Positions 1 to 64,000 of a stretch of DNA of 64,000 nt are shown here, one piece after another. Position 1 is the first letter of the stretch. Each line of letters begins with the position of its first letter. The notes beneath the pieces are model-generated. The model searched no databases, had not been told where the DNA came from, and saw only the letters and a program-made list of their open reading frames with translations. The DNA lies in assembly GCA_015143295.1 (NCBI GenBank), contig CM026552.1:62180944-62244943 (forward strand), in the 5' to 3' direction. The stretch comes from Tetracentron sinense (taxonomy: Eukaryota > Streptophyta > Magnoliopsida > Trochodendrales > Trochodendraceae). The translations under genes were made by a program, and so were the position numbers.

Positions 1-42
1 GAGGAGCCTTTGGAGGAACCTCCCGTAGAGGGTTATCAGTAG
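1..42 (+). CDS. C-terminal end of the conserved LTR acidic small ORF (partial)
   Basis: The first 42 bases read in frame 1 as EEPLEEPPVEGYQ and stop. This is the C-terminus of the 39-residue small ORF seen whole at 13767-13886 and 35866-35985. The start and core lie outside the window. Function is unknown; see the entry at 49756-49896 for the family description. Confidence 0.5.
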   Translation, partial: EEPLEEPPVEGYQ

Positions 43-343
43 GTGGTGATTAGATTCTGAGTGGATTAGCTGTGGGTGAGATGAGAGTCAGATTTATGTA
101 TTTTGGCGGGCATGTCCGCACTTTCTTTTGGATTCTTTTTGTATAAACTTGGATTGCTTATGCATATACATAGAGGTTTTGTAGACTTCCGCTATACCAT
201 GTTAGAGTATGTTTCCGCTGTTTTTTCCTCTATTGTATATGCTCTATGGGTTTTGCAGGGTGGTTTGTCAAGTAAGTCATGTGAGACATGATTAGTCGTC
301 CAAAGTTCAGTCTAACTCCTAGGGTGGGTTCTGGGTCGCGACA
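1..343 (+). mobile_element. Right end of a Tekay-type LTR (3' end, sense +)
   Basis: The segment is the reverse complement of the left end of the solo LTR at 13464-15944 and ends in GGGTCGCGACA, the same family's LTR terminus. The rest of the element lies left of the window. It interrupts the LTR that resumes at 344, at the point matching about 5963 in the sister LTR. The ORF that fills 103-291 is a by-product of this LTR sequence and I do not regard it as a gene. Confidence 0.85.
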
Positions 344-887
344 AAATCAGGGAAAGTGATGAACATGAACCTCGAAGAGGGTTCACATGCCTCTCCAAAA
401 ACTCAAGAATCACTTGATTCTGAGCAATGGAGCCTAAACTAAGGCTTCGTAAAGTTGAAGGGAAATGCCGAAACATACCTCTTCAACATCTAGAACACTT
501 CGAGTGTTTTCACACTCTTTTCCCTCGGGTCCAAAACCATACTCATACCTCATTAATCATTCCACATATATTTTTAAATCCTTCTAAGTGATCATTTAAC
601 ATACACCAATATGCATGAGAGGGCCCGGCCTCCTTATGCCTCGCGCACTAGCACTATTCATTACACTATTCACTCACAACCCATTAAACACCTTGGGTAT
701 TTATACCCTTGTTTTTAACCACTTAGAGTATCTTTATACTCTCATTTTGAGACTCCAAATACATACCTAAGACCCTCACTTGACTCGTCATAATACCAAG
801 AATACCATGTAAGGCATTAGGCCTTTACACATACCATACAAGGGCTCTATTCACATGAACAGTGAATCAAATTTTTGGGGCTCTACA
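344..887 (-). repeat. 3' LTR of element A, truncated
   Basis: It matches 5964-6505 almost base for base and ends in GGGGCTCTACA, which on the minus strand is the LTR start TGTAGAGCCCC. The other end is lost where the LTR ending at 343 was inserted at an AAAATC run. No coding sequence is seen. Confidence 0.85.
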
Positions 888-900
888 TCCTCCCCCCCTT
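888..900 (-). other. Polypurine tract of element A
   Basis: On the minus strand a G-rich tract (AAGGGGGGGAGGA) abuts the LTR start TGTAGAGCC. It is preceded by TTTCGAGGGCGAAATT, a block typical of the end of Tekay elements that also occurs at 51962-51983. It would prime plus-strand DNA synthesis. Bases 901-1069 hold only residual 3' untranslated sequence. Confidence 0.8.
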
Positions 901-1069
901 ATAAGAATTTCGCCCTCGAAATTCATACGCGACACAATGAAGCAGGGATACTCTTCCCATGCTTTATTAACTCCTACACTCTATCATCCACAATCATCAA
1001 GTAATGCATCACAACACATATAGAATATAAGTAGCATGTTGTATCGACATATATCATATATTTTACACA

Positions 1070-2353
1070 TCATATGTTCAAGCACTGGAATGGCGTACCT
1101 TGCACAACATCCTCGGATGCATGCGCGCCTTGGTCGGTCAAGGCAAAGACTCTACCCTGATTCGCCTGTCGAGGCGGCTGTATGGGCTGTGGGGGACCAG
1201 AGGCCTGCGGATACCTCTGTTGAGGAACCGATCTACCCGGGGGCTTGGAGGCCTGAGAAGACCCCTGCTGTGTAGCCTGTCGGGCCGGAGGCCTATTCCC
1301 TTGCGACGGCAATGGCAACTAGCGGCGTGGGCAATCTCTGAACTGATGTCCCCGATCACCGCAGTAATAACATGCATCTGTGAGTGTACGACAATCCCCC
1401 CTGTGATTTCTCCCACAGTGGCTGCACATCCCGGAGGTAGTCGATCCAGAAGACCCATATCCCGTGGCCTGTGAAGTAGTAGGGCGGGGAACCTGTGGTG
1501 TAAATGGGGACCTCTGAACCGGCACAGACATAGTAGTCTGGTATGGGGAAGGTCTAACCCTTCTCTCTAGTGGCACTGGCCCACTGGACTGGCCTCGAAC
1601 CATGCCTCTCCCTCGGCTACTGTCACTCCTCAAGAGAGACTCGTCTAAATGTCTCTCAGCAATCTTCGCCTTTCCTACAATTTCTTTCCAAGTTTCCACT
1701 TGCAGTATAGCAACCCGCTCTCTAATGGAGGGTCTCAAGCCACCTTCAAACTTCCTGACTCGCATACTCTCGGATGCAACTAGGTGTGGAGCAAACCTCG
1801 AGAGCCCGACGTACTTGGCCTCGTACTCTATCACACTCATCTCTCCTTGTTCCAAGAACATGAACTCCCTCTCCTTCTGCTCCTTCACGAACCTGGGAAA
1901 ATACTGCTCGTAAAAAGCATCCAAGAACTCTGCCCATGTCCATGGTGTCCCTGCCTTGGCGGCATCCCTTTGCCTCAGTGCAGACCTCCACCAATGTTCG
2001 GCTTCACCTTCCATCACGAAGGAAGCCCAATCAAACCTCTGCTCATCCGTGCAATGAAGAACTCGAAAGATCTTCTCCAACTGCATGACCCAAGCTTCTG
2101 CAACCATGGGGTCAGGAGTACCATAGAAGGTGGAAGGCCTCAGTCTCCGGAATGCCTCAAGTCCTGCTATGGGATGTACCGGAGGAGGTGCAGGTACTAC
2201 GGCAACAGGAGTGTCAACCCTGTCTGCAAGCCTAGTCATAGCCGTGGCCATAACCCCAAGGATCTGAGTCAAATCTGGCTGCTCATCTCCCATAGGAATG
2301 CCTCCTCCGTTCCCTCTAGTCTGATACCCTCTACCTCGGGTGCCACGCCTCAT
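1070..2353 (-). pseudogene. gag: gag of element A, interrupted by an in-frame TAG
   Basis: This is the structural (Gag) protein of a Tekay-type retrotransposon. Reading starts at the ATG at 2353 (MRRGTRGRGYQTRGNG), carries the retrotransposon Gag core (EHWWRSALRQRD) and ends in a zinc knuckle CYYCGDRGHQFRDC. TAG at 1319-1321 follows CPRR. The same frame then runs another 82 codons to 1070 and resembles the C-terminal tail of the intact gag at 55506-56759 (both have GRVFAL and DVVQGT). The stop is therefore most likely a nonsense mutation that removes the proline/serine-rich tail but leaves both cysteine motifs. The splice-donor-like CAAG|GTACGC found at the end of the intact gag is also present here, but no protease follows. 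Confidence 0.85.
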
Positions 2354-3501
2354 GATCAACTCCTGAGGACAATAGCGAGATGTGAGTCTAACGGAAAAAC
2401 CAAGCTCTTTGAATATAATTATTCAACTAGCAATTCCTGCCTATATGAGCGTGCCATGTATAATCAATATATCAAGATATACACATAATAGTATCGCACA
2501 CCCTTTGGTTTCCTAGCGAAGCTACGTTCTAAAACACGGTTAAAACACTAACCTATGACCTACTTAAGACATTGACTGACTTATGGCTAAGACAAATGAT
2601 TAGTTCACAACCTTGGAGTTATTTAACCAATTTCCTTTAAATTATTTTGACATGTATGATGCATATGAGATGTGCATTATGTATATGATATGTATGAGGT
2701 GAATGCTATGCATGATGCCTATGCCATGTATGATGCTATGTGTGATGCTACGTAGGGTGCTCATGTCATGTATGATGTTCATGAATTGGATGATGCTCAT
2801 GATGTAGATGATGCTTGTGTATGATGAAAATTTTCTTTGGACTTTTATAATATGTTTATCATTTTGGACGGAGCAATGGGTTTAGAACGTGCTGCAGAAT
2901 TAACGCGCATCTGTATCTAGACTTGGACCGAGCACTGGGTCTAGAACGTGCTGCAGAATGAACGTGCATCTGTATCTAGAAGCGTGCATGCAGACATCCG
3001 TGTGCTTGTTCAAAATTATATCTTTTATCAATTGGGACTGAGCACTGTGTCTGGAACGTGCTGCAGAAATGCGCATCTGTATCTAGAAGCGTGCATCAAA
3101 CATCCCTGAGCTTGATAAAAATTATACATATATATTTATTCAATTATTTTTATTAGTATTATTATTATTTCTTTCCTCCAGGGTTCCTAAACATGATGTG
3201 ACACCGTACATATAGTATACCCAAAATAGGGATTCCTAAATAACTTAGCGAAGCTAGGACTCAAGTTAGTAGAAGTATCCACGTAGTCTATACTTGCAAT
3301 ACCATTTCCTATATGGACCTAATATCCTTACTTTGTATCTATTTTTTCGTTTGTATTATCCTAAACTTCAAGCTCTAAGTTTAACTCAAGGATCACTTCT
3401 ACCCATACCGCTTTAATGCCTAAACTTGAACATACTCCAACTTGAAGGAGACATGTCTACCCTAAGACAACAATCCCAGCCCGATGGAATCTAGAGCCTA
3501 A
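2354..3501 (-). other. Untranslated leader of element A with tandem repeats
   Basis: This 1.15-kb stretch between primer site and gag has no believable ORF. Bases 2643-2825 are a loose ATGATGC-type repeat. Bases 2866-3110 hold three copies of a 60-100 bp unit with GAGCACTGGGTCTAGAACGTGC, GCATCTGTATCTAGA and CATCCGTGTGCTTG blocks. The GCAC...GTGC part of each unit can pair with itself. A role in RNA packaging or dimerisation is possible but not shown. Confidence 0.6.
2866..3110. repeat. Three-copy leader repeat with GCAC/GTGC arms
   Basis: Three imperfect copies begin near 2866, 2924 and 3033. Each contains GAGCA(A/C)TG(G/T)GT(T/C)T(A/G)GAACGTGCTGCAGAA followed by GCATCTGTATCTAGA. The spacing varies because the third copy follows a 45-base AT-rich spacer. 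Confidence 0.7.
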
Positions 3502-3513
3502 GCTCTGATACCA
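3502..3513 (-). other. Primer binding site of element A
   Basis: On the minus strand TGGTATCAGAGC lies four bases inside the LTR end (TGACAGGTT). This is the complement of the 3' end of plant initiator tRNA-Met, the usual primer for this lineage. Confidence 0.9.
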
Positions 3514-3776
3514 AACCTGTCACGACCCAAAATACCCCCTAGTAGTTAGGATACTTTGGCGACGTGAACTCATAACCAAACCATCCTATATAACATATGA
3601 ATCCTGTACAACATATAAAACCTGTGATAGCGGAAGCGTAATACTAATCTATATATGGTAGTGGAAGCGGACTACAAAATTTCTATCAATAGTATATGTC
3701 TCAGTTTATACATGACCCAAAATAAAGAGTGAACATACTCGCTCAACAAAATATATGTACATGTCTTTCCCTCTCG

Positions 3777-3932
3777 TCACTCATGATGGGGCCACCTAAC
3801 AAAAGCCCTCTGCTCCTCCTGAGCCCTATGCTGCTGAAGACTACCCCAAGTCTCCTCCTCCTCAACATACTCTTCCTCGACCCATGGTTCTTGAGGACGC
3901 TCGCCACAAATGTCTAAGGGACCTGCCGACAT
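3777..3932 (-). CDS. Conserved LTR small ORF, 51 residues (element A type)
   Basis: It starts MSAGPLDICG, has the family core EPWVEEEYVEEEE at residues 15-27, and then a divergent tail ending RWPHHE. The start ATG sits in the conserved block ATGTCGGCAGG, ten bases downstream of the hairpin at 3943-3963. Compared with the 46-residue type at 49756-49896, the core is the same although its third codon positions differ. It would lie in the 5' leader of the element RNA. Function is unknown. Confidence 0.5.
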   Translation of the reverse strand: MSAGPLDICGERPQEPWVEEEYVEEEETWGSLQQHRAQEEQRAFVRWPHHE

Positions 3933-3942
3933 AATATGTACG

Positions 3943-3963
3943 GCTGAGCATGGAATACTCAGC
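3943..3963 (-). promoter_or_regulatory. Conserved LTR hairpin upstream of the small ORF
   Basis: It is a six-base-pair inverted repeat, GCTGAG and CTCAGC, with a nine-base loop TATTCCATG on the sense strand. The same element is found in every Tekay LTR of the window that covers this position, apart from the distinct LTR at 23807-28304. Confidence 0.6.
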
Positions 3964-4271
3964 GTATACAAACCACTAGATAGTAATATCGTAAACAAGA
4001 ATACAACGTGTGCATATCACAATTCTAATCATCTCACATGCATTCCTGAAATCAGAGCGCGGAAAACAAAATCATATCATGTGCATATATCTCAGAAAAT
4101 ACTATCGGAAAACATCTTTTTATCATCTTGTACCTTTGCATATATGGGTATTTAAAATACCTTGGCTTTTATCTTTTATTATCCTGTACGGGTATTTAAA
4201 ATACCTTGGTATTCATCATTTGCTACCTCTGGAGTAGGACAACTAGTACCTGTACCCACGTAAGCTGGGTG

Positions 4272-4660
4272 GCCTAATGTTCTCCTCACCTTCGGCTACC
4301 TTAAGGGTAGACGACCAGTATCCATCTCCCTTCCGGGCGGCCTGCTATCATCGGAGTCCGATGCCAGTATCCCTTTCCCTTTCAGGCGGCCTGCTATCGT
4401 CACATCCCTGTCGGCTTTTTCCGTATACTTTCCATCTTCTTGTATTTCTTGTAACATCTTGTGCTTCTTGTATTTTCCGTATGTATCTTGTGCTTCTTAT
4501 ACTTTTCCGTAGACCTCTTTTTTACTTCTTGTACTTTTCTTATACTTCTTATGCCTCTTGTACTATTCATTTGGTTCATTTACATCTTATACTTTTCGTG
4601 TGGTTCATTTGCATCTTATACTCTTCTTCTTCTTATTCTTGTATTGCATCTTATATACAT
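4272..4660. repeat. Variable repeat cassette 2 in the element A LTR
   Basis: Two copies of a roughly 60-bp unit (CAGTATCC-TCCCTTTCC-GGCGGCCTGCTATC) are followed by a pyrimidine-rich series of CTTGTACTTCTTATAC-like repeats. It sits at the same distance from the hairpin as the unrelated arrays in the other Tekay LTRs. The ORFs crossing it are low-complexity artefacts. Confidence 0.6.
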
Positions 4661-5534
4661 GTATTTCTTCTTTTGGAATACCCATAATTTAGAAAAACTC
4701 GATCATGCATATGCAGATGTGTCCGTATAGCAGTTGTGATATAACATGGTAGACATTTGGGAAAACCCTTTACATATGGTCATATGTCTCATACTCAACA
4801 TAATTCATCCATCACCATAATGCATATACAATAACATCACACCATTCCAATCACATTTAAAATAAGGTTTTTCTACTTATTCTTCCCAAAACTTGTTGCT
4901 TTTAACATGCTTTTCATCTTGGATACTAACATATAGAACAACTCAAAAATTACCATCTTTTATTTGTTGGTTGAAAGCATAACATCATTACATTTAATTC
5001 ACACCATCATTCATGGGATTTTATCTTGATGTAGAAAGGGTTTCATGAAATCCATTGCTAGAAGAGTGTATTTTTTTTTTTTTACATATAAGAGGCTATA
5101 TATAACTATACTTGTCCAGAAAATCATGCTTTTCATTAAGGGTTTATGAAATTAGAACCTAGTAGAGTGTATCTACCTTATGGGATGAAATCCCTTTGAT
5201 CCAATGCTTGAAAAGGCTTGAAGAAGCTTGTAGAAGTGAAACCCAAGCTTGATGTTGGAGATCCAAGCTCCAATGGCGCGTAGGAGCGAGATCAAGGCTC
5301 GATTTGTGCTCTTCTTCTCCAAATCCAAAAACCCCTCTTGCAATCCTCCACTCTCTTCCCTTCTCTTCTAAGATCTCTCTCTAGGTTTAGGGATCGCCCT
5401 CTCCTCTCTTCTTATCTCCCAATCTCTCTAAGTGTCGAAATGAAGCCCTAAAGGCTCGGGTTAAACTCTTAAGGTAAGAGTGAACCGACCAAAAGACCAT
5501 AATACCCTTACTGAATTTCTGCAAAAACGCGAGT

Positions 5535-5719
5535 ACCGAGCGATCGGTGTTAATGACCGATCGATCGGTTGCCGACCGAGCGATCGGTGTGTTGACCGAG
5601 CTCTCGACCAAAAATCAACTCTCTGGAAAATTTTCCCATACAAAAATCTTGACCAGTCGATAGCTTCCGATCGATCGGTTTTGGACCGATCGATCGCTCT
5701 ATGGACCTAGCGATCGGTT
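5535..5719. repeat. GATCGATCGG palindrome cassette (cassette 1)
   Basis: About seven copies of ACCGA(T/G)CGATCGGT and variants form two groups around a fixed spacer containing CTCTCTGGAAAATTTTCCC. The perfect form ACCGATCGATCGGT is a 14-base palindrome. Flanking sequence on both sides is shared with other LTRs whose central array is different. Confidence 0.75.
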
Positions 5720-6505
5720 GCCTGCAGGTCCAGACTGTTTTGGCCATATCTTTTGACTCGCTCATCAGATTTTGAGGATTCAACTTGCGTTGGATTCGTC
5801 TTTCGAAGGAGAAAAAATTTCATGTTTTGTAAAACTTCTAATTCGTATTTATTATTGGACCATTTTACCCCTAAAATTTACTGGTCTGAAACTGGGTTTT
5901 AACTGTCCAGATTTCCAACAGTCCTGACTTTGGAAATCGGACTTTTGACTCAACCCCAACTCAAAATCAGGGAAAGTGATGAACATGAACCCCGAAGAGG
6001 GTTCACATGCCTCTCCAAAAACTCAAGAATCACTTGATTCTGAGCAATGGAGCCTAAACTAAGGGTTCATAAAGTTGAGGGGAAATGCCGAAACATACCT
6101 CTTCAAGATCTAGAACACTTCGAGTGTTTTCACACTCTTTTCCCTCGGGTCCAAAACCATACTCACACCTCATTAATCATTCCACATATATTTTTAAATC
6201 CTTCTAAGTGATCATTTAACATACACCAATATGCATGAGAGGGCCCGGCCTCCTTATGCCTCGCGCACTAGCACTATTCATTACACTATTCACTCACAAC
6301 CCATTAAACACCTTGGGTATTTATACCCTTGTTTTTAACCACTTAGAGTATCTTTATACTCTCATTTTGATACTCCAAATACATACCTAAGACCCTCACT
6401 TGACTCGTCATAATACCAAGAATACCATGTAAGGCATTAGGCCTTTACACATACCATACAAGGGCTCTATTCACATGAACAGTGAATCAAATTTTTGGGG
6501 CTCTA

Positions 6506-6810
6506 AAGGAAGGGTGCTAGCCTCTGGCTCACAAGAGAAATGGAACAAGAACATGACAAGGAGGTTGGTAGCCCAAGGAAGGGTGCTAGCCTCTGGCTCA
6601 CAGGAGAAATGGAACAAGAACATGACAAGGAGGTTGGTAGCCCAAGGAAGGGTGCTAGCCTTTGCCTCACAAGAGAAATGGAACAAGAACATGACAAGGA
6701 GGTTGGTAGCCCAAGGAAGGGTGCTAGCCTCTGGCTCACAAGAGAAATGGAACAAGAACATGACAAGGAGGTTGGTAGCCTAAGGAAGGGTGCTAGCCTT
6801 TGGCTCACAA
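6506..6810. repeat. 69-bp tandem array in LTR fragment (about 4.5 copies)
   Basis: The unit includes AAGGAAGGGTGCTAGCC, TGGCTCACAAG and ATGACAAGGAGGTTGGTAG. The period of 69 is a multiple of three, which keeps several frames open on both strands, so the ORFs here are artefacts of the array. The same unit, inverted, occurs at 50173-50586 and 57783-58196. Confidence 0.9.
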
Positions 6811-7056
6811 GTATACAAGTCAAGAACAAATCAAGACATGAAATACAAGACAAGACACGACACACATACATGATTTGACCGAGACACGAAAAAGGTTTCC
6901 GAGACATGAGTTTTACCGAGGTTTTTGCATTCATACACGCATGTCAAGATATGTCTATGTATCTTATGCTTTCACTATTGCTTTAAATTAATATCTTGTA
7001 TTGCTCACTGTTGTTATGCTTTCGCTATTGTTATGGTTAGCTAGTAGTTTGTACTC

Positions 7057-7077
7057 GCTGAGTATTCCATGCTCAGC
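7057..7077 (+). promoter_or_regulatory. Conserved LTR hairpin
   Basis: GCTGAG and CTCAGC flank the loop TATTCCATG, identical to the other Tekay LTRs and immediately upstream of the small ORF at 7087. Confidence 0.6.
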
Positions 7078-7086
7078 CGTACTTTT

Positions 7087-7227
7087 ATGTCGGCAGGTAC
7101 TATGGATGTCCTCGACCCCGAGCCTTGGGTCGAGGAGGAGTATGTAGAGGAGAGGGAGCCACCTATCCCATGGCAGTCTCTGGAGGATGGGGACTTGGAG
7201 GTGTGGCCATATCTCGACCACTGTTGA
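7087..7227 (+). CDS. Conserved LTR small ORF, 46 residues
   Basis: It starts MSAGTMDVLDPE, has the core PWVEEEYVEEREPP and ends DLEVWPYLDHC. It has the same length as the copies at 45405-45545, 49756-49896 and 57366-57506, with several substitutions but no frame break. The conserved hairpin at 7057-7077 ends ten bases before the ATG. Function is unknown; the product would be a small acidic, probably soluble peptide with no signal or membrane segment. Confidence 0.5.
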   Translation: MSAGTMDVLDPEPWVEEEYVEEREPPIPWQSLEDGDLEVWPYLDHC

Positions 7228-7506
7228 GAGGAGAGGGTTAGAGAGTTCCTTTTGTATTTTGATAGGTGGGCATGTCCACCTTTACTTTGATTGTATTTGG
7301 TATATGTTAACTTGGAATACTATTTGGAGTTATAGAAGAAAAGAAAAAGTTGGCTTATGCTTCCGCACTTATGTTTAGTTTCCGCGCTCTGATTATCATT
7401 GTATTATATTATGTTTAGCCTCTTGTATTACAGGATGGTTTGACAGGTACACGTAGTCACCTCTAAAGTATCCCTTAACTCCTAGGGGGTATTTTGGGGC
7501 GCGACA

Positions 7507-10500
7507 CCGGGAGTTTGTCGAGGATCATATCCTCTAATCCCATAAATTTATCTCAGCACCAAGAATTGGGATTTATGAATCCAATGATCTCTATCATATT
7601 CTTTGTGACTGGGTTTCCCTAATCAACTTGGTGTCCACTTGTCCTTTTATATAGTAAGTTGTCTAGCAGCCCTATTGTATTCTGTAAACATCTCATATGA
7701 GATTTAACATAAATAGTAATAACTTGGGCAATTCTTTAGATGGTAAGCACAAACTTGAGAGTCATTTTCCATTCCAAACACTTTGAATTGGTCAAGAGAT
7801 TCTCATTAAAGTCTTGGTAAGGTGGCTATAGAATGACATGAAAATAAAACATACATCATAATATTTCACACATTATAATATCATTAGATCAGGGTTTCGA
7901 TCTTTGATGATATTGCTCATCATTCAGTCAAATTTCATAAACCCCTCAATCTATAAAATTAGGAAATATGTTACTTCATATATTTGATGAGCATTGGGTG
8001 CCTTATAATACACATGCAATCTTCCATGCTAGGATAGTACCACACATGCACTACAAGGTGGATAGTAACTATCCATCACTGAACATCTCATGCATAACTC
8101 CTTATGTTAATCAGTGATTCCCAATTTTCTTGTGACCTTCAAGGATAACATGACTGTCACCTGTCAGCCGTCATGGTCCTTGGTTAAGTGAAACCCATTA
8201 TTCTCGGTTGTCATATGATCAAGTAGGAATATGCCCTCATGCTAGTTGACACTCCCTATCAGGCCATACACATTCCTATCTACTATAGAAATAAAACACT
8301 AGGAGTTTAATTTAGACTGAATTATGTCCGATTCCTGTCAGAGAGACAAGACTCAGACTAATTAATTCCTAGTCTTATTGATAATTGAAGGTCATAGGGC
8401 AACATTATCCCATAGGATAGATTAGCCCTTTTAATTCACTTAATATTTTTCTTGAGGAAAAACAGAATATTATGAACAAATTATACATCTAATGCATATA
8501 TCAAAAGTATTCACAATATTTATCATTGCATCACATGCATAGAATAATATACAAATATCATCACATGATAATAAATCAAATTTCGTTTTAATTAGATCAA
8601 ACTAATTCCAATGAACTCCCACTAGCCCTAGAAATCTTAATGGATCTAATCCAAGGGTACAAAGGTTATTTTTTAACATCAGTGGGCTTTAGATGGTTCA
8701 TTCATCCATATGATGGACCATTGGTCATACCAAGCACCATGGGCCCAGAATAACAATTATAAAGTGTCCATGTGAATCACTAAAGCTCATAAGTCAAAAT
8801 GGACTATATTACCCTTTAATTCTCTACGAATTATTTTTAGCACATTAGGGTTCACCAACCCTAAGTTTAAAAAGAAATTATGGGAGTCTTTAAACAACTC
8901 TTTAAGACCTCTACTAGGGTCTATAAGTGTTACTCAAGCACTTCCCATAATCGTGAATATTGTTAGCTTACATCTATGCCAATTAAGGCACAATTATCTC
9001 ATAATCATATAAGTAACATATTCCACGTAAAAATTTCAACATGGACTAGATGCATCACGTCCAAAAGGGCTATAATAATGTGTTTTATTTAAACACAAAC
9101 TTTTTATGTTTGAACAAAACACATATTGTGGGGTTTGATCCAATTATCCAAAATTTGCACAAAAACGATAATCACATTATCACAAAGGTTATGGACTTTT
9201 CTAAGCAACTAAAAGCTATAACAAATCATCACATGAAATACATAATATAGCCGCACAATGGGTCCATATGATCATGCTATCTTAGAAATCCTACAACTAC
9301 TCTTGTAGGACGCTTTCTAAGATTTATTCTCCATGCGATCACCATCATCTTCTATCATCAATTCGATTTCTTCATAGAGAAAAACCAGCAACTCCTAATA
9401 CTAAGATTACATCATATTCAAAATAAGAAACCTTGAGAAACCATCCAAAATAGGGTGCTCAAGGGGAGTACAACTCATAAGAAGAAAGAGAAGAGAATAG
9501 AGAGAGAAGAAGGCATGATTATGGAACCCATCCACCATTCAACAAGAATATATATTAACAATTCATCAGCTATGAATAATAACATGACATGACGAATTAC
9601 TTAGAAAGTCCATAACCTCAACAAGGGTTTTGTTAACCTTAGGGAAACTCTTTCCCATATGGTTAAGGTCTCTATTAACATTTAATAGAAAAACCCTAGA
9701 GCAAAGAAAGCAAACATGTCTAGAATGAATTCTTAGGGTTTTTAGATCATCATTAAAAGAAAACAATTTTTCTTTAATGCTTGGAAAATCATTAAGAGAA
9801 ACAATTTCTCTAAGATTTAATCTAACTCTAAAATTCATCCTCACATTCCTCAATTGATAAACAAATAGAAAACACCATATTAAATTCGGCTAGGCTAAGG
9901 ATCTAATCCCTTTTATATTATTTTGATCTAATAACTATTAAAAGACCAAAATAAATCAGCAAATTGCTAATTTTTAATATCACTTTATATTGATTCAAAA
10001 TCAATAATAGGTGAATTCAAAATTTTCCATAACGGCCAACTGCTTTAGGGATTATTTGATTTAACAATTAAATAAAATAATACCTTAAACACTAGTATTA
10101 AATGTCCATAAAATAATTGATCTCTATCAATTAAAATTCACCTGAGATAAAACCCTATATCTCAACCAATGGCATTTATGTAATTACTTGATTAACTATT
10201 AATCAAATAAAAACTTATAAATACTATGTAGCCGACAATTTTGAGCACATATAATTGATCCAAATCAACTACAATAATTATGGTATTATTCCCATAAAAT
10301 TTTTAGGAAACCATAAAAGATATCATAATTAACATTTAATTAAATGATAGCCTGTGGACTCGAAGCAGATAATTAAACAATTTAATTAAATCTTAGCCCG
10401 TGCTCTCGAAATCAAATAATTAAACTATTTAATTAATTGATAGCCCATTGAACGATTTAATAGTATCTCATGCTCTCAAATCAAATAATGGAATTTAGGA

Positions 10501-11243
10501 AAAATTTGAAAGCCTCTTGGAAAATTAATTTAGAAAACTCCTTTTCCCGCTTTAGATTTTCGACTCAAGTTTTGACCCTCAAAAGGATTGATTCTGGATA
10601 AACTTTCTTCACGAAAGTTGTAGATCTTTTTGACGGCTTCGAAACGATGTACTGACGGACCTAAATCGGACTTACGGTCACAAAGTTATGGCCGAAATAC
10701 CGAAACTGTATCGATTCTTCTAATCAAATACAATTCCGAAAATCCATGAATCAATTTTAATCGAAATAAGCTTTAATCTCCAAAAACACTTAAGCAAGAG
10801 TGTCTAACACCATGGGATTTATTAATTAACATTTAATAAATAAAATCTCATCTATATTTGCTAGCCAAAATATCAATAGGTATCTAAGTGGTATATATCA
10901 AAGGGAAAACTTGCCCGAGGCTCACAAGAATAAATTAAACAATTTAATTTAATATACTAAAAGGATCTCTAAATCCTTAAAGGGCTTTAAGCAAATTTAT
11001 ATCTCTATATATCTATCCCTAATAGAATTAAGAGAGGTTTTGAAATCATCCAAAACTGAAATTAGTATGACACTAATTTCTAAGGGCTTGATTACTCCCT
11101 CAATAACTAGAGGGGGATCCCTTAAGCCTAATAATGATTATCCAATAATCAAGAATCTAGAAGATTGATTCATTAGGGCTACCAAAATTCATAGGGGAGG
11201 CAATCTTGATTAAACTCAAAAATCAAAGAGATGCATAGCCAAG
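7507..11243 (-). other. Non-coding AT-rich copia-like leader/LTR sequence
   Basis: No ORF here looks like a protein. The 3' neighbour is a copia primer site and LTR reading on the minus strand, so at least the right part should be copia leader. A TATA-like box on the minus strand near 9908-9920 (AATATAAAAGGG), an upstream AT-rich region with 50-60 bp repeats (10340-10490, each with GCTCTCGAAATCAAATAATTAAA-like sequence) and a CT-rich transcribed stretch after it (9480-9520) suggest a second, decayed copia-type LTR. Its ends could not be fixed. Confidence 0.45.
10340..10490. repeat. AT-rich short tandem repeat in putative copia U3
   Basis: Three to four degenerate copies of a roughly 50-60 bp unit containing GATAGCC(C/T), G(A/C)(A/T)CTCGAA and AATTAAACAATTTAATTAAAT are seen. 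Such repeats are common in LTR promoters. No other role can be read. Confidence 0.5.
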
Positions 11244-11255
11244 GCTCTGGTACCA
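11244..11255 (-). other. Primer binding site of a Ty1/copia element
   Basis: On the minus strand TGGTACCAGAGC follows the LTR end ACTTTCA with one spacer base. It matches the initiator tRNA-Met type primer site with one change (C for T). Confidence 0.8.
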
Positions 11256-12008
11256 ATGAAAGTATGCCTCTTTTTAATTTTAGAAAAACACAGTTCTTGG
11301 GGGGCATACATCGAATCCCAAGATCTGACTAAGATTCTAATTGATTTTATTCAATGAAGGTTAGAATAACATTCACCTTTGCGACTTTGAAATTGTTAAG
11401 TCAAATCCACGTTAGAATAGTACTCGCAAAACTTCACAAGTGTCAAGTCTCCTGTCGATTCACACGAACCTTCTTTTTCCTTTAAAGCTTTCTCTAATGG
11501 AAGCTAATGGCCCTTCCAAATTTCCAGCTCTAGGAATCTTGAAATAAAGATCCAATCTTTATTGATCAAGAACCTTTCTTGATGAACAAGATGAATTCTT
11601 TCTTTTCCTCAAGATCCAATCAAGAAGACAAAAGAAGAGAGAGATGAGTGTGACCGTACACCTCAAGGAGAGAGAGGGGAGGGTGTGAGGTTTGAGGAGA
11701 GGGGAGAAGTTTCCAAATCTGGAAAATTCTGGAAAATTTTCTTATATCCAAAGCCTTGGACGTCCACCCCTTTTATAGGCTTCATTGGTTGCTTGAAACC
11801 AAAGTTTCCTAATCCTTATCCAATAAGGATTCCTCAATTAGTTTCCTATTTGGTTTCTCCATAATTAATTAGGAATAATCAAAATAGAAACTAATCTCAT
11901 CCATTAGTGTCCAACTAATCTTATCCTTATCTTAATCCATTTAGGATTCATTGATTAGCAAGAAACTAATAGAATCCTTGTCCAACAAGGAATCTTTAAT
12001 TAGTAACT

Positions 12009-12037
12009 AATTCTAACTAACTAACTAACTAACTAAC
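12009..12037. repeat. (CTAA)n microsatellite
   Basis: About six CTAA units occur in the copia LTR. Confidence 0.9.
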
Positions 12038-13766
12038 CTTATCCAATAAGGATATTAGTTATTAGAAACTAATTAAATAAATAATAACAATTATTATTTC
12101 CTCCATGAAGTGGGCGTCCCACCCTAGGTGGGTCTCACTCCACACGCCCAAAGTGTTTCCAAAACCCTCTTGGTCACTTGAATTATTCTTTTATAATAAC
12201 TTCCAATGGGTCCTACCCATTTGGTTTTCACATCTAATGTGATTCCACCTTTTAGAGCTTCACTATACCATATAGTGATTACTTAGAGAAATTAATTAAT
12301 TTAATTATAAATTAAATTAAATACTTTAAGAAGGTCCTTGTGTGTGAGATCTAAAGGGATCTCCTATTTCCGGTTGTAGGACCAAGTACTTCACCTTTTT
12401 TTATTGAAACACTGTTACTAGGAAACACCTTTCCTATACTCCATTAGGATTATAGAATTTTATCTATATCCCTGGACTTCCACCAATCAGAATTAATGTC
12501 CATTAACACAATGTGATTAACCTCCAGAAATTAGAGAATTGCTTGTAAGTACCATCTCACAATATATTTACAAATAAATCCTTCCACATTCCGATATCAC
12601 TTGTAAGCTTCCGGGATTGGAACAATTCCACTGTCTTAGTCCCTAGCTTATGAATAGAACTTTTTCTCATGATTACTTTTCATTGAACTGAACCTCCAAA
12701 ACACTTTTGAAGAAACATTAAAAAAGAACTGACACATATATTTATATATACTTTTCCATATTAAAAATATCAACTTCGATAAAGACCATTTTACCGAAAA
12801 ACACCAGTACTTGATTTAACAGTTCAGTTAAACAAGTATCACCTTGATATCATTATCTCCAATTAAGGAGTTGTGGATTCCTTATTGAGTGTTTACACAC
12901 TTCTCCAAACATAGTGTACATGACCCAACGTACCCGGAGTTAGTCCTGTGTATTGGACATTGCCGATTGACACATCAAAGCCATATAGGCAAATGTCTGA
13001 GAAGATATTAACCTCTCAGGTCTAAGGACAACTTGTCAAATGGATAACCCTAATACAATCTGACAGTGTATTCCATAGGGTATCCACTAGTGACCCCGTT
13101 CAGTATTATGTACTTGCTACATATCCTCACATGTTAGTCAAGAGTCACCACTCTCTGTGAATGAGATTCATCACACTATCTCTATTGTTAAAAGAAGGAA
13201 AGAACAAGGAAACTTCCCAGAACATAGATCCTATTTCTACAATATCCAACGCCAGAATCAAGGGAGATGCTGGACCAAATAATAATCAAACAAAACAATG
13301 GATACTCCAGGCTTTTCACTCTGCGAATCCAAGCTCTAAAGAGTCTCCTGTTCAGTTCGAAGATGCTGATGATTCTGATAATCTCCACACGGTCCAGGTA
13401 ATGGAAAAAATTGATACTAATGATTCTTCTTTTTTGACAGAAAAAGATAGTGCTAACCAAGTGTGTCGCGACCCAGAACCCACCCTAGGAGTTAGAGTGA
13501 ACTTTGGACGACTAATCATGGATTTCATGACTTACTTGACAAACCAACCTGCAAAAACCCACAGAGCATATACAATAAAGGATATAAACAGCGGAAACAT
13601 ACTCTAACATAGCATAGCGGAAGACTAACAAACCTCTATGTATATACATACTTAAATCCAAGTTTACACAAAAAGGAATCCATAAGAAAGTGCGGACATG
13701 CCCGCCAAAATACATAAGTCTAACTCTCATCTCACCCACAGCTATTCACTTAGAATCTACAACCAC

Positions 13767-13886
13767 CTAATGGTAACCCTCTACTGGAGGTTCCTCCAAA
13801 GGTTCCTCGACGTACTCCTCCTCCACCCATGGACCAGGAGCACAAACATCAAATGGAGCAGCAGCTCCCTCAGAACCTGCTGACAT
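13767..13886 (-). CDS. Conserved LTR small ORF, 39 residues
   Basis: It starts MSAGSEGAAAPFDVCAPG, has the core PWVEEEYVEEPLEEPP and ends VEGYH. It differs from the copy at 35866-35985 mainly at synonymous sites and in the last residues. The ATG is preceded by the hairpin at 13897-13917. It is a member of the shorter class with a VEG-type end. Function is unknown. Confidence 0.5.
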   Translation of the reverse strand: MSAGSEGAAAPFDVCAPGPWVEEEYVEEPLEEPPVEGYH

Positions 13887-13896
13887 AAGAAGTACG

Positions 13897-13917
13897 GCTG
13901 AGCATGGAATACTCAGC
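13897..13917 (-). promoter_or_regulatory. Conserved LTR hairpin
   Basis: GCTGAG and CTCAGC arms flank the usual nine-base loop, ten bases upstream of the small ORF start on the minus strand. Confidence 0.6.
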
Positions 13918-14219
13918 GGGTACTAAATACTAACCAACAATTATAGCATAAAAATGGCAACACATAAATCAGGAGCAATTCATATATATTAGACGGAAAC
14001 AATTCATATCATACAAGGAAGTAAAACAATTTATAATCATGCTTGTATTTCGTAGAAAGCCGATAAAACCTCTTGAAAACATCGTGCACTTGACTTGACT
14101 TAAGTACCATTTTCGTGCTTGAAAACTCATCTTGTCTATCTTGCTTGATTCTTGTATGTCGTGTCATGTCATGCATGTCATGCGTGCTTGCTTGTGATCA
14201 TGTAACTTGTGAGATATCC

Positions 14220-14395
14220 TTGTGAGATGTACTTGTGAGATGCCTTGAGAGGGAAGGGAGACCCTTCTTTATGCAATGCACTTGAGAGGGAAGGGAGACC
14301 CTTCTTCATGATATGCATGTACTTGCGAGGGAAGGGAGGCCCTTCTTCATGATATGCACTTGTGAGTGAGGGGAGACCCCTCGTGGGATGTTGGT
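14220..14395. repeat. Variable repeat cassette 2 (GAGGGAAGGGAG type)
   Basis: Four copies of a unit with CTTG(A/T/C)GAG(G)GAAGGGAG(A/G)CCCTTCTT separated by ATGCACTTG-like spacers are seen. The same array type occurs inverted at 34797-35045. Confidence 0.75.
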
Positions 14396-15298
14396 TCTTG
14401 TCTTCTTGTGAAAAGCGAGGTAAAACATATCATATGATATGTCCCACCTCTAACCATGTTCTTGAAAACCTCGATAAATCATATTATGCATGCCGTGGTC
14501 GTGGGAACCGTGTACATACTTGCATTTAAATTTAAGCATGACAATTGGGTAATTTCACAACACGTATAACATCAATGATTTAGCAATGTAATATTCATAT
14601 CATTTAGGGAAAGCAAGAAACACACTATCATAGGCCCTAGCAATATCCAAGATTTATTAGGCATGCATTTCCTAATTTACAACTCACTGTATTCACCTTG
14701 GCATTTCATCAAACATGGTGAGTTCATTATTCATTATTCATTTAAACCTAAATCATGCTTTTCTAGGTGGGTTATGCTCACATCACACTTGTATGTTCAT
14801 TATTAGTACAATGCCCTTTCCCATTCATTCATCACATCATCCACACGGCATCCATTCGCCAACATCCACCTCCATTCACCATTCATAACCATCCATCTCA
14901 TAGCACATGTTTAAATAACGGAAAGTAAAGAGAAATAAAGGGAGAAGAGGAACTATAACTAGGGGGGTAGGAAGAAGTACCGACCTTGAAGAGATGAGGA
15001 AGAAATCCCTCTTCCAAACGACTGTGAGTTGCTGCCCTAGCTTGGAACACGAGCTTCGCACGAGCTTGAGTCGAGATCTTGAAGAAAACCGGACTGGAGG
15101 TGATCTAGGGTCTCAAAACCCTTTGATTTCTCTCCAAAATGGAAACCCTAGGTTGGAATCGCCTTCTCCCCTTTCTCCTATTCTCTCAAACTCTCTAAGT
15201 GTCGAATGATGCCCTAAAGGCTCGGGTTAAACTCTTAAGGTAAAAGTGAACTGACCAAAAGACCATAATACCCTTACTGAAATTTCTGCAAGAGCACG

Positions 15299-15690
15299 AG
15301 TGTTGAACACGTTGTGCTGTGAACAGTGCTGAACGCGTTGTGCTGTGAACAGTGCTGAACACGTTGTGCTGTGAATAGTGCCAACTCGTTGTGCTGTGAA
15401 TAGTGCCAACTCGTTGTGCTGTGAATAGTGTAAATTCGTTGTGCTGTGAATAGTGCCAACTCGTTGTCCGTTGTGAATAGTACCAAACACGTTGTCCGTT
15501 GTGAAGGGTGCCGAACCCGTTGTCACGTTGTGTCGTGCATAGTGCTGAGCTCGTAGTCCGTTGTCTTATGTACAACGTGCCCGCTGTGCTGTACAACGTA
15601 CACGTTGTCTGCTGTACAACGTACCGTTGTTGTTGCACAACGGACGCGCAACGTATTCGTTGTCAGAGTACGTCGTCTATGCGTTGTCTG
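15299..15690. repeat. Cassette 1, GTTGTGCTGTGAATAGTGCC type
   Basis: About nine copies of a 30-bp unit (CGTTGTGCTGTGAATAGTGC and relatives) degrade rightwards into CGTTGT/ACAACG inverted pairs. It occupies the same place, between shared flanks (ACCATAATACCCTTACTGAA and CTGTTTTGGCCATATCTTTT), where other LTRs have GATCGATCGG palindromes. ORFs across it are artefacts. Confidence 0.75.
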
Positions 15691-16625
15691 TGCCTTATCA
15701 GAGAACGACCTTAGCGCCTTACGAGCTACGATTTCCTATAGGTCCAAACTGTTTTGGCCATATCTTTTGACTCGTTCGTCCGATTTTGACAATTCAACTT
15801 GCGTTGGGCTCGTACTTCGAAAAGGAACATTTCTGACATTTCAAAATCTCTAATTTCTTCCTTATTTATTAATTATACCTCTTTAAAGGCAAAATGACAA
15901 CGAAAGTGTCATGCATTAACTGTGAAAAGGTCAGGGGCTCTACAAAGTGGATTTACTCAACGTAAATAAATCCCAGCAAGTCTTGGAAGGTATGATCTCT
16001 CCTATTATTTCAGTTGATAAAAACACTGATCATCTTGAGGAATATCATGCTATAGAATCGGTGATGATTAGAAACTCTCTCCAAGATTCAGATAATCAAA
16101 GCTTGGAGCTGAACAAGGGTAATAATCTGTTTTTATCTAGAGATAAGAACCCAAAATCTGATAATACCAACAAGATAATTAATGAATCCAATAGTGCCCT
16201 GGAAAGGAATACTATCCTATCTAAATCTGAGTTAAATGGTCTTCAGATGTCAGAAAACATATCATTTCGAATTAATTCTCAATACTTAAATCGTTATTGT
16301 ATGTGGAACAATCTAGTGGAGACTATAGAAAATCTAGATACTACCTCTCAATATCAGAATATGGGGACTAAATTTAAAGAACAATCTCAAACTATGGAAT
16401 TTCATTCCACTTTTGAAGTTTGTTCTTTAGTTAATATAGAAGATTTTAAAAAAGATGGGTTAAAGTTTTCCAAAAAACTCCTTAATTCGGAATTATTTAT
16501 CAATCAGCCTTTGGAAAATTCAAAACGGAAAAATAACTCAACTAAAATTAGTGCCACAACGGACAGAGTTACTCGATCTAGAACTGCGGTTCTCTCTAAA
16601 GAAACAAACTCCAAAAATATTATTA

Positions 16626-19600
16626 ATGAATAAATATTTAATCTGGAATATAAGAGGAGTTGGAAATTTGGCTTCTAAAGCTAGATTAAAAAATTTAATT
16701 TCTTCTAATCTTGTTTCCTTAGCGGCTATTATTGAACCAAAAAAAAAATTTGACTCTATCCATGAAATATGTTCTTTTGTTGGTATGGACAATTACTTTA
16801 ATTCTAACTTTAATCATGATAAGATATGGTTGTTCTGGAAAAATAGTATTACTGTATCCTATATTTCTTCTTCTGATCAAATGTTAGGTGTAGATGTATG
16901 CGATAACTCTATGGTTCAGATTAGATGCGCTGTCATTTATGCCAAATGTACAAGACAGGAGAGACTTTCCCTTTGGGCAGATCTTAATGTTGCTTTTAAT
17001 ACTTATTCTGGTCCTTTTTTCATCGGTGGTGATTTTAATGCTATTGCTGTTTCTAATTGAAAAAATGGGAGGTAGGGATGTAAACTATGACTCTATGGAA
17101 GATTTTAAAACTATGATTAATGATTTGGGCCTGATGGATGCTGGTTTTTCTGGTAACAAATACACTTGGTGTAACAATCAACAGGGTGTTCATCGTATTT
17201 ATGCCCGTCTTGATCGTATCTTAATCAATCCTGAGTGAACTCATAAATTCCATTACTCGACGGTTTCTCATCTATCTAGAATTGCATCAGATCACTCTCC
17301 CCTTTTGTTTGTATTTGGTGAAGCTCCCATTAATCGTCCCTCTCCTTTCAAATTTCAGGAAATGTGGATTTCTCATTCAGATTTTTCTAGAGTTGTGACT
17401 GACTCTTGGGTTTCCCCTATTTCAGCTAATCCTATTATGACTTTCTTCCTAAAACTTAAAAGATTAAAAGTAACCCTAAAAATTTGGAATAGAGATGTCT
17501 TTGGTAATATTTTCATAAAACTGAAAGAAATAGAGAATCAAATAGGTTTTCTGGAAGAGGAAATTCAAAATTCTTGGGATGAGGAAAAACATGATAGATT
17601 ATCTAAGCTTAAAACTGAGTTGCAGTTTGTTCTCCTCCAAGAAGAAATATATTGGAGACAAAAATCTAGAATCCAATGGCTGAAAGAGGGGGATAACAAC
17701 ACAAAATTTTTCCACATGGTCACTAATTCTAGAAGATGTCGGAATGGAATCCATAGAATCAAAGATGCTCAAGGAAATTGGCTAGATAATCAGGAGGATA
17801 TTGGGAAGGAAGTAGTTTCCTTCTTTCAAAATCTGCTTACTTCTAACAATTCTATGATTGATTCTACTATATTGAATTTTATTCCTAATCTTATTACTGA
17901 GGATACTAATAATACTATTTCTATGTCACCCACAATTATAGAGATCAAAAATGTTGTCTTTAGCATGTCGGCTGATAGTGCTCCTGGTCCAGATGGTTAT
18001 ACTGGATATTTTTTTCAGTCTTGTTGGGATATAATTAAAGATGATCTTTTCCATGCTATTACATTTTTTTTCTTGACTGCTGATATGCCTAGAGCTATAA
18101 ATGCGACTGCTATTGCCTTAATTCCAAAATGTATTTCTCCTACTTCTTTCTCGGAATTTCGGCCTATTAGCTTATGTAATTTCTTTTACAAAATCATATC
18201 GCGTATCTTGTCTGATAGAATTGGTTTATTGCTTCCCAACATTATTTATGAGGAGCAAAGTGCCTTTGTTAAAGGTAGAAATATCTTAGATAATGTTAGT
18301 ATTGCTCAGGAAATGGTGCAAGATATTGATAGGAAAATTATTGGAGGTAATGCCATTTTTAAACTTGATATGTTTAAAGCATATGATCGAATGGAGTGGA
18401 ATTTCATCTTTGCAGTCTTGGGTAAAATGGGTTTTAATGAAGAGGTTATGAGATTAATACGTGGCTGTCTTTTTAATCAATCCTTTTCTATTCTTATCAA
18501 TGGCTGTTTACAAGGTTTTTTTCAGAGCTCGCGAGGTCTCCGGCAAGGTGATCCTATTTCTCCGGCTCTTTTTATTCTAGCGGAAGAAGTTCTTAGTCGG
18601 GGTATCAAACATATCTCTGTGAGTCTTTCTTCTACTTATAAATTAGGGAGATTTGGTAACCTGGTTACTCACCTTCTCTTTGCGGATGATACCCTTTTAT
18701 TTTGCAATGGCAAGAAGAATAATATTAAGAAACTTTTTGCTTTTATTGCCTCTTATGAAAAGTCGTCAGGGCAATTAATTAATAGAGAAAAAAGTGCTTT
18801 CTATTGCTCTGATCACATGTCTAGAAGAAGATCAGATTCCATATCTAACTGGGTGGGGATCCCTCGAAAGAATTTCCCATTTCGTTATTTGGGAGTTCCC
18901 ATTTACAAGGGTCGCCTTAAAAAGGTGTATTTCAACTCCCTTATTGATTCTATAAATGCTAAGGTAGAAGGTTGGAAATCCAAATTTCTATCTTCGGGTG
19001 GGAGACTTATTCTGATTAAACATGTTTTATCCTCCATTCCCACTTATTTACTAGCTGGTATTCATGTACCTAAAGCTATAACAAACCAAATTGATAACAT
19101 TTTGGCTCGCTTTTTTTGGAATAATACTAATGAAGTTAAAAAGCGTCACTGGGTTAACTGGAGAGTTTGTTCCCTTCCCACTTTGGAAGGTGGTCTAGGA
19201 ATTCGGAAAATGAATGACTTTGCTTTAGCCCTTAGAGTTAAACAAGCCTGGAACCTTTATCAATCATCTAATCTTTGGTCTAAATTTTTTAGAGATAAGT
19301 ATCAAATTAAGCATATTTGGAATGCTTCCTACAGGGCGAGCTCTTCTAAAACTTGGATCAAAATTAGCCTTCTCTGTAAGCATGTGATTTATAATTCGAT
19401 TTCTCTAATTGGTGATGGTTCTAGGATAAATTTTTGGTTTGATAGATGGTTTGGAGAGGTTCCTCTCATAGATTATGCTATTTCTACTCCTATTTCTTTT
19501 CCAGTTATTTTTAATATGCTTGATTATAATGCTAACTGGGATTTCTCTATGGTTAATGAATATTTGCCTATTCATCTTCAAATAGCTATTAGAAAAGCTG

Positions 19601-20745
19601 GTTTTTTCCTTTCTGAATCAGAGGATGTTTTCATATGGAGCCCCAATTCCAAAGGTAATTTTTCAGTTAAGTTTGCTTGGGAGAACATTAGAAATCCTTC
19701 CCCTCGGAAAGAATGGAGTAAGTATATTTGGAATGACATTGTCGCAAAGAAAATTCAAATCTTTGGATGGAAGGTAATGTATGGTGCAGTATCAACTGAT
19801 AACAAGATTCAATCTACTGGTATTCCTTTTGTTAGCTGTTGCACCTGTTGCACCAATGGCCACATTGAAAATCTAACTCATCTTCTTTTTCATAGTAATA
19901 TTGCAGCTCGTATATGGAGGTATTTTGCAGGTTATTGTTCTATCATCATTCAGCCCAGTGACACCATCCAATGTTTTCTGATGAGGTGGTTCAGAGCTTT
20001 TGACAGCATCCAAAATGAACTCTACATATTGCTTCCCCTTCTTATTATATGGGAAATTTGGAAAGAAAGGTGTTCTCGCAGATTCAAAGGTACCAAGAAA
20101 TCTTCTGATAGTCTTATTGCCCGTATTAATCATGGAATGATGGCTATGGGAAGTATTCCAAGAAAGAAGAGATTGGATTTCTCTATACTAAATATTGGTA
20201 CTCCTCCTCAAAAGCAAAGAGCTTTCATTTCTATTGTCAAGTGGATTCGTCCTACAATTGGAAGAATTAAACTTAATGTAGATGGGGCTTCAAGAGGTAA
20301 TCCAGGTATAGCAGGAGGTGGAGGTATCATTCGAAACCACAATGGAGATATTCTAGCTTGTTTCTTTGCTTATTATGATCACAGTACCAATTATGTGGCT
20401 GAATCTAGAGCCTTGCTTGATGGTATCTTGCTTTGTCAATCTAGAGGGTATTCGCAGATTGACATTGATTCTGACTCTAAAACTCTGGTTGAAGCTTGGA
20501 ATGGGAAGTCTACTCACTCATGGACTGCTTGGTATTGGAATAAACAGATAAATAAAGTTCTCAGATTAGTTTCTAATATTCATCACATATACAGGGAAGC
20601 TAATCAGGTGGCTGATTTTTTAGCCAATTATGGATGTGATACTCATCTTAATGGTACTTTTCTTTCTAGACAGGAGTGCCCTCCTCGGCTCCAATCTCTT
20701 ATTTTCCTTGATAAATTGGGCATAGGGAATATCAGAAGATCTTAA
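16626..20745 (+). pseudogene. LINE ORF2 (endonuclease, reverse transcriptase, RNase H) with two lesions
   Basis: The start ATG at 16626 overlaps the ORF1 stop. An apurinic-type endonuclease (NIRGVGN near the start, GGDFNAI, RLDRIL, SDHSPLL) leads into an RT domain with PGPDGYTGYFF, the palm motif FADD in HLLFADDTLLF, and RQGDPISPALF. A zinc-binding region typical of plant LINEs (WVCSLPTLEGGLG-like, then a Cys-rich stretch) follows, and a C-terminal RNase H begins at KLNVDGASRGNPG. Two breaks are visible: a one-base frame change near 17050-17060 just after GGDFNAI, and TGA at 17236-17238 where a Trp codon (TGG) is expected. Everything from 17239 to 20745 is open. The protein would be about 1370 residues, a normal size. 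It would copy the element RNA at a nicked target but cannot now be made whole. Confidence 0.9.
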
Positions 20746-21023
20746 TGTGTTGTCTTTGTTTTGTTTTGTTTTTTTTTGTGTCCTTGTGTTAGGCTGGGGG
20801 TTTTTAATTCCCCTGGCCTTTTGTGTCTCTTTAGGGGTTTTGGTATTATGTCCCCCCTTGTTGTGTCCTTACAGGGGTAAGGTTTTATGTCCCCCCCTGG
20901 TTGTGTTATTGTAGGGGTAAGGTTTTATGTCCCCCCTATTTTATTTAATTAATAAACAGGTAGGGGTCTGCCAAACCCCCCACTCCTTTTGAGTGGCTTT
21001 CCCAAAAAAATAAAAATAAAAAA
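20746..21023 (+). other. LINE 3' UTR and A-rich tail
   Basis: A T-rich start is followed by three copies of GGGGTAAGGTTTTATGTCCCCCC-like sequence at about 20835-20935, a GGTAGGGGTCTGCCAAACCCCCC segment and an A-rich tail (AAAAAAATAAAAATAAAAAA). The repeated G-rich and C-rich blocks can pair with each other and may serve reverse transcriptase recognition. Confidence 0.7.
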
Positions 21024-21299
21024 TAGAACTACACATATGCAAGCCATGATGAAGCACGACACCCAACCAGTACTCTAGAGGCTTTGAACAATATTAGGTT
21101 TACAAGGAACCGGAAAATCATATCTCCTCGCAACCTTTGCATGATTTTCCTACAATGTTACCTATGGAACTTTATGTCTTCATCATATGAGACAGTAATT
21201 AATATAAATACCCTTTATAGTTGGTTGTGTGAATATGATGCTTATCTAATCAACATAGAAAAGTCTCTTATTGGCTTTTGAGGGCATATATGTCCAACA

Positions 21300-23770
21300 A
21301 CGAGTTCCTGGTGATGCCTTTTGGACTGACAAATGCGCTTGCGGCCTTTATGGAATTGATGAATCGTCTTTTCAGGCCGTACTTGGATCAGTTTATTGTT
21401 GTATTTATTGATTATATCTTGGTGTATTCACCTTATCGTGAGAAGCATGCTGAGCACTTGAGGATTGCGCTACAGACATTAAGAGATAATCAGCTATATG
21501 CTATGTTCTCCAAGTGCGAGTTTTGGATGGAAGAGGTAGCCTTCCTTGGGCATATTGTGTCAAGGAATGGAATATCTGTTGATCCCTCCAAGATTCAGGC
21601 GGTAACCGATTGGGCAAGGCCATCCACTGTTACTGAAGTTCGAAGTTTTCTGGGATTAGCTGGATACTACCGCAGATTTGTAGAAGGTTTCTCGAAGATC
21701 GCAGCTCCATTAACGGAATTGACTAAGAAAGATGTGAAGTTCGAATGGACAATATCTCGGGAGCGAAGTTTTCAAGAATTAAAGAAGAGATTAACAACCG
21801 CTCCAGTATTGGCAACTCCCTTAGGATCTGGAGATTTTGAGGTGTATTGTGATGCTTCTGGTAAGGGACTCGGTTGTGTCTTAATGCAAAACAAAAGGGT
21901 CATTGCTTATGGTTCGAGACAACTCAAGATTCACGAACGGAATTATCCCACGCATGACCTGGAGTTAGCTGCAGTAGTGTTCGCACTAAAAATTTGGAGG
22001 CATTATCTTTATGGAGGAAGTTGATGATCTATAGTGATCACAAGAGTTTAAAGTATCTATTCTCCCCAAAGGAACTCAATATGCGACATCGTAGATTGAT
22101 GGAATTCTTGAAAGATTATGACTATGTAATCCAGTATCATCCTGGTAAGGGTAACGTGGTTGCTGATGCCCTGAGTAGAAAGGCAGTTTGATCTGTAGCA
22201 TCTGTAGCATATATGAGGGCAAAGTGATGGAAGATGATCGAAGAATTCAAGAGTTGGAATCTGAGTCTAGGATTCCAGGGTAATAGTGCCAAGTTGGCTA
22301 GTATTCAGGCCAAGCTAGTGTTGTTACAAAAGATTCAAGAAGCACAGTTGGAAGATCAGGAGATCAAAGTTATCAGAGATAAGATTCTTCAAGGAAAAAT
22401 GGGTGATTTTGAAGAATCTGAAGATGGAATACTTCGATTCAAAGGACGAATCTGTGTGCCTGGAAACCCTGAGTTGAAAAATGAACTGCTCAATGAGGCG
22501 CATCGATCTCGTTTTGCGGTGTATCCTGGAAGTAAGAAGATGTATCAAGATATGAAGAATAACTACTGGTGGAATGACATGAAGAGAGAAATTGCAGAGT
22601 ATGTATATCGATGCCTTGTTTGTCAGCAAGTCAAGGCAGAATATCAGAAACCACTTGGATCGCTAAATTCATTGCCTATTCCCGAGTGGAAATGGGAGCA
22701 CATTACAATGGATTTTGTGGTGGGGTTACCAAAAACAAGGAGTGGACACGATGCCGTTTGGGTGATAGTTGATCGATTGACGAAGTCGGCTCACTTTCTC
22801 GCTATCAATGATACCATAACCCTGGAACATTTATCAAAGTTGTACATCAAGGAGATTGTGAAGCTACATGGTGTGCCAGTATCTATTGTGTCAGATCGCG
22901 ATCTGCGATTTACATCCCGATTTTGGAGGAGCTTGCAGGAAGCTTTGGGTACGCAGCTAAACATGAGTACAACTTATCATCTGTAAACCGACGGACAGTC
23001 CGAGCGCACGATTCAAAATCTAGAAGATATGATGCGCACTTGTAGTCTGGACTTTCATGGTAGCTGGGATGATCCCTTGCCGTTGATGGAGTTTGCATAT
23101 AACAATAGTTATCAGACAAGTATTCAAATGGCTCCGTATGAGGCCTTGTATGGTCGGAGCTGTCGGTCTCCAGTATGTTGGACTGAAGTAGGAGAGCATA
23201 AACTAATGGGACCTGAACTGGTATAGGAAACAACGAAAAAAAAATCAAGTTGATTCGATCCAGGTTATTGGCTGCACAGAGTCGTCAGAAGAGCTATGCA
23301 GATGGAAAGCGTCGAGACTTGGAATTTCAAGTCGGTGACCATGTCTTCTTGAAGATCTCTCCGTCAAAAGGCATTATTTGATTTGGAAAGCAGGGGAAGT
23401 TAAGTTCGTGATTCATTGGACCTTTTGAAATTTTGGCTAAGGTGGGGGCCGTAGCATATCGTCTGGCGTTGCCACCAGAGTTAGAGAGGGTTAACCATGT
23501 GTTTCACATATCCATGCTGAGGAAATATATACTTGATCCATCGCATGTGATTCGGTATGAACCACTTCAAGTTCGAGAAGACTTGTCTTTTGAGGAAAAG
23601 CAAGTGCAAATATTATACCGCAAGGAACAGGTGTTACAGAATAAATCAGTCTAGCTGGTTAAAGTATTATGGCAACATCAGAGTATTGAAGAAGCTACTT
23701 GGGAACTGGAGGATGCCATTAGACGCAATCATCCTCGGTTATTTCCTGCTTAATATATATTTTGTATGTA
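21300..23770 (+). pseudogene. pol: Decayed Tekay-type Ty3/gypsy pol (RT to chromodomain)
   Basis: It begins inside RT at [13 protein letters not shown], next to the copia LTR that probably split it. RT palm reads FIDYILVYS, so the second catalytic Asp is Tyr. RNase H ([20 protein letters not shown]), integrase zinc finger ([21 protein letters not shown]), the DDE core ([14 protein letters not shown]) and a chromodomain end ([32 protein letters not shown]) follow in order. Breaks: a frame change near 22020, TGA at 22191 and nearby, TAA at 22984-22986 where Gln of HPQTDGQ is expected, TAG at 23224, and others near 23380-23410 and 23652. It cannot be functional. Confidence 0.9.
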
Positions 23771-23792
23771 AATTTCGAGGACAAAATTTCTG

Positions 23793-23806
23793 TAAGGAGG
23801 GGAGAT
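23793..23806 (+). other. Polypurine tract
   Basis: AAGGAGGGGAGAT follows TTTCGAGGACAAAATTTCTGT and abuts the LTR start TGTAGCGACC. It is the standard Tekay 3' junction. Confidence 0.85.
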
Positions 23807-24525
23807 TGTAGCGACCTAAAATTTTAATATAATAAAATTTTGGATTATCGGTCCTTAACTGAGGTTAATTAGTTGTGTGTTTGATAAATTTGTGTAAAGT
23901 AGGTATTACTCGGAATTAGGTTGCACTACTATGAAATTAGTGTTTTTCTTCGATCTGTGCACATAGTGTGCCGGTCGGCTATCCGGACGTTCACCTATCG
24001 TTCCGATTCAGTTGCACATCAATTCGCGAAACCGCGAAGGTCCTATGTGTGGAAACATCGAGAAAATCAGGGAATTCGTAGTGTATCGAATTTCGATTGG
24101 GGCTCTATATTTAGCGGACTTTCTAATTGAAATCCGTACGGATTGTTCCACTACATGCTAGAAGGCCATGGGGATGACCATCTGTCATTTCGACAATTTA
24201 TTATCTCATATGGCGAAACCCCAATGTGTTTTGTATCCGAAATTGGAAAATTTGTGGGTTTTGCGAATTCATCCAATTGCATTTTTTGGCAGTCAAAACT
24301 CATCGGATTTTCCCAAAATTTTTACAGTAGGTGTCAGACTACCCCAAGATCAATCACCTGAAGTTTTGTCAAAATCGAAAATCATATGGTATGGTTTCAG
24401 AATGACTTCCGGCGACATTACCGGAAACCGGTCGCGATTCGCAAACAGCGACACGTGTCTCGGCTCAGGCCAACACGTGGCACCTTCCAAGCAACACTTG
24501 GTGCGCATGTGTGGGTTAGGCTAGT

Positions 24526-24535
24526 CTATAAATAG
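24526..24535 (+). promoter_or_regulatory. TATA box of the 4.5-kb LTR
   Basis: CTATAAATAG is preceded by GC-rich CACGTGG-type sequence (ACACGTGTC, ACACGTGGC at 24449-24481) and followed by a CT/GA-rich transcribed leader, the usual arrangement of an LTR promoter. It places about 700 bp as U3. Confidence 0.75.
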
Positions 24536-24579
24536 TAGACCACCCCCCAGCCATTTCTCTCAACCTAGTGAGAGAGAGG

Positions 24580-24660
24580 TGAAGCCCTGTCGAATTTTCT
24601 AGAGAGAGAAACATTCTAGAGAGAGAAAGGGAATTTTCTAGAGAGAGAAAGTCTAGAGTG
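24580..24660. repeat. TCTAGAGAGAGAAA short tandem repeat
   Basis: Four imperfect copies of TTCTAGAGAGAGAAA lie just downstream of the TATA box. Confidence 0.85.
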
Positions 24661-24789
24661 AGATAAAGAGGTGTATTCTAATGGTTTTGGACATGTTGAG
24701 CGCATTGGCGGCATCTATTTCATCTCTCGGAGCTTCGAAACACGTGTACCAGAGGTAATAAAAACCCTTTCTAATCAATTTTTCATTCT

Positions 24790-26790
24790 ACTAGATAAAT
24801 TTTGCGAATTGTGCTATTTATATCAGACCCTTTCTGAGCTCTGATCATGCTCAAATTTTTACTCTAAATTTCTCTTCCTAATCTGTAAATCATATCAAAT
24901 TTTCACTGCGATTTGACGGATGGATAGGATAGTATGAATTTCTAAAGGAAAACCTAGTATGCTGTTTTTAAGGCTAATAATACGGTATTCCTAATTATAG
25001 GGAACCTTTTTGAACTCTAATCATGTTCAAAATTTTACTTTAAATTTATCTTCCTAATTTTTAAAATGTATCAAAATTTCTCTGCGATCTGATGGTTGGA
25101 TTGTATGATATGAATTTCTAAAGGAAAACCTAGTATGCTGTTTTTAAGGCAAACAATACGGTTTTCCTAATTATAGGGAACCCTCCTGATTCCGATCATG
25201 CTATACAACATACCACATATTTATCTTCCTAATCTTTAAATTATATCAAAATTTCACTACGATCTGATGGTTGGATAAGATGATATGAATTTCTACAGGA
25301 AAACCTAGTCTGCTGTTTTTAAGGCTAACAGTACGGTTTTCCTAATTATGGGGAATCTTTCTGAGATCTGATCATGCTCAAATTTTTACTCTAAATTTAC
25401 CTTCCTAATATTTAAATCATATCAACATTTTACTACGATCTGATGGTTGAATTGGATGATATGAATTTCTAAAGAAAACCCAGTCTGCTATTTTTAAGGC
25501 TAACAATACGGTTTTCCTAATTATAGGGAACCTTTCTAAGCTCTGATTCATGTTCCAAATTTTACTCTAAATTAACCTTCCTAATCTGTAAATCATATCA
25601 AAATTTCACTGTGATCTGATGGTGGGATTGGATGATATGAATTTCTAAAAGAAAACCTAGTCTGTTGTTTTTAAGGCTAACAGTACGGTATTCCTAATTA
25701 TAGGGAACCTTTCTGAGCTCTGGTCATGCTCAAAATTTTACTCTAAATTTATCTTCCTAATCTGTACATCATATCAAAATTTCACTGCAATCGGATGGTT
25801 GGATTGGATGATATGAATTTCTAAAGAAAACCTAGTCTGCTATTTTTAAGGTTAACAGTACGGTTTTCCTAATTGTATGGAATCTTTTTGAGGTCTGATC
25901 ATGCTCAAATATTTACTCTAAATTAAAATTCCTAATCTGTAAATCATATCAAAATTTCACTACGCTCTGATGGTTGGATTGGATGATATGAATTTCTAAA
26001 GGAAAACCTAGTCTGCTGTTTTTAAGGCTAACAGTACGGTTTTCCTAATTATAGGGAACCTTTCTGAGGTCTGATCATTCTCCAAATTTTACTCTACATT
26101 TATCCTCCTAATCTGTAAATCATATCAAAATTTCATTGCGATCTGATGGTTGGATAGGATGATATGAATTTCTAAAGGAAAACCTAGTCTGTTTTTTTAA
26201 GGCTAACAGTGTTTTCCTAATTGTAGGGAACCTTTCTGAGGTCTGATCATGTTCAAATTCTTACTCTAAATTTATCTTCCTAATCTGTAAATCATATCAA
26301 AATTTCATTGCGATCTGAAAGTTTGATTATATAATATGAATTTCTAACGGAAAACCTAGTCTGCTGTTTTTAAGGCTAACAGTACGGTTTTCCTAATTAT
26401 AGGGAACCCTCCTGATCTCAGATCATGCCATAAATTTTACCACATATTTATCTTTATAATATGTAAATTATATCAAAATTTCACTGCGATTTGATGGTTG
26501 GATAGGATGATATGAATTTCTAAAGGAAAACTTAGTATGCTATTTTTAAGGCTAACAGTACGGTTTTGATCATTACAGGGAACATTCCTTATCTCAGATC
26601 ATACTCAGATTTTTACCATATTGCGATCTTCCTACTTTGTCAATCATATTAAAATTGCAATGAGATCTGATGGTTGAATTTGACAATATGAATTTCTAAA
26701 TAAAACCTAGTCTGTCGTTTTAGGAACAACAGTATGGTTTTGATAATTACAGAGCCCCTTCCTGATCTCAGATCTTTATTCAACATTATG
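24790..26790. repeat. About 11 tandem copies of a 175-bp unit inside an LTR
   Basis: The marker TGCTGTTTTTAAGGCTAACA recurs near 24959, 25137, 25311, 25486, 25661, 25837, 26012, 26188, 26361, 26537 and 26711. Each unit also carries CCTAATTATAGGGAACC, CTGATCATGCTCAAA, a TTTTACTCTAAATT block, TCACTGCGATCTGATGGTTGGAT and GAATTTCTAAAGGAAAACC. The units have diverged by roughly ten percent by eye, with the last two the most divergent. The period is close to one nucleosome repeat. Confidence 0.9.
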
Positions 26791-27991
26791 CTTGTCATGG
26801 TGTGTTAAAATGGGTTATATGTACTTGTATGGGGAGGTATAGGAACTGAGCAGAGGAGCGTAGACCTCGGTTTCGGGTTGAATAACTCGAAATTTAGGTT
26901 CGGCGATCGATTGGGTGACCAATCGCTAAGCGAGTTGTTGACTTGACATGGCATGTGTATATGATGGGATGATTATTTTGATATTGGAATAGTCGGGGTC
27001 GTAGTGTGTAGCCCTTCGTGACTGATAGTCGGGAGTGAGTGGATTACTATCCATAGATCCTCTTTGATTAGGTCCGGAGTAGTGATTGTGTATAGTCTGG
27101 AATCTTCGGATTCGCAGTTAGTTGAGCCGGCATGCTCAAGCGTTGTCACAATTGGATGTACTGGGAGATGTTGGAGTCTTAAAAGATGTCTAAAGTGACT
27201 GAGCATTATATAGTGCAGTGACCGGGGTTCCTCTATGGTTGGGTCCGAAGAGGCGGCGCTGTGCCTATCGGGGTTCCTTCTAGATGGTACGTCATGGAGA
27301 GACAGTGTCCAGTAAGGCCCGGGGTGCCTCAAGTGAATAGCTAGAAGATGACGGTAGACAAGTTGGCCGGGGTTCCTTTGTGACTGATAAGCAGTGAGAT
27401 GGCAGTGTGTATACACAGTAGGTGATGTCAGTCAGAGTATATGTGGTAAGTCCTTGGAGGATGATTACCCTAGTTTTGTAGAATCTTCAGGATTCTGGTC
27501 TGTGTGGGTTAGGACACCCAAGGGTTGGTCATGTTCGGGTAAATACCGGAACAGTATTCAGGAGTCTGGATGACTCAAGTTATGATGTGACCGGGTAATG
27601 CCGGAATTGTGTTGAGCTTGGAATGGTCAAGCTTGAATAGGGTATAGAGACCACTCTATGATGAACATGTATGGGCTAAAGGCCAGGTAACAGTGTCTCA
27701 GGACTCGGAGTAAAACATGGTTGATGATCGAAACAAATAACTTGGTAAAAGAAATACATGTTGCTTAATGAACTCCATAATTGGAAAAGATATTCGAGAT
27801 TGGGAATCTCGTGTCGGGTGCGATGGCCCTGTGTGACTAAGGGTCACAATATAACTTGGATATATTACTAAATTGTATCATAAATCGGCATATGTATATT
27901 ATGTGTTTATTGATGCTTTGCTATAATGTGGAAGATTGTATAAATGGATTGTGGTTTTTTTTTATTGGGCTTCATAGCTCACTGACGTTTC

Positions 27992-28021
27992 ATGTCAACA
28001 GATACTAGAGCGGACGAGTAG
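27992..28021 (+). other. Nine-codon reading frame at the small-ORF position
   Basis: ATG-TCA-ACA starts a frame MSTDTRADE followed by TAG, near the end of this LTR, after a CTCACTGA stretch. Position and first bases resemble the MSAG small ORF of the other Tekay LTRs, but the acidic core is absent. It may be a distant relative or a chance match. Confidence 0.2.
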
Positions 28022-28350
28022 TAGGTGTGGATCCTGCACCTTGTACTTTTTTCTTTGGATAGAGACTTGTTCCGGCGCGTTAGTGGCGCCTCCGTTTTGT
28101 AAAACAGACACAATGGTAAATAATATATAGGTATTTGTTTGGTTGTTGATGGCTATTGTGATGACCAGAGTTTATGTTGCTCCATGTGAGTAAAGTTTAA
28201 ATTTTTTCGCATTTATGCGGTAAAGTCTTCCGCTGAGCTGGTATGAACGATCGGGCACGCGTCTCGGGACACTACTCCGGTAGGCTCGAGTTCGGGGTGT
28301 CACATTGTAGACATTCGCTATCTATTTCTCAAGATATCGGATCATAGTGG

Positions 28351-28626
28351 ATTGCAATTGACCCCTCTTTGAGTTCGGACCCACAAGTTAACACGCATCC
28401 CTTTTAACTCTTTTTAATTGCGGTTAAGATTCGTAAAAAAATATATTTAACTTTGATAAAAAAAATTAATCCTTAGGATTAATTTTTAAAATATTTTTTC
28501 TAAAAATAAATGTTATATTGTTGAACACAAGGATTACTGAATCTTAACCACAGTTAATAGGAGTTAAAAGGAACACGTGTACTGACCTGTGGGTGCGATT
28601 GAACTCAGGGAGAGTTCAATTGCAAT
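28351..28626. mobile_element. MITE-like foldback element (276 bp)
   Basis: Terminal inverted repeats of about 80 bp begin ATTGCAATTGA at 28351 and end TCAATTGCAAT at 28626. Both arms contain GAGTTC, ACCCACA, CCTTTTAACTC and GGTTAAGATTC in mirror order around an AT-rich centre. There is no coding capacity. A target duplication was not found, so the superfamily is uncertain. Confidence 0.7.
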
Positions 28627-29510
28627 TGATTGTGCAAAAATTACAAAAATAATTTAAAATTCTTACAAAAACTTCAGTATGAAAACACCATATTTATAAG
28701 AGGGGGGGTGATTAGGGTCAATGGCAAAATAAAATTTCTGCCTTAGTCTATTTTGCAGAATTAAAGAAATTAAGGCAATGCAATAAGCAATAAACAACAA
28801 GAAGAATATAGTTAGAGATAAGGAGTGTAAACATAAAGGCTTTGTTCACGAAGTTCGACAACTTGTCTACGTCCCCACCTTTTAGCTTCCCGCTTCAAGG
28901 ATTCCCACGATTTTACTTGCACAAGCTTCTTCACAGAGTGAAGCTCAAACCTTTACAATCCCTTGCAGGCTAGGATACTACTTTTACAATCCCTTCCAGA
29001 CTAAGATACCACCTTTAATGCAAGAGAGCATCCTCTCTTGACTTCACAAAGCTATCAGGCTTCATGGACAAGAATCCATGATTCTTGATCTCTTTCAGTA
29101 CAGAGTGTGATTGGATTTGAGTCCAATATAAAGGCTCCTTGATGAGCTGGATAAGATTGGAATAACACTCTAATGAAATCACTCAAAAGAATGGAGTTGA
29201 ATTGCTCAAAAGAGATTTTTGGAGATTTCTAAAGTGTGATCGATGTGGAAATCAATGTCACTGATTTAGTAGATGATAAGAGTTAATGCATTGATCAAGC
29301 TCTTTGATTTGTTCATTTATGAACTCCCTTTATAGCTGTTCATCTGGTATAGCCATTGGTAAATCATTAAATGCGAAAAAGGCCATTGAAAAATAGTTGT
29401 TACAACATTAATAGAGTATCGCATGATTTCATCGATGAAATTAGGTTCCCCAATTAATTTCATCGTCGAGATCAAAAATAGTGAAGACAATGAGTTTACT
29501 GTCTCCATTT
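28627..29510. other. Unassigned non-coding sequence
   Basis: It contains an internal near-repeat (TACTTTTACAATCCCTTCCAGACTAAGATA versus TTTACAATCCCTTGCAGGCTAGGATAC, 28953-29010) and a TATAAAGG box at 29128. No ORF, RNA gene or known terminus is recognisable. It lies between a MITE and a Tat LTR. Confidence 0.4.
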
Positions 29511-30005
29511 TGTAAGCACCCGATTTTTACACCCCTAATCGAAACCCTAAACCCTAGGTGACCCTAGCCAAGCCCTAGCCGAGACCTAGAAGCCCTTAGG
29601 GCTTGAACCTCAAACCTAAGGCCCCTAAGGCTTAAACCTGTGGCATAGGCCCTTAAAGCCCCAAAAACCTTAAGGGCAAACCCCCAGACTTGTATGTGCA
29701 TGGGCTTGGGCCCTTTTCACTTAAAGTCCCTTTTGTCGGTAGACGTTCTACCACCAATTCCACATTGGCCTATTTTTCTAATGGCGGTAGACCTTCTACC
29801 GACACTATGCATTTAGCCTGTTTTGCTAATGGCGGTAGAAGAGCTACTGCCATTATGCAAGTTTCGAGTTTGTAGGTTGCAAACGCCCTACACACTCAAC
29901 CCTCACCTCATCTCTCCCTTCACAGCCTCTCACACGACCTCCCCTTGGTCCAACCACCTCTTCCTCCTTCTCCTTAATCCCTTATAGGTCCTTAGTTTGT
30001 TTCCC

Positions 30006-30012
30006 TATATAA
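30006..30012 (+). promoter_or_regulatory. TATA box of the Tat LTR
   Basis: TATATAA lies about 500 bp from the LTR start and is followed by a C-rich leader beginning CCCAAGCCTCC. Confidence 0.65.
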
Positions 30013-30948
30013 CCCAAGCCTCCCCTTCATTGCAAACGGTCTGCAAAATCCAAGAGGAAACCCTGTTCCGAAATCCCCTCACCTCAGCTCCTCAATACCC
30101 TGGTTCGGATCCAAGGATACCCCTGAACCTGCCACAAGCTCCCCCAACAGCTACAACCCATCACCAGAGCACCACCACCACGGTTGCAGAGCCCCCACCC
30201 TCGGTAGAAAAGTAGAGTACAGGGTAGGGGTGCTCCCTACCCATTTTATTTTGCTTTTTCCTTTATGTGAGCCCCTGGTCATCTCCAGGGGACCTTCTTA
30301 TGTTTTTCTTGGTGGTTAGTTAACTACCTGGACTCACACAGGGTGTTCACCCATCTTTGTCATAGGTGTGGTGAACCCCTACGTGTATACACCTCTTCCC
30401 CAAGCTTACAAATCATCCCAGGACCTTCTAGGGATCCCTCAGATCATGAGGGAACCTCTGGAAGCATGGGTGCACAGCCCCAGTGGGCACTAACCCGATT
30501 TTGGAAAAAATCAGGAATGGCAGTAATCTCAGTACCGCCTTTACTGGTAAACCTATTTTCATGTTGTCGGTGAAACTTCTACCGACGTTTCTATTTTGGC
30601 CTACTTTTTGATTGGCTGTAGAATAACTACCGCCAATATGCTGGTTCTGTTGCAGCACTTTTGCACTCTTGTGGGGCCCACTCCAGGCATCCCCTAGAGC
30701 CCACACCGGATCCAAAATATTCCCAGGAGTCCCCTCTACACTCCCACCACCTTGCTTCACCCTAGGTTACAACCAAACTCTAGTTAGCAGTGGCAAAACC
30801 TTAGTTAAAAACATTGTTCCTAATGTCGGTAATCCAATTACCGACATTAAACTTTGTTTTGATTTTAGGCTTTTACAGGGGCCCAGGCCTGGTAGGAGGC
30901 CACTTTAGGCCCTGCCTAGCCCCCTGGGCCCACCTTGGACATTACTAA

Positions 30949-31330
30949 ACCCTTAATCATGGTTAAATACACCTCCAATTAACATTTAACCATGGTTAAG
31001 CACCCCTTAACCCTACAAATTTTTGGAAAATTAATCTAAAAATCTTAAAAATATTCTTGGATCATAAAACTGACTTTGGCCCCTCCCTAACCCTGGTTAG
31101 CAACCCTAATCACAGTTAGAACCCTCTTAACTTTGATTAGCAACCCTGATCGTAGTTAACCTCGGTTTACGACCTACCGGACCTAAAAACCAAGTCTACT
31201 GCACTTATCTCGGCCTATCGGGCCTCTCCTCAGCCTACCGTGCTAGAACTCACATCCCCTTTAACTATGGTTAGCAACCCTAACCATAGTTAGTTCAGCC
31301 TAACCCCGGTTAGCAACCCTAACCCGGGCA
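30949..31330. repeat. Cluster of TAACC-N-GGTTA palindromes
   Basis: At least eight short inverted repeats of the type TAACCATGGTTA, TAACCCTGGTTAG and TAACTATGGTTAG recur every 20-60 bases, often followed by CAACCCT. Confidence 0.7.
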
Positions 31331-31558
31331 GGACTCCGTCTTAGTTTATCGGACTATCCCTAAGCCTACGGGCCTAATCCTGGTTACCCTGATCTCACTC
31401 GTAGACCAAGACCTTATCCAAATCCGGGAGACTTATTTCTTCTGAATAAATAAGTGGCGACTCTTAATCATAAAACCCTTTCACACCCGTGAGGGTACAC
31501 ATGTAATTACACATCCCTTTGTGAGCCTTCACGGAGAAAATTCCCGTGGTCACAGCTC

Positions 31559-31576
31559 TGGCGACTCCGCTGGGGA
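31559..31576 (+). other. Primer binding site of the Tat element
   Basis: TGGCGACTCCGCTGGGGA fits the primer site used by Tat/Ogre elements, complementary to the 3' end of a tRNA-Arg. Confidence 0.75.
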
Positions 31577-32443
31577 GCTTGATATTAGGGTTCAACCAGG
31601 AACCTGGGTTTAAGCCAATTAAACCTTAATCTTGAATAAAATGCCTAAGCGTTTAACTTAACACGAATCATTTTTACATTTCTTGGTTCATTGTGTACTG
31701 TGCATCCATACATGTCATAGTAGTGTAATTATCCCATTCAACCCAGTAGACATGCTTATTACGTTAACGGCTCCTGGATGATCATCCTTAGTGTCAGTGA
31801 CTTAAACATCTTAGAGGTCCGCGGAGTTAGTCCTGTTGGGTGATTACCCCTAAGGAAGGATTCTGTACTCTCTTGCTTATACCAATCGTCCATTTTCAAG
31901 TATGTTCTATACCGGAGAGTCGCATATACGGTGTTAAGTGATCCCCTCATCCTGCTAGGAACACACCTGCATCAAACCAGCATTCATATATATAGTCTAG
32001 GCTAGGGTATAGTCTACAAGCAGCCCATCCAGGGAGGGCTACTATAAACCTTAACCTGCTTGCACCCTATACCTGTCCCTAATCATGGTTGACTACCCGG
32101 GGCACATTTTACCTGGATAACCACCCGCTTAGGGGCATGTAATGAGCCAAACCTGTGCTTGTAATAAACTACATCCAATCCTGCTTCCCGACATAACATA
32201 TGGGGTCCAAATCCCAGGCAGACAGGCCTTCATTGGGCCTGCCCCACCCTTAATCTAATAAGTCCATCGGTTTCCAACTATCTGGGCTAAAGCATGTCGG
32301 ACCTCCGTCCGTTTGCCCTATTGGATCACCTGTGCCTTTTCACACTCAATCAAATCAAAAAGCGAAAAATATTGCATCATCATTTTGCATTCCATCTACA
32401 TACACAGTGTACTCATAGAGTTTGTATATTATTATGCAGGTAG
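31577..32443 (+). other. Leader of the Tat element
   Basis: There is no believable ORF. The part at 31745-31970 (ACCAATCGTCCATTT, GCATATACGG) is shared with 62197-62400, showing that both are leaders of related elements. Bases 32175-32443 are copied again at 35189-35457. Confidence 0.7.
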
Positions 32444-32643
32444 ATGGCAGATCCGTCAGGGATTGTTCAGTCAATGGGTCGACCTTCAAGACCCATGCAT
32501 CTAACTTCTCAGGGGGCATGTGATGACAACCTCCAGAAAGCAATTGAGGCTTTCACTTCGAGTCAACGTCTCACTTGGGCTCAGTACTACAAAACCGGGA
32601 CTATCCTAGACCTATCTGTGGTTAAACCGGACTCGCGCCTCAT
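32444..32643 (+). pseudogene. gag: N-terminal part of Tat gag, cut by a copia LTR
   Basis: ATG at 32444, in the expected position after the leader, gives MADPSGIVQSMGRPSRP followed by about 50 more residues to KPDSRLIH. From there the sequence belongs to a copia LTR (TACACACTTCTCCAAACA), so the rest of gag is missing. A near-identical copy lies at 35458-35657. Confidence 0.6.
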
Positions 32644-33206
32644 ACACACTTCTCCAAACATTGTGTACATGACCCAACGTACTCGGAGTTGGTCCTGTGT
32701 ATTGGATATTGCCGATTTGCAGATCAAAGCCATATAGACAAATATTTGAGAAGATGTTAACCTCTCATGTCTAAGGTCAATTTGTCGAATGGATAACTCT
32801 AATACAATCTGACAGTGTATTCTATAGGGTATCCACTAGTGACCCCATTTAGTATTATGTACTTGCTACATATACTCACATGTTAGTCAAGAGTCACCAC
32901 TCTCTGTGAATGAGATTCATCACACTTTTTCATAGAACTATACATGTGCAAACCATGATGAAGTACGGCGCCCAACTAGTACTCTAGAGGCTTCGAACAA
33001 TATTAGGCTTACAAGGAGCTGGAAAATCATATCTCCTTGCAACCTTTGCATGATTTTTCTACAATGTTACCTATGGAACTTTATGTCATCATCAAATGAG
33101 ACAATAATTAATATAAATATCCTTTATAGTTGGTTGTGAGAATGTGATGCTTGTCTAGTCAACAAAGAAAAGTCTCTTATTGGCTTTCAAGGGCATATGT
33201 CCAACA
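32644..33206 (-). mobile_element. Ty1/copia LTR fragment (first 560 bp of the LTR)
   Basis: On the minus strand it starts TGTTGGACATATGCCC at 33206 and is over 90 percent like 12890-13177 plus 21024-21299. It shows the LTR without the LINE and so confirms the LINE insertion point. It ends at a short ACACAC overlap with the Tat gag. Confidence 0.85.
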
Positions 33207-33706
33207 CGCAGGTGATTTTGAAATAATATAAGTTTGAAATATATTTTTATTAAAATATATTATACTTATAAAAAGGTTTTCCCAAAGTGTTTTACATGAG
33301 AAAAAGTTTCTCATGACTTAATCAGAAGTCTTGGAAATCCGGATGACGTGCAATGGGCTATGAGTTAGATAATATAAATAATCTCGAAAGCCTATTAGGG
33401 ATAATGTAATTGGAAGGATCAATTGAATTAAAAGGTTCAGGTGGCGGGATCCTTAATGGTTAAAGTTCTTACATTGGGATTCAATTGCAATATGGATGTA
33501 GAGCCCCGGACCTTTTCACATTTATGCATGACCCTTCGTAGCCATTTTTCCTTTAAAGTAATGCAATTAATAAATAAGGAAGAAATTGGAAATTTCGAAA
33601 CGTCAGAAATGTTCGTTTTCGAAGTACGAACCCAACGCAAGTTGAATCGTCAAAATCGGACGAACAAGTCAAAAGTTATGGCCAAAACAGTTTGGACCTG
33701 CAGACC

Positions 33707-33890
33707 ACCGATCGCTCGGTCCATGGAGCGATCGATCGGTCCAAAACCGATCGCTCGGAGGCTATCGACTGGTCAAGATTTTTGTATGGAGAAATTTTCC
33801 AGAGAGTGAAATTTTAACCGATCGCTCGGTTATGAAACCGATCGATCGGTAGGCAACCGATCGATCGGTCATTAACACCGATCGCTCGGT
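33707..33890. repeat. GATCGATCGG palindrome cassette (cassette 1)
   Basis: About seven ACCGATCG(A/C)TCGGT motifs form two groups around TGGAGAAATTTTCCAGAGAGTG. It is the inverse of the arrangement at 5535-5719, as expected from the opposite strand. Confidence 0.75.
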
Positions 33891-34796
33891 ACTCGCGTTT
33901 TTGCAGAAAATTTAGAAGGGTGTTTTAGTCTTTTGAGTGGTTTACTCTTACCTTAAGAGTCTTGCCCGAGCCTTTAGGGCTTATTTGCAATGCTTAGAAG
34001 ATTGAGATTTAAGGAAAGGAGAAGAAGGCGATCCCTAACCTAGGGTTTGATTTTTGGAAGGGAAATCAAAGGGTTTGAGACCCTAGACCATCCTCAAGCA
34101 CGTTTTCCTTCAAGATCTCGGCTCAAGCTCGTGTGGAGCTCGTGTTCCAAGCTAGGGCAGCAACTCACGGTCGTTTTGGAAAGGGGGATTTCTTCCCCAC
34201 TTGATCAAGGTCGGTACTTTTTACTACCCTCCTAGTTATAGCCTCTCATTTCCTTATTCCTTCTTGTTTTCCTTCATATATATATATCTATATTATGAGA
34301 TGGGTGGTATGTATGGTAAATGGAGATGGATGTTGGCGAATGGATGCCGTGTGGATGATGTAATGAATGAAGGGGGAAGGGCATTGTACTAATAATAAAC
34401 ATACAAGTGTGATGTGAGTATAACCCACCTAGAAAAGCATGTTGTAGGGTTAATAAATGATGAATGTACCATGTTTGATGAAATGCCAAGGTGAATAAAA
34501 TGAATGATACATTAAGAAAATGCATGTTTAAGGTTTATGGAAATTGCTAGGGTTATGATAGAGTGATTGTTCGCTTTCCCTAAATGATGTCGATATTAAA
34601 TTGCCCAAATCATTGATGTTATGTGTTATGAATTACTCAAATGCCATATTTAATTCCAAATGCAAGTATGCACACGACCTCACGAGCACGCATACATGAC
34701 ATGATTTATCGAGGTTTTCAAGAATGGGATTTAGAGGTGGGGCATATCGTACGATATGTTTTGCCTCGCTTTTGGCAAGGACAAGACAATCATGCA

Positions 34797-35045
34797 TTTT
34801 CATAAGAAGGGTCTCCCTTCCCTCGCAAGTGCATACATAACATAAGAAGGGCCTCCCTTCCCTCGCAAGTACATCTCACAAGGACATCTCACAAGTGAAA
34901 GGACATGACATGAGCATTTAGGAAGAAGGGTCTCCCTTCCCTCACAAGTAGTTTACTTTTCCAAGCAAGCATGACAAGATATGGCATGACAAGCATAAGC
35001 ATTCTAGGAAGAAGGGTCTCCCTTCCCTCACAAGTAGTTTACTTT
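34797..35045. repeat. Variable repeat cassette 2 (GAAGGGTCTCCCTTCCCT type)
   Basis: Four copies of GAAGGG(T/C)CTCCCTTCCCTC(G/A)CAAGT are separated by CATGACA-rich spacers. It is the same array type as 14220-14395 on the other strand. Confidence 0.75.
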
Positions 35046-35188
35046 TTCAAGCAAGCATGACAAGACATGGCATGACATGCATGACACGATAAGATAAGAC
35101 AAACATGACATAAGACAAACATGACAAGTTTTCAAGCAAGGAAATGGTATTTTCAGTCAAGTCAAGTGCACGGTGTTTTCAAGGGTTT

Positions 35189-35686
35189 CCAATCCTGCTT
35201 CCCGACATAACATATGGGGTCCAAATCCCAGGCAGACAGGCCTTCACTGGGCCTGCCCCTCCCTTAATCTAATAAGTCCATCGGTTTCCAACTATCTGGG
35301 CTAAAGCATGTCGGACCTCCGTCCGTCTGCCCTATTGGATCACCTGTGCCTTTTCACACTCAATCAAATCAAAAAGCGAAAAATATTGCATCATCATTTT
35401 GCATTCCATCTACATACACAGTGTACTCATAGAGTTTGTATATTATTATCCAGGTAGATGGCAGATCCGTCAGGGATTGTTCAGTCAATGGGCCGACCTT
35501 CAAGACCCATGCATCTAACTTCTCAGGGGGCATGTGATGACAACCTCCAGAAAGCAATTGAGGCTTTCACTTCGAGTCAACGTCTCACTTGGGCTCAGTA
35601 CTACAAAACCGGGACTATCCTAGACCTATCTGTGGTTAAACCGGACTCGCGCCTCATACACACTTCTCCAAACATTGTGTACATGA
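35189..35686. repeat. 498-bp templated copy of 32175-32670 inside a solo LTR
   Basis: It is about 99 percent identical to the Tat leader/gag start plus the first bases of the copia LTR junction at 32175-32670; five or six differences are visible. It interrupts the LTR between TTTTCAAGGGTTT and ATCGGCTTTTATG, sequences that are contiguous in related LTRs. There are no terminal repeats or target duplication, so this is not a transposon insertion. Confidence 0.85.
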
Positions 35687-35834
35687 CTATCGGCTTTTAT
35701 GAATTCAAGCATGATTATATACTCCTTTACTTTATTGTCCTGATATGAATTATTCCTGCTTTATATGCATGAATTGTCTCCTGCTTTATATATGCTATCT
35801 GTATGCTATGACTATTGGTTAGTATTTAGTACCC

Positions 35835-35855
35835 GCTGAGTATTCCATGCTCAGC
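35835..35855 (+). promoter_or_regulatory. Conserved LTR hairpin
   Basis: GCTGAG and CTCAGC arms flank loop TATTCCATG, ten bases before the small ORF at 35866. Confidence 0.6.
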
Positions 35856-35865
35856 CGTACTTCTT

Positions 35866-35985
35866 ATGTCGGCAGGTTCTGAGGGAGCTGCGGCTCCATT
35901 TGATGTTTGTGCTCCTGGCCCTTGGGTGGAGGAGGAGTATGTCGAGGAACCTTTGGAGGAACCTCCCATAGAGGGTCATCAGTAG
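35866..35985 (+). CDS. Conserved LTR small ORF, 39 residues
   Basis: It starts MSAGSEGAAAPFDVCAPG, has the core PWVEEEYVEEPLEEPP and ends IEGHQ. Frame and length match 13767-13886 in a separate LTR insertion. Function is unknown. Confidence 0.5.
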   Translation: MSAGSEGAAAPFDVCAPGPWVEEEYVEEPLEEPPIEGHQ

Positions 35986-36780
35986 GTGGTGTTAGATTCT
36001 GAGTGGATTAGCCGTGGGTGAATATGAGTGATTATATCCATGTATTTTGGCGGGCATGTCCGCACTTTCTTTGTCTTGTTTTCTTTTGTATTAAACTTGG
36101 ACCATGTGTAAATACTTAGAGGTTTGTTAGACTTCCGCTGTGTTTTATAGTTATGTTTCTGCTGTTATCCTCTATTGTATATGTTCTGTGAGTTTTTGCA
36201 GGTTGGTTCGTCAAGCAAGTCATGTAAGTCATGATTAAGTCGTCCAAGATTCACTCTAACTCCTAGGGTGGGTTTTGGGTCGCGACAATGGATATCTCAC
36301 GTCACTTGCAATTCCGATGAAATTCCTATTTAGGGTCAATGGGATAACATTGGGTAAGCCAGGGTTAGAATGTCCCAGAGCAATCTGTGGAGATGCTCAT
36401 ATAAGAAATACAAGCTCAATAATAGATTAAATGTTAATCTATAAATTAAGTGATTAAATGTTAATCATTAATTGTCGCGACCCAAAATACCCCCTAGGAG
36501 TTAAGGATACTTTGACTCGTGACCGCCATATCATACCTCCAGTATGATACATAAGGCACACGTGGAAACCTATCAGAGTACCTGAATATACAAAGCGGAA
36601 ACGAAATACAATGCACAGCGGAAGAAAAATAAAATACTAAACATAGCGGAAGCAAAATGAATACTCCTATAACTTAGCTCAAGTAAGAACCAACAAGTAT
36701 ACATGTGTGAGAAACCCAAAAGTGGAGTGGACAAACCCCACACTCACATAACAAAATGACACAAGTTCTAAGTCGGTCGA

Positions 36781-36925
36781 TCAACAGAAATCGAAGTCAC
36801 GACTCCTATCTAAAGCACCATCGTCATGATAGTGATCCATGGAAGGCTCCGGGTCACGGTACTCTTCCTCGACCCAAGGTTCTTCGCCACACAAATCGAA
36901 TGGAACCCGAGCACCTGCCGATCAT
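36781..36925 (-). pseudogene. Conserved LTR small ORF with a one-base insertion after the start codon
   Basis: After the start the frame reads SAGARVPFDLCGEEPWVEEE then YRDPEPS and ends DFDFC. One extra A between ATG and TCG (ATG-A-TCGGCAGG) puts the start out of frame. Without it the ORF would be 47 codons long. The core and the aromatic-Cys end recall the 46-residue class. Confidence 0.45.
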
Positions 36926-36935
36926 AACAATATCG

Positions 36936-36956
36936 ACTGAGCATGGAATACTCAGT
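36936..36956 (-). promoter_or_regulatory. Conserved LTR hairpin with a compensatory base change
   Basis: The arms are ACTGAG and CTCAGT in place of GCTGAG and CTCAGC: both partners of the closing pair have changed, so pairing is kept. The loop is unchanged. Confidence 0.6.
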
Positions 36957-37139
36957 GTATACAAACTAATAACAATAAAGCGGTTAGGCATGGAGCATAC
37001 AAGACATGGAGAATGAAATCCGTAAATTCCTTAAAGCATGGAAACCGTGAAAACGTATGTGAGATAATATTCGAAAACCAAAACTGTAACCGTGTGAGTC
37101 AATCGATAATCATAGCCTTATGAGTTCTTGTGAGTTCAT

Positions 37140-37340
37140 GGAGTTACTTAGAGTCATTATGATCCGTAGAGACATAGAGCATAGAGCAATAACCTTAGAG
37201 CATTTCCATAGAGCATAACCTTAGAGATCTTAGAGCATTTCATTGTGATCCGTGGAGCTTGTGAGACGATCTTAGAGCATTATCATAGAGTTTCCTTGTG
37301 AGCATGGTATGATCCTTAGAGCTTGTGAAACGATCTTAGA
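37140..37340. repeat. Variable repeat cassette 2 (CTTAGAGCAT type)
   Basis: Short degenerate repeats of TTAGAGCATT, CATAGAG and TTGTGA(G/A)ACGATCTTAGAG occupy the same place as the longer arrays in sister LTRs. Confidence 0.55.
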
Positions 37341-37860
37341 GAAATCATAGAGTTACTTAGAATCATTCATTATTCGTCTTTTCGTGAAAAACCTTTGTTT
37401 GTACTTGGGAAAATCCATGGAAACCATCGGTTCATGCGAGCATATGCACTTAATAAGAGAAATCATCGTGTTTAAGCATAGAATCCCTTATATGTATTTT
37501 ATCAAACACTTAGAGTGCATCATAATAGTAACCTTCATCCAAGTATATAATCACACCTTTTCATACATAAAATCAATACATATAGATAGGGCATAGATAA
37601 GAAGAATCATAATTAGTAACTAGTAGGATTGCAAGATTGTAGTAGAGTGTATCTACCTTAGAGAAATCAATGAGTTTGACTCCCAATGGCCGGAACAAGC
37701 AAGAACAGTGAGTTCTTGGTTGGAAAACACCAAATGGAAAGGAAGAACTTGATCTTCCACAAGCTTGAACGATCACCAAGGTCCTCTCCTCCTTCTCCTC
37801 TTCAAATCCCTCAAAAACAATGCACAAAGGGTTTGTGAAACCCTAAGGCACGAACCCAGC

Positions 37861-37871
37861 CCTTTTATAGG
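37861..37871 (-). promoter_or_regulatory. TATA box of the 36473-38346 LTR
   Basis: CCTATAAAAGG on the minus strand lies about 480 bp from the LTR start. It places the small ORF roughly 0.9 kb downstream, inside the transcribed part. Confidence 0.6.
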
Positions 37872-37925
37872 CAAAGGGTGATGGTTAAAGTCTTAAACAC
37901 CCTTAATGAAGAAAATCTGTGTATG

Positions 37926-38110
37926 ACCGATCGATCGGTGGTATGGACCGAGCGATCGGTGGCTTACCGGTCGATCGGTGTTATGACCGAGAGATCGGTC
38001 AAAAACACACTCTCTGGAATTTTTCCCCATACAAAAAAGTTGACCGTGCGACAGCTATCGAGCGATCGGTAGTTGACCGATCGATCGCAGGAAATGACCG
38101 AGCGATCGGT
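37926..38110. repeat. GATCGATCGG palindrome cassette (cassette 1)
   Basis: Seven ACCGA-CGATCGGT-type motifs lie in two groups around CACTCTCTGGAATTTTTCCCC. Confidence 0.75.
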
Positions 38111-38973
38111 CGACCCCTGTTTTGCTGAAAAACCTTGTTTACACCACTCAAATCTTCCCCAATGCACTTCCAACACTCTTTTATGCTTTCAACACATTCC
38201 CAAGGACATATAGACCCATTGGAACATATACGCCATAATTCCAAACACACATATATTAACGTAAGACTCATAAGTATACAAAACCACACTTGGGCACTAT
38301 TCACACACTATTCATTCTTAGTGAAATGAAATTTCGGGGCTCTACATTAATAAAATGGATTAAAAGTTAATCTATGGTTTAAATTAATTGTTAATTTAAA
38401 TTAAAGGATAATATTTATAATTATTTAATTAACATTAAATAAGGGAAAGTGGGTTTGACCCATATCCATTAAACCCATAAACTATGGACCTTATTAGTGG
38501 GCCCAAGCCTATGGATTAAAACCCTAGGGTGGGGCACCCACTTGGTGTTTCCTACTTAGATTAGGATAATGTTAATTGAATAATTATTATTTATTAATTC
38601 CTTAAATTATGTGATTAGATTACAATCTTGGTAAACAAGAAACAAAAGTGAAAAAGTAGGAGTTTTATTAAAACTTGGAGACCAAGCCTTAAGGGCTCAC
38701 GCCCCCCCTAAGCTCACGCCCACCCCATTGTGGGGTTTCCTAATTGGATTATGTTTCCTAATTGTTAGGAGTTTGTTAGGTTGTTGGGATTCCTAGAATC
38801 TAGGAATGAGTTACACCTCCTTTAATTATGGAATCCTTTTAGGAAAAGGAATCCCAAATTAGAAGGTTTGTAACAACTAATTAATTATGAATTAATTAGA
38901 AGTCTTTTATTTAGAAACCACTTTAAAAGGGATGTTTCCTAATTGGTGTAGGATTTGGATAAGATTCTAATCT

Positions 38974-38983
38974 CTATAAAATC
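38974..38983 (+). promoter_or_regulatory. TATA box of a copia-like LTR
   Basis: CTATAAAATC is followed by ACCCTAAACC and a CTCCTCCTCC leader. Confidence 0.6.
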
Positions 38984-39434
38984 CCCAACACCCTAAACCG
39001 TGGAGAACAATCAAATATAGAGATTTTAATCTCCTCCTCCTCAAAACTGTGAACTAAGGGTGAGAGAACCCTTCCCCTAATTTTCGTGAGCCCCTATGGT
39101 TTGTTCCAAGTTGATTGAAGGCTTAGGGTGTTGAACCCTTAGAGTTTGGGTGATAGAAAGTCTACACTAACATCTCTTCCTCTTCTTTTTGTTTCTTCAA
39201 GACCAAGAAAAGATTCAAAGGCTTCGCGGGGATAGCGAAGAACAAGGATCGAGCTTCAAATATTTTTTCGAGAAATCTCTACAAAGAGTTCTGACGGTTC
39301 GAGTTGGTTTTTGCTTCACCGGTGAACATCATTCATCGAGGTAATTTTACTAAAACATGTAGATAGTATTAGTTGCTTTCTATGGTGTAAAGATCCTCGG
39401 GATCCAGTTTCCTGCATAATTTTTTATCTGGATT

Positions 39435-41108
39435 CCCTTCAAGAAGTACTTATATTGTAACAGGATCACTTTGTATCCACCCTTAGAAATATGTTGTCTG
39501 TATATTTAGGGTAGTCCATTTAACAGATTGTCCTTAACCTGAGAGGTCGACATCTTCTCTAGTATTTGCCTTTAGCTTTGATGTAGCCAATCGTCAATGT
39601 CCAATACACCAGACTAAATACGGGCTCGTCGGGTTATAAACGCTATGCTAGAAGAAGTATGTGTGCACTCAACAAGAAATCCAGCACTCCTCTCTTAGAG
39701 TAATTTATATTGAGTTGATACTTGTCAAACCGGATTGGGAAAACCAGCAATGGTATTTATCGATGAAATGGTTTTATCGAGACTGTTATTTTATATATAA
39801 AAGAAAGTAATAATAATTATTTAAAGGATTTCAAATAGTTTTGAAAGTCAAAGTTTGACTAAAAGTATCAAAGAGAAAGAGTTCTTAATATAAGCTAGGG
39901 ATTACAGACAATACAAGATATTGTCCCATAAGCTTATAACAATATTGGAGGTGGAAGGACGTGTCTGTAAACAAATCTTGTAATAGATAACACCTGCAAG
40001 TAATTCTCTAATTTCTGACGGTTAGTCACATTGTGTTGATGAACATTATTGTGATTAGTGGAAGTCTAGAGACCGAGATGAAATTCTAAGATCCTAATGG
40101 AATTGTAGGAAAGTGTTTCCTAGCAACAAGGCTCAACCAAAAGGTTAAGCATTTGGTCCCACTACCGGAAATGTGAGATCCCTTTAGATCCCATACACTA
40201 GGACCTTCTTAAAGCTCTAATTAAATTAATTAAAATTTCCATGTAATTCACTATATGGTATAGTGAAGCTCTAATAGATCAAATCACATAAGATGTGATT
40301 AATCAAATGGGTAGGACCCATATGGGAATTTTGATAAAGATCAACATTGAACAACATGAGTTTGGAACTCATAAAGGGGCGTGAGGTAGTGGGGCCCACC
40401 TAGGGTGGGACGCCCACCTTATTAGTTGCTACTTTATTAATTGATAATTGGTTAGTTGCTAAATTGGTTAGTTGCTAATTGGTTAATTACTAATTAATAA
40501 CTTCCTACTAAATAGGAATAAGATTAGTTACTAATTAGTTGGTTTCTATTTTTGATAAATCCTAATTGGATTAGGAAAGTATCATTAAGGAATCAAAGAG
40601 GGAAATTCGAATTAGATTAGAATTAAGCGAATAGAAGGCCCATGACCTATTTATAGGGTGGGATGCCCACCTTTGGAAGAGCTCTCTCCCATACGGTTTT
40701 CTCTCTCTCTCCCTTGTAGCTCACGCCCTCCTCTCTCTTCTCTTTTGGTTTTTGTTTGATCTTAAATAATATCATAACCAATCTTGAATAAGAAAGGATA
40801 TTGAATTCAAGAGAAAGATAAAAGATCATAGAGCTTGGATTGGAAGGGCTATTAGCTTCCATTGGAGAAAAGCTTTAAAGAAAAGAAGGTTCATGTGAAT
40901 CGTGAATGAGACTTTTCACTTGCGAAGTTTTGCGGGTATCGTTCTATCCTTCAAATCGTGGAAACGACTTTTCTATATCAAAGTCGCAAAGGTAATTTGT
41001 TTTTATCATTCATTGAATAAAATCAATTAGAACTATAGTCAGATATTTGGATTCGATGTATGCCCCACAAGAACTGTTTTTCTAAAATTAAAAAGAGACA
41101 TACTTTCA
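39435..41108 (+). mobile_element. Ty1/copia LTR (sense +), 5'-truncated
   Basis: It ends GACATACTTTCA, the same terminus as the minus-strand copia LTR at 11257, and shares the blocks GATGTATGCCCC and TTCTAAAATTAAAAAGAG before it. A TATA box (CTATTTATAG) lies at 40648-40657. The first few hundred bases of the LTR are absent. No primer site follows, so this may be a 3' LTR or a solo remnant. Confidence 0.65.
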
Positions 41109-41225
41109 CTTCAAGTAGCGCCCACCCTGTTTGAGCCCTTTTACCGCCTCACTGTTCCCCACTGCCTTGCTTTTCGGGGATCCAAATGGGCGCTACTAGA
41201 AGTAGTGCCCTCTGTTTTGAAAAAC

Positions 41226-41233
41226 TATAAATA
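41226..41233 (+). promoter_or_regulatory. TATA box of the second Tat LTR
   Basis: TATAAATA is followed by CCCCCCC and a TCACTCTCCTCTCTC leader. Confidence 0.65.
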
Positions 41234-41841
41234 CCCCCCCTTCACTTCATTTTTCACTCATTCACTCTCCTCTCTCTTCCTTTTATTCTTCAAAACCTTT
41301 GGTAGCGTCTGGATTCCCGAGAAAGTCGATTGTGAAGGGTTGATTCTCGGGACCTCTATTCAGAAATCTTTTCAGATTTCCTAGAAGGTAACTTCTCTCT
41401 AAAACCCTGTCTTGTTTCATCTTTTAGTTATTTAATTAGTTTTTTTAATTACTTTTGTCAAAATTATTTTAATTTCTTAGACTGCTAGTCAGACCTCTAT
41501 CCAAATCCCGGTTTAAAAATGGCCTTGCCTAGATGAACCTCTGTGTCGTGTCCCAAAACCCACCCTAAGAGTTAGAGTGAATCTTGGATGATTTATCATG
41601 ACCTGCATGACATGCTTGACAAATCATCTTACAAAACACATGGAGCATATACAATAGAGGAAAAAATAGCGAAAGCATACACTAACATGGCACAATGGAA
41701 GTCTAACAAAACCCTCTATGTATATATATAATCCAAGTTTTTGTACAAAAGTGTAAACAAAAGAAAGGTGCAGACATGCCCACCAAAATACATGGGTATA
41801 AAATCTCTTGTGCTCACCCATACTCACTTAGAATCTACCAC

Positions 41842-41964
41842 CTAATCATGGCCCTCTACATGAGGCTCTTCTGCAGGGACCTCCTCGAAGTACTCCTCTT
41901 TCACCAAAGGGCTAGGAGCACAAATGTCGTACAGAGCCACAGCTCCCTCAGTACCTACCGACAT
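41842..41964 (-). CDS. Conserved LTR small ORF, 40 residues (divergent)
   Basis: It starts MSVGTEGAVALYDICAPS, has the altered core PLVKEEYFEEVPAEEP and ends HVEGHD. It is the most divergent member but keeps start, stop, frame and acidic character. Function is unknown. Confidence 0.45.
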   Translation of the reverse strand: MSVGTEGAVALYDICAPSPLVKEEYFEEVPAEEPHVEGHD

Positions 41965-41974
41965 GAGACGTACG

Positions 41975-41995
41975 ACTGAGCATGAAATACTCAGC
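41975..41995 (-). promoter_or_regulatory. Conserved LTR hairpin (one arm changed)
   Basis: The arms are ACTGAG and CTCAGC, so the closing pair is lost while five pairs remain. The loop has one change on the sense strand. Confidence 0.5.
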
Positions 41996-42339
41996 GGGTA
42001 CTAAATACTAACCAATAGTCATAGCAACATAATAATGGAAATAAAGTGGAAGTATTTCATATCAAAATAGGAAGATAAACGGTTTATATTTCATGCTTGC
42101 ATCACATCAAAGCCGGGAAAACTCTTGAAATCATCGTGTGCTTGACTTGACTTGAAATACTTTTTTCATGTTTGAAAACTTGTCATGTCATGTTCTATTT
42201 TGTTTGTCTTGTCATGTTCTGTCTTCCTTGTCTTGTCATGTTATGCGGGTCATGTTGTGTCATGCATGTCATGCCATGAAATTAAAATGCTCATGCTTGT
42301 TTGCTTGGAATTTAAACATGCTCATGTGCTTGGGATGTT

Positions 42340-42500
42340 AGTGCCCTTGAACAACTTGAAGGGAGGGTGGTATAAACCTCATCTTTTGCGAAATATGGAA
42401 TAAAGCAACTTGAAGGGAGGGAAGTGTAAAACCCTCTCTTTTGCGAAAATGCAATAAAGCAACTTGAAGGGAGGAAAGTGTAAACCCTCTCTTGTGCAAA
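42340..42500. repeat. Variable repeat cassette 2 (CAACTTGAAGGGAGG type)
   Basis: Three copies of a roughly 58-bp unit (CAACTTGAAGGGAGG, GTGTAAACCCTCTCTT, TGC-AAAATG) are seen. Confidence 0.75.
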
Positions 42501-42897
42501 AATGTCATAAAGTAAACATGCATGCTTGGAGGTGCACTAACATCTTTCTTGACGTGTTCTTGTTCTTGTCAAAGCAAGGCAAAACATATCTTAAGATATG
42601 CCCTACCTCTATTTACCAACCCTTACGTTTGGCCTTGTCATGGTGTTCGTGAATCGAGAAAAAAACTTTGTTCTTAGAAAACCCGATAAACCATGCTTGA
42701 CTCGTGTATGCATGCCATGCTTGTGAGGTCATGTACATGCTATAGCTTGGAATTAAACATGACATATTGAATTTCATAGAATACAATTCATTAAAATAAG
42801 CACTCACTTTACCACATGCCGTTCTAGAAAGCAAGGTAACACACTAACATGAAACACTAGAAAATTCCATAAACCACTGTTGGCTCACTCCCTGCAG

Positions 42898-43645
42898 CTG
42901 GCTAGCTCTTACTATTGCTTGGCCTAGAATTTCTTAGTTTTGCTTGGCCTGGCAGGTAAATGCGCGATTTCACACTGGCACTACCAAGTCTCTTCCCCAA
43001 GATCCCAGTGTAACTTTAGACATTGAAGCTCGTTCTAACGAAAGGATGCCAATTCCTTTTTTCGAGGGAGGGATAGATAGAGAGAGAGAGAAGTGAGCCA
43101 ACCATTGTGGCTCCTATCGTGCTCCAAAAGAGTATGGAGCCTTCACGTGATGAGGACGACCTAACTCAGTCTCTCATCGTTGATAAGGGAATGAATCGAG
43201 TCGTGGATGATTTCTTTTTTCCCATGGCTACGGAATTGCCATACAGAGGTCCAGAAGTGATCTTGGATAGAGCAATGGAAAGCGCTTCACGCGATCATGT
43301 TGGCCCTGTAGTGGTCGACCTAGCATCTAAGGAACCTCTAGATTGCCTCATGTGCGACAACTCGAACCCTAGGGTTGAGTCAATTGCCTTTTCTTATCGG
43401 AAGAGCAAGAATGGGGATTTGAATCCTAAAGGAAAGCGTCTTTGAGATGTCTGGTGCCCCTGGTCTTGATGGCTTCTCTGGTAGCTTTTACCAGGCTTGC
43501 TCGGCTCTTGGGAAAGGTTCTATCTCTCGAGGATCACCTCTATATAGACGCCTATTTGGATCTACTTTTCCAAGTGACTGCCATGGGATTTGTTTTTATG
43601 GGCCTATTGTGTAAATTTTCTTTTCTATCAATAAAAAAAAAAGAA
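42898..43645 (+). pseudogene. Internally deleted LINE remnant
   Basis: An ORF1-like polar stretch (43107-43441, APIVLQKSMEPSRDEDDLTQ) runs directly into an RT motif, SGAPGLDGFSGSFYQACS, at 43448-43500. It soon ends in a short 3' part with an A-run at about 43628-43645. Endonuclease and most of RT are missing. Bases 43646-43871 are unassigned. CCATAAA on both sides (near 42889 and 43871) may be a target duplication for the whole 42898-43871 block. Confidence 0.65.
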
Positions 43646-44420
43646 AGAATCCTGCCCTTCCGCTGGTAATCAACCCGACCTTCGTATCCAAGGGATCCCT
43701 CACCTAGCCTTGATACCCGGATAGAATCCACACCATCGGTTGTTCGATTTGCCGCTTCTTCAGTATGAAAATTCTGATGTGTGATCTTTTATCCCAGAAT
43801 AGGATCGAGAGTTTGAGTCCTCCTCCTTCTAGCTCTTAGAGTCTGTAGATAGAAAGGTACTCTTATGGAACCATAAATCATGCTTTTCTTGATTAATGAG
43901 TAATCCAATCCATCCATCATCCATGTGTGTTCATTATTGGTGAAATCCCTTCCCATTTTATTCATCACATCACATACACACGGCATCCATCGCCCAACAT
44001 CCATCTCCATTCATGCATCCCATCACATTGTATATTCATAATTTAGGGAAAACAAAGAAGAATGTAAGAAAAGGGAAAACATGACTAGGAGGGTAGCATA
44101 GGGTATTGACCTGAAAAAGGGAAGAAAACCCTTGAGAAATGTTGAGGAAGAACCTGCCAAGCTTGGAGAAGGAACTCCACACGTGCATGAGCTTTAGATT
44201 GAGAAATCCAAGCTTTGGGGACGATCTTGGGTTCTCAAACCCTTAATTTCTCTCAAGTTGATGCCCTAGGTGAAAAACCCCTTTCTCCTCTCTCACTCTC
44301 TCTCAAATATATTGCTAAGGGTGTTTATGAACACCCTTGGCTCGAGCCAACCCTTAAAAGTAAGGGTGGAGTAGCCAAAAGACCAAAAAACCTTAATGAA
44401 ATTTCTGCAAAACACGAAGG

Positions 44421-44564
44421 ACCGAGCGATCAGTGTTTTGACCGAGCTCTCAGTAGTGGACCGAGCGATCGGTGTTTTGACCGAGCTCTCGGTCAAAAAC
44501 CACCTCTCTGAAAGTTTTCCCCATACAAAATTTTGGACCAATCGATAGATACCGATCGCTCGGT
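44421..44564. repeat. GATCGATCGG palindrome cassette (cassette 1), reduced
   Basis: Four motifs of ACCGAGCGATC(A/G)GT and ACCGAGCTCTC(A/G)GT, the fixed CTCTCTGAAAGTTTTCCCC spacer and one ACCGATCGCTCGGT motif are seen. Confidence 0.7.
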
Positions 44565-45404
44565 GCTCTGCAAAAAAATGCGCTTCGGTATTTCGGCCAT
44601 AACCTTTGACTCCCTTATCGGATTTTGAAGATTCTACTTGCATTGGATTCGTATTTCAGAGAGGAAAAACTTTGATGTTTTCTAAAAATTCAAATTGTGA
44701 GTTTTAATTTACCAAAAATGGATCTAAAGACGACTGATATCGGACGTTTGAATTAACCCCGACTCAAAATCAAGAAAAATGATCAACATGAACCTCGAAG
44801 AGGGTTCCAATACCTTTCCAAAAATTCAAGAATCACTTGATTCAGATAAGCGGTGACAACATTATAGCTTCTTCAAGTTGAGGGCAATGTTAAGACATTT
44901 CCCTTTTAACATTTAGAAATTTTCCCACTTCTATTTTGACACCCATGAATATTCCTAGGACCTTTCTAAGGCTATGACATATTATTAAATATTTTATTTA
45001 ATTATTTTATAACATTCTTACAAAATTCTCAAAGGTTTCCAAATTCTCATTTCATGGAAAAATGGAGATTACAAAGGCTTCATGTCTTGACACGCATTCC
45101 AAGACATACAAAAGTTTCGGAGTTCTACTGTCACGTCCCAAAATACCCCCTAGGGGTTAAGGGATACTTTAGAGGTGACTATTGGTGCCTGTCAAACCAT
45201 CTTGTAATGAACAAGATAATTGTAACATAATAATGACTTTAATCAGAGTACGGAAGCTCATGGCCAACTTTTTTTTTTCTTTTCCATATAAGGTAATCTG
45301 TTTTCCAAGTTTACATATACAGGCGTAAACATCAAGGTAAAGGTGGACATGCCCACCTATCAAAATATCAAAATACAAAAGACAAGATCTCGCTATCGCT
45401 CCTC

Positions 45405-45545
45405 TCAACAGTAATCTAAGTATGGCCACACGTCGAGGTCTCTATCTGCTTGCGATTGCCTCAGAATAGGAGGCTCTCTCTCCTTTGCATACTCTCCCTC
45501 AACCCAAGACTCGGGGTTGAGGTTATCCTCGGTACCTGCCGACAT
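45405..45545 (-). CDS. Conserved LTR small ORF, 46 residues
   Basis: It starts MSAGTEDNLNPE, has the core SWVEGEYAKEREPP and ends DLDVWPYLDYC. It shares length and C-terminus with 49756-49896, although most of the remaining LTR sequence is unrelated between the two. The end block WPYLDYC is fully conserved. Function is unknown. Confidence 0.5.
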   Translation of the reverse strand: MSAGTEDNLNPESWVEGEYAKEREPPILRQSQADRDLDVWPYLDYC

Positions 45546-45554
45546 GAAAGTACG

Positions 45555-45575
45555 GCTGAGCATGGAATACTCAGC
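45555..45575 (-). promoter_or_regulatory. Conserved LTR hairpin
   Basis: GCTGAG and CTCAGC arms flank the standard loop upstream of the small ORF on the minus strand. Confidence 0.6.
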
Positions 45576-45867
45576 GTGTACAAACTACTAACTAGCAATG
45601 TTATGAAACATTAATACAACAATACCTTCTTGTGTAGTATTATTTAAACAGTGCAAGATGGAAATAGAGAGGAAACACATCAAGTCATAATAAGACAGGC
45701 AATATCAATTTAATCCATGTTCATATCATGTTTCTTGTCTTGCTTGTTCAGTTTAGTCCCCATACATATCACGCATGCATTTCACGTATACTTGTTCACT
45801 TGTCTTGTTTCTTGACGTGCTTGTTTAACTAGTTCTTGCTTGTTTAACTTGTTCTTGTCTTGCTTGT

Positions 45868-46115
45868 TTGACTAATGCCTGAACTATGTATTGGATGGTA
45901 CACATTAGCGTATTATCACTTGTTTAACTAATGCCCGAACTTTGTACTGGATGGCACACATTAGCATCTTGTTATCTTGTTTTGCTAATGCCCAAACTAT
46001 GTACTGGATGACACACATTAGTTAGATCACTAATGCCCGAACTATGTACTGGACGGCACACATTGGCATCTATGTTCTTGTTTTCACTAATGCTTGAACT
46101 ATGTACTGGACGACA
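45868..46115. repeat. Variable repeat cassette 2 (ACTAATGCCCGAACTATGTA type)
   Basis: Five copies of CTAATGC(C/T)(C/T)GAACT(A/T)TGTACTGGA(T/C)G(A/G/T)CACAC spaced about 45-65 bp apart are seen. Confidence 0.8.
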
Positions 46116-47212
46116 CACTTTTCATGCTTTCTTGTTCCCTTGTGGTTTTTCCTTGTTCATGTTCATTTACTTGTATTTCACTAACTTGTCATATGCATGC
46201 ATTTTCCTAGTGAGCTACTTGTGATGGTTTCACCAATTCATATGCGTATTTGAAATGTAAACATTCATGGCATTTGTAATTAATAAACAACGAGTGATTT
46301 AGGGCAATTCATTTCATTCATTCAATAATTCGTGCATCTTATACCGTCTAATAACACATCATAACAAGTCCTGGAATTCACACTTATTCAAATTACATGC
46401 ATTTTTAAAATAAATGATGATTCCTAACAAGTCCCTTCATTCCATTCCATTTACATGCTATTTCATGTCCACACCACTACCATATTTCCTATTCATTTCT
46501 TTAATATTTTAATTTGAACATGCTTTAGTTTATAAATAAACCACATCATTTAATTCCTTAGAGTATCCCATACTCTTTTCATCAAACCTTACCCTCAATT
46601 CTTAGTAAATGTTCATGAATATTAATTTTTGCAAATTGGAGAGTGTATTTACACTCTCACATAAAAACCCCCTTCTTCGTGTCATTTCATTCATTCCTCT
46701 TTCTTTGAGACATTTCATCAAACACTAAGTGTGTACATTATGCAACAATGTCCTCCCCATTTTTTCATCATACCACACACCATCCATTGGCATCCATCGC
46801 CCAACCAAGCTCCATACACAATATTCCATCTCATATCATGACAAGTTTTGAGGAAAAGAATCAAAGAAACCTTAATAGAATCCTAACAAAGAGTTAATAG
46901 TTTGTTCTACCTTGAAAGATTGTGGAAAATACCTTAGGAGGTCATGGGAGCGAGATCCAAGCTTATGGAAGCTTTCCCAAACTCCAAAGTCGAAGATCCA
47001 CGCATCTACAACTTGCACGAGCTTGGTGGAAGCGATCTTTAAGGTTTGTGACTTGGATTTGGGTGAATCCAAGCCTTTGGAATGGATTTTGGGCTCACAA
47101 TCACTCAATCTCTCCTTGAGGGTGAAGGCTCTCTCTTGGAAATCCTCCCTCTCTCAATCTCTCAAGGTTTCTCCTTAGGTTTAGGGTAAGCCAAAACCCC
47201 CAAAAAGATCCT

Positions 47213-47222
47213 CTATTTATAG
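47213..47222 (-). promoter_or_regulatory. TATA box of the 45129-48217 LTR
   Basis: CTATAAATAG on the minus strand lies about 1.0 kb from the LTR start. The small ORF lies about 1.7 kb downstream, within the predicted transcript. Confidence 0.6.
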
Positions 47223-47267
47223 GTAAACCCTAAAAATCACGCTAAAAAAAAGTTGGATTCACGCGTC

Positions 47268-47415
47268 TACGATCGTTCGTAGGGTTCCTACGATCGATCA
47301 TAGGTTTCCCAGTGGGTTTACAGCATTTTCAGGGCCTTATGATCGATCGTAGCAACTCTACGATCGTTCGTAGCATCGCTACGATCGTTCGTAGGTCGTT
47401 TACGAACGATCGTAT
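47268..47415. repeat. TACGATCGTTCGTA palindrome cassette (cassette 1)
   Basis: Seven copies of TACGATCG(T/A)TCGTA and variants take the place of the ACCGATCGATCGGT motifs of other LTRs. Flanks on the right (ATTTCAGCCATAACCTTTG, then TTCAACTTGCGTTGGATTC) are the common ones. Confidence 0.75.
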
Positions 47416-48223
47416 CTGGGACAGAAAGTTTCTGGGTTTTTTACACTTTCGTATTTCAGCCATAACCTTTGTGTCGCTCGTCGGATTTTGATGATTCAAC
47501 TTGCGTTGGATTCACATTTCGAAGAGGAAAAACTTTCATGTTTTGCAAAAATTCTAATTCTTCTTTATTCATGGACCAAAATGCCCCTAAAGCTGACTGG
47601 TCTGCAGTGGGTTGCGACAGCCCAGATTTGCAGCTGACCCGATTTTGGAAATCCCACTTTTAACCTAACCCCGTCTCAAAATCGTGAAAAATGATAAACA
47701 TGAAACTCAAAGAGGGTTCTAATATCTTTCCAAAACTTTAAGAATCACTTGATTTCAATCAACGGTGATTGAACTAAGGCTTCTTAAAATTAAGGGTAAT
47801 GCTAAGGCATAACCCTTGTTGACACTTAGAATATTTGAGTGCTTCACTCTTCTTCCTTGGGTCCAACATCCCACTCACACCTCATGAATCATTTCCCATA
47901 GGTTTTCATCCCACCTAGGTGATCATTGAATTCACACCCATAAGCATGAGAGGCCCTGGCCTCTTTATGCCTCGCGCACTAGCACTCTTCACTTATAACC
48001 CATTAACCACTTAAGGTATTTTATACCCTTTTCTTTTACCCACTTAGAGTATCTTTATACTCTCTCTTGAGACTCAATACACTCACCTAAAATATTCACT
48101 TAGCTCACCACACTACAAAGAGAAAAATGGAAGACCTTAGGCTTTTTCACACACACACAAGACACTATTCACTGACATTGTTCCTAGCACAGTGAACTTG
48201 GGTTCCGGGGCTCTACATCTACA

Positions 48224-48455
48224 CTCTGCCCAAATCCTGGTTCAAAACCAACCTTTTCTAGATGAACCTCTACCCAAATCCCGGTTTAAAACCAGCCTTG
48301 CCTAGTCGAACCTCTACCCAAATCCCGGTTCAAAACCAAACTTGCCTAGACGAAATCTGCCCAAATCCCAGTTCAAAACCAGCCTTGCCTAGTCGAACCT
48401 CTGCCTAAATCCCGGTTCAAAACTAGCCTTGCCTAGTCGAACCTCTGCCCAAATC
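48224..48455. repeat. 43-bp tandem repeat of the Tat LTR
   Basis: About five or six copies of CTCTGCCCAAATCCCGGTT, CAAAACCAGCCTTGCCTAG and TCGAAC blocks are seen. One more copy lies left of the nested LTR at 41500-41543. It is followed by a CTAGCTAAACC-rich stretch (48470-48600). Confidence 0.8.
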
Positions 48456-49242
48456 CTGTTTCTAGCTAAACCCTAGCTAAATCCTAGCTCAAACCTAGCT
48501 AAACCCTAGCTAAATCCTAGCTAAACCTTAGCTAAATCCCAGCTTAACCCCACTAAACCTAAGCTAAACCCTAGTTAAAACCAAGCTAAACCCTATTTGA
48601 ACCTCCGTTTGAACTCTGGTTCACCCTACCAAAACCCCTGTTCAACCTATTCACTGGCTCCCTGACACGAGCTTAAACTACGCCATCGCTCTTCAGCATG
48701 AGCTTAAAAGGCCCTTTCGCTCCTCAAATATGAGTGAAAACCATCGAACCTTTCAATCACCCACCATCCAATCAAATCAAATCAAACCATCAACTACCCT
48801 CCGGAACAACGTGTGGCTTGATTCCACTGATAGTGGATATGTAGGCAACCTTGATCAGGTTCGGCTCCCCTAGGATAGAATCCCTATTGCGTTCCTATCT
48901 TGTCTATCTCAGTACATTATCTCTGTTAATATTACATTGCTTAGCATATAAATTGAACTTCAAGCTTCTTCTATAGTTTCCTTTATTTAATACAGACTTA
49001 AGGAGTAGGTAACCATCTCCGGATGAGAGTTTAGGGAGTTCCTAACATCTTCCCCTAAGTCAAATGAATCACTTACCATGAACTCTATTTCAAGACCATG
49101 CTTTGTCCAACCATCTCAGGGACCCTATTTCCCTCAGAGCTATAATAGGTGGCGACTCTCAACCCAATTGCGATTTATCGCTTATTCCTCTTCGGGTTCA
49201 ATCCTGATCGGGAAGAAGGGTCAAAATCCCATGCTTTCAGCT

Positions 49243-49260
49243 TGGCGACTCTGCTAGAGA
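49243..49260 (+). other. Primer binding site of the second Tat element
   Basis: TGGCGACTCTGCTAGAGA resembles the site at 31559-31576 with four differences and has the same position after the LTR end. Confidence 0.6.
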
Positions 49261-49471
49261 CCTAATTCAAGCCAAAATCTAAGTCAATCAAATACTGGAA
49301 ACCACATCAGAAGATTTCAATTTCATCTATATGCTAATTTATTCATTTGTTCTTAGTCGAATCTCAGACATTTGTTTGCCAACTTAGCAACATGCCTAGG
49401 TTTCCATTTTTTTATTCATTGCTTGATTTTGATTGATGCATTCACATTCATATTCATTGCATAATAGAATA
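49261..49471 (+). other. Leader of the second Tat element
   Basis: This T-rich sequence without ORF is interrupted by the intact Tekay element and continues at 59563-59596 and after 62201. Confidence 0.55.
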
Positions 49472-49755
49472 AAAACTGTCACACCCCAAAATACCCCCTA
49501 GGAGTTAAGGGATACTTTAGAGGTGACTACGTGTACCTGTCAAACCATCCTGTAATGCAAGAGGCTAAACATAACATAATACAATGATAATCAGAGCGCG
49601 GAATTAAACATAAGTGCGAAAGCATAAGCCAACTTTTTCTTTTCTTCTATTACTCCATATAGTATTCCAAGTTAACATATACTAAATACAATCAAAGTAA
49701 AGGTGGACATGCCCACCTATCAAAATACAAAAAGGAACTTTCTAACACTGTCCTC

Positions 49756-49896
49756 TCAACAGTAGTCGAGGTATGGCCACACATCCAAGTCCCCATCCTC
49801 TTGAGACTGCCATGGGGTAGGTGGCTCCCTCTCCTCTACATACTCCTCCTCGACCCAAGGCTCGGGGTCGAGGACATCCACAGTACCTGCCGACAT
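49756..49896 (-). CDS. Conserved LTR small ORF, 46 residues (reference copy)
   Basis: It starts MSAGTVDVLDPE, has the core PWVEEEYVEEREPP at residues 13-26 and ends DLDVWPYLDYC. The start is chosen at the ATG in the block ATGTCGGCAGGT, present in nearly all LTRs here. About a third of the residues are Asp or Glu, and there is no signal peptide or membrane segment. The ORF lies 280 bp before the LTR end, so the 5' LTR copy would be in the RNA leader about 0.6 kb upstream of gag. Eight other complete or nearly complete copies in the window keep the frame, while surrounding LTR sequence diverges. I know of no named family. A structural RNA with fortuitous coding is the alternative. Confidence 0.55.
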   Translation of the reverse strand: MSAGTVDVLDPEPWVEEEYVEEREPPTPWQSQEDGDLDVWPYLDYC

Positions 49897-49905
49897 AAAA
49901 GTACG

Positions 49906-49926
49906 GCTGAGCATGGAATACTCAGC
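49906..49926 (-). promoter_or_regulatory. Conserved LTR hairpin
   Basis: GCTGAG and CTCAGC arms flank a nine-base loop, ending ten bases upstream of the small ORF start. Confidence 0.6.
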
Positions 49927-50172
49927 GAGTACAAACTACTAGCTAACCATAACAATAGCGAAAGCATAACAACAGTGAGCAATACAAGATATTAATTTAA
50001 AGCAATAGTGAAAGCATAAGATACATAGCCATATCTTGACATGCGTGTATGAATGCAAAAACCTCGGTAAAACTCATGTCTCGGAAACCCTTTTCGTGTC
50101 TCGGTCAAATCATGTATGTGTGTCGTGTCTTGTCTTGTATTTCATGTCTTGATTTGTTCTTGACTTGTATAC

Positions 50173-50586
50173 TTGTGAGCCAGAGGCTAGCACCCTTCCT
50201 TGGGCTACCAACCTCCTTGTCATGTTCTCTCTTGCATTTCACTTGTGAGCCAGAGGCTAGCACCCTTCCTGGGGCTACCAACCTCCTTGTCATGTTCTTA
50301 TTCCGTTTCTCTTGTGAGCCAGAGGCTAGCACCCTTCCTGGGGCTACCAACCTCCTTGTCATGTTCTTGTTCCATTTCTCTTGTGAGCCAGAGGCTAGCA
50401 CCCTTCCTGGGGCTACCAACCTCCTTGTCATGTTCTTGATTCATTTCACTTGTGAGCCAGAGGCTAGCACCCTTCCTGGGGCTACCAACCTCCTTGTCCT
50501 GTTCTTGATTCATTTCTCTTGTGAGCCAGAGGCTAGCACCCTTCCTTGGGCTACCAACCTCCTTGTCATGTTCTTGATTCATCATA
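50173..50586. repeat. 69-bp tandem array, six copies (3' LTR)
   Basis: The marker TTGTGAGCCAGAGGCTAGC recurs every 69 bases from 50173. Copies differ mainly in the spacer after CATGTTCTT. The 225-codon ORF and several antisense ORFs across it exist only because 69 is divisible by three. Confidence 0.92.
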
Positions 50587-51550
50587 TACAAATACAATCT
50601 TGGAAAACCCGGTTTCATGCATGCATGCGTGCTTGTGTGCTTGTCAATGGTGGTAATCATGATGACATACTTAAAAGGGGCGGATCACATGACTATGGCA
50701 TTTCAATCCTTAACATAGTGGTATGAAAATTTAGGCAACATATAGCACATTTGAGCAATTTATCATTTCTAAGAACATTTACACAATTTCTATTTCCATT
50801 TTCTTCATTAATTCCATTTATCCCTTGTTTAGTCATTTTATCAAACACCCGGTGGGCCACATTTCTTAGTCCTTCCATTTCCCTTATTTAGTGCGTATTT
50901 TTCATCAAGACATCAAGGTACATTTGTTATTTGTAAAGTGCCCATCTTCCATTTTCCATTTCACACATCACACAACATCCATACGGCATCCAATCGCCTC
51001 AATCGACATCCCATCCACACATCCATACCTTTTTCTTATCTTGTTTATATTTAGTGGAGATGATACATTTTATAAGGAAGTAAACATACTACCAAGAGTC
51101 ACATTTCACAATAGAAAATCTAGACTATTGCTAAAGAAAGTTAGTAGAGTGTACTAACCTTGAATCAAGGCTTGATCCTTAGTAGAAACCTTGATTGAAG
51201 CTCCAACTTGCAAGAAGAAAGATCCTTGCTTGAAGAAGGCTTAGTGTGGGGAAAACAACCTTGAAGTTGCCGTAGAAAACGCTGCCCTACCTTGGAGAAG
51301 GAGTCCCACACGAACTTGAGGTTGGATTTTCGAAATCCAAGCTTTTAGGGATGCTCTTGGGGTGCTTAAACCATTGATCTTACTCTCAAATGGAAAGGGG
51401 GTTTTGGAACCCTAGTTTCTTCTCCCTCTCTCTCAAATATCCCTAAGTGTTGTAAGTGAGGCCTCAAAGGGTCGAGCAAACCCTTATGGGTAAGGGTTTA
51501 ACACCCAAAAGACGAAAAAGCCCTTAATGAAAATTCTGAAAAACACGAAG

Positions 51551-51735
51551 ACCGAGCGATCGGTGGTTATGACCGATCGATCGGTTGCCTACCGAGCGAT
51601 CGGTGTTTATGACCGATCGACCGGTCAAAAACTCACTCTCTGGAAAATTTCCCCATACAAAATTTCTGACCGTGCGATAGCTACCGATCGATCGGTTATG
51701 GACCGATCGATCGCTGACTGGACCGAGCGATCGGT
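51551..51735. repeat. GATCGATCGG palindrome cassette (3' LTR)
   Basis: Four motifs, the spacer CTCTCTGGAAAATTTCCCC and three more motifs are seen, including two perfect ACCGATCGATCGGT-type palindromes. Confidence 0.75.
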
Positions 51736-51947
51736 CTTCTGTATGTCTGGACTGTTTTGACCATATCTTTTGACTCGCTCGTCGGATTTTGACGATTCAA
51801 CTTGCGTTGGGTTCGTCTTTCGAAAACGAACATTTCTGACGTTTCAGAATTTCCGATTTCTCCCTTATTTATTAATTTGACTACAAAAACGGCCAATTAG
51901 CTACGAAGGTGCCATTCATTAAAGATGAAAAAGTCCGGGGTGCTACA

Positions 51948-51960
51948 TTCTCCCCCCCTT
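51948..51960 (-). other. Polypurine tract of the intact element
   Basis: AAGGGGGGGAGAA on the minus strand abuts the 3' LTR start TGTAGCACCCC and primes plus-strand synthesis. Confidence 0.92.
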
Positions 51961-52057
51961 ACAAAAATTTCGTCCTCGAAATTTGGACAATGCGTGCTTT
52001 ACAATTTAAACAACTTAGCATAACAATTTGAAACAAAATTACAAGTCATACATAAGA

Positions 52058-55000
52058 TCATTCAAACAACTCGGGGTGCTTTGCCTTGACTTCGGCCTCA
52101 TGTTCCCATGTAGCCTCTTCTCGAGCGTGATGTTGCCATTGCACGAGAACTAGCGGAATAGTCTTGTTGCGAAGTACTTGGTCTCTTCGATCCAAAATAT
52201 GAACCGGCTTCTCAACCAAAGTGAGATCCTCTCGAATCTCAACCGGATCAAGCTCGATGACGTGAGAAGGATCCGGGATGTACTTCCGAAGCTGGGAGAT
52301 ATGAAACACGTTGTGGACCGCCGCCATGTGAGCGGGCAAAGCAACACGGTAAGCCACCTCGCCAACTCGAGTAATGATCTCGAACGGACCCACATATCTC
52401 GGGCTAAGCTTGCCTCTCTTCCCGAATCGCATAACACCTTTGGTCGGTGAAATCCTTACAAACACAAAATCACCGACTCGGAATTCAAGATCCCTCCTTC
52501 GGTTGTCGGCATAGCTTTTCTGTCTATCTTGTGCGGTCTTTAACCTCTCCCGGATAAGCTTGACCCTATCCGCGGTTTGTTCAATTAACTCGGGGCCTAA
52601 AATCTTTCTTTCTCCCACTTCATCCCAATACAACGGGGATCTACAACTCCTTCCGTACAAAGCCTCGAAAGGCGCCATTTGTATGCTTTCTTGATAACTA
52701 TTGTTGTAAGCGAATTCCACCAAAGGTAGGTGATCTTCCCAACTTCCCTTGAAGTCTAGCATACATGCTCGGAGCATATCTTCAATAACCTGATTCACCC
52801 TCTCGGTTTGCCCGTCGGTCTGTGGGTGGAAAGCTGTGCTAAAGTCTAATCGGGAGCCCATTGCACCTTGAAAACTTTTCCAAAACCTGGATGTGAATCT
52901 TGGGTCTCTATCCGACACAATACTCACTGGCACCCCATGCAATCGGACTATTTCTTTGATGTATAGTTCTGCTAACTGGTTGGAGTTGAATGTAGTCCGG
53001 TATGGTAAGAAATGAGCGGACTTCGTGAGTCTATCAATAACTACCCATATAGCATCGGTCTTCTTGACCGTCTTCGGCAATCCCACGATGAAGTCCATAG
53101 AGATATGTTCCCATTTCCACTCGGGAATAGGGAGAGACTGCAAAAGACCCGCTGGTCTCAAATGCTCTGCTTTCACCTGTTGGCATACCAAACACCGTGC
53201 CACATACTCCGCAACCTCCCTCTTCATGTTTCGCCACCAAAAGTGACTCTTGAGGTTCCGGTACATCTTTGTCCCCCCGGGATGCACTGTATACTTAGAC
53301 CGGTGAGCTTCGTCCATAATCTCTCTCCGAAGGTCTGCATTGGCTGGGACACAAAGCCTTCCCTTGAATGTAATAGCACCTCGGCTAGTGAGAGAGAAGT
53401 CCGTACTACCCTTGGCCACTTCCTTATCCCGGAAAGCCAACAAGTCAGTGTCTGTGGCTTGATACTCCTGGATCAAGTCTATAAGGTACGGCCGAACTGT
53501 AACATTTGCCAAAACCGGACTGCGGACAGAGTCGTTCACACTGATGTCTAGATTTGCCAAATCGTCTAACAGTCTCCATTCCCGCACCAACATGTGAGCC
53601 AACAACCCCGATGGCTTCCTACTCAGAGCGTCTGCCACCACATTTGCTTTTCCCGGGTGATATTGGATAGTGCACTCGTAGTCCTTTAAGAACTCAATCC
53701 AACGCCGTTGTCGTAAGTTTAACTCTTTTTGGGAAAAGAGATACTTGAGGCTCTTGTGGTCCGTGTACACATAGAACTCCACCCCGTACAGATAATGTCG
53801 CCAAATTTTAAGTGCAAACACGACCGCCGCAAGCTCCAAGTCGTGAGTGGGGTAGTTCTTTTCATGCTCTTTCAACTGCCTTGATGCATAGGCAATGACT
53901 TTCTTGTGTTGCATTAGGACACACCCGAGTCCGACGTGCGAGGCATCACTATACACCTCATACCCAAAAGGTCCAGATGGCACAGTAAGGACAGGGGCTG
54001 TGGTGAGGCGTTTCTTCAACTCTTGGAAACTTACTTCACATCGGTCACTCCAACTGAACTTTGCATTTTTCCTTGTCAAGTAGGTGAGAGGTGCAGCCAG
54101 ACTGGAGAATCCCTCCACAAATCTCCGGTAGTAGCCTGCCAATCCGAGGAAACTACGTATCTCCGTGACGCTCTTGGGCCTCTCCCAACTCATGACTGCC
54201 TCAACCTTGGCTGGATCTACAGAAATGCCCTCGGCCGACACCACGTGTCCAAGAAATGCGACCTTCTCTAACCAGAACTCGCACTTACTTAATTTGGCAT
54301 ATAGCCTATGCTCTCTCAACATCTCCAGAGCAAGGCGGAGGTCTCGCGCGTGATCTTCCCGTGTCTGGGAATACACCAAAATGTCATCAATGAATACAAT
54401 CACGCATCGATCCAAGTAAGATCGGAACACCCGGTTCATCAAATCCATGAATGCCGCCGGTGCATTCGTCAGCCCAAAAGGCATGACAAGGAACTCGTAA
54501 TGCCCATACCGAGTCCTGAAAGCCGTCTTCTGAACATCTTCCGCCTTGATCCTTAATTGGTGATACCCCGATCTAAGATCAATTTTGGAGAAGAATCTCG
54601 CTCCCTTCAGTTGGTCAAACAAGTCGTCTATCCTTGGCAAGGGATAACGATTCTTGATAGTTACCTTGTTCAACTGACGGTAGTCTATACACATCCTCAT
54701 AGACCCGTCCTTCTTCTTCACAAAGAGAACCGGAGCTCCCCACGGAGAGACACTTGGTTGGATGAAACCAAGTTGTTGTAACTCCTCAATCTGCTTCTTT
54801 AATTCTTCAAGCTCTATAGGGGCCATTCTATATGGTGCCCTTGAAATCGGAGCGGTACCCGGAGCAAGCTCTATAGCGAATTCAATCTCTCTATCAGGAG
54901 GTAATCCGGGAAGTTCTTCCGGGAACACATCTAAGAACTCACTCACAACTGGAATAGCCGATGAGTTTTGTGCTTCTGGGTGTGCTATACTCAAGGCTGC

Positions 55001-55389
55001 GAGGCGAGCAATGTCCCTCTCTCTTAATCCTCGGAAGGGAAAAGGCTTACCCCCTTCCTGCTTGAAATTCACCATCTTTTCAAAACACGCAACATGCCCG
55101 TGATGGCTTGCCAACCAATCCATACCAAGAATGACGTCAAAGTCTAAATCTTGGAAACCCAGGACGATAAGGTCGGCTAACAATTCATTCTCCCCCACTT
55201 GAACCACACTATCCCTGAATACCTTATCCGTATCAACCGACTTGCCGAGTGGAGTTGCAATGGTCAACTCCCGTTCCAACGGAGTAGCCTCAGTCGAAAA
55301 GCCCTTTGCAAAACTTGGGGAGACAAAAGAGTGAGTGGATCCTGTGTCTATCAACACTCGAGCGAGACATTCGTTCACTAATAAAGCGC
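52058..55389 (-). CDS. pol: Tekay pol polyprotein (protease, RT, RNase H, integrase, chromodomain)
   Basis: The frame is open for about 1110 codons. Numbering from GTG at 55378: protease DTG at 11-13; RT about 205-365 with FIDD (Asp 331 and 332); RNase H with Asp478, Glu515 and Asp540; integrase zinc finger His692, His699, Cys729, Cys732; DDE core Asp762, Asp823, Glu859; chromodomain about 1056-1106 ([23 protein letters not shown]). All catalytic residues are present. There is no ATG at the start: the frame opens after a TAG at 55406-55408 and the protease needs upstream residues. Splicing of an intron (55390-55522) would join it in frame to gag. The polyprotein would be cut by its own protease in virus-like particles, with integrase steered to chromatin by the chromodomain. 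Confidence 0.95.
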
Positions 55390-55522
55390 CTGTGCGATTA
55401 AGTAACTAATATAAGTAGATTTCAAATAATAACAAGCATCATACATAGGTAACCCTCAGTATAACTAATCGCATAACAAACCACAAAATTTTATACAACT
55501 TAAAATCAAAATTCTCGCGTAC
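55390..55522 (-). other. Candidate 133-nt intron between gag and pol
   Basis: On the minus strand CAAG|GTACGCGAG is the donor and TTAATCGCACAG|GC the acceptor. The interval is U-rich and contains stops in both the gag and the pol frame. The intron is in phase 1, and removal joins gag codon Gln to Gly-Ala-Leu-Leu-Val at the front of protease, giving a junction like that of uninterrupted relatives. Frameshifting is the alternative. No transcript evidence is available here. Confidence 0.55.
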
Positions 55523-56759
55523 CTTGCACGACATCGTCGGATGCACGTGCGTCTCTTTCCGATAGAGCAAAAACTCTACCCTGAGTGGCTGGGCGAGGAG
55601 GCCGGGCAGACTGTGAGGCCCTCGAAGCCTGAGAAGAGCTAGGCTGAGATGTCTGCCTAATCGGGGGCCTGCTCCCCGAAGACTGAGCTGGCATTAGACG
55701 TCGGGGACAATCCCGAATCATGTGGCCCTGGTCGCCACAATGAAAACAGCCTCCTGTAGCCTTCCGACATTCCCCTGCTGGATGCCTCCTTCCACAAAGG
55801 GTGCAGACATCATGTGAATAAGTGGGAGGAGTATAACCCGTAGCCTGAGTCACTGCGGGGCGAGGAGCATACGAGGTAGCCGGGCGAAAAGCCGGTGGAG
55901 AAAAAGGGCGGGGGGCCTGTGGTGCCGAGTACCTCCTCTGTGACTGAGCCAGCCCGGCGGACTGATAAGACATAGTCCTAGCTCTCTTCTCCCCTGAACT
56001 ACTAGACTGTCCCTTCTCTATTCCTCTTCTCTTAAAGAACTCTTCGGAATTAGACTCGGCCAACAATGCTTTGTCCACAACTTCTGAATATGTCTCATGT
56101 CGGAATATTGAGACACGATCCTTGAGGTAGGCCTTCAACCCCCTCTCGAATTTCCGGGCCTTCATAGCCTCGGTAGCTATCATGTGTGGAGCAAATCGAG
56201 ATAGCTCTGAGAACTTGGCTTCGTAAGCCGCTACAGACATATTACCTTGCTCCAAGGTAATAAATTCAATTTCTTTCTTTTCTTTCATCCCAACCGGAAA
56301 GTATTTCTTGTAGAAAACGTCCAAGAATTCTCCCCATGTCCATTCTTGGCCTTGCCGGGTCAACTCTCGGGTCCGAAGTGCAGACTTCCACCAATGGTCG
56401 GCCTCGCCTTCAAGCATAAAGGCAGCCCATGTGACCCTCTCTACTTCCGTAGGTGCCAAAACCGAGAATATCTTCTCAAGTTGCCGAATCCAACCCTCGG
56501 CAATAAGTGGATCAATGCTTCCACAAAAAGTTGGAGGCCTCATCCTCCGGAAAGCTTCTATCCCGGCTTGGGCTCGATTAGGAGGAGCCGGTATAAGTGC
56601 CGCATTAGGCGGGGTGGCCGGTTGCCTTGCCGCCAACATAGCCAAGGTCTCGGCTATGGATGCGAATGCTTGGGCAAAGTCGGGTTGATCATCACCCGAT
56701 GGAGCATCACCTCCATTACCCCTCGTGTTGTACCCGCGACCCCGAGTATTGCGTCTCAT
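55506..56759 (-). CDS. gag: Tekay Gag (417 residues unspliced)
   Basis: The start is the ATG at 56759 (MRRNTRGRGYNTRGNGG); codons further upstream in frame are not ATG. The retrotransposon Gag core spans about residues 75-240 (EADHWWKSALR at 119-129). A Pro/Ser-rich linker and two cysteine motifs follow, CTLCGRRHPAGEC at 319-331 and CFHCGDQGHMIRDC at 338-351. The last three codons (REF) would be intron sequence if the proposed splice occurs, so spliced RNA would give Gag-Pol and unspliced RNA Gag. It forms the particle and binds element RNA. It is intact, unlike the copy at 1070-2353. Confidence 0.95.
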   Translation of the reverse strand: MRRNTRGRGYNTRGNGGDAPSGDDQPDFAQAFASIAETLAMLAARQPATPPNAALIPAPPNRAQAGIEAFRRMRPPTFCGSIDPLIAEGWIRQLEKIFSVLAPTEVERVTWAAFMLEGEADHWWKSALRTRELTRQGQEWTWGEFLDVFYKKYFPVGMKEKKEIEFITLEQGNMSVAAYEAKFSELSRFAPHMIATEAMKARKFERGLKAYLKDRVSIFRHETYSEVVDKALLAESNSEEFFKRRGIEKGQSSSSGEKRARTMSYQSAGLAQSQRRYSAPQAPRPFSPPAFRPATSYAPRPAVTQATGYTPPTYSHDVCTLCGRRHPAGECRKATGGCFHCGDQGHMIRDCPRRLMPAQSSGSRPPIRQTSQPSSSQASRASQSARPPRPATQGRVFALSERDARASDDVVQGTREF

Positions 56760-57070
56760 GATTTCTCCTGAGAACGACAATACAACATGAGTCTAACTTG
56801 GATACGCATTTAGCACAATTTCGCAATTCACTTAATACATATTCATCAAGCACATTTAATAAGTACAACACAAATAATGTACACATGGTATATAACACAA
56901 TAGCATAACATACAATCCGTGTTCCTAGCGTAGGACTCTATGTTCGGTTGAAGTTCAACCCATTTTGACTAAGACTAACTTGTTAGTCTACACTTGGAAT
57001 ACAACTCTCTAAGGTGATTCTAATACCTTGTTCAATCATCTAAGTGACCCTATGGACTCTAATGCCTAGA
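56760..57070 (-). other. Leader of the intact element between primer site and gag
   Basis: There are about 310 bases with no ORF of note and no tandem repeat. They include CCTAGCGTAGGACTC, also seen in modified form in element A near 2512-2530 (CCTAGCGAAGCTACG). Confidence 0.7.
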
Positions 57071-57082
57071 GCTCTGATACCA
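57071..57082 (-). other. Primer binding site of the intact element
   Basis: TGGTATCAGAGC on the minus strand lies four bases after the 5' LTR and is complementary to initiator tRNA-Met. Confidence 0.93.
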
Positions 57083-57365
57083 CTTCTGTCACACCCCAAA
57101 ATACCCCCTAGGAGTTAAGGGATACTTTAGAGGTGACTACGTGTACCTGTCAAACCATCCTGTAATGCAAGAGGCTAAACATAACATAATACAATGATAA
57201 TCAGAGCGCGGAATTAAACATAAGTGCGAAAGCATAAGCCAACTTTTTCTTTTCTTCTATTACTCCATATAGTATTCCAAGTTAACATATACTAAATACA
57301 ATCAAAGTAAAGGTGGACATGCCCACCTATCAAAATACAAAAAGGAACTTTCTAACACTGTCCTC

Positions 57366-57506
57366 TCAACAGTAGTCGAGGTATGGCCACACATCCAAGT
57401 CCCCATCCTCTTGAGACTGCCATGGGGTAGGTGGCTCCCTCTCCTCTACATACTCCTCCTCGACCCAAGGCTCGGGGTCGAGGACATCCACAGTACCTGC
57501 CGACAT
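57366..57506 (-). CDS. Conserved LTR small ORF, 46 residues (5' LTR copy)
   Basis: It is identical to 49756-49896. In this LTR the ORF would lie in the 5' leader of the genomic RNA, upstream of the primer site and about 0.6 kb upstream of the gag start, so ribosomes scanning from the cap could meet it first. Confidence 0.55.
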   Translation of the reverse strand: MSAGTVDVLDPEPWVEEEYVEEREPPTPWQSQEDGDLDVWPYLDYC

Positions 57507-57515
57507 AAAAGTACG

Positions 57516-57536
57516 GCTGAGCATGGAATACTCAGC
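57516..57536 (-). promoter_or_regulatory. Conserved LTR hairpin (5' LTR copy)
   Basis: It is identical to 49906-49926. Confidence 0.6.
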
Positions 57537-57782
57537 GAGTACAAACTACTAGCTAACCATAACAATAGCGAAAGCATAACAACAGTGAGCAATACAAGAT
57601 ATTAATTTAAAGCAATAGTGAAAGCATAAGATACATAGCCATATCTTGACATGCGTGTATGAATGCAAAAACCTCGGTAAAACTCATGTCTCGGAAACCC
57701 TTTTCGTGTCTCGGTCAAATCATGTATGTGTGTCGTGTCTTGTCTTGTATTTCATGTCTTGATTTGTTCTTGACTTGTATAC

Positions 57783-58196
57783 TTGTGAGCCAGAGGCTAG
57801 CACCCTTCCTTGGGCTACCAACCTCCTTGTCATGTTCTCTCTTGCATTTCACTTGTGAGCCAGAGGCTAGCACCCTTCCTGGGGCTACCAACCTCCTTGT
57901 CATGTTCTTATTCCGTTTCTCTTGTGAGCCAGAGGCTAGCACCCTTCCTGGGGCTACCAACCTCCTTGTCATGTTCTTGTTCCATTTCTCTTGTGAGCCA
58001 GAGGCTAGCACCCTTCCTGGGGCTACCAACCTCCTTGTCATGTTCTTGATTCATTTCACTTGTGAGCCAGAGGCTAGCACCCTTCCTGGGGCTACCAACC
58101 TCCTTGTCCTGTTCTTGATTCATTTCTCTTGTGAGCCAGAGGCTAGCACCCTTCCTTGGGCTACCAACCTCCTTGTCATGTTCTTGATTCATCATA
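57783..58196. repeat. 69-bp tandem array, six copies (5' LTR)
   Basis: It is identical to the array at 50173-50586. Confidence 0.92.
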
Positions 58197-59160
58197 TACA
58201 AATACAATCTTGGAAAACCCGGTTTCATGCATGCATGCGTGCTTGTGTGCTTGTCAATGGTGGTAATCATGATGACATACTTAAAAGGGGCGGATCACAT
58301 GACTATGGCATTTCAATCCTTAACATAGTGGTATGAAAATTTAGGCAACATATAGCACATTTGAGCAATTTATCATTTCTAAGAACATTTACACAATTTC
58401 TATTTCCATTTTCTTCATTAATTCCATTTATCCCTTGTTTAGTCATTTTATCAAACACCCGGTGGGCCACATTTCTTAGTCCTTCCATTTCCCTTATTTA
58501 GTGCGTATTTTTCATCAAGACATCAAGGTACATTTGTTATTTGTAAAGTGCCCATCTTCCATTTTCCATTTCACACATCACACAACATCCATACGGCATC
58601 CAATCGCCTCAATCGACATCCCATCCACACATCCATACCTTTTTCTTATCTTGTTTATATTTAGTGGAGATGATACATTTTATAAGGAAGTAAACATACT
58701 ACCAAGAGTCACATTTCACAATAGAAAATCTAGACTATTGCTAAAGAAAGTTAGTAGAGTGTACTAACCTTGAATCAAGGCTTGATCCTTAGTAGAAACC
58801 TTGATTGAAGCTCCAACTTGCAAGAAGAAAGATCCTTGCTTGAAGAAGGCTTAGTGTGGGGAAAACAACCTTGAAGTTGCCGTAGAAAACGCTGCCCTAC
58901 CTTGGAGAAGGAGTCCCACACGAACTTGAGGTTGGATTTTCGAAATCCAAGCTTTTAGGGATGCTCTTGGGGTGCTTAAACCATTGATCTTACTCTCAAA
59001 TGGAAAGGGGGTTTTGGAACCCTAGTTTCTTCTCCCTCTCTCTCAAATATCCCTAAGTGTTGTAAGTGAGGCCTCAAAGGGTCGAGCAAACCCTTATGGG
59101 TAAGGGTTTAACACCCAAAAGACGAAAAAGCCCTTAATGAAAATTCTGAAAAACACGAAG

Positions 59161-59345
59161 ACCGAGCGATCGGTGGTTATGACCGATCGATCGGTTGCCT
59201 ACCGAGCGATCGGTGTTTATGACCGATCGACCGGTCAAAAACTCACTCTCTGGAAAATTTCCCCATACAAAATTTCTGACCGTGCGATAGCTACCGATCG
59301 ATCGGTTATGGACCGATCGATCGCTGACTGGACCGAGCGATCGGT
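59161..59345. repeat. GATCGATCGG palindrome cassette (5' LTR)
   Basis: It is identical to 51551-51735. It lies in the sense 5' part of the LTR, that is, on the promoter side. Confidence 0.75.
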
Positions 59346-61914
59346 CTTCTGTATGTCTGGACTGTTTTGACCATATCTTTTGACTCGCTCGTCGGATTTT
59401 GACGATTCAACTTGCGTTGGGTTCGTCTTTCGAAAACGAACATTTCTAACGTTTCAGAATTTCCGATTTCTCCCTTATTTATTAATTTGACTACAAAAAC
59501 GGCCAATTAGCTACGAAGGTGCCATTCATTAAAGATGAAAAAGTCCGGGGTGCTACAAAAACCCTTTCATTTTGTAGTTGGATCCTCTAAGCTTACTGTA
59601 AGCACATAAATTTACTGCCTTTCCTCCCCTCTCAACTCTAAGTGTCGAGACAAGGTCCGAGAGTAGAGGAATAACGCTAAATTTATTCTCAGAGTCGCCA
59701 CCTACTTAGGGGAAGTAGGATCCCGAGATAAAATCCAAAATAAGGGGTCTACGGTCCAGAGTAGTCTAGGTAAGAGATCCATTTAGGTTCTGGGGAAGGG
59801 GTTAGGCACCCCAGGACCTCCATCCACTGATGGTAACCTATTCATTAGGTCTAAGCCAAACATTTAAAATCCCTAAAAATTTCCTAAACAATTATTAATT
59901 TTGCTAATCAAACACTAATCAATATGGGGTGTAAAAATTTTATCTTTGGTTGGGGTCGAACCCTGGTTTGGGCTGCCTACTTATCCGGTTAGTCGGAATC
60001 AGACCCTAATAGTAGTTCGGGGCGGTGACTGTTTTTATACTCGTTTCGGAGTGTGGTCACTTCCAACTCGTGCTTGAGTTGGGGGAAGCGGGGTTGAGAT
60101 TTATGAATCTCACTCTGGGATTTGGTTGCGTAGCTAGTTGCTCATGGGGGAGCTCTAGGGGGCGTTCATTTATTAGGGTAAGTCCTTTTTGAATTTTGTG
60201 GGTTTTTTGAATGTTTTTGTTGTTTTGTATTTTTTGATTTTTTTTTGTATTGTTTTTAACTAACGGGGTAGGCAAGTTGTTTAGGGTTGAATATCCACCT
60301 AAGTGCCCAAGGTAGGCAAAAATGAAAAATAAGCTACGGCCTACTCTTATAATTGCACATACACACAAGAATAAAATTACCAATAAATTACAAGAGGACG
60401 ACCAAATTAAGAATCAAACTTGCTGGGCTTAAACCAATTGGGCCTATAGGTTTAGGCCTAATGACCTTCACCTTCTCAAAAAATCTACAGTGGCCTAAAG
60501 TTTTTATTTATTAAATTAATACAGATTACAAGGAAGCTAATAATTAACAGTTAATCAGAAATTAAACTAAAGGCCGGTGCAATATTACTGTTCCAAGGCC
60601 CCTTAACCCATGATGGAAATTGGTCAAACCGGCTTTGGCCCAGTAATAGAACCCGACATTATAACAAAGATCCAATGAATCAAACACGATTAAAATTAAT
60701 TAAGGGGGCTACAGATCATATACCAAAGACACACACAGGGGGCCACTAGTGCCCTGGTCTTGGACAAAACTCTTGGATTCAAAGTTTTTGAACAAGACCA
60801 GACTAATGGGAATTAGTCTTAAATTGATCAAACCAAAATCGAGCAATCTAAAAAATATATATCAGTCCTCTTTCCCTCTTCGGATTTTAAACTAAGTACG
60901 GGAACAAAGGGTATTGGCCATACTCTGATTCTTGGTTTTGATCAAATCAAGATTCCCCCCATCTCACCAGATTTGAAAGAGAACAATCTTCTCCAAACTC
61001 TAAGCCAAACACAAAGAGAAAGGGATCTTGATCAATGCTAGGGATCAAAAATAAAGCTCATCAAATTATAGATCCGACCAAGATTAAATAAACCCAACTC
61101 CGATTAAAACAAACTCAGGCTTATTTAGGGTCTTGGCCGGAACCTAGATCTGGTTATGGATGACCTCTTCTCTCTTTGCGGCTCTAACAAACATACAAAG
61201 AAAAGGAATCCGACCACTGTCGAATTCCAAAACACCATAAATTAATAAACAAATAATGAATATAAAAAGGAGAAGAAGAAACATACCTGATCGTGATGAG
61301 GCAAGAAGGAAGAAGATCGATGGGGGAGATAGAAAACTAGCGATGAAGTCGCCGGATCATATCTGGCCTGAGGGAGGACTGATGGTGAGAGATTGGAATG
61401 TTGGCTATGATTGGAGCTTTAGCAATGCAGGTGGATCTGCTACTGCAAGATCTGGCCGGAGAAAGATCCGAGATAAAATCGGCCATATCGAAGATCGGAT
61501 CTAAACGGTGATGAAGCTCGCAGGAATTGCTGTTGTTCGAAGAAGATCCTGATTAAGGAAGATGAAATGCTGGCCGGAACTGAAATCGAAGCTCGTCGGA
61601 TTGCTGTAGTCGGAGGTGGCATCGGATATGAGTTGGACGGACTGGACTGGTGGTGGTAAACTGCTGGAGTTCATCGGAACTTAATGGCGCCGGAGCTGGA
61701 TCGAACTCACCTGAAGTGCTACAGTCGAGACGGATGGTGACCAGAAGTGTGGTGGTGATCGAAATCAATGGAGGTGGCTGCTCAAGTGTGGCTGAAGGCT
61801 ACTGATTTCTAAAATGGAGGAGCGAGGGAAAAGGATTAGGAAAGAAAAACTCACAAGATTGCTTGCAGCTGACAGAAAATGGATCCCCCTCCGATTTTAA
61901 CCCTTTCTCCTGGC

Positions 61915-61922
61915 TTAAATAG
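61915..61922 (-). promoter_or_regulatory. TATA-like box of the solo Tat LTR
   Basis: CTATTTAA on the minus strand lies about 275 bp from the LTR start, with CACCCTCACC upstream. Confidence 0.45.
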
Positions 61923-62086
61923 GTGAGGGTGAATAGGGTTAGATTAGGACATGAGTTTGGGCCTTAACTTTTAGGTAATGGGCTTTAAGGTCTTGGGCAG
62001 AATATTTTGGGAGCATGGGCCTAGAATTTGATGGGCTTTATACACAGGTAATAGAATATGGATTTTTATCCCCTTCTTCACACACA

Positions 62087-62105
62087 CTCTCTCTCTCTCT
62101 CTCTC
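62087..62105. repeat. (CT)n microsatellite
   Basis: About nine CT units occur near the start of the Tat LTR. Confidence 0.9.
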
Positions 62106-62201
62106 AAGCTCACAAAACAAAATAAATTAAATTAAGATAAATTAATTAAAAAATAAAATAGTGGGGTTTTAGGGGTGTAAAAATGGGGTGTTCACACTTA
62201 C

Positions 62202-64000
62202 GATCGAGGGATGGTTATCCTCGATGTTGGGGCCCAAAGTTCTGTAGAAACGTATTAGTTGTAGACCGAGGGATGGTTATCTTTGATAAACTCGACTGGT
62301 CTTTCCCACTTGCACCAATCGTCCATTTCATGTATATTCTATATTGGGGAGTTGCATATACGGTCAAGTGCTCATCAACCTTATAGTCAAAACTCTTGCA
62401 TACACCAGCTGCATACACAAGCATAATCATGTAGACCATAGGTCTTTGTTTGAGCATAAACCAAGAGCTACCCATCAGAAGGAACAACCTTATCCCTATT
62501 TTGCTCTCGGTTTAAGCCGCTCCCTCATTTATATTTAGATTTAGGGATATCTTTATCCCTATACCTAACCTATTTTGGAGCTTATGTGAGTCTTATCTAA
62601 TGGGCTAGGGACAAACTGGGCTAGGGACAAACTGTCGACCCACATTCAAATGGGTAGTACGGACTACCCCTTAGTCAGTCTTATCTTAATCTATTTGGGC
62701 TCTGGTTCCCTATAACCCAGATAAATGAAATAGATTCATATCCACTCACCCCAATGGGTTACACATGTTGAGTTAGTTTACCCTGGAGTATACTAATTCT
62801 TTCAATTCTATTTATTCAAATCTTAATTCTTATCATCATTCATTATTCAAGTTTACATTTAAACTTAGGTTTTTTTTAGTCAAAATTCATTTTGATTAAT
62901 ATCATTCCGTACCATCACCATCCATCTTCTGAGTTTATATCTAACTCAAGTTTTTTTAATCAAATTCATTTTGATTAATATCCAATCCGTATCATCACCA
63001 TTTCTCTTCTCAGTTTACATCTAACTCATGTATTTTAATCAAATTTATTTTGATTAATATCCAATCCTTTTGTCCATTTCATCATCCCTATTCATCATCT
63101 AAGTTTCCATCTAACTCGGGTTTTTTTTTTCCAAACTCATTTCGATTAATTCACACTCAATTCATATCATCACCATTCATTATTTGAGTTTACATTACAC
63201 TCAGGTATTGTCTTTTTTCAAAATTTTTTTTGATTAATTTGCATTCAATTTATTGGATTTTATCATCCTCATTCAAATTTATTTCAAAATTTCATCCATA
63301 TTTGTTTCTACCAAGATTCAAATTCATTTGTTGGTATCATCATCCTTCATCATTTTTGTCTGAGTTTAACTCAGTCATTTCTTTCAAAATTCAAAGACAT
63401 TCAATTTCATTCTTTCCCAAATCAAGATTTAATTCATCATGTGTATATCTTGATCACATCATAAATTGGGTCTAGTTAAGTCTGGTCCATCTACATGCCA
63501 TATCATATAGGCAACTGCTCCTTCAAATTTGGGTAATCCTATCAAGCCGCAGGAATCCCCCCGGCTATGAACTAATGATGCTAGCAACTATTCCTAGACA
63601 ATAAAGATGTTGTATGCCCTAGATCAGTAGATCATAGATCCCAAGGGCATATCACAGTCGCTTGATTTTGTTACCCCTTATTGAAAGACACTGATAGGAC
63701 CTAGTCCAGGAGTATAACATTCATGTAGTCCATATCTTCATTAGTGTATAACAATAGAGCCCAATCATCATCTCTTGCATCATCTCTGTTGCATGACTAT
63801 TGTCATTTTCAATATATCCATGCTGCGCATTTTGCCTCAATGTCATCATAGCTTAAGCAAACAACATCATGCACATATCATCATGTCATTTGTTGGTCCC
63901 ATTGATTCACTCTATGTTCTCAACCTTTGCCCTTACTCAAGGAGTAGATTAAAAAGCAGTCACGCAAAGAAGTGGAGCGTTATGAAGCATCAAATGATCA
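62202..64000 (+). other. Tat-type leader sequence
   Basis: The first 200 bases match 31745-31970 (ACCAATCGTCCATTT, GCATATACGG). The rest is T-rich without a coding region. It is the continuation of the element whose LTR ends at 49239, interrupted by the Tekay element and the solo LTR. It runs off the window. Confidence 0.6.
62845..63250. repeat. Five-copy, roughly 84-bp degenerate tandem repeat
   Basis: The marker GAGTTTACATCTAACTCA recurs near 62847, 62931, 63012, 63102 and 63187. Each unit also has TTTTTTAATCAAATTCATTTTGATTAAT, which can fold on itself, and CATCACCAT. ORFs here are artefacts. Confidence 0.75.

Follow-up and report, generated by a model that had tools for sequence, protein, structure and literature searches.

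Ty3-type chromoviruses are widespread and abundant in plants, and the proteins known from them are Gag, Pol, and, in some elements, the products of large extra ORFs. Accessory proteins of other retroelements include the superantigen of mouse mammary tumour virus, a type II membrane glycoprotein of ~320 aa encoded in the U3 part of the LTR, and lentiviral Rev, a basic, RNA-binding protein made from spliced RNA. Among Tekay elements, a 5' additional ORF of 402 aa is reported for 500 of 523 sunflower elements of group 2, and RIRE3, RIRE8, and Retrosat-2 of Poaceae are given as other Tekay elements with 5' additional ORFs (PMC11728184). A survey across plants counted ORFs of at least 250 codons (PMC6317226), and a review of additional ORFs covers the internal region (PMC7264820)—with the scopes that these two sources describe, a selected microprotein encoded in an LTR would lie outside both, escaping surveys that require 250 codons or are confined to the internal region. 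Among the best matches listed from the literature that we searched (titles and abstract openings, with few subscription papers), no earlier description of a short ORF inside such LTRs was found, and six peptide and DNA words matched no paper there. As for splicing, a 2025 review describes plant LTR retrotransposons as generally intronless, with Ogre and EVADE as notable exceptions, and reports spliced short GAG RNAs for EVADE and BARE1 and an intron for Ogre (PMC12786077); a sunflower survey recorded spliced isoforms of two other expressed elements, with no Tekay among those that it gives as expressed (PMC7730604).

We analysed a 64,000-nt stretch of Tetracentron sinense DNA (the window), in which an earlier note, made from the sequence alone, had reported nine copies and one fragment of a small acidic ORF inside LTRs. 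Six-frame translation recovered the frame at all 10 places, inside LTRs of a Ty3-type chromovirus and on the element strand (plus for two of the full copies, minus for the others; Table 1). The eight full copies, each uninterrupted between its ATG and its stop codon, begin with MSAG (MSVG once) and encode 39–51 aa, also as described. In the single copy with a broken frame, that of class D, one extra base after the ATG shifts the start codon out of frame. Because the copies at 49756 and 57366 are identical and belong to the two LTRs of one element, eight of the nine are distinct. When all 2730 six-frame fragments with a length of 15 aa or more were searched with a profile, the nine copies came out on top, and no other fragment fell below an E-value of 3.4. 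The peptides are acidic throughout (pI 4.05–4.56, net charge about -7 to -14) and carry 3–8 aromatic residues and 0–4 K+R in a length of 39–51 residues; their middle is conserved and their C-termini vary by class. In this composition they resemble acidic activation segments.

Table 1. Coordinates of the small ORF copies, their host elements, and the associated predicted signals in the window
Feature	Position	Strand	Comment
Small ORF, class A, 46 aa, acidic	49756..49896	-	3' LTR of element A
Small ORF, 46 aa, same as 49756 copy	57366..57506	-	5' LTR of element A
Small ORF, class A, 46 aa	7087..7227	+	
Small ORF, class A, 46 aa, diverged	45405..45545	-	
Small ORF, class C, 39 aa	13767..13886	-	
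Small ORF, class C, 39 aa	35866..35985	+	
Small ORF, class C, 40 aa	41842..41964	-	MSVG; PL replacing PW
Small ORF, class B, 51 aa	3777..3932	-	5' LTR of element B
Small ORF, class D, one-base-shifted ATG	36781..36925	-	Frame open 46 codons past ATG
Fragment, class C (39-aa type)	1..42	+	Final 13 codons + stop; window edge cuts copy
Hairpin 1 core CTGAGTATTCCATGCTCAG	49907..49925	-	10 nt upstream of ATG
Hairpin 1 block, minus-strand copies	57517-57535, 45556-45574, 13898-13916, 41976-41994, 3944-3962, 36937-36955	-	
Hairpin 1 block, plus-strand copies	7058-7076, 35836-35854	+	
Hairpin 2 (AGGTGG..CCACCT in class A)	49701..49718	-	Downstream of stop codon
3' LTR of element A, 2471 bp	49477..51947	-	99.96% identity to 5' LTR
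5' LTR of element A	57087..59557	-	
gag ORF of element A, from first ATG	55506..56759	-	Retrotrans_gag, zf-CCHC
pol open frame of element A	52058..55405	-	Protease, RT, RNase H, integrase, chromodomain-like end
Primer binding site TGGTATCAGAGC	57071..57082	-	Just past 5' LTR of element A
gag open frame of element B	1322-2422		First ATG 2353
Predicted splice donor CAAG/GT, element A	58767..58772	-	Last exon base 58769
Predicted splice acceptor CTCAG/GA before gag, element A	56766..56772	-	Last intron base 56768
Predicted splice donor, element B	5177	-	gag ATG at 2353
Canonical TATA box CTATAAATAGAGG, LTR of 45405 copy	47210..47222	-	312 nt before AG/GT donor candidate
Weak TATA-like ATAAGGG, element A	59091..59097	-	Aligns with CTATAAAAGGG in class D LTR (from 37870)

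Element A, on the minus strand, is flanked by a 5-bp target duplication, AAAAC, and its LTRs read TGTAG..GTGACA at their ends on the element strand, followed by the primer site TGGTATCAGAGC, which we take to be of the initiator-tRNA-Met type; LTR ends, primer site, and duplication are those of a plant chromovirus, as is the Ty3 order of gag, RT, RNase H, and integrase with a chromodomain-like C-terminal end. The RVT_1, RT_RNaseH, RVP_2, Integrase_H2C2, and Retrotrans_gag models all scored above their own cut-offs, the Chromo model (E 2.8e-4, 21.2 bits) fell below its curated cut-off of 25.1, and the rve model (21.4 bits) fell below its cut-off of 32.6. Judged by domain content, the host element is a plant Ty3-type chromovirus. 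The LTR length of 2.5 kb is compatible with that of beet Tekay elements, and the gag and pol frames of this young element lie ~100 nt apart (55406–55505), whereas beet Tekay is described with one continuous gag-pol ORF (PMC3605345).

The LTR outside the ORF had been thought largely unalignable, which did not hold—LTRs of different classes can be matched over their first ~700 nt and again over their last ~500 nt. The middle of class A LTRs contains 69-bp tandem repeats (5.9 copies at 50172–50582 and at 57782–58192, and a third array of 4.4 copies at 6506–6811), and three class C LTRs have different tandem repeats in a comparable place (14236–14379, 34909–35082, 42352–42512). LTRs of all four classes (A to D) have, within their first ~400 nt, palindromic-type repeats reading CCGATCGATCGG or near it (59160–59343, 51550–51733, 5667–5716, 33707–33891, 37921–37999, 44420–44486); these are possibly transcription factor or methylation sites in U3. 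The window also holds an array of ~11 copies of a 176-bp satellite-like unit (24829–26774), a LINE-type long open frame (RVT_1, RVT_3, zf-RVT; 17239–20742), and plus-strand Ty3-type pol pieces split into separate open frames (21239–22983).

The small ORF is protein-coding and under purifying selection at the protein level. A codon model on a fixed tree of eight sequences gave an omega of 0.27 (p 6e-8 against 1), with values of 0.22 without the MSAG codons and 0.23 without copy D; by class, omega was 0.24 for A (p 0.004), 0.33 for C (p 0.009), and 0.27 for B and D alone (p 0.066). Synonymous differences between copies exceed non-synonymous ones, in agreement with the earlier observation that silent changes predominate. 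Four pairwise comparisons, which have sequences in common and are not independent, illustrate this: A49756 against A45405 (pS 0.53, pN 0.14, Fisher p 2.6e-5), C13767 against C35866 (pS 0.26, pN 0.03, p 9.7e-4), C13767 against C41842 (pS 0.55, pN 0.17, p 5.6e-4), and C35866 against C41842 (pS 0.42, pN 0.18, p 0.016). In two of these four pairs, the sub-windows with the largest excess of pS over pN overlap the ORF in its frame, most of them extending beyond the ORF end and containing stops; in the other two the largest excess lies elsewhere, in sub-windows with stop codons. Pointing the other way, pairwise omegas for copy D are 0.43–0.87 in seven of eight comparisons and 0.16 with C13767, and the closest pair, A49756–A7087, gives 0.62 on 7 changes.

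In the same four alignments, the ORF contains a single 3-nt indel event, present in two pairs; of the 47 indels outside the ORF, a few of which sit at segment ends, 30 have a length not divisible by three. Between classes, indel phase is not independent evidence, because the alignment there is protein-guided. With omega well below 1 and no frameshift within the ORF in the four pairs, the suggestion of an LTR-encoded microprotein made in the earlier note survives—what we observe is an ORF within an LTR under protein-level selection, as in an accessory LTR-encoded retroelement protein.

A single-sequence protein search with the small ORF peptide gave no match. A profile of the eight window peptides recovered P0001 at E 0.19 from ENA-derived predicted proteins, and the profile with P0001 added recovered P0002 (6.9e-11), P0003 (1.7e-8), and P0004 (2.1e-5); a fifth match of this second profile, at E 8.9, was discarded. 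A profile of only three outside relatives, themselves found via window sequences, also gave the nine copies as its best matches in the window (E 9e-10 to 0.03; next 0.18). The relatives read MAGEQLDQCAP.PWVEEEYVEEPAED...DQWPYPGHY or near it, and thus combine the core of class C with the WPY end known from class A. In P0001 and P0002, Leu stands at the usual place of the ATG, and an in-frame Met lies four codons upstream. The sequence upstream of MAGEQ in P0003 is YPLSIRILS, of which YPLSI is the class C translation of the left arm of a hairpin that precedes the ORF (hairpin 1, below), so that this hairpin is, judging from the protein, probably present there too. Pfam gave no match for 12 family members, a PDB profile search gave a single match (E 0.11) judged to be chance, and scans of viral_contigs and genome_contigs gave no confirmed relative, as expected for collections that are viral and prokaryotic.

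Hairpins flank the ORF on both sides. Upstream, the block CTGAGTATTYCATGCTCAG, containing hairpin 1, is found in all nine copies 10–11 nt before the ATG (0.03 matches expected by chance); in eight copies the hairpin folds at -9.7 to -11.9 kcal/mol (z-scores -2.9 to -5.4), and its identity in the four pairs is 92–100%, compared with 75–92% for the ORF. Because its distance from the ATG differs by one base, its frame differs between class A and class C, and hairpin 1 is therefore not itself coding. An ATG in the hairpin loop is in frame in class A only and was rejected as the start. Covariation analysis of hairpin 1, which varies too little for it, found one both-side pair change, with 146 of 500 shuffles reaching the score. 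Downstream of the stop codon, hairpin 2 shows both-side changes in four of six pairs between classes with the stem preserved; 2 to 10 of 500 shuffles reach four measures of this pattern and 181 of 500 reach the number of pair types, and in the alignment copy D fails three of the six pairs and copy B one. A search of 49400–59700 with Rfam returned nothing at gathering score. The near-invariance of hairpin 1 and the paired changes in hairpin 2 might suggest that the whole block is conserved as RNA or DNA, carrying signals for splicing, packaging, dimer formation, or strand transfer, with the open frame a by-product; however, constraint within the ORF is on amino acids, with silent sites changing several times faster, and relatives from elsewhere retain the peptide. 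We regard such a non-coding origin of the conservation as exceedingly improbable.

TATA boxes had been noted ahead of the ORF in two LTRs, but boxes near the ORF are not common to the copies, and better promoter candidates are found much further upstream, ~1.6 kb away in element A, with counterparts at the corresponding position of other LTRs. Among seven LTRs, the box is canonical in two (class D and the LTR of the 45405 copy), weak in element A, and degenerate in the others. These TATA positions predict a transcription start in element A ~30 nt downstream of ATAAGGG. In the aligned 5' part of the LTRs, AG/GT followed by NNNTAC (slash, predicted cut) is invariant in six of six. The 290 nt before AG/GT contain 1, 1, 1, 1, 0, and 0 ATGs in these six LTRs, and the 290 nt after it contain 17, 21, 24, 21, 16, and 15, or, in total, 4 over 1740 nt upstream of the donor against 114 over 1740 nt downstream of it. 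When the upstream stretches were dinucleotide-shuffled, 11.7 ATGs were expected against the 4 observed (P 0.006), with only class D, one of the six single LTRs, below 0.05 for upstream depletion; dinucleotide composition explains a large part of the scarcity of ATGs in the first exon. The LTR of the 45405 copy, excluded from the six-LTR alignment and inspected afterwards, reads TTCAAG/GTAGAA (last exon base of this donor candidate, 46911); the 290 nt upstream of the cut hold 2 ATGs and the 290 nt downstream hold 18. This LTR has no NNNTAC after AG/GT, and it does not match the first exon of element A significantly. The LTR pieces at 7087 and 1–343 end short of the donor region. For one class C copy, that at 41842, the donor context in the LTR, CTTTTTCAG/GT, is also acceptor-like.

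A candidate acceptor stands immediately before gag. In both readable gag leaders, those of elements A and B, CTCAG/ lies 8 or 9 nt before the gag ATG (CTCAG/GAGAAATC in A and CTCAG/GAGTTGATC in B), and the LTR-to-gag sequences of the two elements are unlike in length and content. Splicing from 58769 to 56767 in element A would delete the primer site and 80 of 86 pre-gag ATGs, and a spliced RNA would have just one ATG from the assumed start to gag. We accordingly predict a leader intron that takes in the larger part of the LTR together with the primer binding site and the leader, and that ends 8–9 nt before gag. The small ORF would sit inside this intron of the gag mRNA and probably needs an RNA of its own. 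Its GC content is 0.51–0.57, compared with 0.30–0.39 in both flanks, in eight of eight copies, and it thus resembles an exon inside an AT-rich intron.

This predicted arrangement bears on the other suggestion of the earlier note, that of a translated leader ORF controlling gag. A conserved uORF on the gag mRNA, whose translation or nascent peptide tunes gag in cis, would fit the place of the small ORF on the sense strand between LTR promoter and gag and the presence of hairpin 1 immediately 5' of it, and in pararetroviruses a leader structure with short ORFs controls translation (PMC5902531). Against this, the predicted splice between the conserved donor and the acceptor just before gag would take the small ORF off the gag mRNA, and in the unspliced leader of element A 57 ATGs lie between the assumed start and the small ORF ATG, so that a scanning ribosome would rarely reach it and a third RNA or an internal promoter would be required. 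A uORF that acts by its position alone does not require conserved amino acids, and a stalling peptide usually depends on a fixed C-terminus, unlike the class-specific C-termini seen here. We do not favour control of gag in cis and consider it unlikely.

For a third RNA, a candidate acceptor is GCTCAG, where hairpin 1 ends; with its use, the small ORF would become the first ORF. A CTCAG/C acceptor has a poor +1 base. An alternative, GCAG/GT within the MSAG codons, looks better but would remove the ATG; with this acceptor, the small ORF would be one exon, internal or last, of a longer protein whose start codon lies in an exon further upstream. Consistent with such an exon, ATGTCGGCAGGT is nearly constant, third positions included, copy D, P0001, and P0002 are open yet have no ATG at the usual place, and an upstream T-rich run and CTNA motifs fit an acceptor, T-rich runs and CTNA motifs being among acceptor sequence preferences. 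On the contrary, the frame fused through the conserved donor has no ATG in six of six LTRs over the up to 60 codons inspected and meets a stop codon directly at the junction in classes B and D. We rejected the fusion of exon 1 to GCAG/GT through this donor on these grounds, and a longer protein in general appears to us quite improbable.

The reading that we prefer, for which we judge the balance to be roughly even, is that alternative splicing of an LTR transcript yields the RNA for an acidic microprotein that is encoded in the LTR and acts in trans. Transcription would start ~500 nt into the LTR, and a short, almost ATG-free first exon would end at the conserved donor. Splicing of this exon to the acceptor 8–9 nt before gag would cut out what remains of the LTR along with the primer binding site and ~80 ATGs, and so form the mRNA for Gag and Pol, whereas the unspliced RNA, with its leader retained, would be the genome. 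A third RNA, which we infer for the microprotein, would have the first exon joined to an acceptor in the hairpin block just 5' of the ORF ATG, and might be a short LTR transcript with its 3' end downstream of the ORF. Its product would be a strongly acidic, probably disordered peptide acting in trans via the PWVEEEYVEE core, most likely by binding a host nuclear protein and aiding transcription or export of element RNA; the disorder, the binding partner, and the step helped are a guess on our part. The amino-acid constraint, conserved centre, and variable C-termini together point to a binding peptide and not a stalling peptide.

If the leader splicing is real, it makes export of the full-length RNA a problem, and the peptide might then work in the manner of Rev or Cer1 CERV, as a factor for nuclear export or splicing balance that frees unspliced genomic RNA from the nucleus; in the Ty3-like element Cer1 of C. 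elegans, CERV, translated from a spliced mRNA, serves genomic RNA export (PMC10309623). The small ORF peptides, however, have no basic RNA-binding stretch (0–4 K+R in 39–51 residues), so that an export factor of this kind would need a partner, and we think this role improbable indeed. The preferred microprotein can also be taken further, though only tentatively and with doubt prevailing: each LTR might be a complete small spliced gene, with promoter, first exon, intron, coding exon, and 3' hairpin, such that every insertion, solo LTRs included, could make a trans-acting acidic microprotein that regulates the host or the element family; gag, for its part, would become translatable once the same leader is spliced. 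The predicted leader intron, if true, would change the view of how chromoviruses are expressed and may be as interesting as the small ORF.

Among known systems, the pararetroviral shunt has a short ORF 5' of its hairpin, whereas the ORF here is 3' of hairpin 1, a further point against gag control by a leader ORF. The mouse mammary tumour virus superantigen and the small ORF product can be likened, by description, as accessory proteins encoded inside an LTR, and they are not known to resemble each other otherwise. Lentiviral Rev is basic, whereas the small ORF peptide is acidic. The Ogre intron lies within gag-pol. The EVADE splice likewise falls within gag-pol, whereas the one predicted here falls in the leader and ends at the gag start; in EVADE, BARE1, and Ogre, as predicted here, splicing parts translated RNA from genomic RNA (PMC12786077). 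Cer1 CERV is an accessory protein of a Ty3-like element made from spliced RNA, as we propose for the microprotein, and must exceed 200 residues, since it is phosphorylated at S214 (PMC10309623). Additional ORFs described in plant LTR retrotransposons likewise provide an extra protein beside gag/pol in many copies (PMC7264820; PMC6317226). Finally, like the 5' additional ORFs of Tekay elements, the small ORF is a conserved, sense-strand accessory ORF in the 5' part of a chromovirus, with biased amino-acid content; going by description, it is set apart from the sunflower ORF, which is 402 aa long and proline-rich with a nuclear localisation signal, by its acidic product and its place in the LTR, and where Tekay 5' additional ORFs are marked by ~400 aa and a basic nuclear localisation signal, it has 39–51 aa and a pI of 4.05–4.56.
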